Assembly: GCF_037975245.1 (NCBI RefSeq)
Contig: NC_092582.1
Coordinates: 11,200,001-11,264,000, forward strand
Length of the DNA stretch: 64,000 bases
Direction of reading: 5' to 3'
DNA from: Apostichopus japonicus
Lineage: Eukaryota > Echinodermata > Holothuroidea > Aspidochirotida > Stichopodidae
Position 1 is the stretch's first letter. Each line of letters opens with the position of its first letter. The notes under the pieces were generated by a model. That model was not told the origin of the DNA. It saw only the letters and a list, made by a program, of their open reading frames with translations, and did no database searches. This document shows, piece by piece, positions 1 through 64,000 of the stretch. The position numbers and the translations under genes are program-made.

Positions 1-258
1 ATAGAGTTAAGAATTGTCAAACAAAACAGTCCAAACAAATAACCCAGCTTGGCTTTCGTTTCACTTGCCAACAGTTTTGGCTCCAAAACCAATACTGCCA
101 GTTACAGATGCCTGGATTACAAGGAGTATTAATGGTGGTCATTGCTTCAGAAACTCATAATTTTAGAGCAATGCAGTTGTATGAGGATTATATATTCTAC
201 AAGTGCCAAAAGTCTCTCTTGTTTACGAGACTCTGATTGTTTTCTCTATGTGTTGCAG

Positions 259-3200
259 GAAAACTTCAACGCTGAGGCCATCGGCCAGCGATGTGACGAC
301 TTGAGTAAACGCTTGGAGGAGCTCCGTCTGGCCGCAGAAAGACGCAAGGCCAAACTGGATGAGAACTCTGCTTTCCTGCAGTTCATCTGGAAAGCTGATG
401 TTGTAGAATCTTGGATTGGTAATTAATTAATTAATTAAGGAAGTAGGAAGGTGATGGGATGGGGGAGAAGGGTGGGGGGGGGGTTGTGACAGGTGGTCAA
501 GGTTTATCACCTGGAATGGCTTTGGAAGAATGACTAATTAGCATGCGGATGATGATTTGACCAATGTTGATCTCACTGGATTGTTGTAATGACTTTTTGG
601 TTTATTTTTTAGATCTGTTAAGGTAGTGTGTGATTAAGAAGCCACTTCACCATAAATCCATTAATATTCAAGCATTCAGTAAGGTACCATGTCAAAACTA
701 TTACAACTGTGTTGTTGTCTTCAGTTTCACACTATAGCCAGTGCCTGTCTGCAGAGATAATCCATATTGCTGGATATAGCTGAGGAGGATTTTTTGCGAC
801 ACAGCATCTTTCAAAGTAAATGCTACTTATAATGTGCTATAAAGTAGTTATACATTCCCAGTATCTAAGTACTTGTATTTTATTGCTTCCTTTACTATCC
901 ACAGCTGAGAAGGAGAGCTTTGTCCGTTCCGATGATTACGGCCGTGACCTCTCCACTGTCCAGACTCTCTTGACCAAACAGGAGACATTCGATGCTGGTC
1001 TGCAATCATTTGAGAAGGAAGGAATCCAGCAGATCACAACATTGAAGGATAAACTGGTTGCTTCTGACCACGCCCAGACCCAGGCTATACAGGACCGCCA
1101 TGCTAGCCTCATCAAGAGGTAAGAAAAAGAGTGTTTATATTATTCTACAGTGTCATAGTAGATGTAAATGTGTATTGTATTGCATTGCATATTCATGTTA
1201 ATTTGCATATTCATATGATGTTTGTATATTCATTATTTGTGCATTAATATTATTTGTATATCCATATGATGTTTGTATATTCATATGATGTTGTATATTC
1301 ATATGATGTTGTATATTCATATTATTTTGTATATTCATATTATTTTGTATATTTATATGATGTTTGTATATTCATATTATTTTGTAGATTCATATTTATT
1401 TTTACATTCATATTGCTTTGTTGAGTTATTATCACAGAATGAAAATAATCATTGAGTAATGAATGATTCTGCTCAGTACTAAACGTTTTGTCACTCAGAA
1501 AGTCATAAATTAATCAAACTTTTCAATTTGTTGCATTTGTTGTTTAAAATTAGCAGTGATTGATGAGCCGTGTTATTGTATGATTTAACTATGAATTTTT
1601 GTGTCTTCATACATGAACTAGTATGGAATAGTGTTATAAATACTATTAGAATGTTGTTTACCGGAGTCAACACAGATCGCTACCTGAGGTAGGTGTCTGA
1701 CATCGGTAGTAATATTTGACATAAAACCTGTCGTTATCTTTTTCAGGTGGGAGAAGTTGCTTGCCGACTCTAACGACCGTAGACAGCGTCTCCTCAGAGC
1801 CCAAGAGCAGTACCAAGAGGTAAGAAGACGACTGAGTGTCATTTCATTGATGTCAGTCAAAGTACTTTTGCTCCATTTTGTAACAAAATTAACAAACTGA
1901 TGTACGTTTTCTTTGTGTAATCTCATCAAGCCAGCAGTTAATTAAGACTCAAGTCTTTGCATAATCTTGTCATTGTTTCTCTTCATCTTTCTTAATTATT
2001 TTTCATATTTTGTAATGTTTTTCTGCAATCATATGTGACAGGGTTCTTTCTTGCATGTTTAATCGACAGGTTGAAGATCTCTTCCTGCTGTTTGCCAAGA
2101 AAGCCTCCGCTTTCAACAGTTGGTTTGAGAACGCCGAGGAGGATCTCACTGATCCTGTTCGTTGCAACTCTGTTGAGGAGATCAAGGTAAGGATGGAAGG
2201 CACCGTTCGAAATCGAAACTCCTTCATTAATTTTTCCTTTCGTTAATGGTGTTGTGTTGATTCTGTTTCCATAAAGCAATTTCAATGGCATTATTGCGGC
2301 TATCTAACGACAAAAAATCACTTAAAAATCAATCAAATGTGTTTTTTTCAGCTAGTAATTTGATCACAATCAGTATACTTAATGGTGACTTTAGATGCCA
2401 AAGCAAGTAGATCCTATGCCTTTGTGTTCTGCAGCAACCAATTAAAAACATTGTATTAGGTCACAAGATAAAAAGGACCAATCAGTTTGCAGCAACATTA
2501 CTCTTCCTAGAAATCAATATAGGTACAGTTATAATTGCTAGTCTGCATAATTCATAATCATAAGGTTGAAGGGCGGGCATTCATTGGATTTGTGATACAA
2601 CAAATGGAAGTGCTGATTTTTCGGCCCATTATATATATGTATATATATATACGTGTACATATATATATGTATCTTAATACTCATTCCTATTGTTTCTTTA
2701 TTCTGATTCTATTTTAGGCTCTGAAAAAAGCTCATGAAGCCTTCTGTGCTTCCCTCAGCACAGCTCAGAATGATCTTAAACAACTAGCTGCCCTGGACAA
2801 ACAAATCAAGAGCTATAACGTCACCAGCAACCCGTAAGTCAAAACACTCTTTTATCTGTTTACTAGAATGTATCTTGCAATTTCCAAGATATTTCCCAAA
2901 GTAGCTGATGCATACTGCCCCATTCCCCTTTATCAACATCACAATTATTTCTATCTGACCTTTCACCTTTTCACCACCTCATAAGTTAATGCCTCCCCCC
3001 TCGCCAGACTGATCAAATCTTTTGCCATGCCTGTTGCTACAATTGGCCCATTTTCTTTGTCATGAGTTGCTAGTGGTAAGTTGCAACTATTCCTGTCCAC
3101 CCTTTTCCTTTCCTTTTTTTGAGGGAATTATGAGGTGATGGTTCTTTGTCAAATATCCATTAATGGCCCGGATTACCCTACATGTGAATCAAGACAAATT

Positions 3201-6200
3201 CCAGATGCTGCAACAATTTTTAACCCATTGATAAACAGGCCATGTGGGATGGTTGAATATCTCTTGTGTTGTTCTGTTGTCAAAAGTCATTTTAGGTCAA
3301 TAGAGGCTTAAGTCTGAAATCCTTGTAATCACAGTAACTCCAATAGTTAAGCTTTGATTTAATTGATCCATGGTATGTGGATCCACTTTATTAAGTATGA
3401 GAACCTTTTGTGCACAGTTTACATTAACTGTTTTCACATCAAATGTGGCAAGGAATCCCTCTGCCTGTTTGCTCTCTGGTTTTACAAAGATGTGTCTATC
3501 TCTATATCAATCCTCAAGCCCTCCACCTATCTCTACCCTACAGGTACACCTGGTTCACCATGGACTCCCTCGAGGAGACCTGGCGCAACCTCCAGAAGAT
3601 TATCAAAGAAAGAGAAGTGGAACTGAACAAGGAAACAGAACGCCAGGATGAGAATGACCGTCTCCGCAAACAGTTTGCCCAGATGGCCAACTCCTTCCAC
3701 CAATGGCTGACAGAGACCAGGTATGTGGTATCAAAACCTAACTCTCATCTCTCCTTTGGGACAAGTCCTTAAAAAATTTGAAAAATTTGAATATAAAAAA
3801 TTTGAAATTTGATTTTTTTTCTTGTCCATTTGAAAACAATGTTGATAAATTTCCATCTTTTCTGTTCGCTTGGACAATTTATTTGCAAGAAAATAAGTTT
3901 TCAGTAGGAGCAAAAAAGATGTTTGTAATGTTGAAGAGACAGAAAGATTAATTTTGAGAAATATTAAAACCCTCAAATACTAAAAAGTCCATATGTATCT
4001 GTAAGCTATATATGACAGTATGAGGCCATCTCTTGTCTTTTGGGTAAGAAATAGTTTAATATAGAACTATTTGCCAAGCAGTGTTTACCATACTGTATTG
4101 TGACCATGAATGAAGCTCAAACTGTGATTGTTCCTTAGATTCTATGAATGTGAACATCATCTTTCATTTATCTCATATTTATAAATCAGAATGGAAAAAG
4201 GTTTTGGCCTGCAAGATGGTGTTAGGTAACACCAGATGGAGATAACTGATCACTTCTAACTCATTGTTCATTTATTCATTTATCTCATAATTTCATATGG
4301 TTTATATTAATCTCATAAAGTAATTGCTCCTTAAATAAATAAAGCATGCTTTGAATATTTAAGTTTAAGTATTCATTGCTCATGGTTTTGTTTTTTTGGA
4401 AGTTTTTTTTTTTTTTTGGGAGGGGGGAGGGATCATTTTCTTTGAACTTTGGCATTCCAGTTTCTTTTCCTTCCATGGTATTCTTTGGTGGGTTTCATTC
4501 CATGTTTCCATCTCGTCTTTCTACTCCACAGGGACTTTGTCTCCGACAGAACAATCTTGTAGAGTTCAAACTTTCTTTTACATTCTCTTTCTGTTTCTAA
4601 CAAAGCATTTGACTGTTTTAACACAACTAACCTTACTAAAAACAAGTCGATTAAATGAGTCATTACCTACTCTCCTCATCCCTCCAACCCAACTCAAGCA
4701 AAAACCAAAAATTATATCTCAATTAGATGAGTAGTAGAAACAAAAACATGCAGGAATAATCCTCAATCAGTATAACTATTTGAGTGAATTTTTTGGGAGG
4801 GGAATGGGGTGGGGGAAGGGGGAGTGGGGGGGAAGGGGGGAGTTGGGGGTGTTGAGACCAGTCATCAGACAGGGACTTTAGAAATATGCAGTGTATTTTT
4901 TAAATCAATTTGCATGATTGAAAATGTTTGATGCATCTTGTTGTCAGAGTTAATGAAATTATACAGCTTACATCCTCGGAAAAATGAAAGTCTCTAAAAA
5001 TATTCACAGAGTTAAATTACACGCAAGTTGCGTCGGTAAAAAACCTACTAACATTTGATTTTCTGTGGCTTCCTCACCAATGGTCGAAAGCATGTTATAC
5101 TATGAGATCGTGAATATTATGATCTGGCTGGCTGAATAATATTTAAATAATTAGACAAGAGTCCCACTACCCCACTTTGAATTGTTTTTTTTCTCAGCTA
5201 ACAAGTTGAAACTGTGATTAAGGTCATTAAAGCTAACCAATTGTTTTCTTACAATCTTTATGCATTTTATTCTTTTGTTTCTTTTTGGTAATAAATCACG
5301 TTTTCTCTTAGCGTTTTTTTCCTGGGAGATTGCAAGATGTCCGTCCGCACTACTTAACTGACGATATGCATGGGCTTGTTTTGACCCTCAGCCAGCATGT
5401 CCCACACATCTGCAATTGTTGTAGACAATCTTGTCATTTCCATCACCATTCTAACTTGCTGTCCTTTCTTTGGCTTCTCTCCTCAGGGCTGCTATGGTGG
5501 AAGAATCTGGTAATCTAGAAAATCAACTGGATAATCTCAAGGTTTGTCTTTTTTTGGAAGAATATTAGTCTTTGACTCAAGCAGATTGTGTTTAGTGCAT
5601 TATGGTCAGATGAGTGGCCATTCCTGATTGTCGTCGTAAGATTACCAAAGGAAATGGTGAAGGGGGGGGGGTTGGAGGGGGGAAGGGATACCACTAGGGT
5701 TTTTTGTTCAGATTGACAAAAGATGGTTTTGCTTTTTCTGTATTACTTGTGTTCCTTACTCATCAATTTGTTGTTGTAAAAAGTGTAAATACATTTGCCC
5801 CCACCCCACCCCCTTCAAGGGGCCTGGCATTTCGTGTTAATCTGCAATGTATCCTCTCATTTACTGCATCTCTAGGAGAAAATCAAGGAAGTGAGAGCCG
5901 AGAAAACACAGGTGAAGAAGATTGAGGAACTCGGTGCTAAGATGGAAGAGCGACTTATTCTGGACAACAGGTGAGTAACTACAGATATCTGATATTGTAA
6001 ACAATTCCGGCTATGAGTCCATTTATGTCAAGGAGGTATCAAAAATTTGGTCTTAGGTTAGGTTTATCGTGGAAGAACAAAAAGGTTCCACTATTGTCTC
6101 CTGTGAAGTCATTAGGAATGACCGTTTCCCAGGATAAGCAGTTTTGGTTAAGCTACAAAGTTAATTGTTTTCTTAAAAAAAGAGATATCTTGTTTAGCAT

Positions 6201-9200
6201 GGTTGAATTTAGTATGAGAGCTTGTGCTGCTTGAGTGTGGAACAGAATGCCTACAGCTTGCTGAAGATTGGAGTATGCAAAAGATATTGTCAGATCCCAA
6301 CTGGAAGGAAAAGGTTCAGCCTTCCTTTAAAGTATTGATTTGTAGTTGGTTCCCGGTATCCTGCAGATTTCATGAAATATTGATGAGTATTACTAATATG
6401 AAGATTGGAATTGATCAAACAAAATTGACTCTGGTTGATATTGTTTATAACGTATCTATCGTTGCTCTCCACACAGATACACTGAGCATTCGACTGTAGG
6501 CATTGCTCAGCAGTGGGATCAACTGGACCAACTTGGAATGAGGATGCAGCACAATCTAGAACAACAGATACAGGCCCGGTAAGTCCCCCACCCTCCAGGG
6601 TGTTTATAGGCAGAAAAGTGGTTGAGGTGAGGATTGGTGGGTTCGGAGTGTTTGGTCAGGTGGTAAAGATATCAATGGCTGGCTGTAGTATTCCTATTCA
6701 TTGTAATAGCGATGGGAGTCCTTTAACCACAAGAGGAAAATGCCATTTGTGTGCAGAATTATGTTTTGTTGACTTGAAATAGTTGAAAAAAGAAAAGGAA
6801 GGCATTGATAGAATTCCATTTATTTCTCTCCTCGCTCCTTCCCACCCAACCCCAATTCCCCCTCACCCCTCCCCCACCTTCCATCTCCATTTCAACTTTA
6901 ATGTACATTCATAATTAAGTTTCCCACCAAAAAACAACTTGAAATGAAAGAACTGTGTCATAGAAACATCTAAGTTTATGATGATCTATGATGTACCAAA
7001 GTAGTTGTCATTTGGTACACAGTGTCAGGGTCAAGTACTGTATTCCACAACCTCAGATATCCCTAGTCGAGTGCCATCAAGTCTGCTAACAGAATCAAAA
7101 TAAATATGAAGATTGAATTAAATGTTTTTTATTCTCTTCTTCAATAGCAACATGACTGGTGTGAGTGAAGAATCACTGAAGGAATTCAGTATGATGTTCA
7201 AGTAAGTCAATTTTATTTTTATTTTTCGTATTCCCTTCTTATCTAATCAACCATTTTACCATTCAGGTGGTTGCTAGAAGTTAATACTTTTTAACTTTTA
7301 GCTTGTTAAAAGGAATTCCAGTAAGCATCTGTCCAGTTTCAGATCTCAACACCTCACTAGATAAAAAAAAAGTTTAATTGTAAGATATTTGTGCCATATT
7401 CTTCATGCAAAGATTCCATACTTTTGTAGACACTTTTCATTTATTCAACAAACATACAGATTTCTGAAATTAATAGGTCACTTTTGTTATTATTTCTATC
7501 AGGCATTTCGACAAAGACAAGAGTGGCAAACTGGACCACCCAGAGTTCAAGTCCTGTCTGCGGTCCCTGGGTTACGATCTCCCTATGGTCGAGGAGGGCC
7601 AGGATGACCCAGAGTTCCAAGCCATATTGGATGCTGTCGATCCCAACAGGTAAGGAGAGGTTTCAACTCTCCCTTTGAAGTAGCTGCTGAGAGGTGTTTG
7701 CCAATATCCAGCAAGTTTAAAGGAGCATTAGTCATATGAGGATTGGACTTTATCAATGTTAGACACTCTATAAGATTTCCTCGCTGAATGAATGTGAATT
7801 AGTATGTAATTCATAATTCTGATGGATTCTTTGAAACTACGCACCCGTTTTAAAGGAGCATTGCTTATATTAGGATTGAACTTTATCAATGTTAGACACT
7901 CTATAAGATTTCCTCGCTGAATGAATGTGAATTAGTATGTAATTCATAATTCTGATGGATTCTTTGAAACTACGCACCCGTTTTAAAGGAGCATTGCTTA
8001 TATTAGGATTGAACTTTATCAATGTTAGACACTATAAGATTTCCTCGCTGAATGAATGTGAATTAGTATGTAATTCATAATTCTGATGGATTCTTTGAAA
8101 CTACACACCCGTTTTAAAGGAGCATTGCTTATATTAGGATTGAACTTTATCAATGTTAGACACTCTCTAAGATTTCCTCGCTGAATGAATGTGAATTAGT
8201 ATGTAATTCATGATTCTGATGGATTCTATGAAACTACACACCCGTTTTAAAGGAGCATTGCTTATATTAGGATTGGACTTTATCAATGTTAGACACTCTC
8301 TAAGATTTCCTCGCTGAATGAATGTGAATTAGTATGTAATTCATAATTCTGATGGATTCTTTGAAACTACGCACCCGTTTTAAAGGAGCATTGCTTATAT
8401 TAGGATTGAACTTTATCAATGTTAGACACTCTCTAAGATTTCCTCGCTGAATGAATGTGAATTAGTATGTAATTCATAATTCTGATGGATTCTATGAAAC
8501 TACACATCCCTGTCAATAAAGTGGAAATTGAATAGTTTAAACGGTTTTAACTCTTTGTCTCAAAGTAAAACTTGACTAGTCAAGCTAATGAATGGGGTTA
8601 CTGTTATTGGATAGTTTTACCAAATGGTATCGCAAAATTTACCGAACAAGAAATCATAATCTACTTTGGAAAAAGACATCGCATTGATTTCTGTTATCTC
8701 AAGTTATTCGCTGATGGAGACATTTCAGACTTGAGAGTTTCCAATTCAAAACTAAAAAAATGTAACAAAAACTGGACTTCTTTTGGCTTTTGTAATGAGT
8801 GCATTGTCCTGGCTTGAGAAAACAGTCAACAGCAATGATGAACAGAACTGTCTTCTGTGAATTTGTCACAAGCTAGCGTAAACATGGATTGGCCAGTTAA
8901 TGTTCTGTGGCCAAACAGAACCTAGTGGATGAATTAGTTGCTGCAATATAAAGTTGTTCCATGAACAAAATGTGTGTAGGGTTTGATGTCAAAATATTTG
9001 AAGCTAACAGTCCAAGATAAATAAAACACAATTACATTGCAAATGTTCATTTCAGATTGATTTGACTTTGGTGATTCCATAATAATGAAGAAACAAGAAA
9101 TGAGAATAGAAATAAGTCTGTTAGTATCTAATATATATCATCTTGTTATAACATGGTTATTTTTTTCTTCACCCAGTTCACAATTCTATCAGTTCTTACA

Positions 9201-10651
9201 CTATATTTTCTCTGATTTGTTGTCTTTTCTTTAAATACAGGGATGGTTTCGTCTCTCTGCAAGAGTACATGTCCTTCATGATCAGTCGAGAGACAGAGAA
9301 TGTTTCCTCTCGTGATGAGATTGAGAAGGCCTTCAAGGCGCTCAGCTCCGAAGGCAAACTTTTCGTCACCAAGCAAGAACTTTACGCAGTAAGTATCCAA
9401 GTCTGCCAAGCGCTATTGTACACTGCACTATACCGTACATTACTATAATATACCTACTACACTATACCACACTGCAGTACTACATTATACTATAGTATAA
9501 TATACTACACTGTACCATTGTACACTATACCACATAACACTATATTATACGACACTATACCACACTACTAAATTATACCATACTACACGATTGTACACTA
9601 TATCATTGGAGTATGCTATGTGAAGCTATATGAATGCATCATAGTAGTATTATATTATAGCAGAATCCTGTACTAAAAATGTAATTTACTATGCTATGCT
9701 AAACTATACTCTACTATGTTAGATCATACTACACCGTACAACTGTACTATATGGTACTATAGTATACTACTCTGCACAGTCCTACACTATACTGTAGCAC
9801 GAAGTGTGTTATAGAAACATGTTATATTTGTAATATATGCACTAAAAGGTAACATTCCATACTATGCAGTGTTCACTACACTTCATTATACAACACCTAA
9901 TTGTATTCTGGTCATTTGTTTGGTCAATTGCTCGTTGATTGCATGCAAAATCCGCTCTATTCCACTCTATGAAATAGAACCATGGGTTATACTTTTTTGG
10001 TAGCAATTTTTCCAATGGTAAGAGAGCAGAGAAACCTGTCTGTTCAAAACAATCTGTTGCATGAGTGCATTTTACCCATCTTAATATAATATGTTGTATA
10101 AAACAAATAATGAATGGTTTCCATTCGTGCAATAGTGCAAATATTTCATTCGTTGAAAGATGTTATTTGTTCCATTCAACGAGGCGAACATTCAACTCAT
10201 TTCAACTCATGAAATATTTGCACTATTGCACTCCTAACCATTCATTATTTGTATACTATAATATACTACACTGCACAGTCTTACACTTAATACTGTAGCA
10301 CGAAGTGTGTTATATGAACATGTTATATTTGTCATGCACTTTAAGGTAAAATTCCATACTATGCAGTTTTAACTACACTTCACTTTGTGATATTGTTATA
10401 TAACAATTATAGTACAATGAATTCCATGCTACTCGTTTATTGTTTCATTTAATTGTCATATACTCCCCCTGTATTATAATCATAACACAACCCTACAATA
10501 ACTTCCAATCTATACCTCCCTCCAGAATATGCCAACCAAGCTGGCCGAGTACTGCATTCTCAACATGCATCCGTTCAAGGATGGCAAGGGGCGGGAGCTT
10601 CCCAACGCCTTGGACTATGTGGAGTTCACCAACCGTATATTTCAGAATTAG
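259..10651 (+). CDS. SPTAN1: Alpha-spectrin (non-erythroid type), 3' portion
   Basis: This is the C-terminal ~527 residues of alpha-spectrin, the actin-crosslinking membrane-skeleton protein that pairs with beta-spectrin. Exons: 259-418, 905-1118, 1747-1819, 2070-2186, 2718-2833, 3544-3720, 5487-5541, 5876-5970, 6477-6578, 7148-7201, 7503-7649, 9241-9388 and 10526-10651 (TAG). Every exon has AG/GT borders and all phases agree; the total is 1584 nt. The first nine encode triple-helical spectrin repeats, with the typical repeat-start Trp (for example [13 protein letters not shown]). The last three encode the calmodulin-like EF domain. Key matches are [20 protein letters not shown]-like and [15 protein letters not shown]. 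The first exon starts mid-protein, so the 5' part (actin-proximal repeats, SH3) lies left of the window. Identification is by recall of the family, and is very secure. Confidence 0.97.
1195..1410 (+). repeat. AT-rich minisatellite in a spectrin intron
   Basis: About a dozen imperfect tandem units built on TATTCATATGATGTTTGTA and TATTCATATTATTTTGTA (15-18 bp) fill part of the intron between the exons ending at 1118 and starting at 1747. The open reading frame across it (repeated MMLYIH-type peptide) is a by-product of the repeat. No coding role is suggested. Confidence 0.85.
4798..4852 (+). repeat. G-rich intronic tract with quadruplex potential
   Basis: At least six runs of three to seven G separated by one to three bases lie on the + strand of the long spectrin intron 3721-5486. 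The pattern meets the simple criterion for intramolecular G-quadruplex formation. The rest of that intron shows no coding or RNA feature that I can recognise. Confidence 0.6.
7716..8507 (+). repeat. 133-bp tandem repeat, six copies, in a spectrin intron
   Basis: The unit begins TTTAAAGGAGCATTGCTTAT and ends with GATTCTTTGAAACTACGCAC. Unit starts fall near 7716, 7848, 7981, 8112, 8245 and 8378, giving a 133-bp period with one 131-bp unit. Copies differ by only a few bases (ACGCACCC or ACACACCC; TATAAG or TCTAAG; TTTGAAA or TATGAAA), so the array is young or homogenised. The first unit is the most diverged. It lies in the 1.6-kb intron between the two EF-hand exons. Confidence 0.95.
9410..9830 (+). 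repeat. Degenerate ACTATAC-type low-complexity repeat
   Basis: A stretch dominated by variants of CACTATAC, TACACTA and ACTATAGTA follows the spectrin exon ending at 9388. Similar sequence reappears at 10250-10300. It looks like a decayed short tandem repeat, with no coding potential. Confidence 0.7.
9771..10384 (+). repeat. ~115-bp direct repeats flanking an inverted repeat
   Basis: Segments 9771-9888 and 10270-10384 are ~85-90% identical (CTGCACAGTC, then GTAGCACGAAGTGTGTTATA, then CCATACTATGCAG). Between them an inverted repeat pairs 10103-10148 with 10210-10252, with a core such as GCAATAGTGCAAATATTTCA. A duplicated flank around a hairpin suggests a foldback element or a duplication with an insertion. 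It lies in the last spectrin intron. Confidence 0.75.
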
Positions 10652-13600
10652 CCCTAGTATACGCTAGCGCTTTACTCGTAGTGATGTGTAATTCTTCATA
10701 GATGTAGTATTCACTTTCTCCTCATACACTCTTTCTCTCATTAATTAATTAAGTAATTAATTAAAACCTGTGGTCATGTTGTGAGCCCATTAATTATAAG
10801 ATCAATATTATGAAATTAATGTCGCTTTTGTACCTCAAGTATTTTATAAAATTTTACCAATGTTTGAAAGTATTTCCTTACAGCATGGGTAGCCGCCGTC
10901 AAAACAATCATAACGAAAAATATAATTCAAATCTTGCAAGTATCAATCAACATTCATCTATTTCAACTGAGCAAATGTTTAAGCAATTCATAGGTAGATT
11001 GGTGTTAATAATTCATGTAGTAATAATTCATGTCAAAATCCATTCATAAATGGTAATTTTCAAAATGTTTGAAGTTTTACTTAATATTGATAATTCTCAA
11101 AAGATCATCATAGAAAGAAAAGCAGTCATTGTTCAAGAGTTTTCCTTTTATGGTTATAAAAATTGCATTGTAACAACAGTTCATATGTAAGAATTGTGAC
11201 TTGAATATGTTCTCATGCATATGCATGATCTATATCAGTGTAGTTATGAATAAATGTAGAATCTTTCCTCTTATAAATAGGTGAAGGATCTGCTAAATTG
11301 AACTGTTTAGTGTTCATGTGTTTTTTTTTTTTACTCATAAATTTTGATGTTATTCATAAATGGGTAGAGCTCATAACTCTTGTTAAGCTTTGTGACTGGT
11401 GTGGTTTTTAAGCCCCTTTAACTGCTCAATTTATTCTAAGTAACATGCTATTGTATTCAAATCAGGCATTGTATTCAGCCACTACATTCACTATAGTGGT
11501 TATTCAGTATCATCCTATGAATATTAATGAACAAACATCATTTTAAAGTTGCATTTCATCAACTAAGTAACTGTAAAACATCAATCTTTATAGCTATTTT
11601 AAATAAACATGAATATTCATCTGTTTAATAGTTTGGCAACTTCAACTCGGTGCAGCAGTTTACAATGAATCATAACTGAATACTGTTTTTGGGGTAATTA
11701 TGTTCAGTTTTCCTGGTACAGTGGTAGCTTTAGCTACCACATATCTCAAAGAGAACATGTAGCCAATCATAGCCTATGATGAGATGAACACATAAATATT
11801 CACCAAGGTAAATTGCAGTCAGCCAATTGTAGCTATGAAAAACCTAAAATTCAGCAAGCTTTAAAGTATTCATCAGGTAATTTGTATTCAGCCACTACCC
11901 CATCATCGGAGGAGTGGACAATTTCACTATTCAGCCTACGAAGAAACAACCTTCTGGCTTTGGACCAGGCATGTATTCCCATGAAACAAAACACAAATAC
12001 TGGAGTATTTGAAGCTTTTCAAACTTATAGTCTTAACTAAATTCATGTTAACATATTTACATTGGTATTTAATGAGTATGCATGTTTCTTGGTATTCAAA
12101 TTGTTACATTCTGCATGAATATTCATTCTGTAGTAGTGAATGTAGTATTCTGATTGGTTATGTGGTGCTGCATGTTGTATTCTATGTTGTATTCATGGAG
12201 AAAGTGAATAAATTAGTTCCTGCTTCTAAAAAAAAAATCATGACTTTCATTTATTGATACACATTCAGCTAGTTTTACTTTTACTTGGGTAAGCTTTGAG
12301 CTAAGTTTGGCTTATTTTAATTTGGCTTATTGAGGGATAGCTCATTTAACAGCCTTTCATGGATTAACACTGGCTTCTGTCAAGCTCTTTTAAATATTCA
12401 GATGTGAAATTTTGGTGCCCATTCCTGCTCGGGGGACACAACCACTTACATCCTCCTCAGCAGAGAGGCTAGGGTGCACCCCAGTATCTGACTGTTTTCT
12501 CAAATACTGAGAAAAAGTGAAGGTTCCTGTTTGGTATCGCTGTAGTACAGCCATGTCAAGCAAAGTTGTTACAAATCCAGTGAAAGAAACAGCTCATTCT
12601 CTATTCACAAACCAGGATACAAATGTGCTGATGTGTTGGCTCAATAGCTTGTACATAGCAGCGATTGGGTATCGATTCAAAAGATATTTCCATTCACAAA
12701 CTCCCAAGGGACAATGACAAAATTGATCTCCAGACTTAGGGGATTATCTCCAATTATCTTAATCCGACATGATTGGTCTATACGGCAATAATTGGAATAG
12801 CTCTTCATAACCAGGACAGTGAAGGACAAAGAAAAACATTGGAAATTTTTAAATTTATACTGTATTTGTATTGATTTGCAAAATTTCGAATATTCCAATA
12901 AGAACAAAATTATATCAAGGTACTACAAAGTTATCGTGCATGCATCTGAATCCAACTATGGAGTGTGTTCCAGAAGTAGACAACTGATGTTTGTCGTTTT
13001 TCTCTCATCACTGTGGGTTCATCTTCATTGCAATCTTGCCCCTGCTAGGTTCATTATATAGGTTTCAAGTTGAATTAACCTTCAACACCCATGATTCTCT
13101 TCGAAATGCGGCCTGCTATCTTGCTGCAGTGGTGTAGTCAACTTATTTCAGTAGGGCACCATGTGTGAGGAGCAGATTTAATGTTCTCAAGGAAGAGAAA
13201 GGGGCGGGGGAACTCAATTTCACTATTCTTTTATTGATGCACTCATCTCTTACCCTCCCTCCTCTTTCCTCCCACCTTCACATCTCCCTTCCGCAAACCC
13301 ATGGATACACATCTTTACTTCTACTATGCCAAGCAAACTATATATATCTAATATAACTTTACAAATTATTATAACTTTATATCACTTGTCATTTAGCCTT
13401 TGAAACGTCAGGCCAACTTACTTTTACACATTCTCCTACACAGGCTCTCTAGTGGATAAGCAGTTTGCTAACAGTTTTATTTTATTTTATTTGAATATAA
13501 CTTTAAGAATATCTGCGATACATCTGTATCGTAATTTCCAAGATAGAGTAAGAACCAGTTCGGAGTGAGCCAGCAGTGTTAATGGAGAAGGGGGGGGGGG

Positions 13601-13681
13601 GGGGGGATGGGGTCAAAGTTAAAAGCTTTGAACACTGCTTTGAACAGAGATTTATCACAGTTCCGCATGAGATGGTTCCTT
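10652..13681. other. Spectrin 3' UTR and spacer between convergent genes
   Basis: No coding exon is visible. The sequence is AT-rich, with many ATTCAT words, and probably contains the spectrin 3' UTR. AATAAA-like signals lie near 11250 (GAATAAATG) and 12207 (GTGAATAAATTAG, followed 20 bases later by an A-run); either could be the polyadenylation signal. From about 13380 transposon debris begins. The neighbouring gene ends at 13682 on the - strand, so the two genes converge. Confidence 0.6.
13384..13430 (+). mobile_element. Truncated copy of a hammerhead-like element end
   Basis: ACTTGTCATTTAGCCT joined to TTGAAACGTCAGGCCAACTT matches the copies at 28747 and 50244, but lacks the ~24 bases that form stem II of the ribozyme-like fold. 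The deletion could have occurred between the short TGAA and GAAA words. It sits just 3' of the - strand gene. Confidence 0.75.
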
Positions 13682-16600
13682 CTACTCTGTCTTGGAATAG
13701 CGTCTCATCTTCCAAGTCTTGTATTTCGGCAAGTCAAAGTACGAGCTGATCATCTCCTGACCTGAAAATAAAAGCTTTGATTATTAGTGATTTAAATTTA
13801 TACTCCAAATTCTAGATCATGGCATTCTACTCATCGGGCGTCGCTAGGCTTCCTTTAAGGGGCCTCGATGCTTTTCTAGAGGGCAAACAGAACCTATTTT
13901 TTCTAAAGGGGGAGGGGCGACAGAAAAATATTGGGAGGCTTAGCCACTCCCTGGCTACACCACTGATTTCCGTCTATTTCTGAAAATTTCTCTCGCTATC
14001 TAAATATGCTTCAAATGCTGAAAACTGGTTTGTTTGTAACATTAATGTCTCAATTCATGGGAAACTCGCGAATGCTGGTTACTTCTCTAGACAATTATTA
14101 TTAATACTAGGCTCAATGTAAGGCATTTTCACACTATATGTGTGTAGTCTGCTTAGCATATAACAATCGGGACTAAATTCAGTATTCTCATTCACCTTTA
14201 TGTCCATAAATACCAGACATTTGCACATTGTTGGTCAAGAGTTAAAGTTGTAGTGACCGCACTGCAAGCGAGCCTATATATTCCCTCTCGCAAAGTGGAA
14301 CAGCCTACTTATTTTGTTTATAGACATTCTGTCGCCCAACTTTCTTGCTTATCTCCAATCCCATTTATAGTAAACTTGAACAAAGAGGACCAGTGTCCAA
14401 CGAGAGAAAGTTTTGGGGTCATAAGTTCAAGTGTAGAGCGACATATTTTTATCAGTCACTTCGTTCATGGAATCGGTCAGCGAAGGTCGTTCCCTAAGCC
14501 GTAATACTACTTTATAACTACAATATATACCATTGCCTACACTACAGCGATAGCTGGCTAAAAAGGCCGATACTTCACATATTTTTCGTATATTCTTCGG
14601 GAATCCACCGGACATTTATGTGTGGGATGTAGCAATGCAACCCACCAATTACTAGCGGATTCAGTGATACATTTATTCATTTACAAGGACTTTTATATAT
14701 GCGGATCTATCCTGGAACTGACAGTTCAAGTTCCCTGGACCGACGCAAGGAGGGTTAGACTAGACAGAATAATTATTAGAGGTTAGTAGTATTTATTATT
14801 ATTATTTACAAGTCCTCTAAATTGGTGACCCCGACGTGATAGTTCAATTCTTCCTTGTGTTTTTATCAGGATATTGACTGTGTGTACACGAGCAGTTCAG
14901 CCAGTAAAGTATGTGTAGTCACATGACATTTCATAATTTAACTACGGTAGCTTATATACTCGCTTAGAATATCGGTCAAACCCGGCATGAACATTCATTT
15001 TCTATTCGTGGCGGATTCTCGTTCATATTCATTCGAGCGTTATTCATTACCAGCGAGTTACGACATAAACATAGACTATATAATTAAACGGGGAGCTACA
15101 GTCCAAGATTTATTATCACCGACATTATCCAGGCTCCGACATTATATCAGTGATAGTTGGGTAATAGTTAAAGTAGCTGCAGGCATCAACAATCTCACAG
15201 AATTTTCTAGTCGGGACTCCAGGGGAAAGCGCGTCCTCAAACCATCTCGCGTAACATCGCATGAGCTTTTCAACGAGTTAGAACGTTTCAAACATAGCGT
15301 ACTCGCCACACACCCCAAGTCTATCGTATCATTCGCCACTATTCCACCTGCGTCGTTCTTGAAATTCCAACAGTATAGGAACTTACGATCGCCCATTTTC
15401 ACGGCAGCCGAACTATCTACATTCCAACATCAGCACAATATAACAATTGACGCCATCAATCGGCAAATTAAGGAGTACAATCGTAACGCACCGAACATCA
15501 TTCAGCCTTGGAATTTGTCTTGGCACACATCTATCCGCAAAGCCGACAAACGCCGATCTCGCTCCGGTCGTCCACTGCGTAGAATTCGAAACAATTTCAC
15601 ACACTTATATGACGGTCTACACGCGATTTCATCGATCAAGCGTAAGTGGCATATAGAGCTGGTCAAATCGTTCAGCAAGGAATTACAAGCACTTCAAGAG
15701 TTAAATTAGGCGTGTATATCCTTAATATTCTATAACATTTCATGTAACTAAATTGTTTATGTCATCATGACCGATCCAGAGAAAAAAACCGAAACCCAGT
15801 CAAGACTCGCTGCAGTTAGTTTGAAACTACCTCCCTTTTGGCCGAACGATCCGACCATATGGTTCGCACAGGTCGAAGCGCAGTTTACCACGCGTGGCAT
15901 TACGTCAGAGCAGACGCAATACGCATACGTTGTCGCTTCCCTTCAGCCCGAGATAGCACAGGAAGTTAGGGATTTATTGTTGCACCCGCCCGCCAAACAA
16001 CCGTATTCTACATTGAAGTCCGAGCTAATTAAGCGAACAAGTGCGTCGGAACAAAGGCGGCTACATCAACTACTCATATCAGAGGAACTCGGCGATCGCA
16101 AACCGTCACAACTATTACGGCGCATGCGCCAGCTTCTCGGGGATAGCAAATTAGATGACAATTTTCTCCGCCAGCTGTTCTTACAGCGACTACCGACTAA
16201 TGTGCAGCTTATTCTAGCAACCACTAGCGAGACAATCGACGTTGAGCAACTTGCAGTCATTGCAGACAAAATCATGGAAGTAACCCCGTCTGTCCATCAG
16301 GTCTCGGCCATTGTACCTACCCCTACGGTTAATTCTGTCAATGCACCTTCTACAGAGATGGCAGAATTGAGGGAAATGGTCGCAGCTCTCACACTGAAAG
16401 TTGAGGCCCTAGGTAGACAGCAAGGTAACCGAACCAATAGGAGCAGATCTAAACCGAGGGATGGTAAGTCATCCCAACGACGAACAAGGTCTCCGTCTTC
16501 TGAGCGTTCCCATGCTGGATCTCAGTGTTGGTACCACTGGCAATATGGTGCTGCAGCGGAGAAAGGTACACCACCATGTAACTTTCAGACATCCGGCAAC

Positions 16601-19600
16601 CAAAACAAGTCCCCAAACTCAACAGCCAGCGATTAGGAACGACGAATCGTCATGGCGCATCATCCAGCAGTCGTTTATTTTATATCACTGACCGCCGGAC
16701 AGGTTCCAGATTTTTAGTTGACACCGGGGCTGAGGTGAGCGTCTTTCCTGCGACAAAAGTGGAAAAAGGGAAACAGCCATTGTTTACCTTAAATGCCGCA
16801 AACCAGACACCCATCTCTGCTTTGGTGAGAGGTCATTCACACTCGACATTGGTCTACGACGCGTTTATCGCTGGGTCTTCATACTAGCCGATGTAGCATC
16901 GCCATTACTAGGTGCTGATTTCCTCGCTCACTTTTCATTAGCCGTGGACGTCAAACATCGCAAGCTAATCGATCTCGAAACATCGCTCAGCGTAAACGTG
17001 CGCACTTCAACAGACACGTCGCCGAGTCCGTCTTATCGTATCTCCAATCTACAATCGCAGTATCACGCGTTACTCGACACATATCCGGACATCACCAGAC
17101 CATGCTACAAGGAAACGGCAATCAAGCATAACATTACCCATCACATTATTACAAAGGGTACCCCTGTATTCGCACGGCCTCGTAGATTAGTGTCGGACAA
17201 ATATCGGATTGCGAAAGACGAATTCGAACACATGATCCAACTAGGAATCGTCAGGCCCTCAGAGAGCTGTTGGTCTTCACCCCTTCACATGGTTCCTAAG
17301 AAGTCTGGTGACTGGCGTCCATGTGGTGACTACCGGGCCCTCAACAATTCAACCGTGCCCGATAGGTACCCCATACCACATATTCATGACTTTACATCTT
17401 CTCTCCATGGTAAAACCATTTTCTCCAAGATTGACCTTGTAAGAGCTTATCATCAGATACCTGTCGAGCCAGATGACGTTCCCAAAACTGCCATCACCAC
17501 CCCATTTGGCTTGTTCGAATTTGTGAGAATGCCATTCGGTCTCAGGAATAGTGCCCAGACATTTCAGCGTTTCATCGACCAAGTATTACGAGGCCTCCCA
17601 TTCGTATATGCGTACATCGATGACCTGCTCATCGCTAGTTCTTCACATGAAGAGCACTACGATCATCTGCGACAACTCTTCGATCGCCTTCATGAACACG
17701 GAATAGTAATCAATCCTTCGAAGAGCATTTTCGGCGTTTCATCTCTGGATTTTCTAGGACATCACGTCGATGCAAGTGGCATTACTCCATTAACGGACAA
17801 AGTCAAAGCAATCACTGACTTTCCGCCACCTGATACACTCCGCAAGTTACGAGAGTTTCTGGGGCTTGTTAATTGCTATAGACGGTTCATTCCAAACTGT
17901 GCTATCATCATTCAACCTCTGACTGATCTCTTACGAACTAATCTTAAGAACATGCCTATCAACTTGACGGATATTCAGTTACAGGCATTTTCGAATGTCA
18001 AAGCTTCACTTGCACAATCTACACTTCTCAATCATCTACACCCTACCGCCCAGCTCTGTCTGATGGTGGACGCTTCGGACGTAGCTGTAGGTGGGGTTCT
18101 CCAGCAGTTAGTGGGAGGTAACTGGGAGCCAATCGCATTCTTTTCGAAGCGCCTACAGAAAGCGGAAACTCGTTACAGCACATTCGGTCGCGAGTTATTG
18201 GCTGTATATCTCACCATTCGCTACTTTCGTCATCTCCTAGAAGGTAGACAATTTCACGTCTTATCAGATCATAAGCCACTTATATATTCATTCTTGACTA
18301 GTCCTGACAAGTACTCACCACGAGAAATTCGTCATTTGGATTTCGTCTCACAGTTTACTACGGACATACGTCATATCAAAGGTAAAGATAACGTTGTAGC
18401 AGATGCCTTATCTCGAAGCACAATCAACACAGTCAGTGCTTCGAATATAGATTTTAAAGCAATATCAGCGGAACAGGAAGTCGACGAAGAGCTCAGCAAG
18501 CTACGTCAGTCGTCGACTTTGCAATTCAAAGAAGTTCCGTTACCGTCATCTCAAGGTACCATCACTTGTGACATCTCTACAGGCACATCCAGGCCATACG
18601 TGCCACAAAGATTTCGTCGTGCAGTTTTCGACTCCCTGCATTCTTTATCTCATCCAGGCATTCGGGCAACACAACATCTCATCACTAAACGTTTCGTGTG
18701 GCCCGGTATCAATCGAGACGTTCGTGAATGGACTCGCTCATGCATCAGGTGTCAGCAGGCCAAGGTACATCGCCACAACGTGGCACCGGTAGGTACCTTC
18801 GTAACACCTAATGCACGTTTTGAACACATTCATATTGACATTGTAGGACCACTTCCACCATCAAACGGATATACGTACCTTCTTACTATAGTTGATCGTT
18901 TCTCTCGATGGCCGGAAGCTGTACCTATCAGTGACATCACAGCTGAAACAGTAGCCAAGGCATTCATTCAGCGATGGGTCGCTATATTTGGAGTACCATC
19001 TGTAATCACCACAGACAGGGGATCGCAATTTGAATCATCACTATTCAGAGAGCTCAGTCGCATGCTCGGTTCGAAACGCATTCGCACAACTTCATACCAT
19101 CCTGTAGCGAACGGTTTAGTAGAGCGCTTTCATCGACAGCTAAAAGCCTCGCTCAAAGCGCAGCCGGATTCTACAAACTGGACAGAAGCACTTCCGCTTG
19201 CACTCCTGGGTATCCGCGCCACGGTTAAAGCCGACATTAACTGCTCCGCTGCAGAATTAGTTTTTGGTTCTCCACTTACATTACCATGCGAACTAGTAAC
19301 ACCCATTGATACTCCTGCCCTGACGGACCCGAGCAAATATTCAGATCGCTTAAAGCAGCATATGGCAAATCTACGTCCAGCAATAACTAGGCCGTCACGT
19401 CACACCAGCCAGTTAGACAAGAATCTACAAACTTGTACACATGTGTGGGTTCGCACTGACGCAGTTCGTAAGTCGCTACTGTCCCCGTACAAAGGACCAT
19501 ATCGTGTAATTAGCAAAGGCAATAAGTTTTTCAAGCTAGATTACATCACCAGGGAAGAAATTGTTAGTATAGATCGCTTGAAGGTAGCATACTTAGATAA

Positions 19601-22600
19601 AGATTTCAGTGACTAACTACTATCAGATCAATCATCACGACCTAGTGAGCCACCTTCTAGGAAGCCACCATCTGGTAAGCCTCCAGTACGTTCATTGCCT
19701 ACGCCTATTCTTCGTAAACAAAGTAATATTTCTTCTCCGCCTCAAGTTAATAGACCAGATAGAGTAACTCGTAGTGGCCGACATGTTCATTGGCCCAACA
19801 GATTTATCCATGAAGTTAGTAGCTAGTCATTTTAGCTACGCAGTTCTAATCGATTGCCTTCCATTATTATTAGCAATCTAGGGGGGAGCTAGATGTAGTG
19901 ACCGCACTGCAAGCGAGCCTATATATTCCCTCTCGCAAAGTGGAACAGCCTACTTATTTTGTTTATAGACATTCTGTCGCCCAACTTTCTTGCTTATCTC
20001 CACTCCCATTTATAGTAAACTTGAACAAAGAGGACCAGTGTCCAACGAGAGAAAGTTTTGGGGTCATAAGTTCAAGTGTAGAGCGACATATTTTTATCAG
20101 TCACTTCGTTCATGGAATCGGTCAGCGAAGGTCGTTCCCTAAGCCGTAATACTACTTTATAACTACAATATATACCATTGCCTACACTACAGCGATAGCT
20201 GGCTAAAAAGGCCGATACTTCACATATTTTTCGTACATTCTTCGGGAATCCACCGGACATTTATGTGTGGGATGTAGCAATGCAACCCACCAATTACTAG
20301 CGGATTCAGTGATACATTTATTCATTTACAAGGATTTTTATATATGCGGATCTATCCTGGAACTGACAGTTCAAGTTCCCTGGACCGACGCAAGGAGGGT
20401 TAGACTAGACAGAATAATTATTAGAGGTTAGTAGTATTTATTATTATTATTTACAAGACCTCTAAAAAGTCATAGGAGATTGAAGTAGTTAATCGAGTGT
20501 TTTGTGGGAAGTGACGTAAACCCAGCTACTTTAAGTCTCTGGTGACGAAAAATATGAATGATCAAAACCCACCTTCTTCGCTCAGTTCTAGTGGTGCTTT
20601 GAACTTCACAACGGATGGCATCATTATTGTTTCTAGACTATCAAAGAGCTGAAAATTCATACAAAGAAATAAAGAGAATTAATGATAAAATAGAAAATAA
20701 CTTTATAGAGAATTGGATTGTCGACAACTAGAACGGTGAGAATATGCAGATGTGTTAGGTTTGATTTGAACAATATGCAGGGCAGCCTCCTTGTAAATTA
20801 CTTTTTCTAGTTTATCACGAGTTTGCATGAAAGAAATAAGTATACGTAAGAAAAGCTGCAAGTTGCTTGGAGGTAATTACTAAGATGTTGAGGTGAAAAA
20901 CATTATGTTGGGGCATTTACCGTGTGGATGATTGGCTACATAGCCTATGAAATATAATAACAGACTAATAATAGGCTACATATTATAAAATAAGGGAAAC
21001 ATCCTCTTGTAACATGAGGTGGTAAAGGTTGCACATGGTGGGTTATAAAGCGATATTTTCAATCGTTTTGTTGTCCTATTTCACATGGTAGACGTCACTG
21101 TACACAAATCACAACATTAAAAACAACAATAATGATAATAATTGATATTTATTAATTAATTGGTATCAGACATCAGATTAATAAGAACCACAAAACGGAA
21201 TCCAAACTGCTAAACAATTGTTTACAAGTGCCGAGACTATTATTAGCTTGAACGAGATCAGAACTGTCATGGTGACCAAAGAACCCTCGTGATTTGCTAA
21301 ACTGAGATATCGTATAATATCAAGTATTAAGTAAGTGCGCATGATCCCCGTTAATTTCAGGATGAAGAAGAATTTAACCTACAAGTTGACCCTTTTCGTT
21401 GCCCATGACGTTGTTACCCATTACATGTATAATGGAGTCCTGATAGCTGACTTTACTCATGCGTCTACCGACAGATTCCCAAAACCTGAAAGAAAAAATA
21501 AACGAAAACATTAAGATAATAGGTAGTCTTGGACGACAACCATCGATGTACCTTTTAAACAAAAACATTCTTTTTTTTCATGGGAAACGACCAATTGTAA
21601 TTTCGCTTTGTATATTCATGACGTATGTCTAGCCCTGTTAATGCTGTAGTAAAATAAGCTGATGTAAACAGTTACACCAGATCAGAAGAAAGACACATTG
21701 CATCTGTGCATGGGGTAGAAATACCCCTGAGACAAATAGTCATAAATATGTGTTTAATTAAAAAATAAACCGTTTGTTTGGACATTGCATCGACAAATTA
21801 GGGTTGTCATCCGACTAAATCATAATTTCAAGGAACTACATCATATTTCGATGATTATTCCTTTCAGATTTTCATCTAGTTTACAATTTAATAACTGTTT
21901 TGAGACAGGCGAATAAAGTGTTACGGTATTGAAATATAAACAGATTAGTCCAATTGCCATTACAATTGACTGTACTTAATGTTGTTAATTGCGAAAAACA
22001 CATTTTTAAAGCAATTTTGTGTTACTTTTAACATACCTAACTTGATCGGCCTCTGATTCTTTCTTTAATTTTGGTACCGTTAGCGCCCTCTTTTTCAACA
22101 GATACAAAACTCCCGGTCCTCCCTGCAAAGAAGGAAGATAAAAGGTAAACACTTAATTTGAAACTTAATTCAATGCTAATAAGTACGCATGCTCAAAATG
22201 ACGTCATACTTAGGGATAACAAATACTGGTAAAGTATTATTCCTTCGGCATTATTTGGTTGTGAGGGCCCGACTGATCCTGAAGTGAATTGAACCTGGCT
22301 CATATACGAGATCAATCGTATTTGTAAGCAATGATCCGAACTGCCCGAGTAGCTATGATTGAGTTAAGTGTGAGCCCGTAAACAGTCTTGACCGAGTCGT
22401 GGTTTCTGGTCTCGTGTGTTGAAGGCTAATGTACCCCTGTCTGACGAGGCGGGGGGGGGGTAAGAGGTAAGTGGGGTCCGAGGTGTCTGATGCTTCCTTA
22501 CCTGAGAAACAAAACATATCGACCTAGCTCTTGATCCAGGTTTGTAAGCTTCTAAATTCAACTCTAACATTTTGATTAAATTCTCGAAGGTGTCTTTAGT

Positions 22601-25600
22601 AAAATCCTGCAGAGAAAACAAATGATATTGAATGTGTTAGTTCAACGTTATGAAAACAATTTCAGGTCCCCGGAAACAACACAAACATCATAAGAAAATA
22701 TAACACATAATGTGTTCTCAAGTACTCCGTATGAACATTACCAATTTTCGTCTCTATTGATTGGCTGCTTTATCATCAATATTGCCCTAAATGTGCATTC
22801 AAGACATATTGTGTTAAAGACGAAAATCGACTTTGTTTTGAAAACAAATTGATTTACACTCATGATTCCTATTCATGATAACTAATAATGTATTTTCATT
22901 TTCATGATATACTTAACGATAAATAAAGACGTCAAATGAGGGGGGGGGGGGTTGTGACATAATTGTCCTTTTGCCCGACCTGGCTACCGACATATTTGAT
23001 AATATATTTATATGACTACATGCACTTACATAGTGAAACGTTAGAACATCTGGTAATCCCGCCTCGGTCAGCTCACTACTCTTCTGAACATTTGAAGAAA
23101 TGAACTAGATAAAACAAAACACAAATATGAAACTTTATTGATGTTTAGGAAACAAAAGACGCCAGTAAAATGTCTTTAACTGAAACCTTTTCTTCACCAT
23201 CAACAAATTGCAACATGGATTTTTGATATACTCCATCTGAACTTGCCCTCAAACCCAGCCATGGGACGCTATACTGAAAAGTGGGACCGCATTTTGGCGG
23301 GTCGCGGGATTTTGCAGACCTCGGAAAAGTTATCAACAATATTCAGAGCTTGCCGACGGCGGAGATCGATCAGCTAAATATTTTTCACGTCAACTCTATG
23401 ATCCAAGTTATGCTGTCATGCATTCTGAGCGTTGATTCTGAGGGGAAGGGGTGGGTGGCGGGGCGGGGCGGGAGTCTGGTGGGTTCGCGGTGGTTTAGTC
23501 CTCATTGAAGATTCTTGGTAACAAAAGTTAGCGTACCACTGATTTAATACATATCATTCAATTTGAATTTGTCATAGAATTAGACTACATAGTATCGAAG
23601 TTATGAAAGCTAGGAGTGTTAGCTCAGTGGTTAACGCCAGTGCCTTTCAATCATAAGGTGCCCAGTTCGAGTCACTCCAAGATCAATGTATGTCGTCCAG
23701 TTACAGAGTTGTTGACAATTGACAATTCATAATCATGGATGTTAAATATGAATCTAAGAGACTGACTTAGGTCAGCTTGCGGCTTTGATAAGCCAATGAG
23801 GCTTCTTCGCGAGTTCCTGCTTGCAGGAGGATCTAAAATACATACAATACATACATACATATGTTGCTATTGAGACAACGGTTGTCTGGTTTGTTTTCAA
23901 TTTATTGGTAAACCTACCAAGACCCTTCTAGGTGAATGTGTGTCGCCATAGACATTTCTCTCAATTTGTTGTTCAGCTTTCCATCTCAGTTCGGTTATTT
24001 CGTCTTGAAAATTTTTAAACTCTTCCTGGGTTTTCTCCCCTGTTCAAACAGAAAGGAAAAACAACAACTTGGACTATTTGACAAATGACTATTTTAGCTG
24101 GTTCTGAAAGTTGTAATATTGAGCAATATTATTTAGTATGTTGCATTTTGATACTAAAACTCATATATGGGAAACTTGTCAATCAATGCCTCTGTTTTTA
24201 TGAGTAGTTTTTTGCCTAAAATCACTAAAAGGGAATCCAGTTGTCTTTTCTATTCTTCACTTGTAAAAAAATATTTTAAAAAAACCCAACTACAAACCGA
24301 TTTTTTCCTCTAGAAACTACTACAGAAAGGTTTCTCTGGAATCTAAGAAATATGTTCAGCCCGAAATAATTTAAAAAAAAACAAAATTCAGAATATTTGT
24401 GCTTATATGTATTCGCGAGATAAAAGGTTACGTTGCAAAGCCATTTGCTTTAAATCGACTAATCTTTGCATGATCCTTTCCATGCACATGTGTTTAAGCA
24501 CACTGAAATTCCTCGTTATATGATACGTACATTATAGCGATAAAGGGGTTTAATACAATCACCAAATTCCGTCACTACACTATCGTCAGTAGTTAAACGC
24601 AGAACTTACACAACTTTCTTAGCGGGATTATCTAGTTATGTCACGATCTTAATTGTCTATATTTTGCCATTGATAACATACAAACGTTGTAAAGTTGCTT
24701 GTATAGGAAAGTCAACATATCAACTAACAAAATACTTCAACATTGTGAGGATACTTAATATTAATATCACTATGGATTATGAGCTAAACAAGTGTTCATC
24801 TTGTAATGTTATTGGACTACACAAAGAATGGAATTCATCTAGAACTCACCAACATGAACAGAGTATTTCCTCCGTAGTAACTCAGGGGTATCATCACGCC
24901 AAGCACGGGCTCGATTTTCTCTATCGTCTCTTCTTTTATCTAAATCTTCTATCATTTCAAAGGGAATAATGATTAATGTTTTCTTTCTGTATTCATCTTC
25001 TGAAGATGAACATAGAGCCAGTAAATTTGGGAAAACAACGGTTGTAGTGGAAATCTTTTACGTAAAGTAAAGTTGATTTCAACCCTATATCAACATATAC
25101 GTACAACAACAGAATTATGGAGAGTTAAAACTATAGTGATGAAGCCACGAAAACTTTACATATTAATAATAATCAAAACCGCACTCATATTTTCTTATTA
25201 ATGGATAGGCCTGTTGGCCTACCACGTAGTGATAACATAATTTGCGTTGTCGAATCGTGGCTGAAGTAACGTTTGAGCGAATTCTTACTGCTGAAGCAAA
25301 TTACCAACTGTGAGTGAGTTATACTATTGTTTTGTTTTTGTTTGAAAATATAATATACACATTTCTTAGAAATCGTTCTAGCCATTACAACAATACATTT
25401 CATAGATTTGGTAACGTGGTAAATTGGATTCTTTATAAATAGTTACTTATACTAGCTTTAAGCAGTAGTTTGTATGATATTTACTCTGGATCTTGTTAAC
25501 TGTTAATTAAGACATTGATTCAAAAGAAAACATTTTCCAAATACCACAATTAAAGAAACCAATGTAACATTACACATGATATAGTCCTATGTGAACTTAA

Positions 25601-28600
25601 CAGAAAGAAGTTCCAGAAAAGCTTTTGTTATAACGGTTGTTTTTCTTGTTATTATCATCCTTGGTTTACAAACCTTTTTGCTCTTCAATCTTGTCTTCCT
25701 TGGGTTTAGTTTCTCCGTCGTCAGTCTGCTGAGACATATGACGTCGAAATCGTCTATAGAAAAAAACGGAGTTTGTAAACATATGTTGTATTGAAATGAT
25801 GTAGTGATGTATCCCGATGGGGTGAGTGGTAGGCTTAGAGAAGGGTAATTAGGGGAGAGGAAAATCTGCGACCAATTCGGGTGAAAAACGCCAAATACAA
25901 ATTTGCTGCTATTTTATGACAATTGAATCTGTATATTGACAGGCATTGTGAGGGTTCGCAGATCCTTTGCAACTGCGGGTCTCTTAGCTGAACATTAGGG
26001 AATGAAACGTGTTATAAAAAAATCCAACATTTTGACCGACGCGCTGGCCTACATTATGCGACCTTGATTCAAATTGAAGAACATGAAGTGACTGGAATAA
26101 ATTTTCTTAGGAGTAATGTGTCAAGTTTCAGCAACCTTTTGTCATAAATTGGTAGGCTATTAAAAAAAAAAACTAAAATGCAGCCTAGCAAATAAAATTC
26201 GATGAACGCAAGGGCTGCCAGTTTTGGCGTTTTAAACGCCAAAACTGGCAGCCCTGGCCGGAACCTGCATTGTGGTGCAAAGGAGGTCCATGCGAAGGAG
26301 CTGGTTTTGGTGGGAGGCGAGGCTGGGCAGGTTTCCAGTCGCCATATTCAATCCTCTTTCACCGCCCTTGAGTTAACTTAATATCACCAGTTGCATGCAC
26401 CCATTGTATGAACAGAAATAGTTTGACCATTATTGGTTTCTCTAGCATATTGCTAGAAAAGATTGATTCACTTACAAGTTCACCTTCAAGCAATTTGGGT
26501 ACACTTTAGAAAATATTGGACTAAAGAAGTATTAAATAAGAATGCGAATATTCATACGAATGTTTAAAATAAACTAGAAAATCCTATAATCGTTTGGACA
26601 TTTTTTTTTTGTATTTCTTTTTTTGTAAGATGACTAAATGTGACTAAGTGTTTGGTCGGTCGAACGAGGTCCACAATTACTCTATATATAATTCATTTGA
26701 TGAAGACATTTTTAAGAAACATGACTGAATTTGATTGTACAGCAAACAGTCTTGTTTCAAAGAGGGAGGGTTCTGTAAGTGACAAACAAACAAACACAAA
26801 ACAACTGTTTTAAGACTATAGCTACATGTATCTTACCTTTGTATCTTGATAGCCATATCACTCTGCTTCTTTAAGAGTTGCCTGTCTTGATATCCTCGAA
26901 AGACGCTGTAAAGATAAATCTCAAAGTTACTCCGAGGCCTTGCCATCTTGATACCCTCAAGAGAACGTCGAATGTTGAAATTTTAATCTTTTTCTTTGTC
27001 TCGGATATTTCCTCAAAGACCTTGCAAAGTACTGTACATGAATATTATTTCATATTTTTTTGTCTAATACTGCATTAGGCGATGAAACTTCTCCCTGTCT
27101 TTGTTAATTTATAGGGGTCAATAAATTGCCGCCGGATGTTTTGTTATAACACGAAACATTTATTTTAAGGTTTTGTTGTTTTCGATTTCATTGAATAAAA
27201 TCCGTACCGAAATAGATATTTCTCCTTTCAACATTTGCTGCTAATTCCTTTCACACTCACAATTCACCGCACAAGCAAATGGATATTCTCTCTATTCGGA
27301 ACTTCAATATATTTGACGAAAGATGTATAAACAGTCTTGTAAAATTGTCCAAATTGTCTTCTTATTTCGTTCTAATTAGCACAACAGTCAAATTTCATCA
27401 AACAAAAAACCAATAAAAACCTTGCTGATTTACTCGATCCACAGGGAATTAAGGACAAACATTTTTTGCAAAGCAAGATCTACTTTACTGGTTGCTGCAA
27501 ATAAACTAAATCATCTGTGAAATCAGATGATATATTTAGTGTTTATGTAAGATAATCCCCGATAAAAACTTTGTCGCTTCCAAGAATTATTGTTTATAGC
27601 CAAAGTGAAAAATATTCTCTAAAGGGAAAGATCAGGCTCATAAAATAAGAAACATGCACCCACGCACGCACGTTAGACTGATTTACGAACGGTTTCACGT
27701 TATGTATACATGTAACCTACTCGACCGTTGCACAATGTACCTCGTCTACTATAGATGTATTATATGTAAAGGTTTGTTAGCTTAAGCCTATCGATATAAA
27801 TATATGACAGTCTATACGCTATCATCGCACGTTACTGGATATATGCGATGTATATTACATACGGGAGACATTTCCTTCTAATAAAAACACGAACCTATTT
27901 TTTTTTTGCCTTTTTTTTATTACCTATTTATGTAAAAATATAGAACTTTATTGAGTTTTACAATATAAATCGTTAATATTTTCTTGCTTGTCATCCATCA
28001 ATCGATATCACATCTTCAGTTACAACAGGCAGAATAGGCCTATATAAACACATAAAAATGAAGTTATGAAATACTCAAAGCTAATTGCAAGGGAATAATA
28101 GTTGGCGCATGCGCAAATGGTTTTATCATAAAACTATTTAAGTAAGCCATCTGCATTTAAGTAAGCCATCTCGGTAAAATCAATATATAAAATGGAGGGT
28201 TGGTTTCCATTTAACACGAAATCTTGAGTTTGAAATGTCAAGATATATATTTCTGTTTTAAAATCACAAACTTGGTCATATATTTTCTTCTTGTAGACGC
28301 TGTACACATGAGAGTTAAACAATTTCGGCAAGAAAATTGCATGAAAAGAACCATTGGGGAAGAGAGAGGTGTCAGAGAGGAGGGGTCAGTGGGAGAGGTG
28401 TCATAGAGGAGGGTACAGTGGAAGAGGAGTAAAACTGTTATAGATAAATCACCGGCAAAACTAAACCTTCGTCTCATACGTTACAAAAAGTTAAAAACAC
28501 TTACAATTCAAAAAGGATATACTTATATTTATCCCTTCGAGACGGTGAAGAAACTTGGTTCAGAGATGATCCTTCATCCAAAAGAAAAACACCGGGATAG

Positions 28601-31524
28601 AAACTAAGACGAAATTCCAGGCAGAGAAAATGTTAAGTGGCAAATGCGTAGGTTAACTTCTGAATGGTAGATTCGGCAAGAAGGACTGAGAGGGCGGAGT
28701 ACCAGATCAGGATTGAGGGCGCAGTACTAAAATGTGATGCTCTTTAACCTGTCTGTATTCTGTGCGTGTTTTTGTCCCCTCTGTTACTGTAACTTGTCAT
28801 TTAGCCTCTGAAGAAGATCCTGCTAGGATCGAAACGTCAGGCCAACTTACTTTTACACAGTTTGAAGGGTAGATAAAGTAGATTGGAGACAGCTGAGAGC
28901 GAAGCGAAGTAAATTTATTTTTATATTTCTAGACTAACACGGTCACCGCAGGCCTGGGTAGGTTTTGGAGGGGAGGGGAAGAGAGGGTGCATTAGCATTC
29001 TTAATACATTTTATACCTCTGTATTTTGACAACAGCTTCTTTAGGTATCTGTTCTTGGTCACCATCTTGCTGTCTATCAGAGTGGGTATCCTCCATGTTA
29101 TCTTGCCTTAGGACATGTCCATTGCTATTTTGCGATGAATCGGTTCCATCTGAAAAAAAGCAAAACAAAAACAATTACGCATTAATACAGTGCGTAGTCA
29201 TCATGTGTGCAATCCGTAATATAAGCTTATGCTAAACATAACATACATCGACTTTTGTTTAAACATGTTTGAAATGTATCCATAAGTTAGATAACCTCAC
29301 ATTACTTTGTTTTGTTATGCCATTATCGTTTTTTTTTTAATTAAATAAAGGAAAGCCGATAGTTCACTATTAAATATTTACGAAAACGCGCAAACAGGAC
29401 TTATATCAACTTTGGTAATAACAAACGCCTCTATATGACTGAACAGTAACGACACGTTTCATTGTTGTATGTTTAGATCTTTAATGTTGCTTATACATGT
29501 GGTTGAATGTAAGGTTCTTTTTAATTGTTCTCATATGGATTGGTGTTGCTACTGCATATTTATTTGTTATAAAAGGTAAGCCTACGTCACTGTTAAATGG
29601 GTACGAAAAAAGAGATATTCTGTGAAATTCAGGAAGCCAGGAGAAGCAAATGCCCGTGATTGTGATTGCAACAGTATGATACTATAGCACGCTTCGTTGT
29701 TGTACTTATATATGTTTATATCGGGCTTTTAATCCCACCAAAAAACACATTCAAAATATAGTTATTATCGCAATCTTTTGCGTGTACCATAAGTTTAGAT
29801 CTATTTTTAGAGCCTAACTATACCCATGAATGCACAGTTTCCCCGGGTAAGACCCAGACCCCTTAACATTGGGGGGGGGGTCTGCTGCAACGACCTTAAG
29901 GACCACACCCCTCCTTTTTAAAATTCTGGATCCACCCCAGCTGTCTCATATGGAATCAAGATATAGGTTACTGTTTTCTCGGTTACTCATTCGTGCATAA
30001 ACATCCATTCATTGATTCACTTTGACGTTTTATGGCTTGACTGAAGAATATCTTTGCATTATACTTTCAAAGTTCAAATTATCCAACAGGGTTGTATGCC
30101 ACACCCCTGCCCGCACTCAATGGCGTAGCTATGGGAGGGGGTCAAGGGAGGGCACGTGCCACGGGCGCCGGGTTTAGGGGGGCGCTGAAATGGGAGAATG
30201 AGAGTTAAAAAAAAAACTTTTTTAGAAAAACATGACGAAATTGATGTATGTCGTCAGGCATGAATATTTTCCAGTTACTAATAAGAATCTGAACTGAATG
30301 TAGTTGTTTTTATTAGCAAATTTGTAGATTGTGATTTCTTTTCAGTCCATTTCGACCGTTTTCTCTTTTTTAAAAATTCTGTTCTGTATTCTGTAATGTC
30401 ACGCTCAATTTAATTTTCTTTCAGTAGTGGGGGGGGGGGCGCAATTTTCTACTCTTGCACACGGGCGACAAAACCTCTAGCTACGCCACTGCCCGCACTC
30501 CACCACTCTCAGCGTTTAAGCATTTAGTACTTACTATGTTTATACTGATTCCCGCCATCTTCTCCTTTATTCTTATTCTGCGCCCCCTCATCCCTCCCGG
30601 TCGCAGCTTTTTTTCCAGCATCTTCGAAAGCAGCGGTAGCCCTGTTCGAAAACAGATAAAGAAAACCAAAATACAAACACACAAACGTTTTATCATAATA
30701 GTACAGATGAGACAGGTGGAAGATTGGCGCAGTTATATGCAAATTACTTATCAGATAACTAAATGAACCATCATTGTTGATGTAGGTAATCTGAGCCAGC
30801 TTTCGACGAAACTTGTAAAAGTTGAGATCAGTTTTGCATGCTAATCTCTTTTTAGTTAGTATACAGGACAAACTTGCTGTATGTAATTAAGCAAGGAATT
30901 GTTTTTATATTTTATACTTTTAATGTTAAGACTGGTTGTCGCAATGACCATGTTGAAGATGCAATGAAAATAATAATCACTAAATAGGAACAGAAATTTG
31001 CATATTTGTTTCTATAAACATGAATATTCTAAAGCTTAACATGGAGGTTATTTTCAATTGTCATCAATCAAGACAGGCTCGTCAGGAGAAGTTGCTGTAC
31101 TGACTCGATAGAGTCTGTGGCAGTCTTTAAGCCATGACCAAGGTAGGAGGGAGGGGGCTATCAATATGTCAGTCTTTCCCCGTGGGAGAGGGTGGTGGTA
31201 TTGTCGGTGAAGGCGATGGTGGTAAATTGACTAGCGTTTACACTATTTCTGATGAAACTATGAATAGATTATTACTGCGGGAAGGGGAAAGACGAAAGCG
31301 ATACGTATCCGGCGTATTGCTCGACTCCTGAAACGGTCACCATCTGGCCCTCACGATAGGGGGACAAATTGGGTTGAATTCCTGGTTCCCTGGTTCAATT
31401 AGAGGTATCCTCTTGCAATTGTTACTTTGTAAATACAGCGTAATAAATGATAAAAAAAAATAACTTATACTCACGTTATCACTGTCGAGACCTTCCTCGC
31501 CTTTTTGGACGATCCAGACCCCAT
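13682..31524 (-). CDS. N-myristoyl-type, IQ-motif protein with DUF4347-like domain
   Basis: Fourteen exons (written high to low): 31524-31475, 30641-30535, 29149-29017, 26905-26837, 25753-25674, 24948-24850, 24039-23918, 23273-23187, 23083-23030, 22606-22502, 22122-22037, 21485-21383, 20648-20573 and 13761-13682. All have AG/GT borders and matching phases; the total is 1251 nt, 416 aa plus stop. Exon 9 could instead start at 23104, adding 7 aa. Seen: MGSGSSKK start (myristoylation consensus), an acidic Gln/Asp-rich linker to ~95, IQ motifs [12 protein letters not shown] (~95-106) and IQRRFRR (~118), a basic coiled-coil-like stretch, then a ~200-residue C-terminal domain. In that domain, SICFVSQGGPG and [14 protein letters not shown] resemble the SHG..G and GCN...G.EG blocks of DUF4347, with His replaced by Gln and Cys by Asn. 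Inferred role: membrane-tethered, calmodulin-responsive pseudoenzyme. I cannot name the gene. Confidence 0.85.
14249..14820 (+). repeat. 5' LTR of the Ty3/gypsy element
   Basis: It starts TGTAGTGACCGC and ends CCTCTAA. It matches the 3' LTR along its whole length, with about four substitutions (for example TCCAATCC versus TCCACTCC, CGTATATTC versus CGTACATTC). The outer end may be one base longer, because the junction with the target duplication is ambiguous. Confidence 0.95.
14823..14840 (+). promoter_or_regulatory. Primer-binding site
   Basis: TGGTGACCCCGACGTGAT begins two bases after the 5' LTR. The leading TGG is the complement of the CCA tail of a tRNA, as expected for a minus-strand primer site. 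I do not assign the tRNA identity. Confidence 0.8.
14987..15709 (+). CDS. SGNH/GDSL-hydrolase-like accessory ORF of the retrotransposon
   Basis: A 240-aa ORF lies between the primer-binding site and gag, 57 bases before the gag start. Three blocks fit the SGNH fold in the correct order and spacing: VADSRSYS with Asp10-Ser11 (block I, nucleophile Ser), [10 protein letters not shown] with Gly66 and Asn68 (block III), and YDGLHAISS with Asp209 and His212 (block V, D-x-x-H). The hydrophobic strand WVIVKVAAG precedes block III as in the family. The C-terminal third is basic ([17 protein letters not shown]), as in nucleic-acid-binding proteins. Esterase-like domains are known in some non-LTR (CR1-type) ORFs; in a Ty3/gypsy element this position is unusual. 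The first residue of block I is Ala rather than Gly. Activity is not established. Confidence 0.72.
   Translation: MNIHFLFVADSRSYSFERYSLPASYDINIDYIIKRGATVQDLLSPTLSRLRHYISDSWVIVKVAAGINNLTEFSSRDSRGKRVLKPSRVTSHELFNELERFKHSVLATHPKSIVSFATIPPASFLKFQQYRNLRSPIFTAAELSTFQHQHNITIDAINRQIKEYNRNAPNIIQPWNLSWHTSIRKADKRRSRSGRPLRRIRNNFTHLYDGLHAISSIKRKWHIELVKSFSKELQALQELN
15767..16636 (+). CDS. gag: Gag (capsid/nucleocapsid) of the Ty3/gypsy element
   Basis: A 289-aa ORF. The N-terminal half has the retrotransposon capsid signature: [20 protein letters not shown], then [10 protein letters not shown] and [11 protein letters not shown] basic region ([17 protein letters not shown]) follows, and then a knuckle-like motif near residues 254-273, CWYHWQYG...TPPCNF. 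Relatives in the family have a Cys where this copy reads Gly (AEKG), so the zinc knuckle looks damaged. The frame ends in TAG at 16634-16636. The downstream protease lies in another frame, so either a programmed shift or a mutation separates them. Confidence 0.9.
   Translation: MTDPEKKTETQSRLAAVSLKLPPFWPNDPTIWFAQVEAQFTTRGITSEQTQYAYVVASLQPEIAQEVRDLLLHPPAKQPYSTLKSELIKRTSASEQRRLHQLLISEELGDRKPSQLLRRMRQLLGDSKLDDNFLRQLFLQRLPTNVQLILATTSETIDVEQLAVIADKIMEVTPSVHQVSAIVPTPTVNSVNAPSTEMAELREMVAALTLKVEALGRQQGNRTNRSRSKPRDGKSSQRRTRSPSSERSHAGSQCWYHWQYGAAAEKGTPPCNFQTSGNQNKSPNSTASD
16640..16943 (+). pseudogene. Retropepsin region with an internal frame break
   Basis: The aspartic protease starts in a frame different from gag. 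[11 protein letters not shown] with the catalytic DTGA falls at 16720-16731. After about 16820 the continuation ([20 protein letters not shown]) is in the frame of the reverse transcriptase ORF, and the original frame stops at TAG near 16887. A single-base indel inside the protease explains this. The copy therefore probably cannot make an intact protease-polymerase polyprotein. Confidence 0.85.
16944..19616 (+). CDS. pol: Pol: reverse transcriptase, RNase H and integrase
   Basis: An 890-aa open frame; the coordinate is the first Met, but the frame opens upstream in the protease. Reverse transcriptase spans roughly residues 95-275 with YIDD at 224-227. RNase H follows with [12 protein letters not shown] and the FSKRLQ and RYST blocks. 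The integrase zinc-binding HHCC region is near 565-610 ([18 protein letters not shown]). The catalytic core has [19 protein letters not shown] and NGLVERFHR, giving the D, D and E. The last ~100 residues include a GPYRV-type C-terminal domain. The order RT-RH-IN is that of Ty3/gypsy. This frame is intact although gag and protease are not. Confidence 0.97.
19880..19893 (+). promoter_or_regulatory. Polypurine tract
   Basis: AGGGGGGAGCTAGA lies directly before the 3' LTR. Its position and purine content fit the plus-strand priming site of reverse transcription. Confidence 0.85.
19894..20465 (+). repeat. 3' LTR of the Ty3/gypsy element
   Basis: A 572-bp copy of the 5' LTR, followed immediately by the AAAGT target duplication. 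The ~0.7% divergence between the LTRs indicates recent insertion. Confidence 0.95.
23613..23862 (+). mobile_element. tRNA-derived SINE
   Basis: The head (23613-23678) is tRNA-like. It starts GGAGTG and ends CACTCC, which pair as an acceptor stem. TTAGCTCAGTGGTTAACGCC fits an A box and AGTTCGAGTC fits a B box. A ~180-bp unrelated body follows (for example GCTTCTTCGCGAGTTCCTGC), then a simple ATACATACATAC tail. Head, body and short-repeat tail are the standard SINE layout. It lies in an intron of the - strand IQ-motif gene. Confidence 0.82.
26211..26255. repeat. Near-zero-loop perfect palindrome, 22-bp arms
   Basis: AGGGCTGCCAGTTTTGGCGT plus TT pairs exactly with the following inverse copy around one central T (26233). 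It is intronic in the - strand IQ-motif gene. No terminal transposon features or target duplication were seen around it. Confidence 0.95.
26837..27022 (-). repeat. Diverged tandem duplication of the IQ-motif exon
   Basis: The 5' part of exon 26905-26837 and its acceptor region recurs, diverged, near 26967-26934 and again near 27020-26993, at ~60-bp spacing. On the - strand, GTCTTTCGAGGATATCAAGA in the exon compares with TTCTCTTGAGGGTATCAAGA. The extra copies have lost usable frames or splice sites, so they look like decayed extra IQ repeats. Confidence 0.5.
28360..28432 (+). repeat. Short purine-rich minisatellite
   Basis: Two to three imperfect ~32-bp units of GAGAGGTGTCAGAGAGGAGG followed by GGTCAGTGG lie in an intron of the - strand IQ-motif gene. 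No other feature is recognised nearby. Confidence 0.65.
28747..28859 (+). mobile_element. Retroelement terminal fragment with hammerhead-like motif
   Basis: A 113-bp block recurs at 50244-50354 with ~92% identity, and in truncated form at 13384. The sequence includes CTGTTACTGTAACTTGTCAT and then the ribozyme-like core. GAAACGTC endings of this kind are typical of terminal regions of Penelope-like retroelements; assignment to that group is an inference. Confidence 0.7.
28804..28842 (+). ncRNA. Hammerhead-ribozyme-like motif
   Basis: In order: GCCT (stem I, 5' side), CTGAAGA (CUGANGA core), an extra A, GATCC-TGCTA-GGATC (stem II hairpin), GAAA, CGTC (minimal stem III plus a GUC cleavage triplet), AGGC (stem I, 3' side, pairs with GCCT). 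All conserved core bases of a hammerhead are present. The extra A before stem II and the tiny stem III are atypical. Very short stem III is known for Penelope-type hammerheads, which may act as dimers. Confidence 0.6.
30118..30491 (+). mobile_element. hAT-type MITE with 8-bp target duplication
   Basis: The ends are CAATGGCGTAGCTA and TAGCTACGCCACTG, near-perfect inverted repeats. The flanks carry the same 8-mer CCCGCACT (30110-30117 and 30492-30499). The 374-bp interior has poly-G and no coding frame. An 8-bp duplication with CAGTGGCG-type ends is typical of non-autonomous hAT elements. It lies in an intron of the IQ-motif gene. Confidence 0.88.
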
Positions 31525-34155
31525 CGTATAAATAAGATAATAACAAGTAGAAATGTAGTGGAAATATATATATTTTTTAATTATCTTGGTAATTTTCTGC
31601 AAAACAAAAGTTGCCACTTCTGTTGATTAAATATCTAGTTGATTATAAAATCATCCCAGTCCGAACGTGACATCGGTGTGTTTCCAACCGTATTTCCAAC
31701 CGTGTGTAGAAATCCATTCCGCGAATTAAACACTGTAACGCACCTCATGAAGAAAAAGACAGAGATGAATAGAACTCAGAGGAGAGCACTAAACAACCAC
31801 GAAATGTGTCGATATTTGATGGTAACGTTTAGCACCTCAAATAAATTTCTATTTAAATGTTTGAATGTAACGCTCGGGGTTATTTATGAGGAATTGGGGG
31901 GAAAGTTCGTGTCATTTCCTTAATGACTGGGCGCTGTAAACGAAGCTTCCGACCAATTAACTCAAAACGGATAATATGGTTTGTAACTTACTACACTACA
32001 GGTCGCACGGTCACGTCTTTTTTCGATCTCTGTAAATCGGTAACCAAGGCGCTTCCCGCTGAAGAGGTGTTCTCTTAGTTTGGTTTGTACACCCAACATT
32101 CTTTTCATACGTAACAATAGCCCTCAATAGGATCTTGGCTATTGTCCCGAAGGGAATAAAAAAAAATCAATAAGCAGTCTCACCTAACAATATGAATGTA
32201 TAGGACCTACTGCAACAATGTAACCAAACTGGGTCTTTATTAGTTGGAGTGCGAGTATGTAAACAAACTATTTATGCTTGAAGAGGATGGCTGCTGCCAA
32301 ATATATTCATTTAGGTTCATTAAGTGTAATCAGTTTGTCGATAGGCTACTGTCAACATAACTAACGGTTCAAAAAGTAATTGTGTTAAATGTTTACGAAG
32401 CTCGTGATTGAGTGACGTTATATTACGTTTAGTACCGAACATTTAAACAAAGGCGGGGGGGGGGGGGGGTAGCCAAATATATTTCTTTTAAATGTTTGTA
32501 CGAATCGCTCGGGACTATTTATCAGAAATTGTGGAACAGTTCGTGTCATTCCTTATTGACAGAGAACTGTTTCTTAGAGAAGGCTGATGACGATTAACCT
32601 ACAGGTCATAAATGAAGTATAGTATATAGTCCATCACTCTAGTTTTTCAAGAGTACTAAACTGAAGGTGCTGTCCATCTAAACTGACTCCTAGACATTGA
32701 GAATTTTGTTCAATTTAAAGATATGATTTGATTTTAACCACATTATGTGACGTTTCGGCCTCATTTGATCGAGAGGATTACAGATTCAGTTTAGTTCAGT
32801 TACAAAGCTAGGCCTCTTACCATTAACGTTACATTGCTGACTTATGCATCGGGGTCATTTCACATATTGAGCACATTTTGAAAATTCCTACAAAATGGTT
32901 CCTCCATCGGTTTTACTTATAGTAGACAATTATTACACAGCTTTGAGTAACAGTCATACGGTAGCATGATTGGCTGATTTCATTTTTCTTTAAAGAGAAA
33001 AGTCATCCGAGAGATAGAGAGCCCGGGCACGAAATCCAAACAAGTTGGTCTACTAGCTGTTAACCCTATCCCCCCTTTCATCGGAACTCTGAATGGTCAG
33101 AATGAAAACTCCTGATCGAGCAGTGCAAGGCACGGCTCCTGCATGTTATTAGAAATTTTTGAGTAAAACAGATAATAAAATTTGGGTAAGTCGATTGAAG
33201 AAAAAGACGAGCAGCACACGTCATTTGGAAGTTTTAAACTGAGGAGAAATGGAACCTATACTTAGTAAAAAATAATAGGAGGTTGCTCCATGCAGACCTG
33301 GCAAATCGGAATTCTTACCGTAATTGGTGAATGATTAGTTATTGTACTTCATAGCCTATACTCGGTTTATGAAATATAGCTATGCAAATTAAATGCATGA
33401 CATTTCAGTTATTTCGTGTATACCCCTTTGTTAAAGTTACCCTAGCTCTTCCTTTGTATTTCAATAGGTCCTGTTCATTTAGAGGAGTTACCTAATTTCG
33501 TCTTCGGTGCACCTCTTCTTTCAACACCTCTGGGGGTATTCAAAAGTAACTATACGAAAGCAGATTCTCACATTAGCCTGGCGTTAATGACGTACTGGAC
33601 TTGCCTAACTCAACACTCGTCAATATCTGTAAACAATGATTGGAAAGAAATAACCAGGAAAAATCTAAGGATAATTCTGGAACCCTGAAGTTTATGTCGT
33701 TACTGATAACCTTTAAAGTTTTCTGCATAACGACACATTCATTTTTATTAGGGGGGGGGGGGGGGTGGCGGAAGGGTCTTTTGCTGCGTTGCCCTATTTC
33801 GTGCTTCTGCACCAGTCCTCGCTTTTGGTACCGTCTTTTTTCACTTTCATGTTCTCACGCACGCACGAGGTTATGCATTTTGAGCACAGTGATTGCTATT
33901 CATAATTTAGTACAATGTACCGTCATCACAGATGTGTATTATATGTTGCGAAAGTTGGGCACTTTTTGATATGTGGACTGATACGGGCGGCTCGCCTGTA
34001 GGGGCGTAGCCTGAGATTAGATGGAATGGGAGATATGTTAAAGACGGGGACAAAAACAGACAATTAACCGGATTCTAATAAGTATAACTTCCGTATTGAT
34101 AATTTACAACCCAAATCATGATTCCTTTTTGTCTGCCTTTCATTTTGTCTCCTAG
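31525..34155. other. Spacer between divergent genes
   Basis: No coding exon is recognised on either strand. It should contain the promoter of the - strand IQ-motif gene near 31.5-32.5 kb, but I see no convincing core promoter element. On the - strand at 32740-32790, a GGCCGAAACGTCAC-type ending resembles a degenerate hammerhead-like element end. A run of ~17 G occurs near 32455 and another near 33750. Confidence 0.5.
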
Positions 34156-34881
34156 AAATCCAAATCTTCCAACATCACAAGCTTCTACATATTTTCATCG
34201 CCACTTTGGACCCAGCTTTGAATATGAAAATAGTGACAGGTGGCCAGCGTATACAAACACACATCAAAATATTGTCTACTTGACTTCCAAGCCAAGAATT
34301 CGAGATTTTTATCGAGTACACGAAATTTCACTTTGGGAACATCTTATCCCCCAATTGGAGTCCAAGTTGAGTATTGACGAGCCGACGTCCAGAATCCCTC
34401 TTGATACAACAACCAGAGATACAACGACACCCGGAACACGCCAATCCACTTTGACGGATTCGAATTTATATTTGCATATTTCGACACAGCCAGCCATTAC
34501 GGACTATGGGACCACCACAGTTAGCGCGGGAATTATTAACAATACACAAAGATATGGATATAAAATAGAACTAACCATAGTACTCGCTGCGGGTGGGTTA
34601 CTCTTATTAATCAACCTTATCATTCTTGGTGTCATTTATTACCTTCGAGATCGAGGTTAGCCGCGAAATATTTGGCACACTTAGAAGAAATCAAAAAGAA
34701 GAAAGCTAACGGACGAGGTTTTATGCAGACGACACCAGACAGCGGTATCGGTTTCGCGACATTACTAAACGCACAGAACGGGAAGGGTGCCAATAGCACG
34801 ATTGGAACAGGCAGCCATCAGTCCTCTAGAGATGCCACGATAAGAATCAATGAAGATGGAGATATTGAATTTGAAGTATAA
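34156..34881 (+). CDS. Neuroligin-like terminal exon (frame-broken)
   Basis: The exon opens after the acceptor TTTTGTCTCCTAG and starts in the last part of the cholinesterase-like domain. NPNLP and KPRIRDFYRVHEISLWEHLI match the neuroligin GDPNQP and KPRVRDHYRATKVAFW region. A Thr-rich stalk (TTTRDTTTPGTRQST) follows, then a transmembrane helix (IELTIVLAAGG...IILGVIYYL) and, by family, a cytoplasmic tail. The frame stops at TAG 34658-34660, just after YYLRDRG. The tail resumes in another frame (LAHLEEIKKKK to 34881) and ends in GDIEFEV, a plausible class II PDZ ligand. The break may be a sequencing indel, a real mutation, or a 29-nt GT-AG segment (34656-34684) too short for a normal intron. 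No upstream exons are visible, so it may be a fragment or pseudogene. Confidence 0.82.
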
Positions 34882-35904
34882 ATAATCATATCGCAGATGA
34901 TATCACACCTGAATATCACAGTTCGGTACATGTAGACCAAAGACCGAACATCCAAGGGGTTGAAAGTACATTTCCATGAACAAATGGAAACAAAACTGAT
35001 TCCTTCGTATAAATGTCCTTCTCAAACAAAGAATATTTCGCTTGGATATTTGCAAGTGAGGGATATGACTAAATTGGGTGAATATCGAATGTTTGCCACA
35101 CATACGATAATCTGGCATGTTATACTGTACACGTGGCATCACCCATCCATCACAACATGTTATCCGTGCAGTGATTAACTTCATGAGGTGAGGTTAGACT
35201 TATCAATCTGAGTTCAACTTAAAAGTCAACAACAGTTTGAATATCAACCTAAATTTATACCACATTCTATATTATGGAGTGAAATAGGAATTTTGAACAG
35301 ATTATTCATGCAAAATCTTTCATATTTTCTTCGCCATTATCACACACCGAGACCATTCGTCAAGATCATGATGACGTCAGAGGATCGGTAAAGAAAACAA
35401 CTTTCGGACATGAACTAATATAGCTTAATTTTTGTACCCTCGTGATTACCCCTGGCCGATTCTTCTTAAAAGGTGTTCGACTTGACTCTAAGTGTAGGAG
35501 ATGCCTTCGCTTGAGACTTTTAAAGAGTTGGTGTTAAAATTTGTCGTTAAACTCAAGTGTTAAAAGTTAACTTTTCAGTGACGGTTGACATATTGCATTG
35601 TTGCGTGAGCTTCGTCTTCGAGGACCAGCCTTTCCGTAACCTTTCGGAATAAATCAAATAAATAAATAGTTGCCGGCTCTCTCAGAGAAATTGCTCCCAA
35701 ATTAGTCTGTAATGTCTGATTTTGTCATATATTAATGTTTGAATAATAGTTAGTATTAAACTAACTGGCAACGTTCCATGGTAATATCGTTGCGTTCCAT
35801 TCTTTAATAAGAAACAGTATGTATGCTGTATCATCCTATAAGGTGATGTACCTGAAGTGTGCAAAATTGTGTATTCATTCATATGTTGGTGAATGTAAAA
35901 TGAC

Positions 35905-35986
<82 letters not shown>

Positions 35987-36025
35987 AACTGTTATTTATA
36001 TAGCGCAGGTATCCAGAGCACAAGG

Positions 36026-36096
<71 letters not shown>

Positions 36097-36141
36097 TACA
36101 TATACATTTGCATATACATCTATATATATATATATATATAT

Positions 36142-36226
<85 letters not shown>
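35905..36226. repeat. Long (TA)n microsatellite, interrupted
   Basis: Three TA blocks are separated by an AAT run and a short unique segment (35971-36029) and by variant TATAAATATAC motifs near 36095. The tyrosine-isoleucine reading frames over it on both strands are artefacts. Confidence 0.97.
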
Positions 36227-36284
36227 GTTGATACTAGATGAGACTAGTGGAACACTAGTAGTCGTAACTCGGAGTTTCACGCGT

Positions 36285-36335
36285 TATAGCGATCGTCAGA
36301 CAACTCAACAGACGAGTTGTCTGACGATCGCTATA
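36285..36335. repeat. Perfect 22-bp hairpin with 7-nt loop
   Basis: TATAGCGATCGTCAGACAAC plus TC (36285-36306) pairs exactly with 36314-36335 around the loop AACAGAC. It directly follows the (TA)n tract and a CACGCGT-containing segment. Confidence 0.95.
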
Positions 36336-37370
36336 CAACCTCCAGGTCTGGGGTCAATTTGGGGACCCGGACGAATATCGGCTAAGTAAGAAAGTATACT
36401 AATTCTCATAGTGTAACGTCACCAGGGTGTTGGTTTTCTCTTCCAGTATTTCAGGGATGTTGTAAAATATAAGAACAACATCCAGAAGGGAAATGATGAA
36501 AGAGACATGGTCATTCTGTGCGGTTGCAGTTTACCAATATATATTTACACGACACACTATATGGAATATACCAATGCTATGCATGTAGCCTATCATGACA
36601 ACCATTTACAAAATTAGTCTCAAATCTCATCTGGAAACTGAAATATCGAATGAGAGTCCTCCAATCTCCGTCAATTCTCAGAGTGTAGAATCAACGAATC
36701 AAGAACTGGCCAGAGCTCATAGTGACCAAAACTGAAGCTTTTATATTCCCTTCGTGTATAATAAATGCATGTCATAGCAGTACTGTATAGTAAGTACTAG
36801 TACATGTGTTTAGCTACATTGTTCCAGTACGTTACAGCTGCACTATTCCAATATGGTATCCTGAATTAACTTCTGTACAGTAAATCCCATACATGTTAAC
36901 GGCCAGATATAGCCTCAGACATACCTGTTCACCGATTGCGACCACCCAGTTGAACGTGACTTTCTCAGTATAAGCATTGCTATATTGGGAAGCAATACAT
37001 TGGCATTTCCTTTATTACACTTATCTCACTACATTATGCAGAAAATGAACATTTCTAGCATTGCCTGGCTGCCAACACACACTTCATATACAATAATATA
37101 CGGTACCATACGTAAGAAAAACTGAGGATTTGATAAAGTGGGCCCATTGACATATATCTTCCCGGCGCCCAACTTGGTTCTGTACAGTCTACAGTTTACC
37201 CCGCCCACCTTTATAAATGCTACTCTGGCCCTTCCATAAATGTACACGCCCCTACCTAGAACAGAGGGGGGGGGGCGGGAATTAAAATCCTCCAACCTTT
37301 GAAAGCCCATATCGCCGTACAATAAATACGCACAAATTAATTGTCCGTGTTATAATTAATTAACCAGAAG

Positions 37371-38911
37371 TCAACGTTTATGGCCGTAAACGAAGAAAGT
37401 GAAGTCCATACCGCGATGTAATTGCGATGTTACTTTCACCTCGATACAATTTTCGCCTGGACCACCTGCTATCCGTTGTGCATTCCCCCCTGTGTTATCG
37501 TCCCAGTTGTCGTATACTAACACACCGGTAATCGTCTCATTGGGTTTCTTGTGGTACTGAAAGGTGTACACCTTCCTCTGCAGGAACATACCGTACTCTC
37601 GACATCTATCTCTATATAGCACGAAATCCTCTACACTATTGTCTCCTAACACTACATTGTGTCGACCGGTCATTTTGGCTTTCTTGGTGATACTGGCATG
37701 GTTACGTTTCATAGCCAGTGTGATTTTACGGGGAATAACCTAACGTAATATTCGAGAGAGAGAGAGAAAAAAGAAGAAATTCTATTATCACTTTGAAATT
37801 GAAAAATTGTAGACGTAATAAGTTAATAGGGTCTATACATATATGTTCATTCTGTATAGCAATATTATAATCAATACAGAAATGTAAACGATTTGGTAAC
37901 ACCTATATGCATCAGGCGACCGCCAAAGATTTAAATCTGACCCGCGAACACAAAAAACCTGCTCACAATCTTGCAGAATATGTATGCTTGCCTTAACGGC
38001 TTTGAGCTTGATCGTGTCCCTATAGCTCCCCTTTGAGAAGTTTTGGTTCCAAAATGGAGGTTGCTTAGATGCAAAATGGGGCTACAGTTTGCAACTTTTG
38101 AATCAATGTTGAAGAATTTCTACTGTTTAGGTTGTACCGCACATACACGGTATATAATAAATTATTAATGATACGTGGGCGGGGGGGACCCTGATTTTCA
38201 TGTAGATTGATAACTCCCATACAATAATGCACATACCTGTAAAATGTATACGATATAGCGCGTTTAGAGGGATTACCCCTTCCCCACCCTTCATACATGT
38301 AAATTGTGTGTGGTGCATGGTGAACTAAATGTATACCCACCACTCGCGACAGGTTCGAGTAAGTTTCATAAATTTCTATCATTTTGTATTGGAAATAACG
38401 GATGAAAGTATGCTGAACGTTTAAGAAATATACTTCAAACAAATTATATTTCTTCATCTTCCAAAATTTGCATATAAATAATAGTATATACAGATGGATG
38501 TATTGCAATGAATATATCAAAACGAAGAGTGTGACGTAAGTCTATAGCTTGAAAAGTCATTTTTAAGAATGTTTACCTGTGGGATCGGTTTTTTGCTCTC
38601 TGAAAGAACGATACAAGGAAGAGAATTAAAAGTTTCCAATGACGTAATAAGTGTAATTGAAATATGTTACACACCAATCTCAAAAGCCGCATTTATTCGA
38701 ATTCTGTAATCGGATTTAATATATATATATCTAATTATTTATACATGCAAATATCAATCGAATATAGCATATATCTTTCATTAAATGTAGAAGATTCCTT
38801 ATAATTTTACTATAACGATGTATACGTTTATTTCGAATTAGAATTATCTGTAAAGTTCGAATGAGATATATCAATAAAATATACATTATGCATTTACGAT
38901 ATATCTTATTC

Positions 38912-38942
<31 letters not shown>

Positions 38943-39927
38943 TGCATAGAATGTAAATCACCTTGCATAACAAATACTGCTAAATCAGCTCTGTCAACCT
39001 CCGTCAGAGCTTTGGCTAAACAGCCAATGGTTGGTGGTTGCGTAGATTGTCGCTTCCATTGTAGCAGTGTCTGATATTTGATTTCTTTGCTCTTTCCTCT
39101 GTTGTCTCGTTCAATGTCATCAAGGATTCCTTCAGTCAGTCCTAGTCTTCTTCCAAGGAATCTCCACTCCACAATCTTTCCTGCCAAATCCTGAAAATTC
39201 ATTGAAATAATTGGCATGAAACACATTTCAAACACACACATATAGGTGTTTTTTACATTCAGACCGATGACCCCATTGTTTTTTCCATTGTTCAAATCCA
39301 TGTACACAAACCTTAACAATACCCCCATAACAATAAAATTCTTCTGAAGACGTGGTAATTCTTTTGAAATGACGTCTGAGGACCTGGAATTCCTTAGTCA
39401 GAATACAGAACAAGAGCACACGCACCCATACTAACACACCCATTATATAGGACTATACATATGCAGCGAGGTCTGGAGGGGAAGGGACATCATGTAATGC
39501 CACATGCACTCTCAGTTTATCGTCGTAACTCTAACTTCTGGAACAAAGGAGGGGGAAGGGGAGTGTGGCTATTAGGATACCCAATATGTTCAAAGGGCGT
39601 GTTTTCGTAAGAATATCAACAGAAAATCAATCTGACGGTATTTTGGTATCGAGAAACTATAATCCCTCACCATGCTACGTTCACACTTGTAAGTTCCCTT
39701 GTACCAAGAGTGTTTCATGCTTACAGTAAGTTACGTGTCCATGCTCTACGGTTCTCAACGGAACACATTCTATACGTCATATAGTTGGGTGACAGAATTA
39801 ACTAAAGAAGATGAGAAATGAGCGATAAAGAAAATAACTTGAGGAAACGAGGAATCAAATTTCAAACCAGAAGAAGGGATTCAGAAGCTAGTGTTTTGTC
39901 TTGGTCTTGCACATCGTTACTTGCCAT
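37371..39927 (-). CDS. Death domain-MBF2-like fusion protein
   Basis: Four exons (high to low): 39927-39868, 39190-38962, 38599-38577 (23-nt microexon) and 37739-37371. Phases 0, 1 and 0 match exactly, giving 226 aa. Residues 21-96 form a Death domain: LAGKIVEWRFLGRRLGL, then DDIERD, TLLQWKRQS and LAKALTEVDRADLAVFV, with the six-helix spacing and core Trp. The microexon adds the linker ESKKPIPQ. Residues ~105-226 match the MBF2 (DUF-type, insect salivary/secreted) family: ETITGVLVYDNWDDNTGGN, RIAGGPGENC, then TSQLHRGMDFTFFVYG. There is no signal peptide, so the product is probably intracellular, unlike secreted MBF2 proteins. A long pyrimidine tract precedes the last acceptor. Start context AAAATGG is good. 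Inferred role: Death-domain adaptor or receptor-like sensor. Function is unknown. Confidence 0.8.
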
Positions 39928-42900
39928 TTTCCTATATTTACATCAGCTGTGACCTGAGGGAGAGAAATGGATAAAGAATGGAACAAATCCCATTGACTGC
40001 TTTCCTATTTTGTCCCCCAAAAACTATTAAAAAAAAAACTGTGCTGCTTTCTTTTTCATAAAACAAATTCCCGCCATTGGGGGTGGGGGTTTAGGTAACC
40101 TGTCACACTTTTATAATGAGAAATGTGAATTGTTAATGATATAAAATGCCCTATTTGTTGAAAATTAACAAAACAAATGTGATTAAAATAATGACCTATT
40201 ATTGAAAACAAATCATTAACTGCATAGGACCTGCAGTGGTACGAAAATCACAGAAGATAAATGTTTGAGGTCAGTTTTTGTGTCGCTCCTCAATGAAAGC
40301 CAAAAAAGTTCATCTTTTATAACAGATCGACTTGGGGTATCACATGCACGAAGTCAGATCTACATTGTAAGCCAATATATATATTTATATAGGGCTACAT
40401 ATAAACCTGGTACAGTTAGGCAGGTTAGATGGTAATGTAATTATCTGACTTACCATGTAAAACAATAGATGCCTCTGCCGTGACGTGATTGGATCATGGA
40501 AGTACGTATAGGCCTACACACAGTACCGTGGAACTCCCTTGTTGTTGTCCACAGTATAACAATCGGAGTTCTGCGCCAAAAATGTCCTAACAAGCTGGTT
40601 CAGATCAAGGAGTAAAAATAAATCGAGCAGAATATTCTGACAAAATATAGTAGCGACTTGTGTCCAAAATAAAACATAAATCAATCAAACGTAACGAATA
40701 TACAGTCAAATGAAAGTCATTTCTATATATGTATGGCAACGAGTAATGTGTGTATGTATAGGCATACAACGGGTAGCAATACAATAGATTGTTGTCTGCG
40801 TTCTAGTATGAAGTCATCTGGTCATAGTGCATGTATTCAGCTATGTGTAGCATAAATTACATTTTGCTATTATTGGACTTTGACATCTCACTCATCTTCA
40901 TAGATATATAATAGTGGCAAAGAAAAAGTAAACAAGAAAGTGTTTATAAATGATAGATGAGTCACCGAGACGACTTTTTAGTTTCACATTTAGCCTAAAT
41001 CGGTCAACGTGGGAATCAATGAAGACGACCGTATTACTCCTCCTTCTGAATCTTTGATTGAAAATTGTAAGCAAGAAGTATCTTTATAGGCGACAGTACC
41101 GCCAGTTCTCCACTGCTGTTTATCATGACTTTTGGCGGTAATTGTACATTATTTGATTAATGTCCATGGTCTCTTTAGAAAGTATATTTAATTGTCCATT
41201 GGGACTCAAAGGATATTTTACCTCACAGTTGTACCAGAGTGCCAAATTTAAGACATAAAGAAATGTGCATTACATTTGAGATTCATGTACTGTGTAAGCT
41301 TAGATCTCTTTTTTATTATTCTCCTGCTTTCAATGTAGACTTTTCTATTTCAAAAACATGTAATTCACAAGATCATGAAAATATAATTAACATTCTCCTT
41401 ATAATAAAACTCACAGTTTCAACTTGGATGCCAGAACAGTTAATGAGTGAAACACCCTTGATATTATCTTCTAAATTCAAATATATATAGTTCTAAATGC
41501 CCTTCATCATCTCGTATCGTTTCCCTCTTTTTATTCGCGTAATTGTCTTTACAAGCTTTACGCTAACCGATTTTACCCTTTAATGATAAAATAAATATAG
41601 AAATATAGAAACAGTTCATGCATCGATGTTACCTAGACTATACCCAGGCGCGTATCCAGGGGGGGGCGTTGGGGGCGCGCGTCCCCCGGGTAAGAAAAAG
41701 AGGGGAGAAAAAAAAGAGAAGAAAAAAGGGAAAAAAGAGGGGAAAAAAGAGGAGGGGGAGAGGAAGGAAGGGAAAAGAAAAAGAAGAAAGAGAGAAAAAG
41801 GAGAAAAGGAGGGAGTAAAAGAAAAACGCGAAGACAACGGGAAGAGAACGAGGAACAGTAACATCATTATAACGCTGATCCCTATTATATACACAGGGTA
41901 GCCAGTGACGAATCGAGGATTTCGGAAGGGGCGTGCACCTCACCCTACCCCTTACACCGACAACTCCATTTTTGACGTTTCCATTTTTCCTCTCTCACTA
42001 ATGTATCTATATATATATATATATACTACATATGGTCTATCATAACGCGCGTGTGTGTATGGACGCCATAAACAATTGTACAATTGTGCTATGAAACCAA
42101 CTGTGGCTGGTCTCGAACTCCACCGAGTCGTCGGGAACATGACGCATTTCGGGAAGGGGGCGACCACCCCCCTCCCCCTGAGCATATTTTTTTTATGATA
42201 TCGCTAGTAATTTCAAAATAGAAAATGCTTAGATACAACTAACAAGGCCTGGGAAGTGTCATTTCCAGCGATCTAAGAGGCATTTTCGGCCAAAATTTTC
42301 TTGTACGCTTCGCGCCAACTAATGGTGGCGCTACGCTTAGATAGTTTGCCTACAGACTTCGCCCTCCCTTGGCAAATTCCTCGCTAAGCGCCTGTTCGAA
42401 TTTGTAAAGCAAACAGCAGATATCAAATCATATAAATGAGCATGGAAATGGCGTCCCAGGATGAACAGCTTCAAAACTGTCTGTGTGTGTAGTCAAAGGC
42501 GAAGGAGACCAATTTGATTTGGGGAGCTGTAACGACTTGCCCGAAAAATTTAACCAATATTTTCCGCGCGCTCTGCGCGCGTTCAACATGTTAATGTCAA
42601 TATCATATAAGCAAGCATTGGTTATTACATCGCATGCCATCGTGTACTGTACGGTCCGTGAAAGTTGCGCAATACACCGCGGGATGCCCATCTAAACAAC
42701 GAAATGTCTTAAGTAGATGGAGAAAAAGCATGGAGGTCCAATTGTGTCAAAACTCTCTTTACATTAGTAATGGCTAATTAGTCGGCCAAGCTTAGAACTT
42801 TATTTTAATTACCAAGGAGATGATTTTTAATTAATTTCCTTTAGATGTAGCTATGTATTGCAATTTATTTTCTTTCAGTAGGTGCCCGAAAAATTCTCAG

Positions 42901-44267
42901 CACATTGCCCGAATTTTCAGAAAAAAATATGGGGGGGGGGGGGTGCAGCCCCCCGCCTCCTACGCCTATGTGTGTAGTGTTCGGTTTCGGAAATATCTGG
43001 TATTTGTTTCATTTCCTTCAACGAAGTTTTATAATAGCCGTTATAAGAGATTTTAATATTTGTACACCAATAAATGAACTGTGTCTGAATTTTCGAAAAT
43101 TTCCTCTTCATCATACTTTCCTCTACTCGTGTAATTTTGGCCGGTCTGTTAGGGGTTCAAGGAGGTTTTTCTATATTGGTGGTCCATAGATGATTTTTTT
43201 GCAACATTATGGGTATGTTTTGAAGTGAGTTCATTCACGAGAAACGTGAATTTTCAAATTCTGAACAAATAATGGGCTTAAAAACTTCAAAAGTGGGGCT
43301 GTCGGGTATTGTGGGCCGCGACGTAGAATCACCTACAAAAGCAATGATCCACAGGACATACAATGAGGTCGAACATGATGTGTGACTGTTGACAATCTTC
43401 AAAATGGTTATGGATGGAAAAAAACTATTGGGAAATACTTGGTTCTCAGGCAAAAAGTGTACATCTGGTTGGTCATTTTCAAGGCCGAAAAGTGCCATTT
43501 CCGGTGACCTGGGGGGTATCAAACCCGAAATTTTCTTTTACGCTCCGCGCCAACCGATGGTGGCGCTCCGCTTAGATAGTAATTCGCGCCCCCCCCCCGG
43601 GTTAGAAAATCCTGGATACGCCCCTGTGTATGACGCTACTTTTTAAGAAAAGTCACCCGAGATAGAACCTGGGCACTTTCAAAGAAACTCCGTAAGCAAT
43701 GAAGTAATTTTGAGGGTATGTGTAGGTTCTCCTATCCGAATGTAGATCCTTTTTAGAATTCTTTCATCGCATATTTTGACAATTTACCTGGCAGTAGGTT
43801 TCTGCACTTCTACTGAAACGTAACCGGTGACGTGATTGGCTGGTTCCTGTTTGACGTCATGTAACGCCAAGTAAATACTTATCCCATACCTATCTCAGAT
43901 AATATTATGCAAAATCAACATTCCAAGTTAAACGACTGATTATAGAATTACGTTCCTGGCTTAGGCATTGGGTCATTTGACAGAATCTGTTCCGCCCTCA
44001 CTTTCATTTACAGCAGACGACAGACAAACAGCAGACGATTTTCAGGATGATTCACCTCTACACATTAGTACGTGTATACGTGTGGAGGAGCCTACAGTAT
44101 TGTATCGACCGCGAGCTGACTACAACCGGAGTTCAATAATGGAGTAACGTGCCGTGTGATTTATATAAACCATTCACAACACAATTACGATACGCTTTAA
44201 CTGATCAAAGAGGAACTTTAGAAGAGAATAACTTACTTCAAATGAAGCCTTATGCATTTGTTTCATT
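39928..44267. other. Spacer between head-to-head genes, repeat-rich
   Basis: No host coding exon is recognised. It should contain promoters for the - strand Death-MBF2 gene and the + strand laminin-EGF gene, which start 4.3 kb apart, but no clear core elements are visible. Most of 41.6-43.6 kb is transposon-like. Confidence 0.55.
41645..43626. mobile_element. TIR-bounded composite non-autonomous element
   Basis: The left end CAGGCGCGTATCCAGG and the right end CCTGGATACGCCCCTG are inverted repeats 2.0 kb apart. Inside are an A/G-only tract (41690-41830), two copies of a conserved block (GCGCCAACTAATGGTGGCGC near 42314 and GCGCCAACCGATGGTGGCGC near 43547) and a G-run segment at 42929. The same block occurs in the MITE at 48563. 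No matching flank duplication was found, so boundaries and nesting are uncertain. Confidence 0.55.
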
Positions 44268-47200
44268 ATGCAACCACTTTGTACTCCATGTAGGATAAGC
44301 GATACATTACTTTTAACGATTGTGTGTTTTATCGCCATACTAGATCTCCATTTGGCATGTGCCTCTCTGAAAACTGCTGGTAAGTTGTGTTATGTGTAAG
44401 TGTAACTTTGGGTACAGATAGGTTCTTTTCTGTTTTGTTGTGGTGAAAGATTGCGAATGGTAGAACGGTTCTTAACTTGTTAGATTATCGGTTAAACGTA
44501 AAATTATAGATCACCTTACAGGACGTTTTCATATGCTTGGTCATAGCCAGGCACTGCTAAAGAACTTAATTTAACAAATTGTTCAATGTTTTGGTTATTA
44601 GACATTTAGGCCTAGTCATTCATGCATGACGTAAATAGCCTAGCTACATATGAACAGTTTACGTATGCCCATGGTTCTGTACAAACTTGGAGACGTTCTT
44701 TCCCAACTAGTAAATATGCGGGACAAGTTATTCCCAACAACAGGACATACATGTATCCTGCCACAGGCACTCCCACTTATGTCACTCGACTTATGTCACA
44801 TGGTATTTATATTTAAATACTGTATGATATACTCCTGTGCATTCTGTAATCAGGTATTTTAAGTATATCCTAAACAATATTAAGATACCAAGAATTGGCA
44901 AGATATGTGTATCATAGCATTGTCAAATATGATTTTAATCCAGATTCTTGCCACCAGTATAACTGGTTGGCATGCATTCTGCTACAGCCTACAGGTGCTC
45001 CCAATTGCAACAAACATATCACATGGTATTTAGGTTATTTAAATACTGTGTCACATATGTTGGGAGCGCCTGTGAATTCTGCAATTTGGTCAAGCTTTTT
45101 GACGATATTGAAAAAAACAAGAGCAAATATGTGCATAACATTGTCAAGAACTATTTTGACTCCAAATGCTTGCCAGGATGTAATTGGTTGTTACAAGTAC
45201 AGTTGGGCAGACCTGGACCTTACCTTGAATATGCCCTTCTGACTGGTGATTTACTCACAGAAGGATATGTTGCCAACCACAAGATGCTTATAGGCTTCTC
45301 AATCTCACCACCCTTAAAGTAAATGGTCACAAGGGGACTTTAATTCAGGTTTATCAGATTGTCCTTGGCATTGATAATTTCACAAATAAGTGATTTTATC
45401 AAACCTTTTGAAATCGTCAGTCAAAATGCAAAGTTGATTTTATTGAATGCTACTCAGTCTTTTCTCAACTAAGAAAGTCCCATTAATTATTGTATGCCAA
45501 TTGCCATGTACATCATCTGGAAACTACAATTAAACTTTTAATTTCACTTGATGATGAAGAAAATCAAACATGTTAAGTTTAGCAAGGTGATCTATCAGAA
45601 AATATGGCAACCCATCCAAAGACAAACTAAATGGATACATACATGTGTGACATTTAGCACTTGCATTGATCAGTTAATGTAAATAAGGGGTTAATCAACG
45701 GTCTAGCGTGCGTTACTCACAGGATGCACTCGGGCTCCGCTACGCTCCGCCCTCGTGCATCGCTTGCATTAATCCCCCGATCGTGCATTAATCCTGTGAG
45801 TAACGCACGCTAGACCGTTCATTAACCCCGTTCATTCATACACTACCATTTGTGTGGGGGAAAAATCATAAAACAAAACATTTTTGGTTACATATAACCA
45901 AAGATTTATTAAAGTGATGCCCTGTAATTTTACCGTGCGTTACTCACAGGATTAACCACGGTCAGCTGACCTGAATGGACCAATAGGATTTAGGAATCTT
46001 TACTAAGTATGAATGAACAACAGTTTAATCCATTATTAAACTTGAACATTATTTAAATCTGTAGTGGAATTAAAGGTCATCAGTTTTGGTCCCTTAATTC
46101 ATATGCTATACATGTACAAAGTCAAATAATCGTCACCTATGCTCCAACTGCAACATCCTCAAAATTCTTTCCTTTACTATCAGTTATTCGTGAAATTTAC
46201 TGTATTATAACACTCACCAATGTTTGGAAGTAGATTCTATGCAAAACTTGCAGGAAAGTGCTTTTGGAAACTTCTAGCAAAGTGATTCGGGGCCAATGAT
46301 GATGATGATCTTGAAACCTAAATTTTATTCCATTACTACATGCTGACAGTGACTTAATTAATCATGAACACAAACTTGACTGACAAAATAAATGTTCCAG
46401 ACATGGACACTTTGTCTTCCTGATACAGGTAAACTTAATCATAGCTGAATGTTGCATACTTGAGATCTGCTATTAGTGTATACTTCACCCTGTTGTAGCT
46501 ACCTGATGTGAGTGAAGGAATCTGTGTCAGAAATGAACGTTAACCCATTGTATTTTATGGCTGAGTAAGCCAAGCTTCTACTCAAGTGGCTTTGTGGTTG
46601 GGGAAATGGAAAAGTTTGTGGAAATTTTAATAGGTACCTGATTTATTAGGTGTTGTTGCCGTGTGGATAATGGCAGTGGCACTTGGAAGGTTCAGGCTTC
46701 AATACCCGGCTGGGTCATAGCAAGGTGTGTTTTTCATTCAAGAGCAATGTATGGTTTTTCCATCTGAAGTGACTTTCTAAATCGAAAAGATTCCAAATTT
46801 GAGATAAAATGTTGAATTGGAAGCCACCCGATGTGAAAGCTGTAATCTACATAATCCTTGTGGATTCCCGCAATTTTTCTAGAGGGTCCTGAAAAATATT
46901 TTCTCTTTGGGGGGAACTTTCCGCAACAATTCCTGGAACTTTCCGCAACTTGCACCATTACTGTAGTTACAAAACTCGCCAATAACAAGCCGGATATTGT
47001 AAAGTTTTGTTGAGTTTTGTAAGAAGTAATGTGATTGGTCAAATCTTTCCAAAAAACACTGGCTTCATTAGTGGGACACTGAACAGTTGTATTGGTCACA
47101 ATGGTTGACCATTTGTACTGCACTGTATGTACTATATGTGCACTATATCTCGGGTAGGGCATACTGTATGTACGTCCCCCCAAAATTTGAAATCCCTACC

Positions 47201-50200
47201 CCCCCCAAAGAAAATAAAATGACTAGGGGAATACCCCTTTTTGAACATCCTAGCACTAACACTGATCCTCATACCGTTTTGTATCACAGAAATTATTATT
47301 GAATTTGATCACATTTGAAGATGGCAACAGTAGATTGAATGATATCATCAGGAAACTGCAGCTGAAAATGTCTTCTTTATTTTTCTTGAAGGAAACACTA
47401 CAATATAATTCTACAAGAAAGTTGCATTTTGATGAAATTCATAATATAAATAAACACCTTGAACGATACACAAACTTGTATCAAGTTTCAAGGATAAATC
47501 TACTAAAGGAATTTAATACTGTAGAAAAGTAAAGCTTTTGAAGAATATTTTGCCTTTATGAAATAACAGACCAACTGTGATCCATTCCAGGGAAGAATTG
47601 AGGTCGATTTTAAAGTTAAACAGATTCCACATCAACCATACCTTTATTCAGGGACAACATCTTGAGATGGGGTTTTCAACTTACAAAGTGAAATTTTTTT
47701 TCTTTTCCATATAAATGTCAAATTGCCTGCCAATGGAATATTAATTCCTGTAAAGAGAGAATAAAAAATATTCCAGACTGTCAGTTTGAAAACCCCCATC
47801 ACAATATCTTGGTCATAACTCGAGATATGGTTGATTGAATGCTATCCATTTTGATCGGCTGAAACCCTCGATGCTTCCAGTGAGTGCCAGATCACAGAAG
47901 GTAGTCTGTGATGTCATAATGCAGATATTTTCCAGAACCTTTACATTCCTGGTGTAATCTTCTTGTTGATTTATCCTTGAAATGTGATGAATGGGAGCTG
48001 TACCATGCTGAATAGATTCGACAAACTCTCAACCTGTGACAGAAAAAACGATTTAGATTTACTATTTCATAGTTGAGTAAGCACACAGCTCCAGCGGCTC
48101 TCTGGAAGTTGATACAATTCATATTATACAGCTTTGGGTACTCATGGAACAATGTATTGCTCAAATCAGTTTTGAAATGTGTGAATGGTTCACAGTTATA
48201 AAATACCACAGTTCCTATGTAAAAGAAAAACTGCAATACATCTGTACACTTGTCTAACAGCAAAGGCATTTTGCGTAGCATGTTGAGATGCGATATTGGA
48301 TAAGTTATTCGCTGGTATTTCAGTTGATATGTGCATTATTAAAAGGCTTAAAGGTATGCTGTGTTGGGCCCCAAATATGCTAGATATTCAAAGTGGTCAC
48401 CTTTGGTCAAAATTCTTAAACTGTTTTTATTAAAACCTTTGAGGAAATTGTCCTCACTGGGACATTCAGTCATCTTGTGTGTCCCTTAAAAATGTCTGAG
48501 AACAATTTGGAGAGTAAAGTCCTCCAGGAATGTACTTTTTGAAAACTTCTAGCAATTATAGCCAGTGGCGGAGCTAGGGGTATTGGTCGGGAGGGGCGAG
48601 ATTGTTCTGTAGGGGTGCTTTCGACACTATCTAAGCGGAGCGCCACCACTGGTTGGCGCGTAGCGTACAGAAAATTTTTGAGTAAAGATACTCCCTAGGT
48701 CGCCGGAAATGACCCTTTCCGGGCCTGGCTAATTTTCAGATAAACAAAGAATAAATAGGTGTCATCGCCAAATTACACCAACAAAATGTGACAAATGTCA
48801 ATAAGTAGATGAGAGCGCAATAAAAAATTCAATAATCGCGAATAAGTAAAAAGTGGTAAAGAGCTGAAAAGGGCGCCAGCAGTCCATTTGAGTCCGCATC
48901 CGCCCCCCCTGACTGTATGGACGATCCGCCACTGATTATAGCATGCTATAATTTGGAGCCTATACTGACTACCTTTCAAGCTTACTGTATACAAAGACAG
49001 GTCTGCAATGTTGTGTGATTAGTTCATCAATTTGGAGTTCTTGGCAATTATTGTATTTTGCATAAATGATACACACGTATTTAAACCTGTTTGACCCTAT
49101 TACATATTTGACCAATTTGTCAAAATGGTGCCAGAAGATTGTTTAGGGACGAGATCATCCACAGTATGCACTCTTTATTTCTTGAGCCTCTATATCAACC
49201 ATTTGACTGAAGGTGTAAATAATTTATTGCTTTACTACACAAGGTGCATGTGAAATCCTTTGAGAATAACTCTCAGTTCTTGTTAATTAATACCTTTATG
49301 AATCCAGTTCATTTAAAAGACTATTAATTACAAGTTTACAAAATGGGTTCAAACAGACTCTTTGTTATATGGGTCCATGCAAAAGGCAGGAAAGACGCAT
49401 TTTGATTATCAATGTAAATCTGCTTAGAACTACAGGTTTGGTCATAAATTACTCCCTCCACAACTTAACAAATTTCTATAATTTAATATAATTACAATAT
49501 TCACAGTTCTTCACTTCACACATCATGTTTTAGAACTACGGTATACTGCCAAAAGTTGTTTGAGACTTTGTGCCGAGTTCTTTCTGAAATTTATTGCCAC
49601 AGGACATTAAAATGTGATTCTTAGAAGAACTTCAACTAAATCCACATATTTCTTACTTCTTGGCACTTAGCATTGCTTATCGCTTTTTGCTTTTCTTGGT
49701 ATTTTTGGTTTATTGAGTTGTTTATACTGTGTTATACATGAAAACTACAAAGTGACCTACCAGACAAGTCATCTATACAAAGGTTTCTTTTAGATCACTT
49801 CCTGTTACGATGTACTGTACAGTATGTAAATATATCCTTACATGTTATCTGATAGCTTGGTTCCATATGTTTACTAACTGTGATAAAAACAAATATAGGA
49901 AATGAAATTGCTGTTGTTTTTTGGGGGGCTTTCCATTTGGAGTGGAGTCTGAACAGCAATGATGGACAGTTAGTTTTTATTGTTATGAAAAAACAGTAAA
50001 TATAATAATCTTGTGACAGATCAATTCTGTGGCTGTAGCTAGGATATGCATAGGAATGTACACAAGGTGATATTTGAGTCCACTATACACTGTAGGAAAA
50101 TGGCAGTGATACCTTAGAGCTATATCACCCAAAAATCTTTTATATAAAGGTTGTGGCTAGTAAGAAATTAAGCGATAAAGGAGTAGACTTTATTATAAAA

Positions 50201-53200
50201 CAAAATAAAAATAAAAATAAAAACCTTTATAAAAAAAAAAAAAACCTGTCTGTATTCTGTGCTTGTTTTTGTCCCTTCTGTTACTGTTACTTGTCATTTG
50301 GTCTTTGAAGAAGGTCCTACTAGGATCGAAACGTCAGGCCAACTTACTTTTACGTATTATAAACAAAACGGTGCTAGTATATACTGTGACATGTTAACCT
50401 AAAAATGTCTGAATACAGATCTGTGCAGTTAAAATATCCCTTTATTTCCTGAGAAATGTGCTAAGCAGGATATCCGTATTGGTTTTGAATTTTGAAAAAG
50501 TATCATGTTTTCTTGCAGACTTTGTTTGTTTCACATTGATAATTTACCTTATTCAGGAAATTACAAATTTTGTTAAATTTACTCTAAAGACATCTCACAA
50601 TCGTAGAAGGACAAAATAAAAGCTCAATTCTGATATATCTGAAGCTTCTGGTTGTGAAAAAAAAGAAGATATTATCTCCTTTTTCTTGGTTGTTTATGTA
50701 CCTAATTCCTACTCCTGTATTAAATTACAAATTATCTGTTTGGTTGGACTGATTTTGATAGCTATCTTGGGGATAACTTGGCAGATCTGTGATAACGATA
50801 AAAATGTGGCTGATCAGTTCCAAAGCTTTTAATGGTTGATCTCCTGAGAGATAATTGAAATGGGTTCTGAGAAGGTATTAACAAAATAGAAAACAGTTAC
50901 AGAGTGTTTGGCCATCTGAGTCAATTAACTTGAGAAACTTGGCGATTCTTAAAGTGCATACCTGGAGGCCAACAAAAAAAACTTTTTTTTTTTGGTTGGC
51001 TCATACTTAAGTATTTTAGTACACAAACAATACTGGTGTTCCCTGTTTTAGTCGAAAGAGACAGTAAGAGAAATTCGAGGTCAAAGTTAGCAGATTCTCA
51101 CTGACCAGAAACGTGATGCCTGAAAGCTCATGAATGTACAGGTCACCGTGTGACGTCATTCTGCGGAGGGGAAACAATAACAAAGGACTTTCCACATACT
51201 TCTTGTAAGAACGTGAACCATTTATTAACTTCACTCATCCAATAAACATCCAGTTACAAGAGAAAGAAATGGTTGTTAGAATATTGTTCACACATATTGT
51301 AACTCATTTTGGGTAGCAACTCTTCAATTAAAAGTAAATTATGGTTAAAAAGCTTCCTAAACGTCTGGTCATATTTCTTAAGATTCACTGCTACAGTATC
51401 TAACGTGCGGCCTGTAAAATATGAATCAAGCTTAAGATCACCAAGAAGCACCATTAATTGATGTTGGCAGAATTTCTTTTCATTATTAATCATTTTTAAT
51501 ATCTTCTTTCACAACTTCACAAGATATAAACATCATAGTTCAGGGAATCATTCTTCATGAAAAAAAGAAGAAAAAAAGAAAGATTTTATATCAGCAAAAT
51601 TCCTCCCTGCTGTTTTTGCTTGGTTACATCATGTTTTTACCTCCATGGTTACATATTGCAAACTGTTGGGTTTAATGACCTGACAAGACAATCAACATGC
51701 CATATAAACGTACAAATTAAAAATCATAAAAGGATTAAGAACTTTATACCAAGTTTTATTTTTCCTTAAAATGGATTCATATGTACCTTTTTTTCCGAGT
51801 AACTTCATATCAACTTTACGAGTACTTTCTTGGAAAAACAGCTCTTTAGATGTTGTTTGCCTCCCATTCGCTATGAATTAGATTGCTTATTCTTTAATTT
51901 CTATATCGCAAAGAACTTTTCTGATACCCTCGGTGAATGTAAAACTATAGTGGATGTAGTGATTTGGGGCTACATAGATATCATGGGACTTAATGAAATT
52001 TGCTTCAATGGTGCAATATTAGGTTGCAATTCAAGCGAGACATTTTTTAATTGTCTTAATGTAAATAGCATAAAGTACAGTAATTGGCAGTAGATTGTTT
52101 TACTTATTCCATAGGAAATAAGCTTTTTGAACTTTCCACAAAGAGTTATTTGTTCCAATATGATATGTGTGCAGACCAGGGAAAGCCTGCACTACACAGC
52201 TGATGCCATAATAATAATAATAAATGAGACTTATATAGCACCAAATCACTAGACAAAAGTCAATGTTCAAGGTGCTTTACAAAGAAAGCAGATTAATTTG
52301 CAAAAGAAAAAGTGAAAAGATGGGTCTTAAGTATACTTTTGAATGTAGAAAGTTTAGAGCATGTTCGAATGTGATGTAACGATACAAGGTTGCGGCACAA
52401 ATGCACAGGCATAGAGCAGTGTTTATATACAATTAATTAGCAAAACTTCAGTCACAGCCAAAATTCATAAACCTATAAATTGCTACCCAGAATGTGACCA
52501 CTACATCATTCTCTACAGATATGGACAATGCTGTCAGGAAACACCATGACCCCTTGGCATGTAGCTCACACTACAATTATTGTCTACTGTGTGAAGGGCG
52601 TTTCTTTTCTATTAATGTAAGAAGAACTTTCACATTCATCTTGTCTTATATGTACCCAGAGCTGGTATTCAAAGTGGGGGTCATGAAACTAAGGGAAATG
52701 TTGAGGGTCTCCAAAAAATTCGGAAACAAAAATAGGTTACACTTTTGGAAAAATTAGGTGGAAAACTCTTGGACATGAATAAATTAATAGCTTGCAAACT
52801 GTAATACCATTTTGCAGGTTAAGGTTATTCCAATTATGATTGTTGACTGTTTACCAAAATTTCTCTAAATTGATTGCTAATCAAATCCTTTAAAATTTAA
52901 TATTTCCTAGAAAGATGTTAGTATAAGGTAAGTCATGACTATTCATGCTGATCCACCCTTTTGGATACAAGAACCACATTATTTTCAATGGAGGTCAAAG
53001 GTCGTTTGAGGTCAAAACCGTAAATCACAATAAAAACTTTTTAAATGATAATTCCACACAATAACACTTATATACATGTATGCTTTATGCTTGATATATG
53101 GATTGAACTTTCTTAGTATTGAAGTACAAGATCCTTAATTGTTTACTGTTGAGGTCAAACAAAGGTCATTTGAGGAGCAGAGGTCACAGCTTAGAGTCAA

Positions 53201-56200
53201 AGAATTTTGTGTAAGTTGAAACATTCTGTGTTTGTTGAAGGTTGTTCCATATTGAAGCCTTAATATTATGTCATTCGTTAGCATAAAACTCATCATAATT
53301 TGCTGCCATATTTATGCACGTTATTATCGTTATTAAATTACAATTTCGTCACAGTTAATTTGCTCATTCATGATTCTCTTAATGTGTCATTATTCTCAAG
53401 AATCCAGACCTTTAAAAATACACCAACGAAAAACTGCTGATTTCATTTCCTCATGTTTTTTTTTAATCCATCAGATTGTCTCTGTGATATCTACGGAACC
53501 GTCAACCCAAATGTTTGTGATGTAGAGGTTGCTCAGCGTTGCACATGTAAGGAGGGCCATACGGGGGCAGACTGCTCTCACTGCCTGGATGACTTCTACA
53601 GACCCAGTCAAGAGGAAGTCTGCAAGGCATGCAAATGCAACTCTCAGGGATCAGACTCGACCTGTGATAGGTATGAAATACGGCGCTTCATTGATTCGAG
53701 GCTTAATCTAATTTTGAACAGAGGCATGGTGATTTTATCTTGAGGCAGAGCTGGGGGGGGGGCAAGGGGGGGGAGGAGGGAGAAACTCAAGACAAAACGG
53801 AGTAATTTTAAAAGGGCACAGCTATGATAGTGCTGCTTCCCATATATTTCTTACAGTGTATCGAAGTAACACTGAAGATGAAAAGATCTAGGAATCCAAA
53901 CTTAAGCTTAAATATTTACTATTGAATTGTACCAATATTAAATGCCAGGTGCTTCAATTGTTATTTAAGTTATTTTCCTTGTAATATAATGTTTGTTATA
54001 TAACTGTTGTTGGTTTTCATTCACTTTCAATTGTTACCTAATTAGCTAAGTTTATATAGTCCCATAGGGGCTTTAATTGACAGAACTCTACAGTTAGAAG
54101 TACAACATATGTCAGTGCATGCTATGCTCCAATTTTGGAAATGTTATGCCTGTATGTTAAGGTCACCATATTTTTTAAGTAGGAATCTGGGACAAAATGT
54201 TGAAGGTGGAATGTATGGCTTGAGAAAGGGGAAGGGTTTCCCCTTCCCATTTGAGAAATATGTTCTAGTATTATGGTATTAGTCTTTCTTGGTATTCTCA
54301 CTTTAATTAGGCTAACTTCCTGAGGTTTTGACTATTAATGGTCATCTGGACTGATCCCAAATATGCTAGAAATCAAATAATAATCATGCACTCAATCATG
54401 CGCCAACTTCAACATGGACGTATTTTTAGTGCTGGCCCGGCCACCCTCAAAAGGATTTTTTCCTCACTGAAACATTGAATAGTCAAAATTAACACTTCTC
54501 AATATCTGAAAATAATTTGAAGAATCAGAGCCAGGAAATTATATATAGTGTAACTCTTTCCTCTATGAGTAGCGCCGACCAGCCGATTCCTAAGATGTAG
54601 TATTGTAATTGGCCAGAGAATGAAGATGAACACAAAATAAATCCAGAGAGGTAATGGTATTTTTAACAGCTATATATTGAAAGGAACAGCGATATATTGA
54701 AAGGAAACTTCTTACAGTAAGGTTATGTGTCTTGTACTGGAAATGTGGTACAAACTTGAGGCTACTTGGCCCTGAAGCCTACCATCAAGAGCGTTTAGTC
54801 CAACAGCAACCAGAGTAGACTGGCCTGTCCCTCCCAGGTAATGCATTTTATATAAATCCCTTAACATTACGTGGAAATACCGCATGTATACAAATGATGA
54901 ACTTTACCCTTACAACTTAGCTTAAGCCATAATACACAAATACTACAGTGTATTCCTACCATCCCCAAACAATTGTACTCCTTTACAGAGATGAATATGA
55001 TCACATGAGTATCCCTAGAAAATATCACATGTTACATCACAATCCCAGGATAAGCCTGATACCACATGCTGATCCATAGGAACAGCCCCAAAAGCCATAA
55101 TCTGCCAACAATTACAACTGGTTTACTTTATGCCAGGAGAGATAACCCCTATATAATTCCAAGGGGATTTAACTACCACAATGGTTCCACACCGTCCACA
55201 CAGAACTCCCATTGCTCCGCAATACAATATTACAATTTTTTCAAAACTTTTAAGCAGTTTTTAGCACATGTGTCAATATTTGGGGTCCAAATTACAAACA
55301 AAACTAAGATAAGATACAATAACAGCTATTTTTTTTTTTTAACCTTAATGTAATAATGATTGATGAAGAACTTACAGTGTATTGTAATTTTGAACATGAA
55401 TTTTGCAAATTAAAAATGTACAGTAGCGCATATCTATTCCCTTTGCATAAGTTCCTGTTTTGTAACAATTGTAGAGATCAAAACCATATTTAAAGTGTAC
55501 TTTTCAAGTTATTATTTTTCTCTAAATTGATTAGTCATAATTTGTTAGTTCCTGTTGTAATGTGTTGCACTTTGTACAGTACATGGAACATTGTGTTGAG
55601 ACGTTGTTCCCCGGCTCAACTTGTAAGATAAAGTACAATATACAAGTAGAACAAGGATATCAAAAGTTATTTGCAAGTAGCTGTTATCATGTTATTCACT
55701 TAATTTGGAGGAATGGTTCATTTACGATGTTTGTGTGTAACTCGTAGGAAAATTTTGCTAGTTGTTGTTAATGGCGTATTTGAATTCAAGGGGTGTCAAT
55801 ATCCCTGTTGACACACCCGTATTCTATTTTAGTAGGCATGACAATTTTCAAGAAAGAGCTCAACCAGGTGTGACAATTCTATCCCCTCCCATTCTAACCT
55901 TCCCCTCCCCCCAACTTGTTTTGAGTGCTTCAAAGTTACTTTCCCTAAACCCTTGGTTCTTCTTTTCATGCTTTCAAGGGGAAATTGTTGAACATACTGT
56001 AAGCAGTTTAATCACTCTAAAACCAAAATTACCAACTATGAAGTTCATGATAAGAAATATTAGAATCAACAATTTGCAAACCCCATTTCTATTATAGTAA
56101 ATAGACATTATTATTAAAAAAAACCCATTAAACTTGAAGCATATATACGTAGGACTGTCGGGGGGAGGGGGGGGTGGCAGGAGGCAGGAGTGATGGAGGG

Positions 56201-59200
56201 AATTGGGCTATGTTTGTTTTGGGCCCTGTCTCAGATGTTAAAACTTAGGAATTTGATCTCTCCATTTGCGAACGGGGGGAATTTGGTCTGCATACGTGTA
56301 AAAGTTTTATCCAGCTCTAGGAAAAAAGTCAAATTTTATCCCTAGCACTTGTTTGATTGACAAATGTGTATATTATGATCGTCATCAAGTTTATCTTCAT
56401 TCCGGAAATTCAAACAGTGAAATGCAATATCTTTATCTTAATTCAATGCTGATCTGTTGTTACTTTATTCCCAGCTGTATGTGACACATCCTCTCATAAG
56501 ACTTCTTGCTGGTACTACTGTAGGCTGCACATTCTACTGTATAATCAGGAAACCTGGTATAATAGCCTGCAACGTGTTAACTGTTCACATGTCCATGCGC
56601 AGCACATGAGATATTTTGAGATGCCACGTGTGTGTGTAGGTGATAATCCTGTAGAGATTACAAGGAATGCAGTCCCCTCAGGTTGGAAAACTGTGGGAGA
56701 AAATTGATGAAGATAAATTATGTAAAGGGATAAAAATGAATAGGGTGGGCATGCAAAAAAACAAAAAGGTCTAGTAACTTCCAACTGATGGAGGCATATT
56801 AAAAAAAAATAACCACAATTAGGCCACAGTACACAATGGTGGGGAAACCTTGACATCAGCCAGGGATGAGGGTCGGGAGGGGGCTGTCCCAGACTTGACA
56901 CTATCCTCCCTGGGAGGACCACCGAAAGTAGAGCCCCATCCAGTGGCTGTGCTGTCTCCTATGGGTGGGTTTCACTTGCAAGCACTAAAGCTACTGTACC
57001 AGGTTAATAAGCTATCTGTACCCCTCCCTTCCCCTCTTAAGAGCCAAGGCCTTCTCCCAGCTATTTAGCCACAATATAGACATTTTTTTTTAGATATTTT
57101 ATTTATGGAGTTTGGGGCAAATTGTTAAGGTATTACAATGTACAGAGTTAATTTTGAGATTCCACCATAATATTGCATAATATTAATTATATACAAGACA
57201 CACATGTATGAAAAATATTGTCGAATAGAGCTTTATAGGAATGTTGCATTAATCTTGTGAATTCAAGCCTGCTTTTTTTGTAAACCTTTGTGGTTTCTAA
57301 AATATTTGTTGATATTTAATTACTAGTGCGTGACTATCTGTTGAATTTTGCTTAAACACTGGTATTGTCATACTATCTTTTGTACTGTGCAAGTCACTCC
57401 TCCATATTTGGTTTCAGTATTTAATTTTCTACAGATTATCCTTTTGCCTTGCTTTTGCCACTGCAGTATCCAACTCCTTTGGAATAATAACACAACATAA
57501 TATATATTTCAATCCAATATGATATCTAGAATTAGTATACTGTAGTATCCTATATATAGTATATACAGTATGGTGTGGTATAGTATAGTATGGTATGGTA
57601 TGGTATGGTATGGTATGGTATGGTATGGTATGGTATAGTATATTATGGTATAGTGTGGTATAGTATGGTATGATATAGAATGATGCATGGTACGGTATGG
57701 TATACTGTAGTATAGTATAGTATGTTATGGTATGGTATGGTATGGTATTTTACACAAATGCAATGTTACACAATCTTTGTTACATGTGTATATATGCACT
57801 GGATTCTATTACTTTCATTTGTCTGTGTTTTGCAGTATTTACTTTAACTGATACCTTTGCACCACTTCATGCAAATGAACTTTATACAAACTATTGTATG
57901 CATTTCGTTTAGGCACTGTATAGGACTATAGGGCATGTATTGCATTTGAATACTTACTGGGAATTGAAACGGGAAGCAATGTGCATATAATTACATTTTA
58001 AGTTTGATGTCAACAGATTCAACACTTTATGTATGCAGCATTATACTTATAAGACATGAACCCTTCTTGACAGTTTCACTCTATGTACAAATTTGATTAC
58101 CTTCTCCCTTTTTAAATTATGTGCTTTTATTTGCCCTATTTTGTTACTAACTCTGTGTAATATGCTAACTTGGACACCCAGTACTACTTTGTACACAAAG
58201 TCAAATGCCAGTATTTATACCGCAATAGCCACCATTTATCATTAATTATGGAATTCTCTAAATGTTTGATGTATTAAGACACTTACCCATTGATGGAAAC
58301 ATTTTACATCCCTTTTAAATCTGTTTAGTATTCTCTCGTTGCGAGATAATGAGAACACATGCAGGGAGAAAATTGAGACTGATGGAGAGAAAAGTTTTGA
58401 GTGGCTGTAAAATTTTGCCTACAGTATCTTCACCAATTTGTCAGTTAAAATTATTCTTAAACAATTCTGACGATTCGTGAGAGTGATTTCCGTTTACGTG
58501 ACGGTATTATCAACAAGTAGTAAAAGCTGTCAAGGGAAACAAACAACAGTGATCTTTTTGTTTTTGTTGTTTGGATATTAGTCCTCCTTCATTAGTAAAT
58601 GACAGTTATTAATTGACAAATTAATTGATTGAGTGCATGAGAAATCAAACCATAGTTCATACTTGCGTCATATTATAGAAAATTTTGCAAAACTTGTTCA
58701 GAGGACAGGATTATACTGATTTCCCAATTATCAAAAATGTGAAGAATTTGTAGAGTACGTAAACCATTTGCAATGTAATTTACAGTTGAGTGTGTTTGTG
58801 CTTACAGCTGTGTTTATATTTATCTCAATACATTAGTTAAAATGGTAACATACATAAAACCAGGTTAACTGGAAGAGTAAATTCTCCTTTAATTGTGGTA
58901 ATTATATATAATTTAACAAACTTTGTTTGGTAAAATCACATTTAGGCAATAGAAGTAAGTCAGTAACAATTAATCAAAGTATAACTACTGGACATAACAA
59001 TTTTTATCTTTTCTGAAATAAATGAACTTTAAGAATTCAAGTAATTTGTTGAATTCTAACAAAATTTGTTGATATTTCATTATGAGGTAAGTGACATCAC
59101 GACATGCATGCATGCACCCAGGCCAAAAAAAAAAAAAATTGCTATCTTTCTTTACTGATGTCAGCTCAGCTTCCCTGGATGCACTGTCTACAATATAGCA

Positions 59201-59863
59201 GATTTAGAATAAATACCCTGAATTGTAAAACCAGTTTACTTATTTACATTTATCCTGCAATGCTGTCCATCAGTTTTAAACCCTACTGAAGTAGAATCAT
59301 GTTGGCCTCCATGTTATGTGCCACATCCACGGTCAATTATGACACTAATCTGCAATTTAGAATCAGTAAAAAGGCATCTCCATATTTTTGGGGTGAGATA
59401 TTGGAAGATAGATATGGAAGAATAACATGTGGATTTTGCAAAGAGGTCTACAAGCTTGATGTACGGGGTATTTAAGTAAATGAAGAACATATTTGCTCTT
59501 TGAAGGATACTGTATATAGCTTTAATGTGTAGATGTATAATGTATCTAGCTGTTATCAATCATGACAGGGCCATTTACACCGCAGCACTCTATTGCAACG
59601 ACTGCTCATTCAATTATGTGTTCACTCAGATTCATTTTATATGCCCTTGCCTCAAGTTTCAGAGACACATGGAAGTAGCATAAACACTTCCAACTTGGGA
59701 GGCACAGTAGCTGCTGTACATTTTACCCTGTACTCAAATTATTCTAAGTTCAGAATTATTGAGTGAGATTCCTTTCACATTATCTTGTACATGCTGCAGA
59801 CCTTATGAAATACAGTCTACTGTGTATAGCATGTACTGTAACATTTATATCAAATTGTTAATG

Positions 59864-59906
<43 letters not shown>

Positions 59907-60860
59907 CATATATTTATGTACTATATAAAAAGAGATCTATATGCTCGTATATACATGCCTTGATTGGTTTGTAATCTACAGTACAGATCTGGATGGTATA
60001 GAAACCTAGCAATGTATATTATAGTGTTTAAGGTTCAGTGCCATACCTGTGCTTATAGCCTTGATCCCATATAATCATAAACCAAGGGGAATTCTAATTG
60101 TGCTTCTACTCAATGCTTCCTGTGCTATATCCACCACAGGTCGTTATGTATGTTAACACATGATTCCTAGTTGGTAGTGTATTAACTTTTAAAATTCGAT
60201 GCACAGACCAATCATTTATATTAAATTCCTGGAATGTCAACTGGAGCTTTGACACTTCCTCTTTGTTACAAAAACTATACTGTATTTCCTTTTAGATTCA
60301 CTAATCTCCTTGTCACTAATCCCTTTCTCCCATCCAACCCCCCAGATATTGTTTTCCTTTCTTTCCTAGCTATATTCAACCAATTGCCATTTAACTAAGT
60401 TACTATAGCCTCCACTGTACCTTGCATGGTTTGATCTACTTTTACCTTTCCAAAGCTTGGAACACAGGCATTATTCAACTGGTACATTTGGTCTATATAT
60501 GACTGTACATCCACAATTCGTTTACAGTACCTGCATGTAATTCAGTGCTTCAGTATATTGTATGGTATATGACTATATACACTCTGTGTAGTCTATGCAT
60601 CAATGGTTTAACTGACAAAAGGTGCTGATAATATTAATTGTTTCCCTTTCTTGGTATTAGTGTAAATTCCAGGGTATTTTATCCTGGCCTTGACTGATTT
60701 GCTTGCTTTTCTTAATTCCACAGGTCAGGTTCTTGCTCATGCCTGACAGGGTACGCTGGAAGAAGTTGCCACCAGTGCGACGTCGGGGCTTATGCATCAG
60801 AAAAACAAACCTGCCAGATTTGTCAATGCGAGAGCCTTGAACCCTGTTTACAGTTGAAAG
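44268..60860 (+). CDS. Secreted or membrane protein with laminin-type EGF modules, 5' portion
   Basis: Three in-phase exons: 44268-44379, 53475-53670 and 60724-60860. Exon 1 encodes a signal peptide: MQPLCTPCRISD, then hydrophobic TLLLTIVCFIAILDLHLACA, with likely cleavage before SLKTA. Exons 2 and 3 encode laminin-type EGF repeats: CLCDIYG...CTCKEGHTGADCSHCLDDFY, then CKCNSQGSDSTC...CSCLTGYAGRSCHQCDVGAY and CQICQC. The eight-Cys spacing and G(H/Y)xGxxCxxC signature fit the family. The exon-2 start (G|AT) and exon-3 start (AG|G) join in frame. Introns are 9.1 and 7.1 kb. EGF modules begin right after the signal peptide, without a laminin N-terminal domain, so this is a multi-EGF adhesion or matrix protein rather than a classical laminin chain. 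The rest lies beyond 64000. Confidence 0.82.
44650..45322 (+). pseudogene. Decayed tandem-duplicated coding remnant, weakly saposin-like
   Basis: Two or three ~230-bp units are related at both DNA and peptide level: RYVYHSIVKYDFNPDSC, 44895 onward, compares with KYVHNIVKNYFDSKCL near 45130. SCAFCNQVF near 44848 compares with SACEFCNLVKLFDDIEKNKS near 45075. The CxxC then IVK...C pattern recalls saposin-B domains, but stops and frameshifts break the earlier units. It lies in intron 1 of the laminin-EGF gene. The family call is a weak guess. Confidence 0.35.
45687..45829. repeat. 38-bp inverted repeat element
   Basis: Arms 45687-45724 and 45792-45829 pair with one mismatch; the arm core is CGGTCTAGCGTGCGTTACTC. 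The interior carries a further GATGCAC/GTGCATC pair. A partial arm (GTGCGTTACTCACAGGATTA) recurs at 45936-45955, so this is a dispersed foldback or MITE-like family. Confidence 0.88.
48563..48934. mobile_element. hAT-type MITE with 8-bp target duplication
   Basis: The ends are CAGTGGCGGAGC and GATCCGCCACTG. The flanking 8-mer ATTATAGC is identical on both sides (48555-48562 and 48935-48942). The 372-bp interior contains GGAGCGCCACCACTGGTTGG, the same block as in the 41.6-43.6 kb element but inverted. There is no coding capacity. Confidence 0.88.
50244..50354 (+). mobile_element. Second copy of the hammerhead-like element end
   Basis: It matches 28747-28859 over its whole length. The ribozyme-like segment (50301-50339) keeps the stem II hairpin (GGTCC-TACTA-GGATC), GAAA, CGTC and AGGC. 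The core reads TTGAAGA instead of CTGAAGA, and stem I has a G-T pair, so this copy should be inactive. It follows an A-rich run at 50233. Confidence 0.75.
52203..52290 (+). repeat. Short interspersed repeat (TTATATAGC...GCTTTACA type)
   Basis: An AAT run leads into ACTTATATAGCACCAAATCA and ends near AAGGTGCTTTACAAAG. The inner words AGCACC and GGTGCT form a short inverted pair. A related fragment occurs at 35996. Such repeats are common in marine invertebrate genomes. The class is uncertain. Confidence 0.5.
53671..60723. other. Intron 2 of the laminin-EGF gene
   Basis: 7.1 kb without a recognisable exon. It contains G-rich runs at 53750-53780 and 56160-56175, a TATGG microsatellite (listed) and a TA run near 59865-59902. 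Open frames here, for example the - strand 56545-56922 frame, show no family features. Confidence 0.55.
57555..57745 (+). repeat. TATGG/TATAG microsatellite
   Basis: Around 30 units of TATGG, with TATAG and TGTGG variants, occupy ~190 bp of intron 2 of the laminin-EGF gene. Confidence 0.95.
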
Positions 60861-62243
60861 GTGGGAAACGTGTAATTTCTGAATCTAAGAATATATTTAT
60901 TTACTAAAGATACTTTCTCTTTTGTTCCGTTCTAGTGTTTCCATTATCGCCTCGTCTTACTGTTTGAAGTATAGTTGCACTTTCATGGGTGAAAGTCACA
61001 ATTTCATGGGTTGATATTTCAGAGGAGCCAACAGGTAATGAGGTTTATTCTCAAATAAATTGCAATTCGGCAAGCTTAAAACTCCCTTCTAAACTTTTCA
61101 ACCAAGTAGAGGTTAACGATCATACGAGCAATATAAAATGAATTTCATCAGATTATCAACATTTTGCTGTCCAGACACTTTGCAAACTAGTTTTCAGCCG
61201 ATGCCATCAGAAAATTGAGAAACTTAAAGAAGTTTTTTCTCTTTTACTTTGATGGAACTTGATTAGTCAGTTAGCTACTGAAATACCTTCTAAATCCTGG
61301 GATTTTGGTAATGAGTAGCGTCTTGAAACGTGCAAATCAATGTCAACTCGAGAAACCTACGCTAAGGCCATATATTTTACAAGTGTTTCTCTTTAAAGAG
61401 GTAATTGACCTTTAGAGTCTGTCATAATGACTTCCTGTGGGAGAAATGATTTTTAAGAAAATTTTATGTCAGACAAGCTTCTTTTGGCAGGGTGAAAAAT
61501 GTTCGTCTTTGAAGAAACAAACATGCAGATGCTTGCACTAGTAGCTGATTTTGAACGCGGTGAAAGCTATGAATCAGGAATTGAATTAACCGACAGACGA
61601 TCGCCATCGTTGCCCCTGCATCTTGATGTAATGCCTTTAAAACTCATCAGTTACCAAAAGGCAACATGCCCTTTAAATCAAGTTGCCATAGGTGTCCTCC
61701 TATTTTTTATGATTGTTATCATCAAACCAAATAACACAACTACAGCAAAGATCTACAGGTACTATAGTACAGTTTAATGAACCATGGCGTGGACTGTTTT
61801 TTTTTCCTGTCGTTTCTGTGCACATTTAATTTCCTCTCATTTTGAACAAAAACCCACCACAGTGCCCTTTCAGATTTTGCAATATTTCTTTGGTGCCCTT
61901 TTAACAGCTAAAACAGTTGCTGCTGTCCCCTGTCATTTTTAAATAAAAGCTCCAAGCAATTTGTAACTCGCTCTAAAAATGTTTATCATGCCCCTCTCGA
62001 TATATTTAATTCAAACCTGCTATAAAGTGTGAGATATATATCAACGGTAAATAGTCAATCTTTAGCTGATAAGTCTCTCTCTTTGTTGGCCATATCTGTT
62101 CCTGGTATAGTTAATGGACAACAAAATTAATGTTGATATGTTGTTGTAGGTTGTGTTTCTAAAAACATTTTCAGTTTTTGAGGAAAAAATGATTTATAAG
62201 CATCTGTGAGTTTCATTAATTATTAAAGTGACTGGAATATTAA
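60861..62243. other. Laminin-EGF intron 3 (5' part), possible 12-nt microexon
   Basis: No clear exon is present. A 12-nt candidate, AGGAGCCAACAG at 61023-61034, is bordered by TTGATATTTCAG and GTAATG. Its phase (1 in, 1 out) would insert four residues without changing the frame. I treat it as unproven. Confidence 0.3.
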
Positions 62244-63864
62244 AGACCAACTATGGAGACATTTCGATGAACATAAAATCCCACCATTTTTCATGTATGT
62301 AATCCTTAACTGACTCCAATCACATTGCTGTAATTAACTTTACCAATTTCGGACGTTAAATAAGTGAAAAATGGGACGAAAAGTCAGCTTCTATTTCAGA
62401 CATTCCTGAAACATTCCTAAGACATCAGGTGACCATGTGACGTCAACGTTTGTATACCTCACTCACAACTATACTTTTAGTGTGTAAAGTCGTATACTTG
62501 AGCTGCCAAAAACATCAACCATATTACTCCTTTTTCCTCAAAATGTCACAATTCTGTGTTGTTGGAGGTTGCAGTTAAACCTCATCCAACAAAAGCATCA
62601 GCTTTTTTAGATTTCCGAGTAAAAGAACCGACGTAAAACGCCGCAGACTTTGGATCAATTTTTTGAGATCCACGCGGAAAGATTTTTCAGCACCCGGAGT
62701 ATCTCATGCCCATGAGTCCACATGCATGACCCTGCTTCTGTGTATGCTGCAAATGTCTCATTCTGTGAAAATTATGTACTGTCGATAGCTGTGTCGGACC
62801 ATGGTCGGACATAGCTAATGTGAAATTGACCGTAAACACGCCCTGGACGTCCTTACATGTAACATTATATCACGCAATTGACAGTACTATATTTACTGTA
62901 AGAGATGACCGTATATACCGTGCCAAGGGTATAGCATTGTTAGTACATGTACGGTAGTTAGTTACAACTCTCGCCGGCGTTGGCTCACAGCATGTGTAAA
63001 TAGCCATGTTAGGATTTATCTATTTCATTTGTTGTATTCCAGTATCGTGAGTTCCTGATACATGTGTAATATTGTCCGTTCTGTTTATTCCGACATCTGC
63101 ATGGTCCAAGGAGTTGAATAAAAACGGTAGTATGTAGCGATCGGACGTTTTATTTCGTTAGTGACTGTCTTGTGATTGTGGGATGTTAGTACTGGGCAAG
63201 GCCTGTTTCAACTAGACCTAACTCTATGGAATTACACAGACTCACGGTAGATTTTCGCCCAGGATTGAACAAGAAACGTGGATCAGGATATTCACTGCTA
63301 AATTTGTTTATTGACAGGATACTTTTTCTGTGTTTGTATACTTTTGGATATTAAAACGAGTAAGTACTATGTAAGTATATTGTACCGTACGGACCTATTG
63401 ACGCTACGCTATGTAAAAGATGCCTCTATTTGAGTGGAAATTTTGCTAAGAAAATAAGCAATTTAACTAAAATTTCTGCTTATAATTGTCTTAAAACTTG
63501 TTGTTAACCTTCATGTGTTCTTGTTTTAAGCTAACAGCTTTTCAAACGCTCGAAATTGGAAATCAAAAACAGTACAATTGTTCGCTATCTGTGTACAAAA
63601 AGTGCCTATATCAGCGTTTGATTTTCGCGGTATACAAACAATGACGTCACACAGTGACCAGAGGCTCCTTTGGGTCAATCTCTGTTTTCAGACATTCCAG
63701 AGGTTCATGTCACGTGACTACCCAAAATGTCCATTTTCGTGGTCGTTTTTGATGGGTTATAGTAGGTTTTCGAAGATTATTTTTTACACATGTTGATTAT
63801 GGGTATGTAAACTCCTAAATTAATGGAAAATCTCAAGAAAAAAAATTGCCTCCATATTTGGTCT
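62244..63864 (+). mobile_element. TTAA-flanked, long-TIR DNA transposon, Kolobok-like
   Basis: The left end AGACCAACTATGGAGACATT and the right end (reverse strand AGACCAAATATGGAGGCAAT) are inverted repeats. Each is bordered outside by TTAA (62240-62243 and 63865-63868). The similarity continues inward in blocks: GTGACGTCAACGTTTGTATA near 62440 pairs with GTGACGTCATTGTTTGTATA on the reverse strand near 63640, giving TIRs of ~230 bp. A broken THAP finger lies just inside the left TIR. TTAA duplication together with a THAP domain is the known combination of the Kolobok superfamily; piggyBac also uses TTAA but lacks THAP. The 1.6-kb copy encodes no transposase core. Confidence 0.72.
62543..62740 (+). 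pseudogene. Broken THAP zinc-finger fragment
   Basis: The frame starts MSQFCVVGGCS, hits TAA at 62576-62578, then continues in the same frame as TSSNKSISFFRFPSKRT and RRRLWINFLRST. This fits the THAP C-x(2-4)-C start, the F-x-x-FP motif and the R..W motif in order. The second zinc pair (C-x-x-H) and AVPTIF-type end are not recognisable. The in-frame stop and the missing half make it a pseudogene. Confidence 0.75.
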
Positions 63865-64000
63865 TTAAGACTATTACACAGATCATTAGGTCAATTCCTC
63901 AGATGCAACACAAAACTCAAATGGAAAACATAATAGGCCATGTGGCAGAGTTTATAATTTATTTCAGTTCGCTGCAAGACCAAAGGGATTGACTATCAAA

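Follow-up and report, generated by a model that had tools for sequence, protein, structure and literature searches.

A four-exon gene joining a Death domain to an MBF2 domain in the sea cucumber Apostichopus japonicus, with a predicted receptor-type relative

Introduction

MBF2 was first described in the silkworm as a transcription regulator. Going by titles, the papers found on the MBF2 domain deal with insects. The insect salivary and venom proteins that share this domain with the protein reported here are small, and the passages that deal with them mention no Death domain: SschwMBF2 is a salivary protein with a putative signal peptide (PMC7092997) and Asilidin 11 is an MBF2 family from venom (PMC6266666). 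A coral transcriptome paper refers to MBF2 and to the death domain in passages that are unrelated to each other (PMC11639872). A review of natterins mentions a loosely comparable pairing, in which CARD or Death is joined to aerolysin domains (PMC8402412).

Here we describe a gene of Apostichopus japonicus, located in C22:11200001-11264000, whose product contains both a Death and an MBF2 domain; this whole stretch of 64,000 nucleotides is referred to below as the window. Searches of the literature, which covered mostly papers outside subscription journals, returned no publication describing a Death-MBF2 pairing and none on MBF2 in echinoderms or sea cucumber. An earlier sequence-only reading of this DNA had known of no described protein with this pairing. 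For the papers searched this still stands, but public proteins of A. japonicus and Holothuria are annotated with both domains, and the pairing is thus already present in automatic annotation.

Results and Discussion

Gene structure and domains

The four-exon Death-MBF2 gene is a real protein-coding gene. Its exons, of 60, 229, 23 and 369 nt, lie on the minus strand where the sequence-only reading had placed them, with GT/AG borders at the introns, and join in phases 0, 1, 0 into a complete frame of 681 nt, encoding 226 residues and a stop codon. The features are as follows, C10 being a paralogue on another contig that is described below.

38957..40424, minus strand: 5' cassette made of some 0.5 kb of upstream sequence, exon 1 with intron 1, and the Death exon; identity to a Death-LRAT locus on C11 is 85%
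39868..39927, minus strand: exon 1, MASNDVQDQDKTLASESLLL, ending in phase 0, donor GTTTGAAA; same plan and donor in C10
38962..39190, minus strand: exon 2, carrying the Death domain, entered in phase 0 and left in phase 1; C10 copy 85% identical
38975..39169, minus strand: part matching Pfam PF00531 (Death), residues 28-92; 35.2 bits, cut-off 22.6
38577..38599, minus strand: exon 3, a 23-nt microexon, phase 1 to 0, linker ESKKPIPQ; the C10 microexon is equally long and also has GT/AG sites
37371..37739, minus strand: exon 4, with the remaining linker, the MBF2 domain and the stop codon
37383..37646, minus strand: part matching Pfam PF15868 (MBF2), residues 136-223; 60.3 bits, cut-off 25
37485..37511, minus strand: DNWDDNTGG, conserved acidic/glycine loop of the MBF2 domain (34-row alignment)
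37011..37016, minus strand: AATAAA, putative polyadenylation-type signal, about 355 nt past the stop

Both proposed domains are found by Pfam above their cut-offs, the MBF2 match covering positions 2-90 of the 90 in the profile. This match begins at residue 136, however, and not at residue 105 of the range (105-226) that had been suggested for it. The Death domain has the six-helix bundle fold of its family, and its best sequence match is RIPK1; FADD, RIPK1 and PIDD have the Death fold in common with our protein, whereas the domain with which it is partnered here, MBF2, is different. At E up to 1, Pfam finds Death and MBF2 alone in the window protein, with no DED, kinase or LRR. Judged by hydropathy only, the protein has no signal-peptide-like or membrane stretch, the highest 19-residue value being 0.99, at residue 77, and the claimed absence of a signal peptide agrees with this. 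It differs on the same measure from the secreted insect-type MBF2 proteins, which carry an N-terminal signal peptide, and by Pfam and hydropathy from the TNF-receptor-type death receptors, whose transmembrane helix and cysteine-rich ectodomain it lacks.

In our 34-row alignment of MBF2 domains, residues D77, D81, T83, G84 and G85 of the acidic/glycine loop are invariant, and W79 and position 82 are conserved in at least 90%. In the window protein the loop is of the DxWDDxTGG type, as read from this alignment, with N at position 82, where D is usual. A predicted model of exon 4 alone has seven strands and a mean pLDDT of 85.9, and its fold resembles that of residues 1-111 of lufaxin (PDB 8eo2, 8eok, 8enu), at 12-13% identity; the sequence profile did not pick up this protein. 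Lufaxin is a sand fly salivary protein that is reported to bind C3b-B (PMC5583147). As to the linker between the domains, which had been given as eight residues, the microexon does yield ESKKPIPQ, but the flexible linker is longer than this, since pLDDT is below 50 for residues 102-114 of the C10 protein and for residues 1-13 of exon 4.

A paralogue with the same exon plan

The paralogue, at C10:1342620-1345376 on the minus strand, has four exons of 63, 223, 23 and 372 nt (including the stop), with the phases and GT/AG sites of the window gene. Its spliced translation equals the public NCBI model P0004 letter for letter, and because C10 both repeats the plan and equals this protein, the exon join in the window is more than chance. 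P0003 and P0004 also start with a peptide nearly identical to that of exon 1. It could be objected that Death and MBF2 are two separate genes misjoined on paper, given that the exon 1 donor, CTG/GTTTGA, is a weak-looking GT site by eye and that the four-exon join in the window was built from sequence. We regard this as most improbable: the same donor and the identical four-exon join recur in C10, the 23-nt microexon has been kept together with its splice sites, and the pairing is met again in P0043, discussed below, and in P0013 of Holothuria.

The introns of the two copies are 91-93% identical, and divergence at coding sites (51 of 672) equals that in the introns (138 of 1853). With a Ka/Ks of 0.95 for the Death exon, such figures would suit a young, weakly constrained duplicate, in which the frame is still open and the window copy has little selected function. 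Other features of the pair make this explanation quite unlikely. All four internal coding gaps are of 3 nt, compared with 7 of 23 intron gaps in multiples of 3; the frame stayed intact in 0 of 5000 neutral simulations; GT/AG is present at every splice site in both copies; and Ka/Ks is 0.45 in the Pfam part of MBF2. Over the whole frame Ka/Ks is 0.58, and the full MBF2 exon has 0.53. From the gaps, the simulations and the Ka/Ks values we conclude that the frame has been kept in this pair, and that amino-acid constraint on the Death exon is weak, or its evolution diversifying.

Related proteins and their distribution

Three protein searches gave 11, 36 and 26 proteins below E values of 1, 0.001 and 0.001, respectively. 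The public proteins closest to that of the window come from A. japonicus. P0002, P0003, P0004 and P0006 of this species all contain Death and MBF2 and are 99, 84, 85 and 65% identical to the window protein, 91% of which is covered by the match to P0002 (BSL78_23459). Their names say merely 'uncharacterized', 'hypothetical' or 'Death domain-containing'. P0004 shares the exon plan and phases of the window gene; the other three are BSL78 models, of which P0006 is without the microexon peptide. From their source labels, P0004, P0014 and P0043 are taken to be RefSeq models. Precomputed Pfam annotation places both domains in these four proteins, in P0043 and in P0013 of Holothuria leucospilota, and our own Pfam scans of P0002, P0004, P0006, P0013 and P0043 confirmed both.

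The pairing, which the sequence-only reading proposed to look for in related genomes, is present in P0013; Holothuria leucospilota (Holothuriidae) and A. japonicus (Stichopodidae) belong to separate families. In common with the window protein, P0013 has Death in its C-terminal half (29.1 bits), a linker and a full MBF2 domain (73.6 bits), and it is 50% identical to exon 4; its linker is longer and proline-rich, and the model is without the N-terminal Death half. It is named 'putative salivary secreted peptide' despite its partial Death domain, a name that looks like a transfer from insect MBF2 proteins. P0007, an unnamed protein of 142 aa, is 61% identical to exon 4 and may be the fourth exon of a Death-MBF2-type gene, because the start of its sequence resembles a translated acceptor rich in pyrimidines.

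MBF2 proteins had been described in the sequence-only reading as known mainly from insects. The domain is not confined to these: a profile search of the A. japonicus genome gave at least 25 matches, all above the cut-off, and there is also a match to a protein of the coral Oculina. A hand tally assigns at least 18 matches to C7, at least five to C9, at least one to C10 and one to the window. The 18 on C7 (C7:17658768-18059119 and 19932828-19959520; L001-L012, L014, L015, L017, L021-L023) form mostly a tandem cluster, in which L022 and L023 have identical MBF2 domains and several frames, by eye, start with a small-hydrophobic stretch, as do the coral proteins. When the 3-kb loci of these C7 matches were searched by tblastn, using Death sequences of the window type, no Death exon was found.

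An MBF2 tree of 40 rows (23 of the 25 loci and 17 proteins) groups the five Death-linked rows with L013, L016, P0007 and P0022, the nine rows having a support of 91/88; within the group P0013 separates first, followed by C9 versus C10/C22. As labelled, the Death-linked rows do not fall on one side of a branch and need three changes, and a single change suffices in 0% of 200 bootstrap trees. This result is partly explained by L016, which is unlabelled and yet lies 12 kb downstream of a Death match; none is known for L013, P0007 or P0022. A single origin of the Death-MBF2 pairing is plausible on this tree.

A receptor-type relative

P0043, a protein of 353 aa encoded on C9, has the domain order of the window protein, with Death at residues 57-129 (64.8 bits) and MBF2 at residues 262-350 (58 bits). 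A hydropathy peak of 3.17 at residues 171-189 is followed by a Ser/Thr-rich stretch, and we predict a type II membrane receptor, with the Death domain inside, a transmembrane helix, a mucin-like stalk and MBF2 outside. Residues 15-353 are encoded between C9 14203060 and 14214709; a further 5' exon must exist, since the first 14 residues lie outside this stretch. The Death exon is entered in phase 0 and left in phase 1, and is followed by an exon of 45 nt that keeps phase 1, a membrane exon that shifts it to 0, two stalk exons of 63 nt each that stay in phase 0 (the donor being seen for the second), and an MBF2 exon that starts in phase 0. The phases are thus those of the window gene on either side of the Death exon and at the acceptor of the MBF2 exon, the change from 1 to 0 being made by the 23-nt microexon in the window and by the membrane exon in P0043. 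The further 5' exon and the 45-nt, transmembrane and Ser/Thr stalk exons are extras of P0043. Compared with the C22 and C10 proteins, P0043 is 35-40% identical in Death (about 40% for the window protein) and 52% in MBF2.

Another locus on C9 shows a similar layout: Death is matched at 14007758 and the membrane-type exon lies at 14012922, with stalk-type exons also present and the MBF2 exon at 14019692. The region C9:14.00-14.36 Mb (L013, L016, L019, L024, L025, L028-L037) is a receptor-type Death-MBF2 cluster with repeated stalk exons and five Death and five MBF2 matches; near 14.32 and 14.35 Mb, the MBF2 sequence is in each case divided over two frames.

In contrast to P0043-type receptors, in which a transmembrane exon and a stalk separate the two domains, the window protein has neither, as judged from hydropathy and from a search with the P0043 transmembrane exon, which gave no match in the window or in 20 kb around C10 at E up to 1. 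The soluble C22 and C10 proteins, having the same domain pair without membrane and stalk exons, could be decoys that occupy Death partners or MBF2 ligands and so damp P0043-like receptors. This is the main rival to the adaptor or sensor role set out below, and we consider it unlikely. The Death domain of the window protein may not share the partners of P0043, because its exon is closer to that of a Death-LRAT gene (79% identical) than the C22 and C10 exons are to that of P0043 (35-40%).

The Death cassette and exon shuffling

The window Death exon has 114 matches in the A. japonicus genome at E up to 0.001. By hand count, 75 of these are on C12, mainly at 19.4-34.2 Mb, where there is a very large expansion of Death genes. 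Outside the window the closest are on C10 (85%), at C11:28263481 (79%) and at C11:7765428 (61%). The locus at C11:28263481 (L040) matches the protein P0009 in the two exons compared, at 100% for exon 1 and 98.7% for the Death exon. P0009 combines Death with LRAT (33.1 bits, cut-off 24.3), which takes the place of MBF2 in its 3' half. Between the window gene and this locus the DNA is 85% identical from the upstream region through exon 1 and intron 1 to the Death exon. The alignment (window 40424-38957, 1490 columns) runs from about 0.5 kb upstream of the ATG through the Death exon and ends 5 nt after the Death donor, although a further 1.5 kb of DNA was compared. The locus at C11:7765428 (L041, P0011) is about 81% identical in the Death exon and in part of intron 1, and its match continues beyond the Death donor for about 150 nt with C10 and 50 nt with C22; the break is therefore not at the donor in every copy. 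In a crude scan, a phase-1 donor was listed first in 20 of 30 Death loci.

These data are most simply read as a cassette, made up of upstream DNA with exon 1 and the Death exon, that has been joined to different 3' modules. Since close copies of this cassette, whose Death exon runs from phase 0 to 1, lead to different 3' modules, exon shuffling probably made, or remade, the window form of the Death-MBF2 fusion; the direction of shuffling is a matter of inference. The case would be a fairly recent one: one breakpoint lies at a splice donor, and 85% identity persists in the upstream DNA, in intron 1 and in the Death exon.

Proposed function

The sequence-only reading had suggested a recruiter or sensor, an inference that is strengthened by the existence of a membrane-receptor form, P0043. 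Our best reading, to which we give about an even chance as a whole, is that the window gene encodes a soluble, cytosol-type adaptor or sensor that derives from a holothurian family of Death-MBF2 receptors and works by ligand clustering. The MBF2 β-sandwich would bind a partner protein, whether secreted, microbial or host, and the clustering of bound molecules would bring the Death domains together. These could then recruit downstream Death-domain partners, leading to signalling of the caspase or NF-κB type. P0043 would signal across the membrane, and the window protein and its C10 twin, which have no anchor or stalk, would play the same role in the cytosol. Alternatively, the window protein may link membrane receptors to effectors.

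An intracellular transcription regulator, in which Death served as a targeting or assembly part, would accord with the Pfam family name, transcription activator MBF2, and with the passage of the coral paper that places MBF2 among DNA-binding proteins (PMC11639872). This role is very unlikely, as insect members are described in two papers as salivary or venom proteins (PMC7092997, PMC6266666) and the predicted topology of P0043 would place MBF2 outside the membrane.

The adaptor or sensor reading is of interest because the Death-MBF2 proteins physically tie MBF2, a family of little known function, to a signalling domain, so that a receptor-binding role becomes testable. They also extend Death signalling by a receptor layout that we met in no paper searched. 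A broader possibility, tentative and on balance doubtful, is that sea cucumber innate sensing uses MBF2 for ligand binding in both membrane and cytosolic Death proteins, the cytosolic forms of A. japonicus having been built by shuffling of the upstream-DNA and Death cassette onto a new 3' module. By analogy with lufaxin, the ligand might be a host protein of the complement or protease type.

Other features of the window

Several further features were noted on the plus strand. Spectrin-repeat frames at 133-423 (22.5 bits, below the cut-off) and 820-1119 (47.8 bits, above it), with a Ca-insensitive EF-hand frame at 9152-9445 (27.5 bits, cut-off 27), probably belong to one spectrin-type gene. For a 185-residue open frame with a transmembrane-like end, at 34103-34657, Pfam gives no match at E up to 0.01. 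A Laminin-type EGF frame is present at 53441-53740 (26.8 bits, cut-off 21). At 15752-19613 there are long frames that belong to a retroelement of the LTR type; a piece of 300 residues matches the RVT_1 reverse transcriptase at 120.8 bits, and the terminal repeats of the element may contain the near-identical frames at 14157-14501 and 19874-20146.
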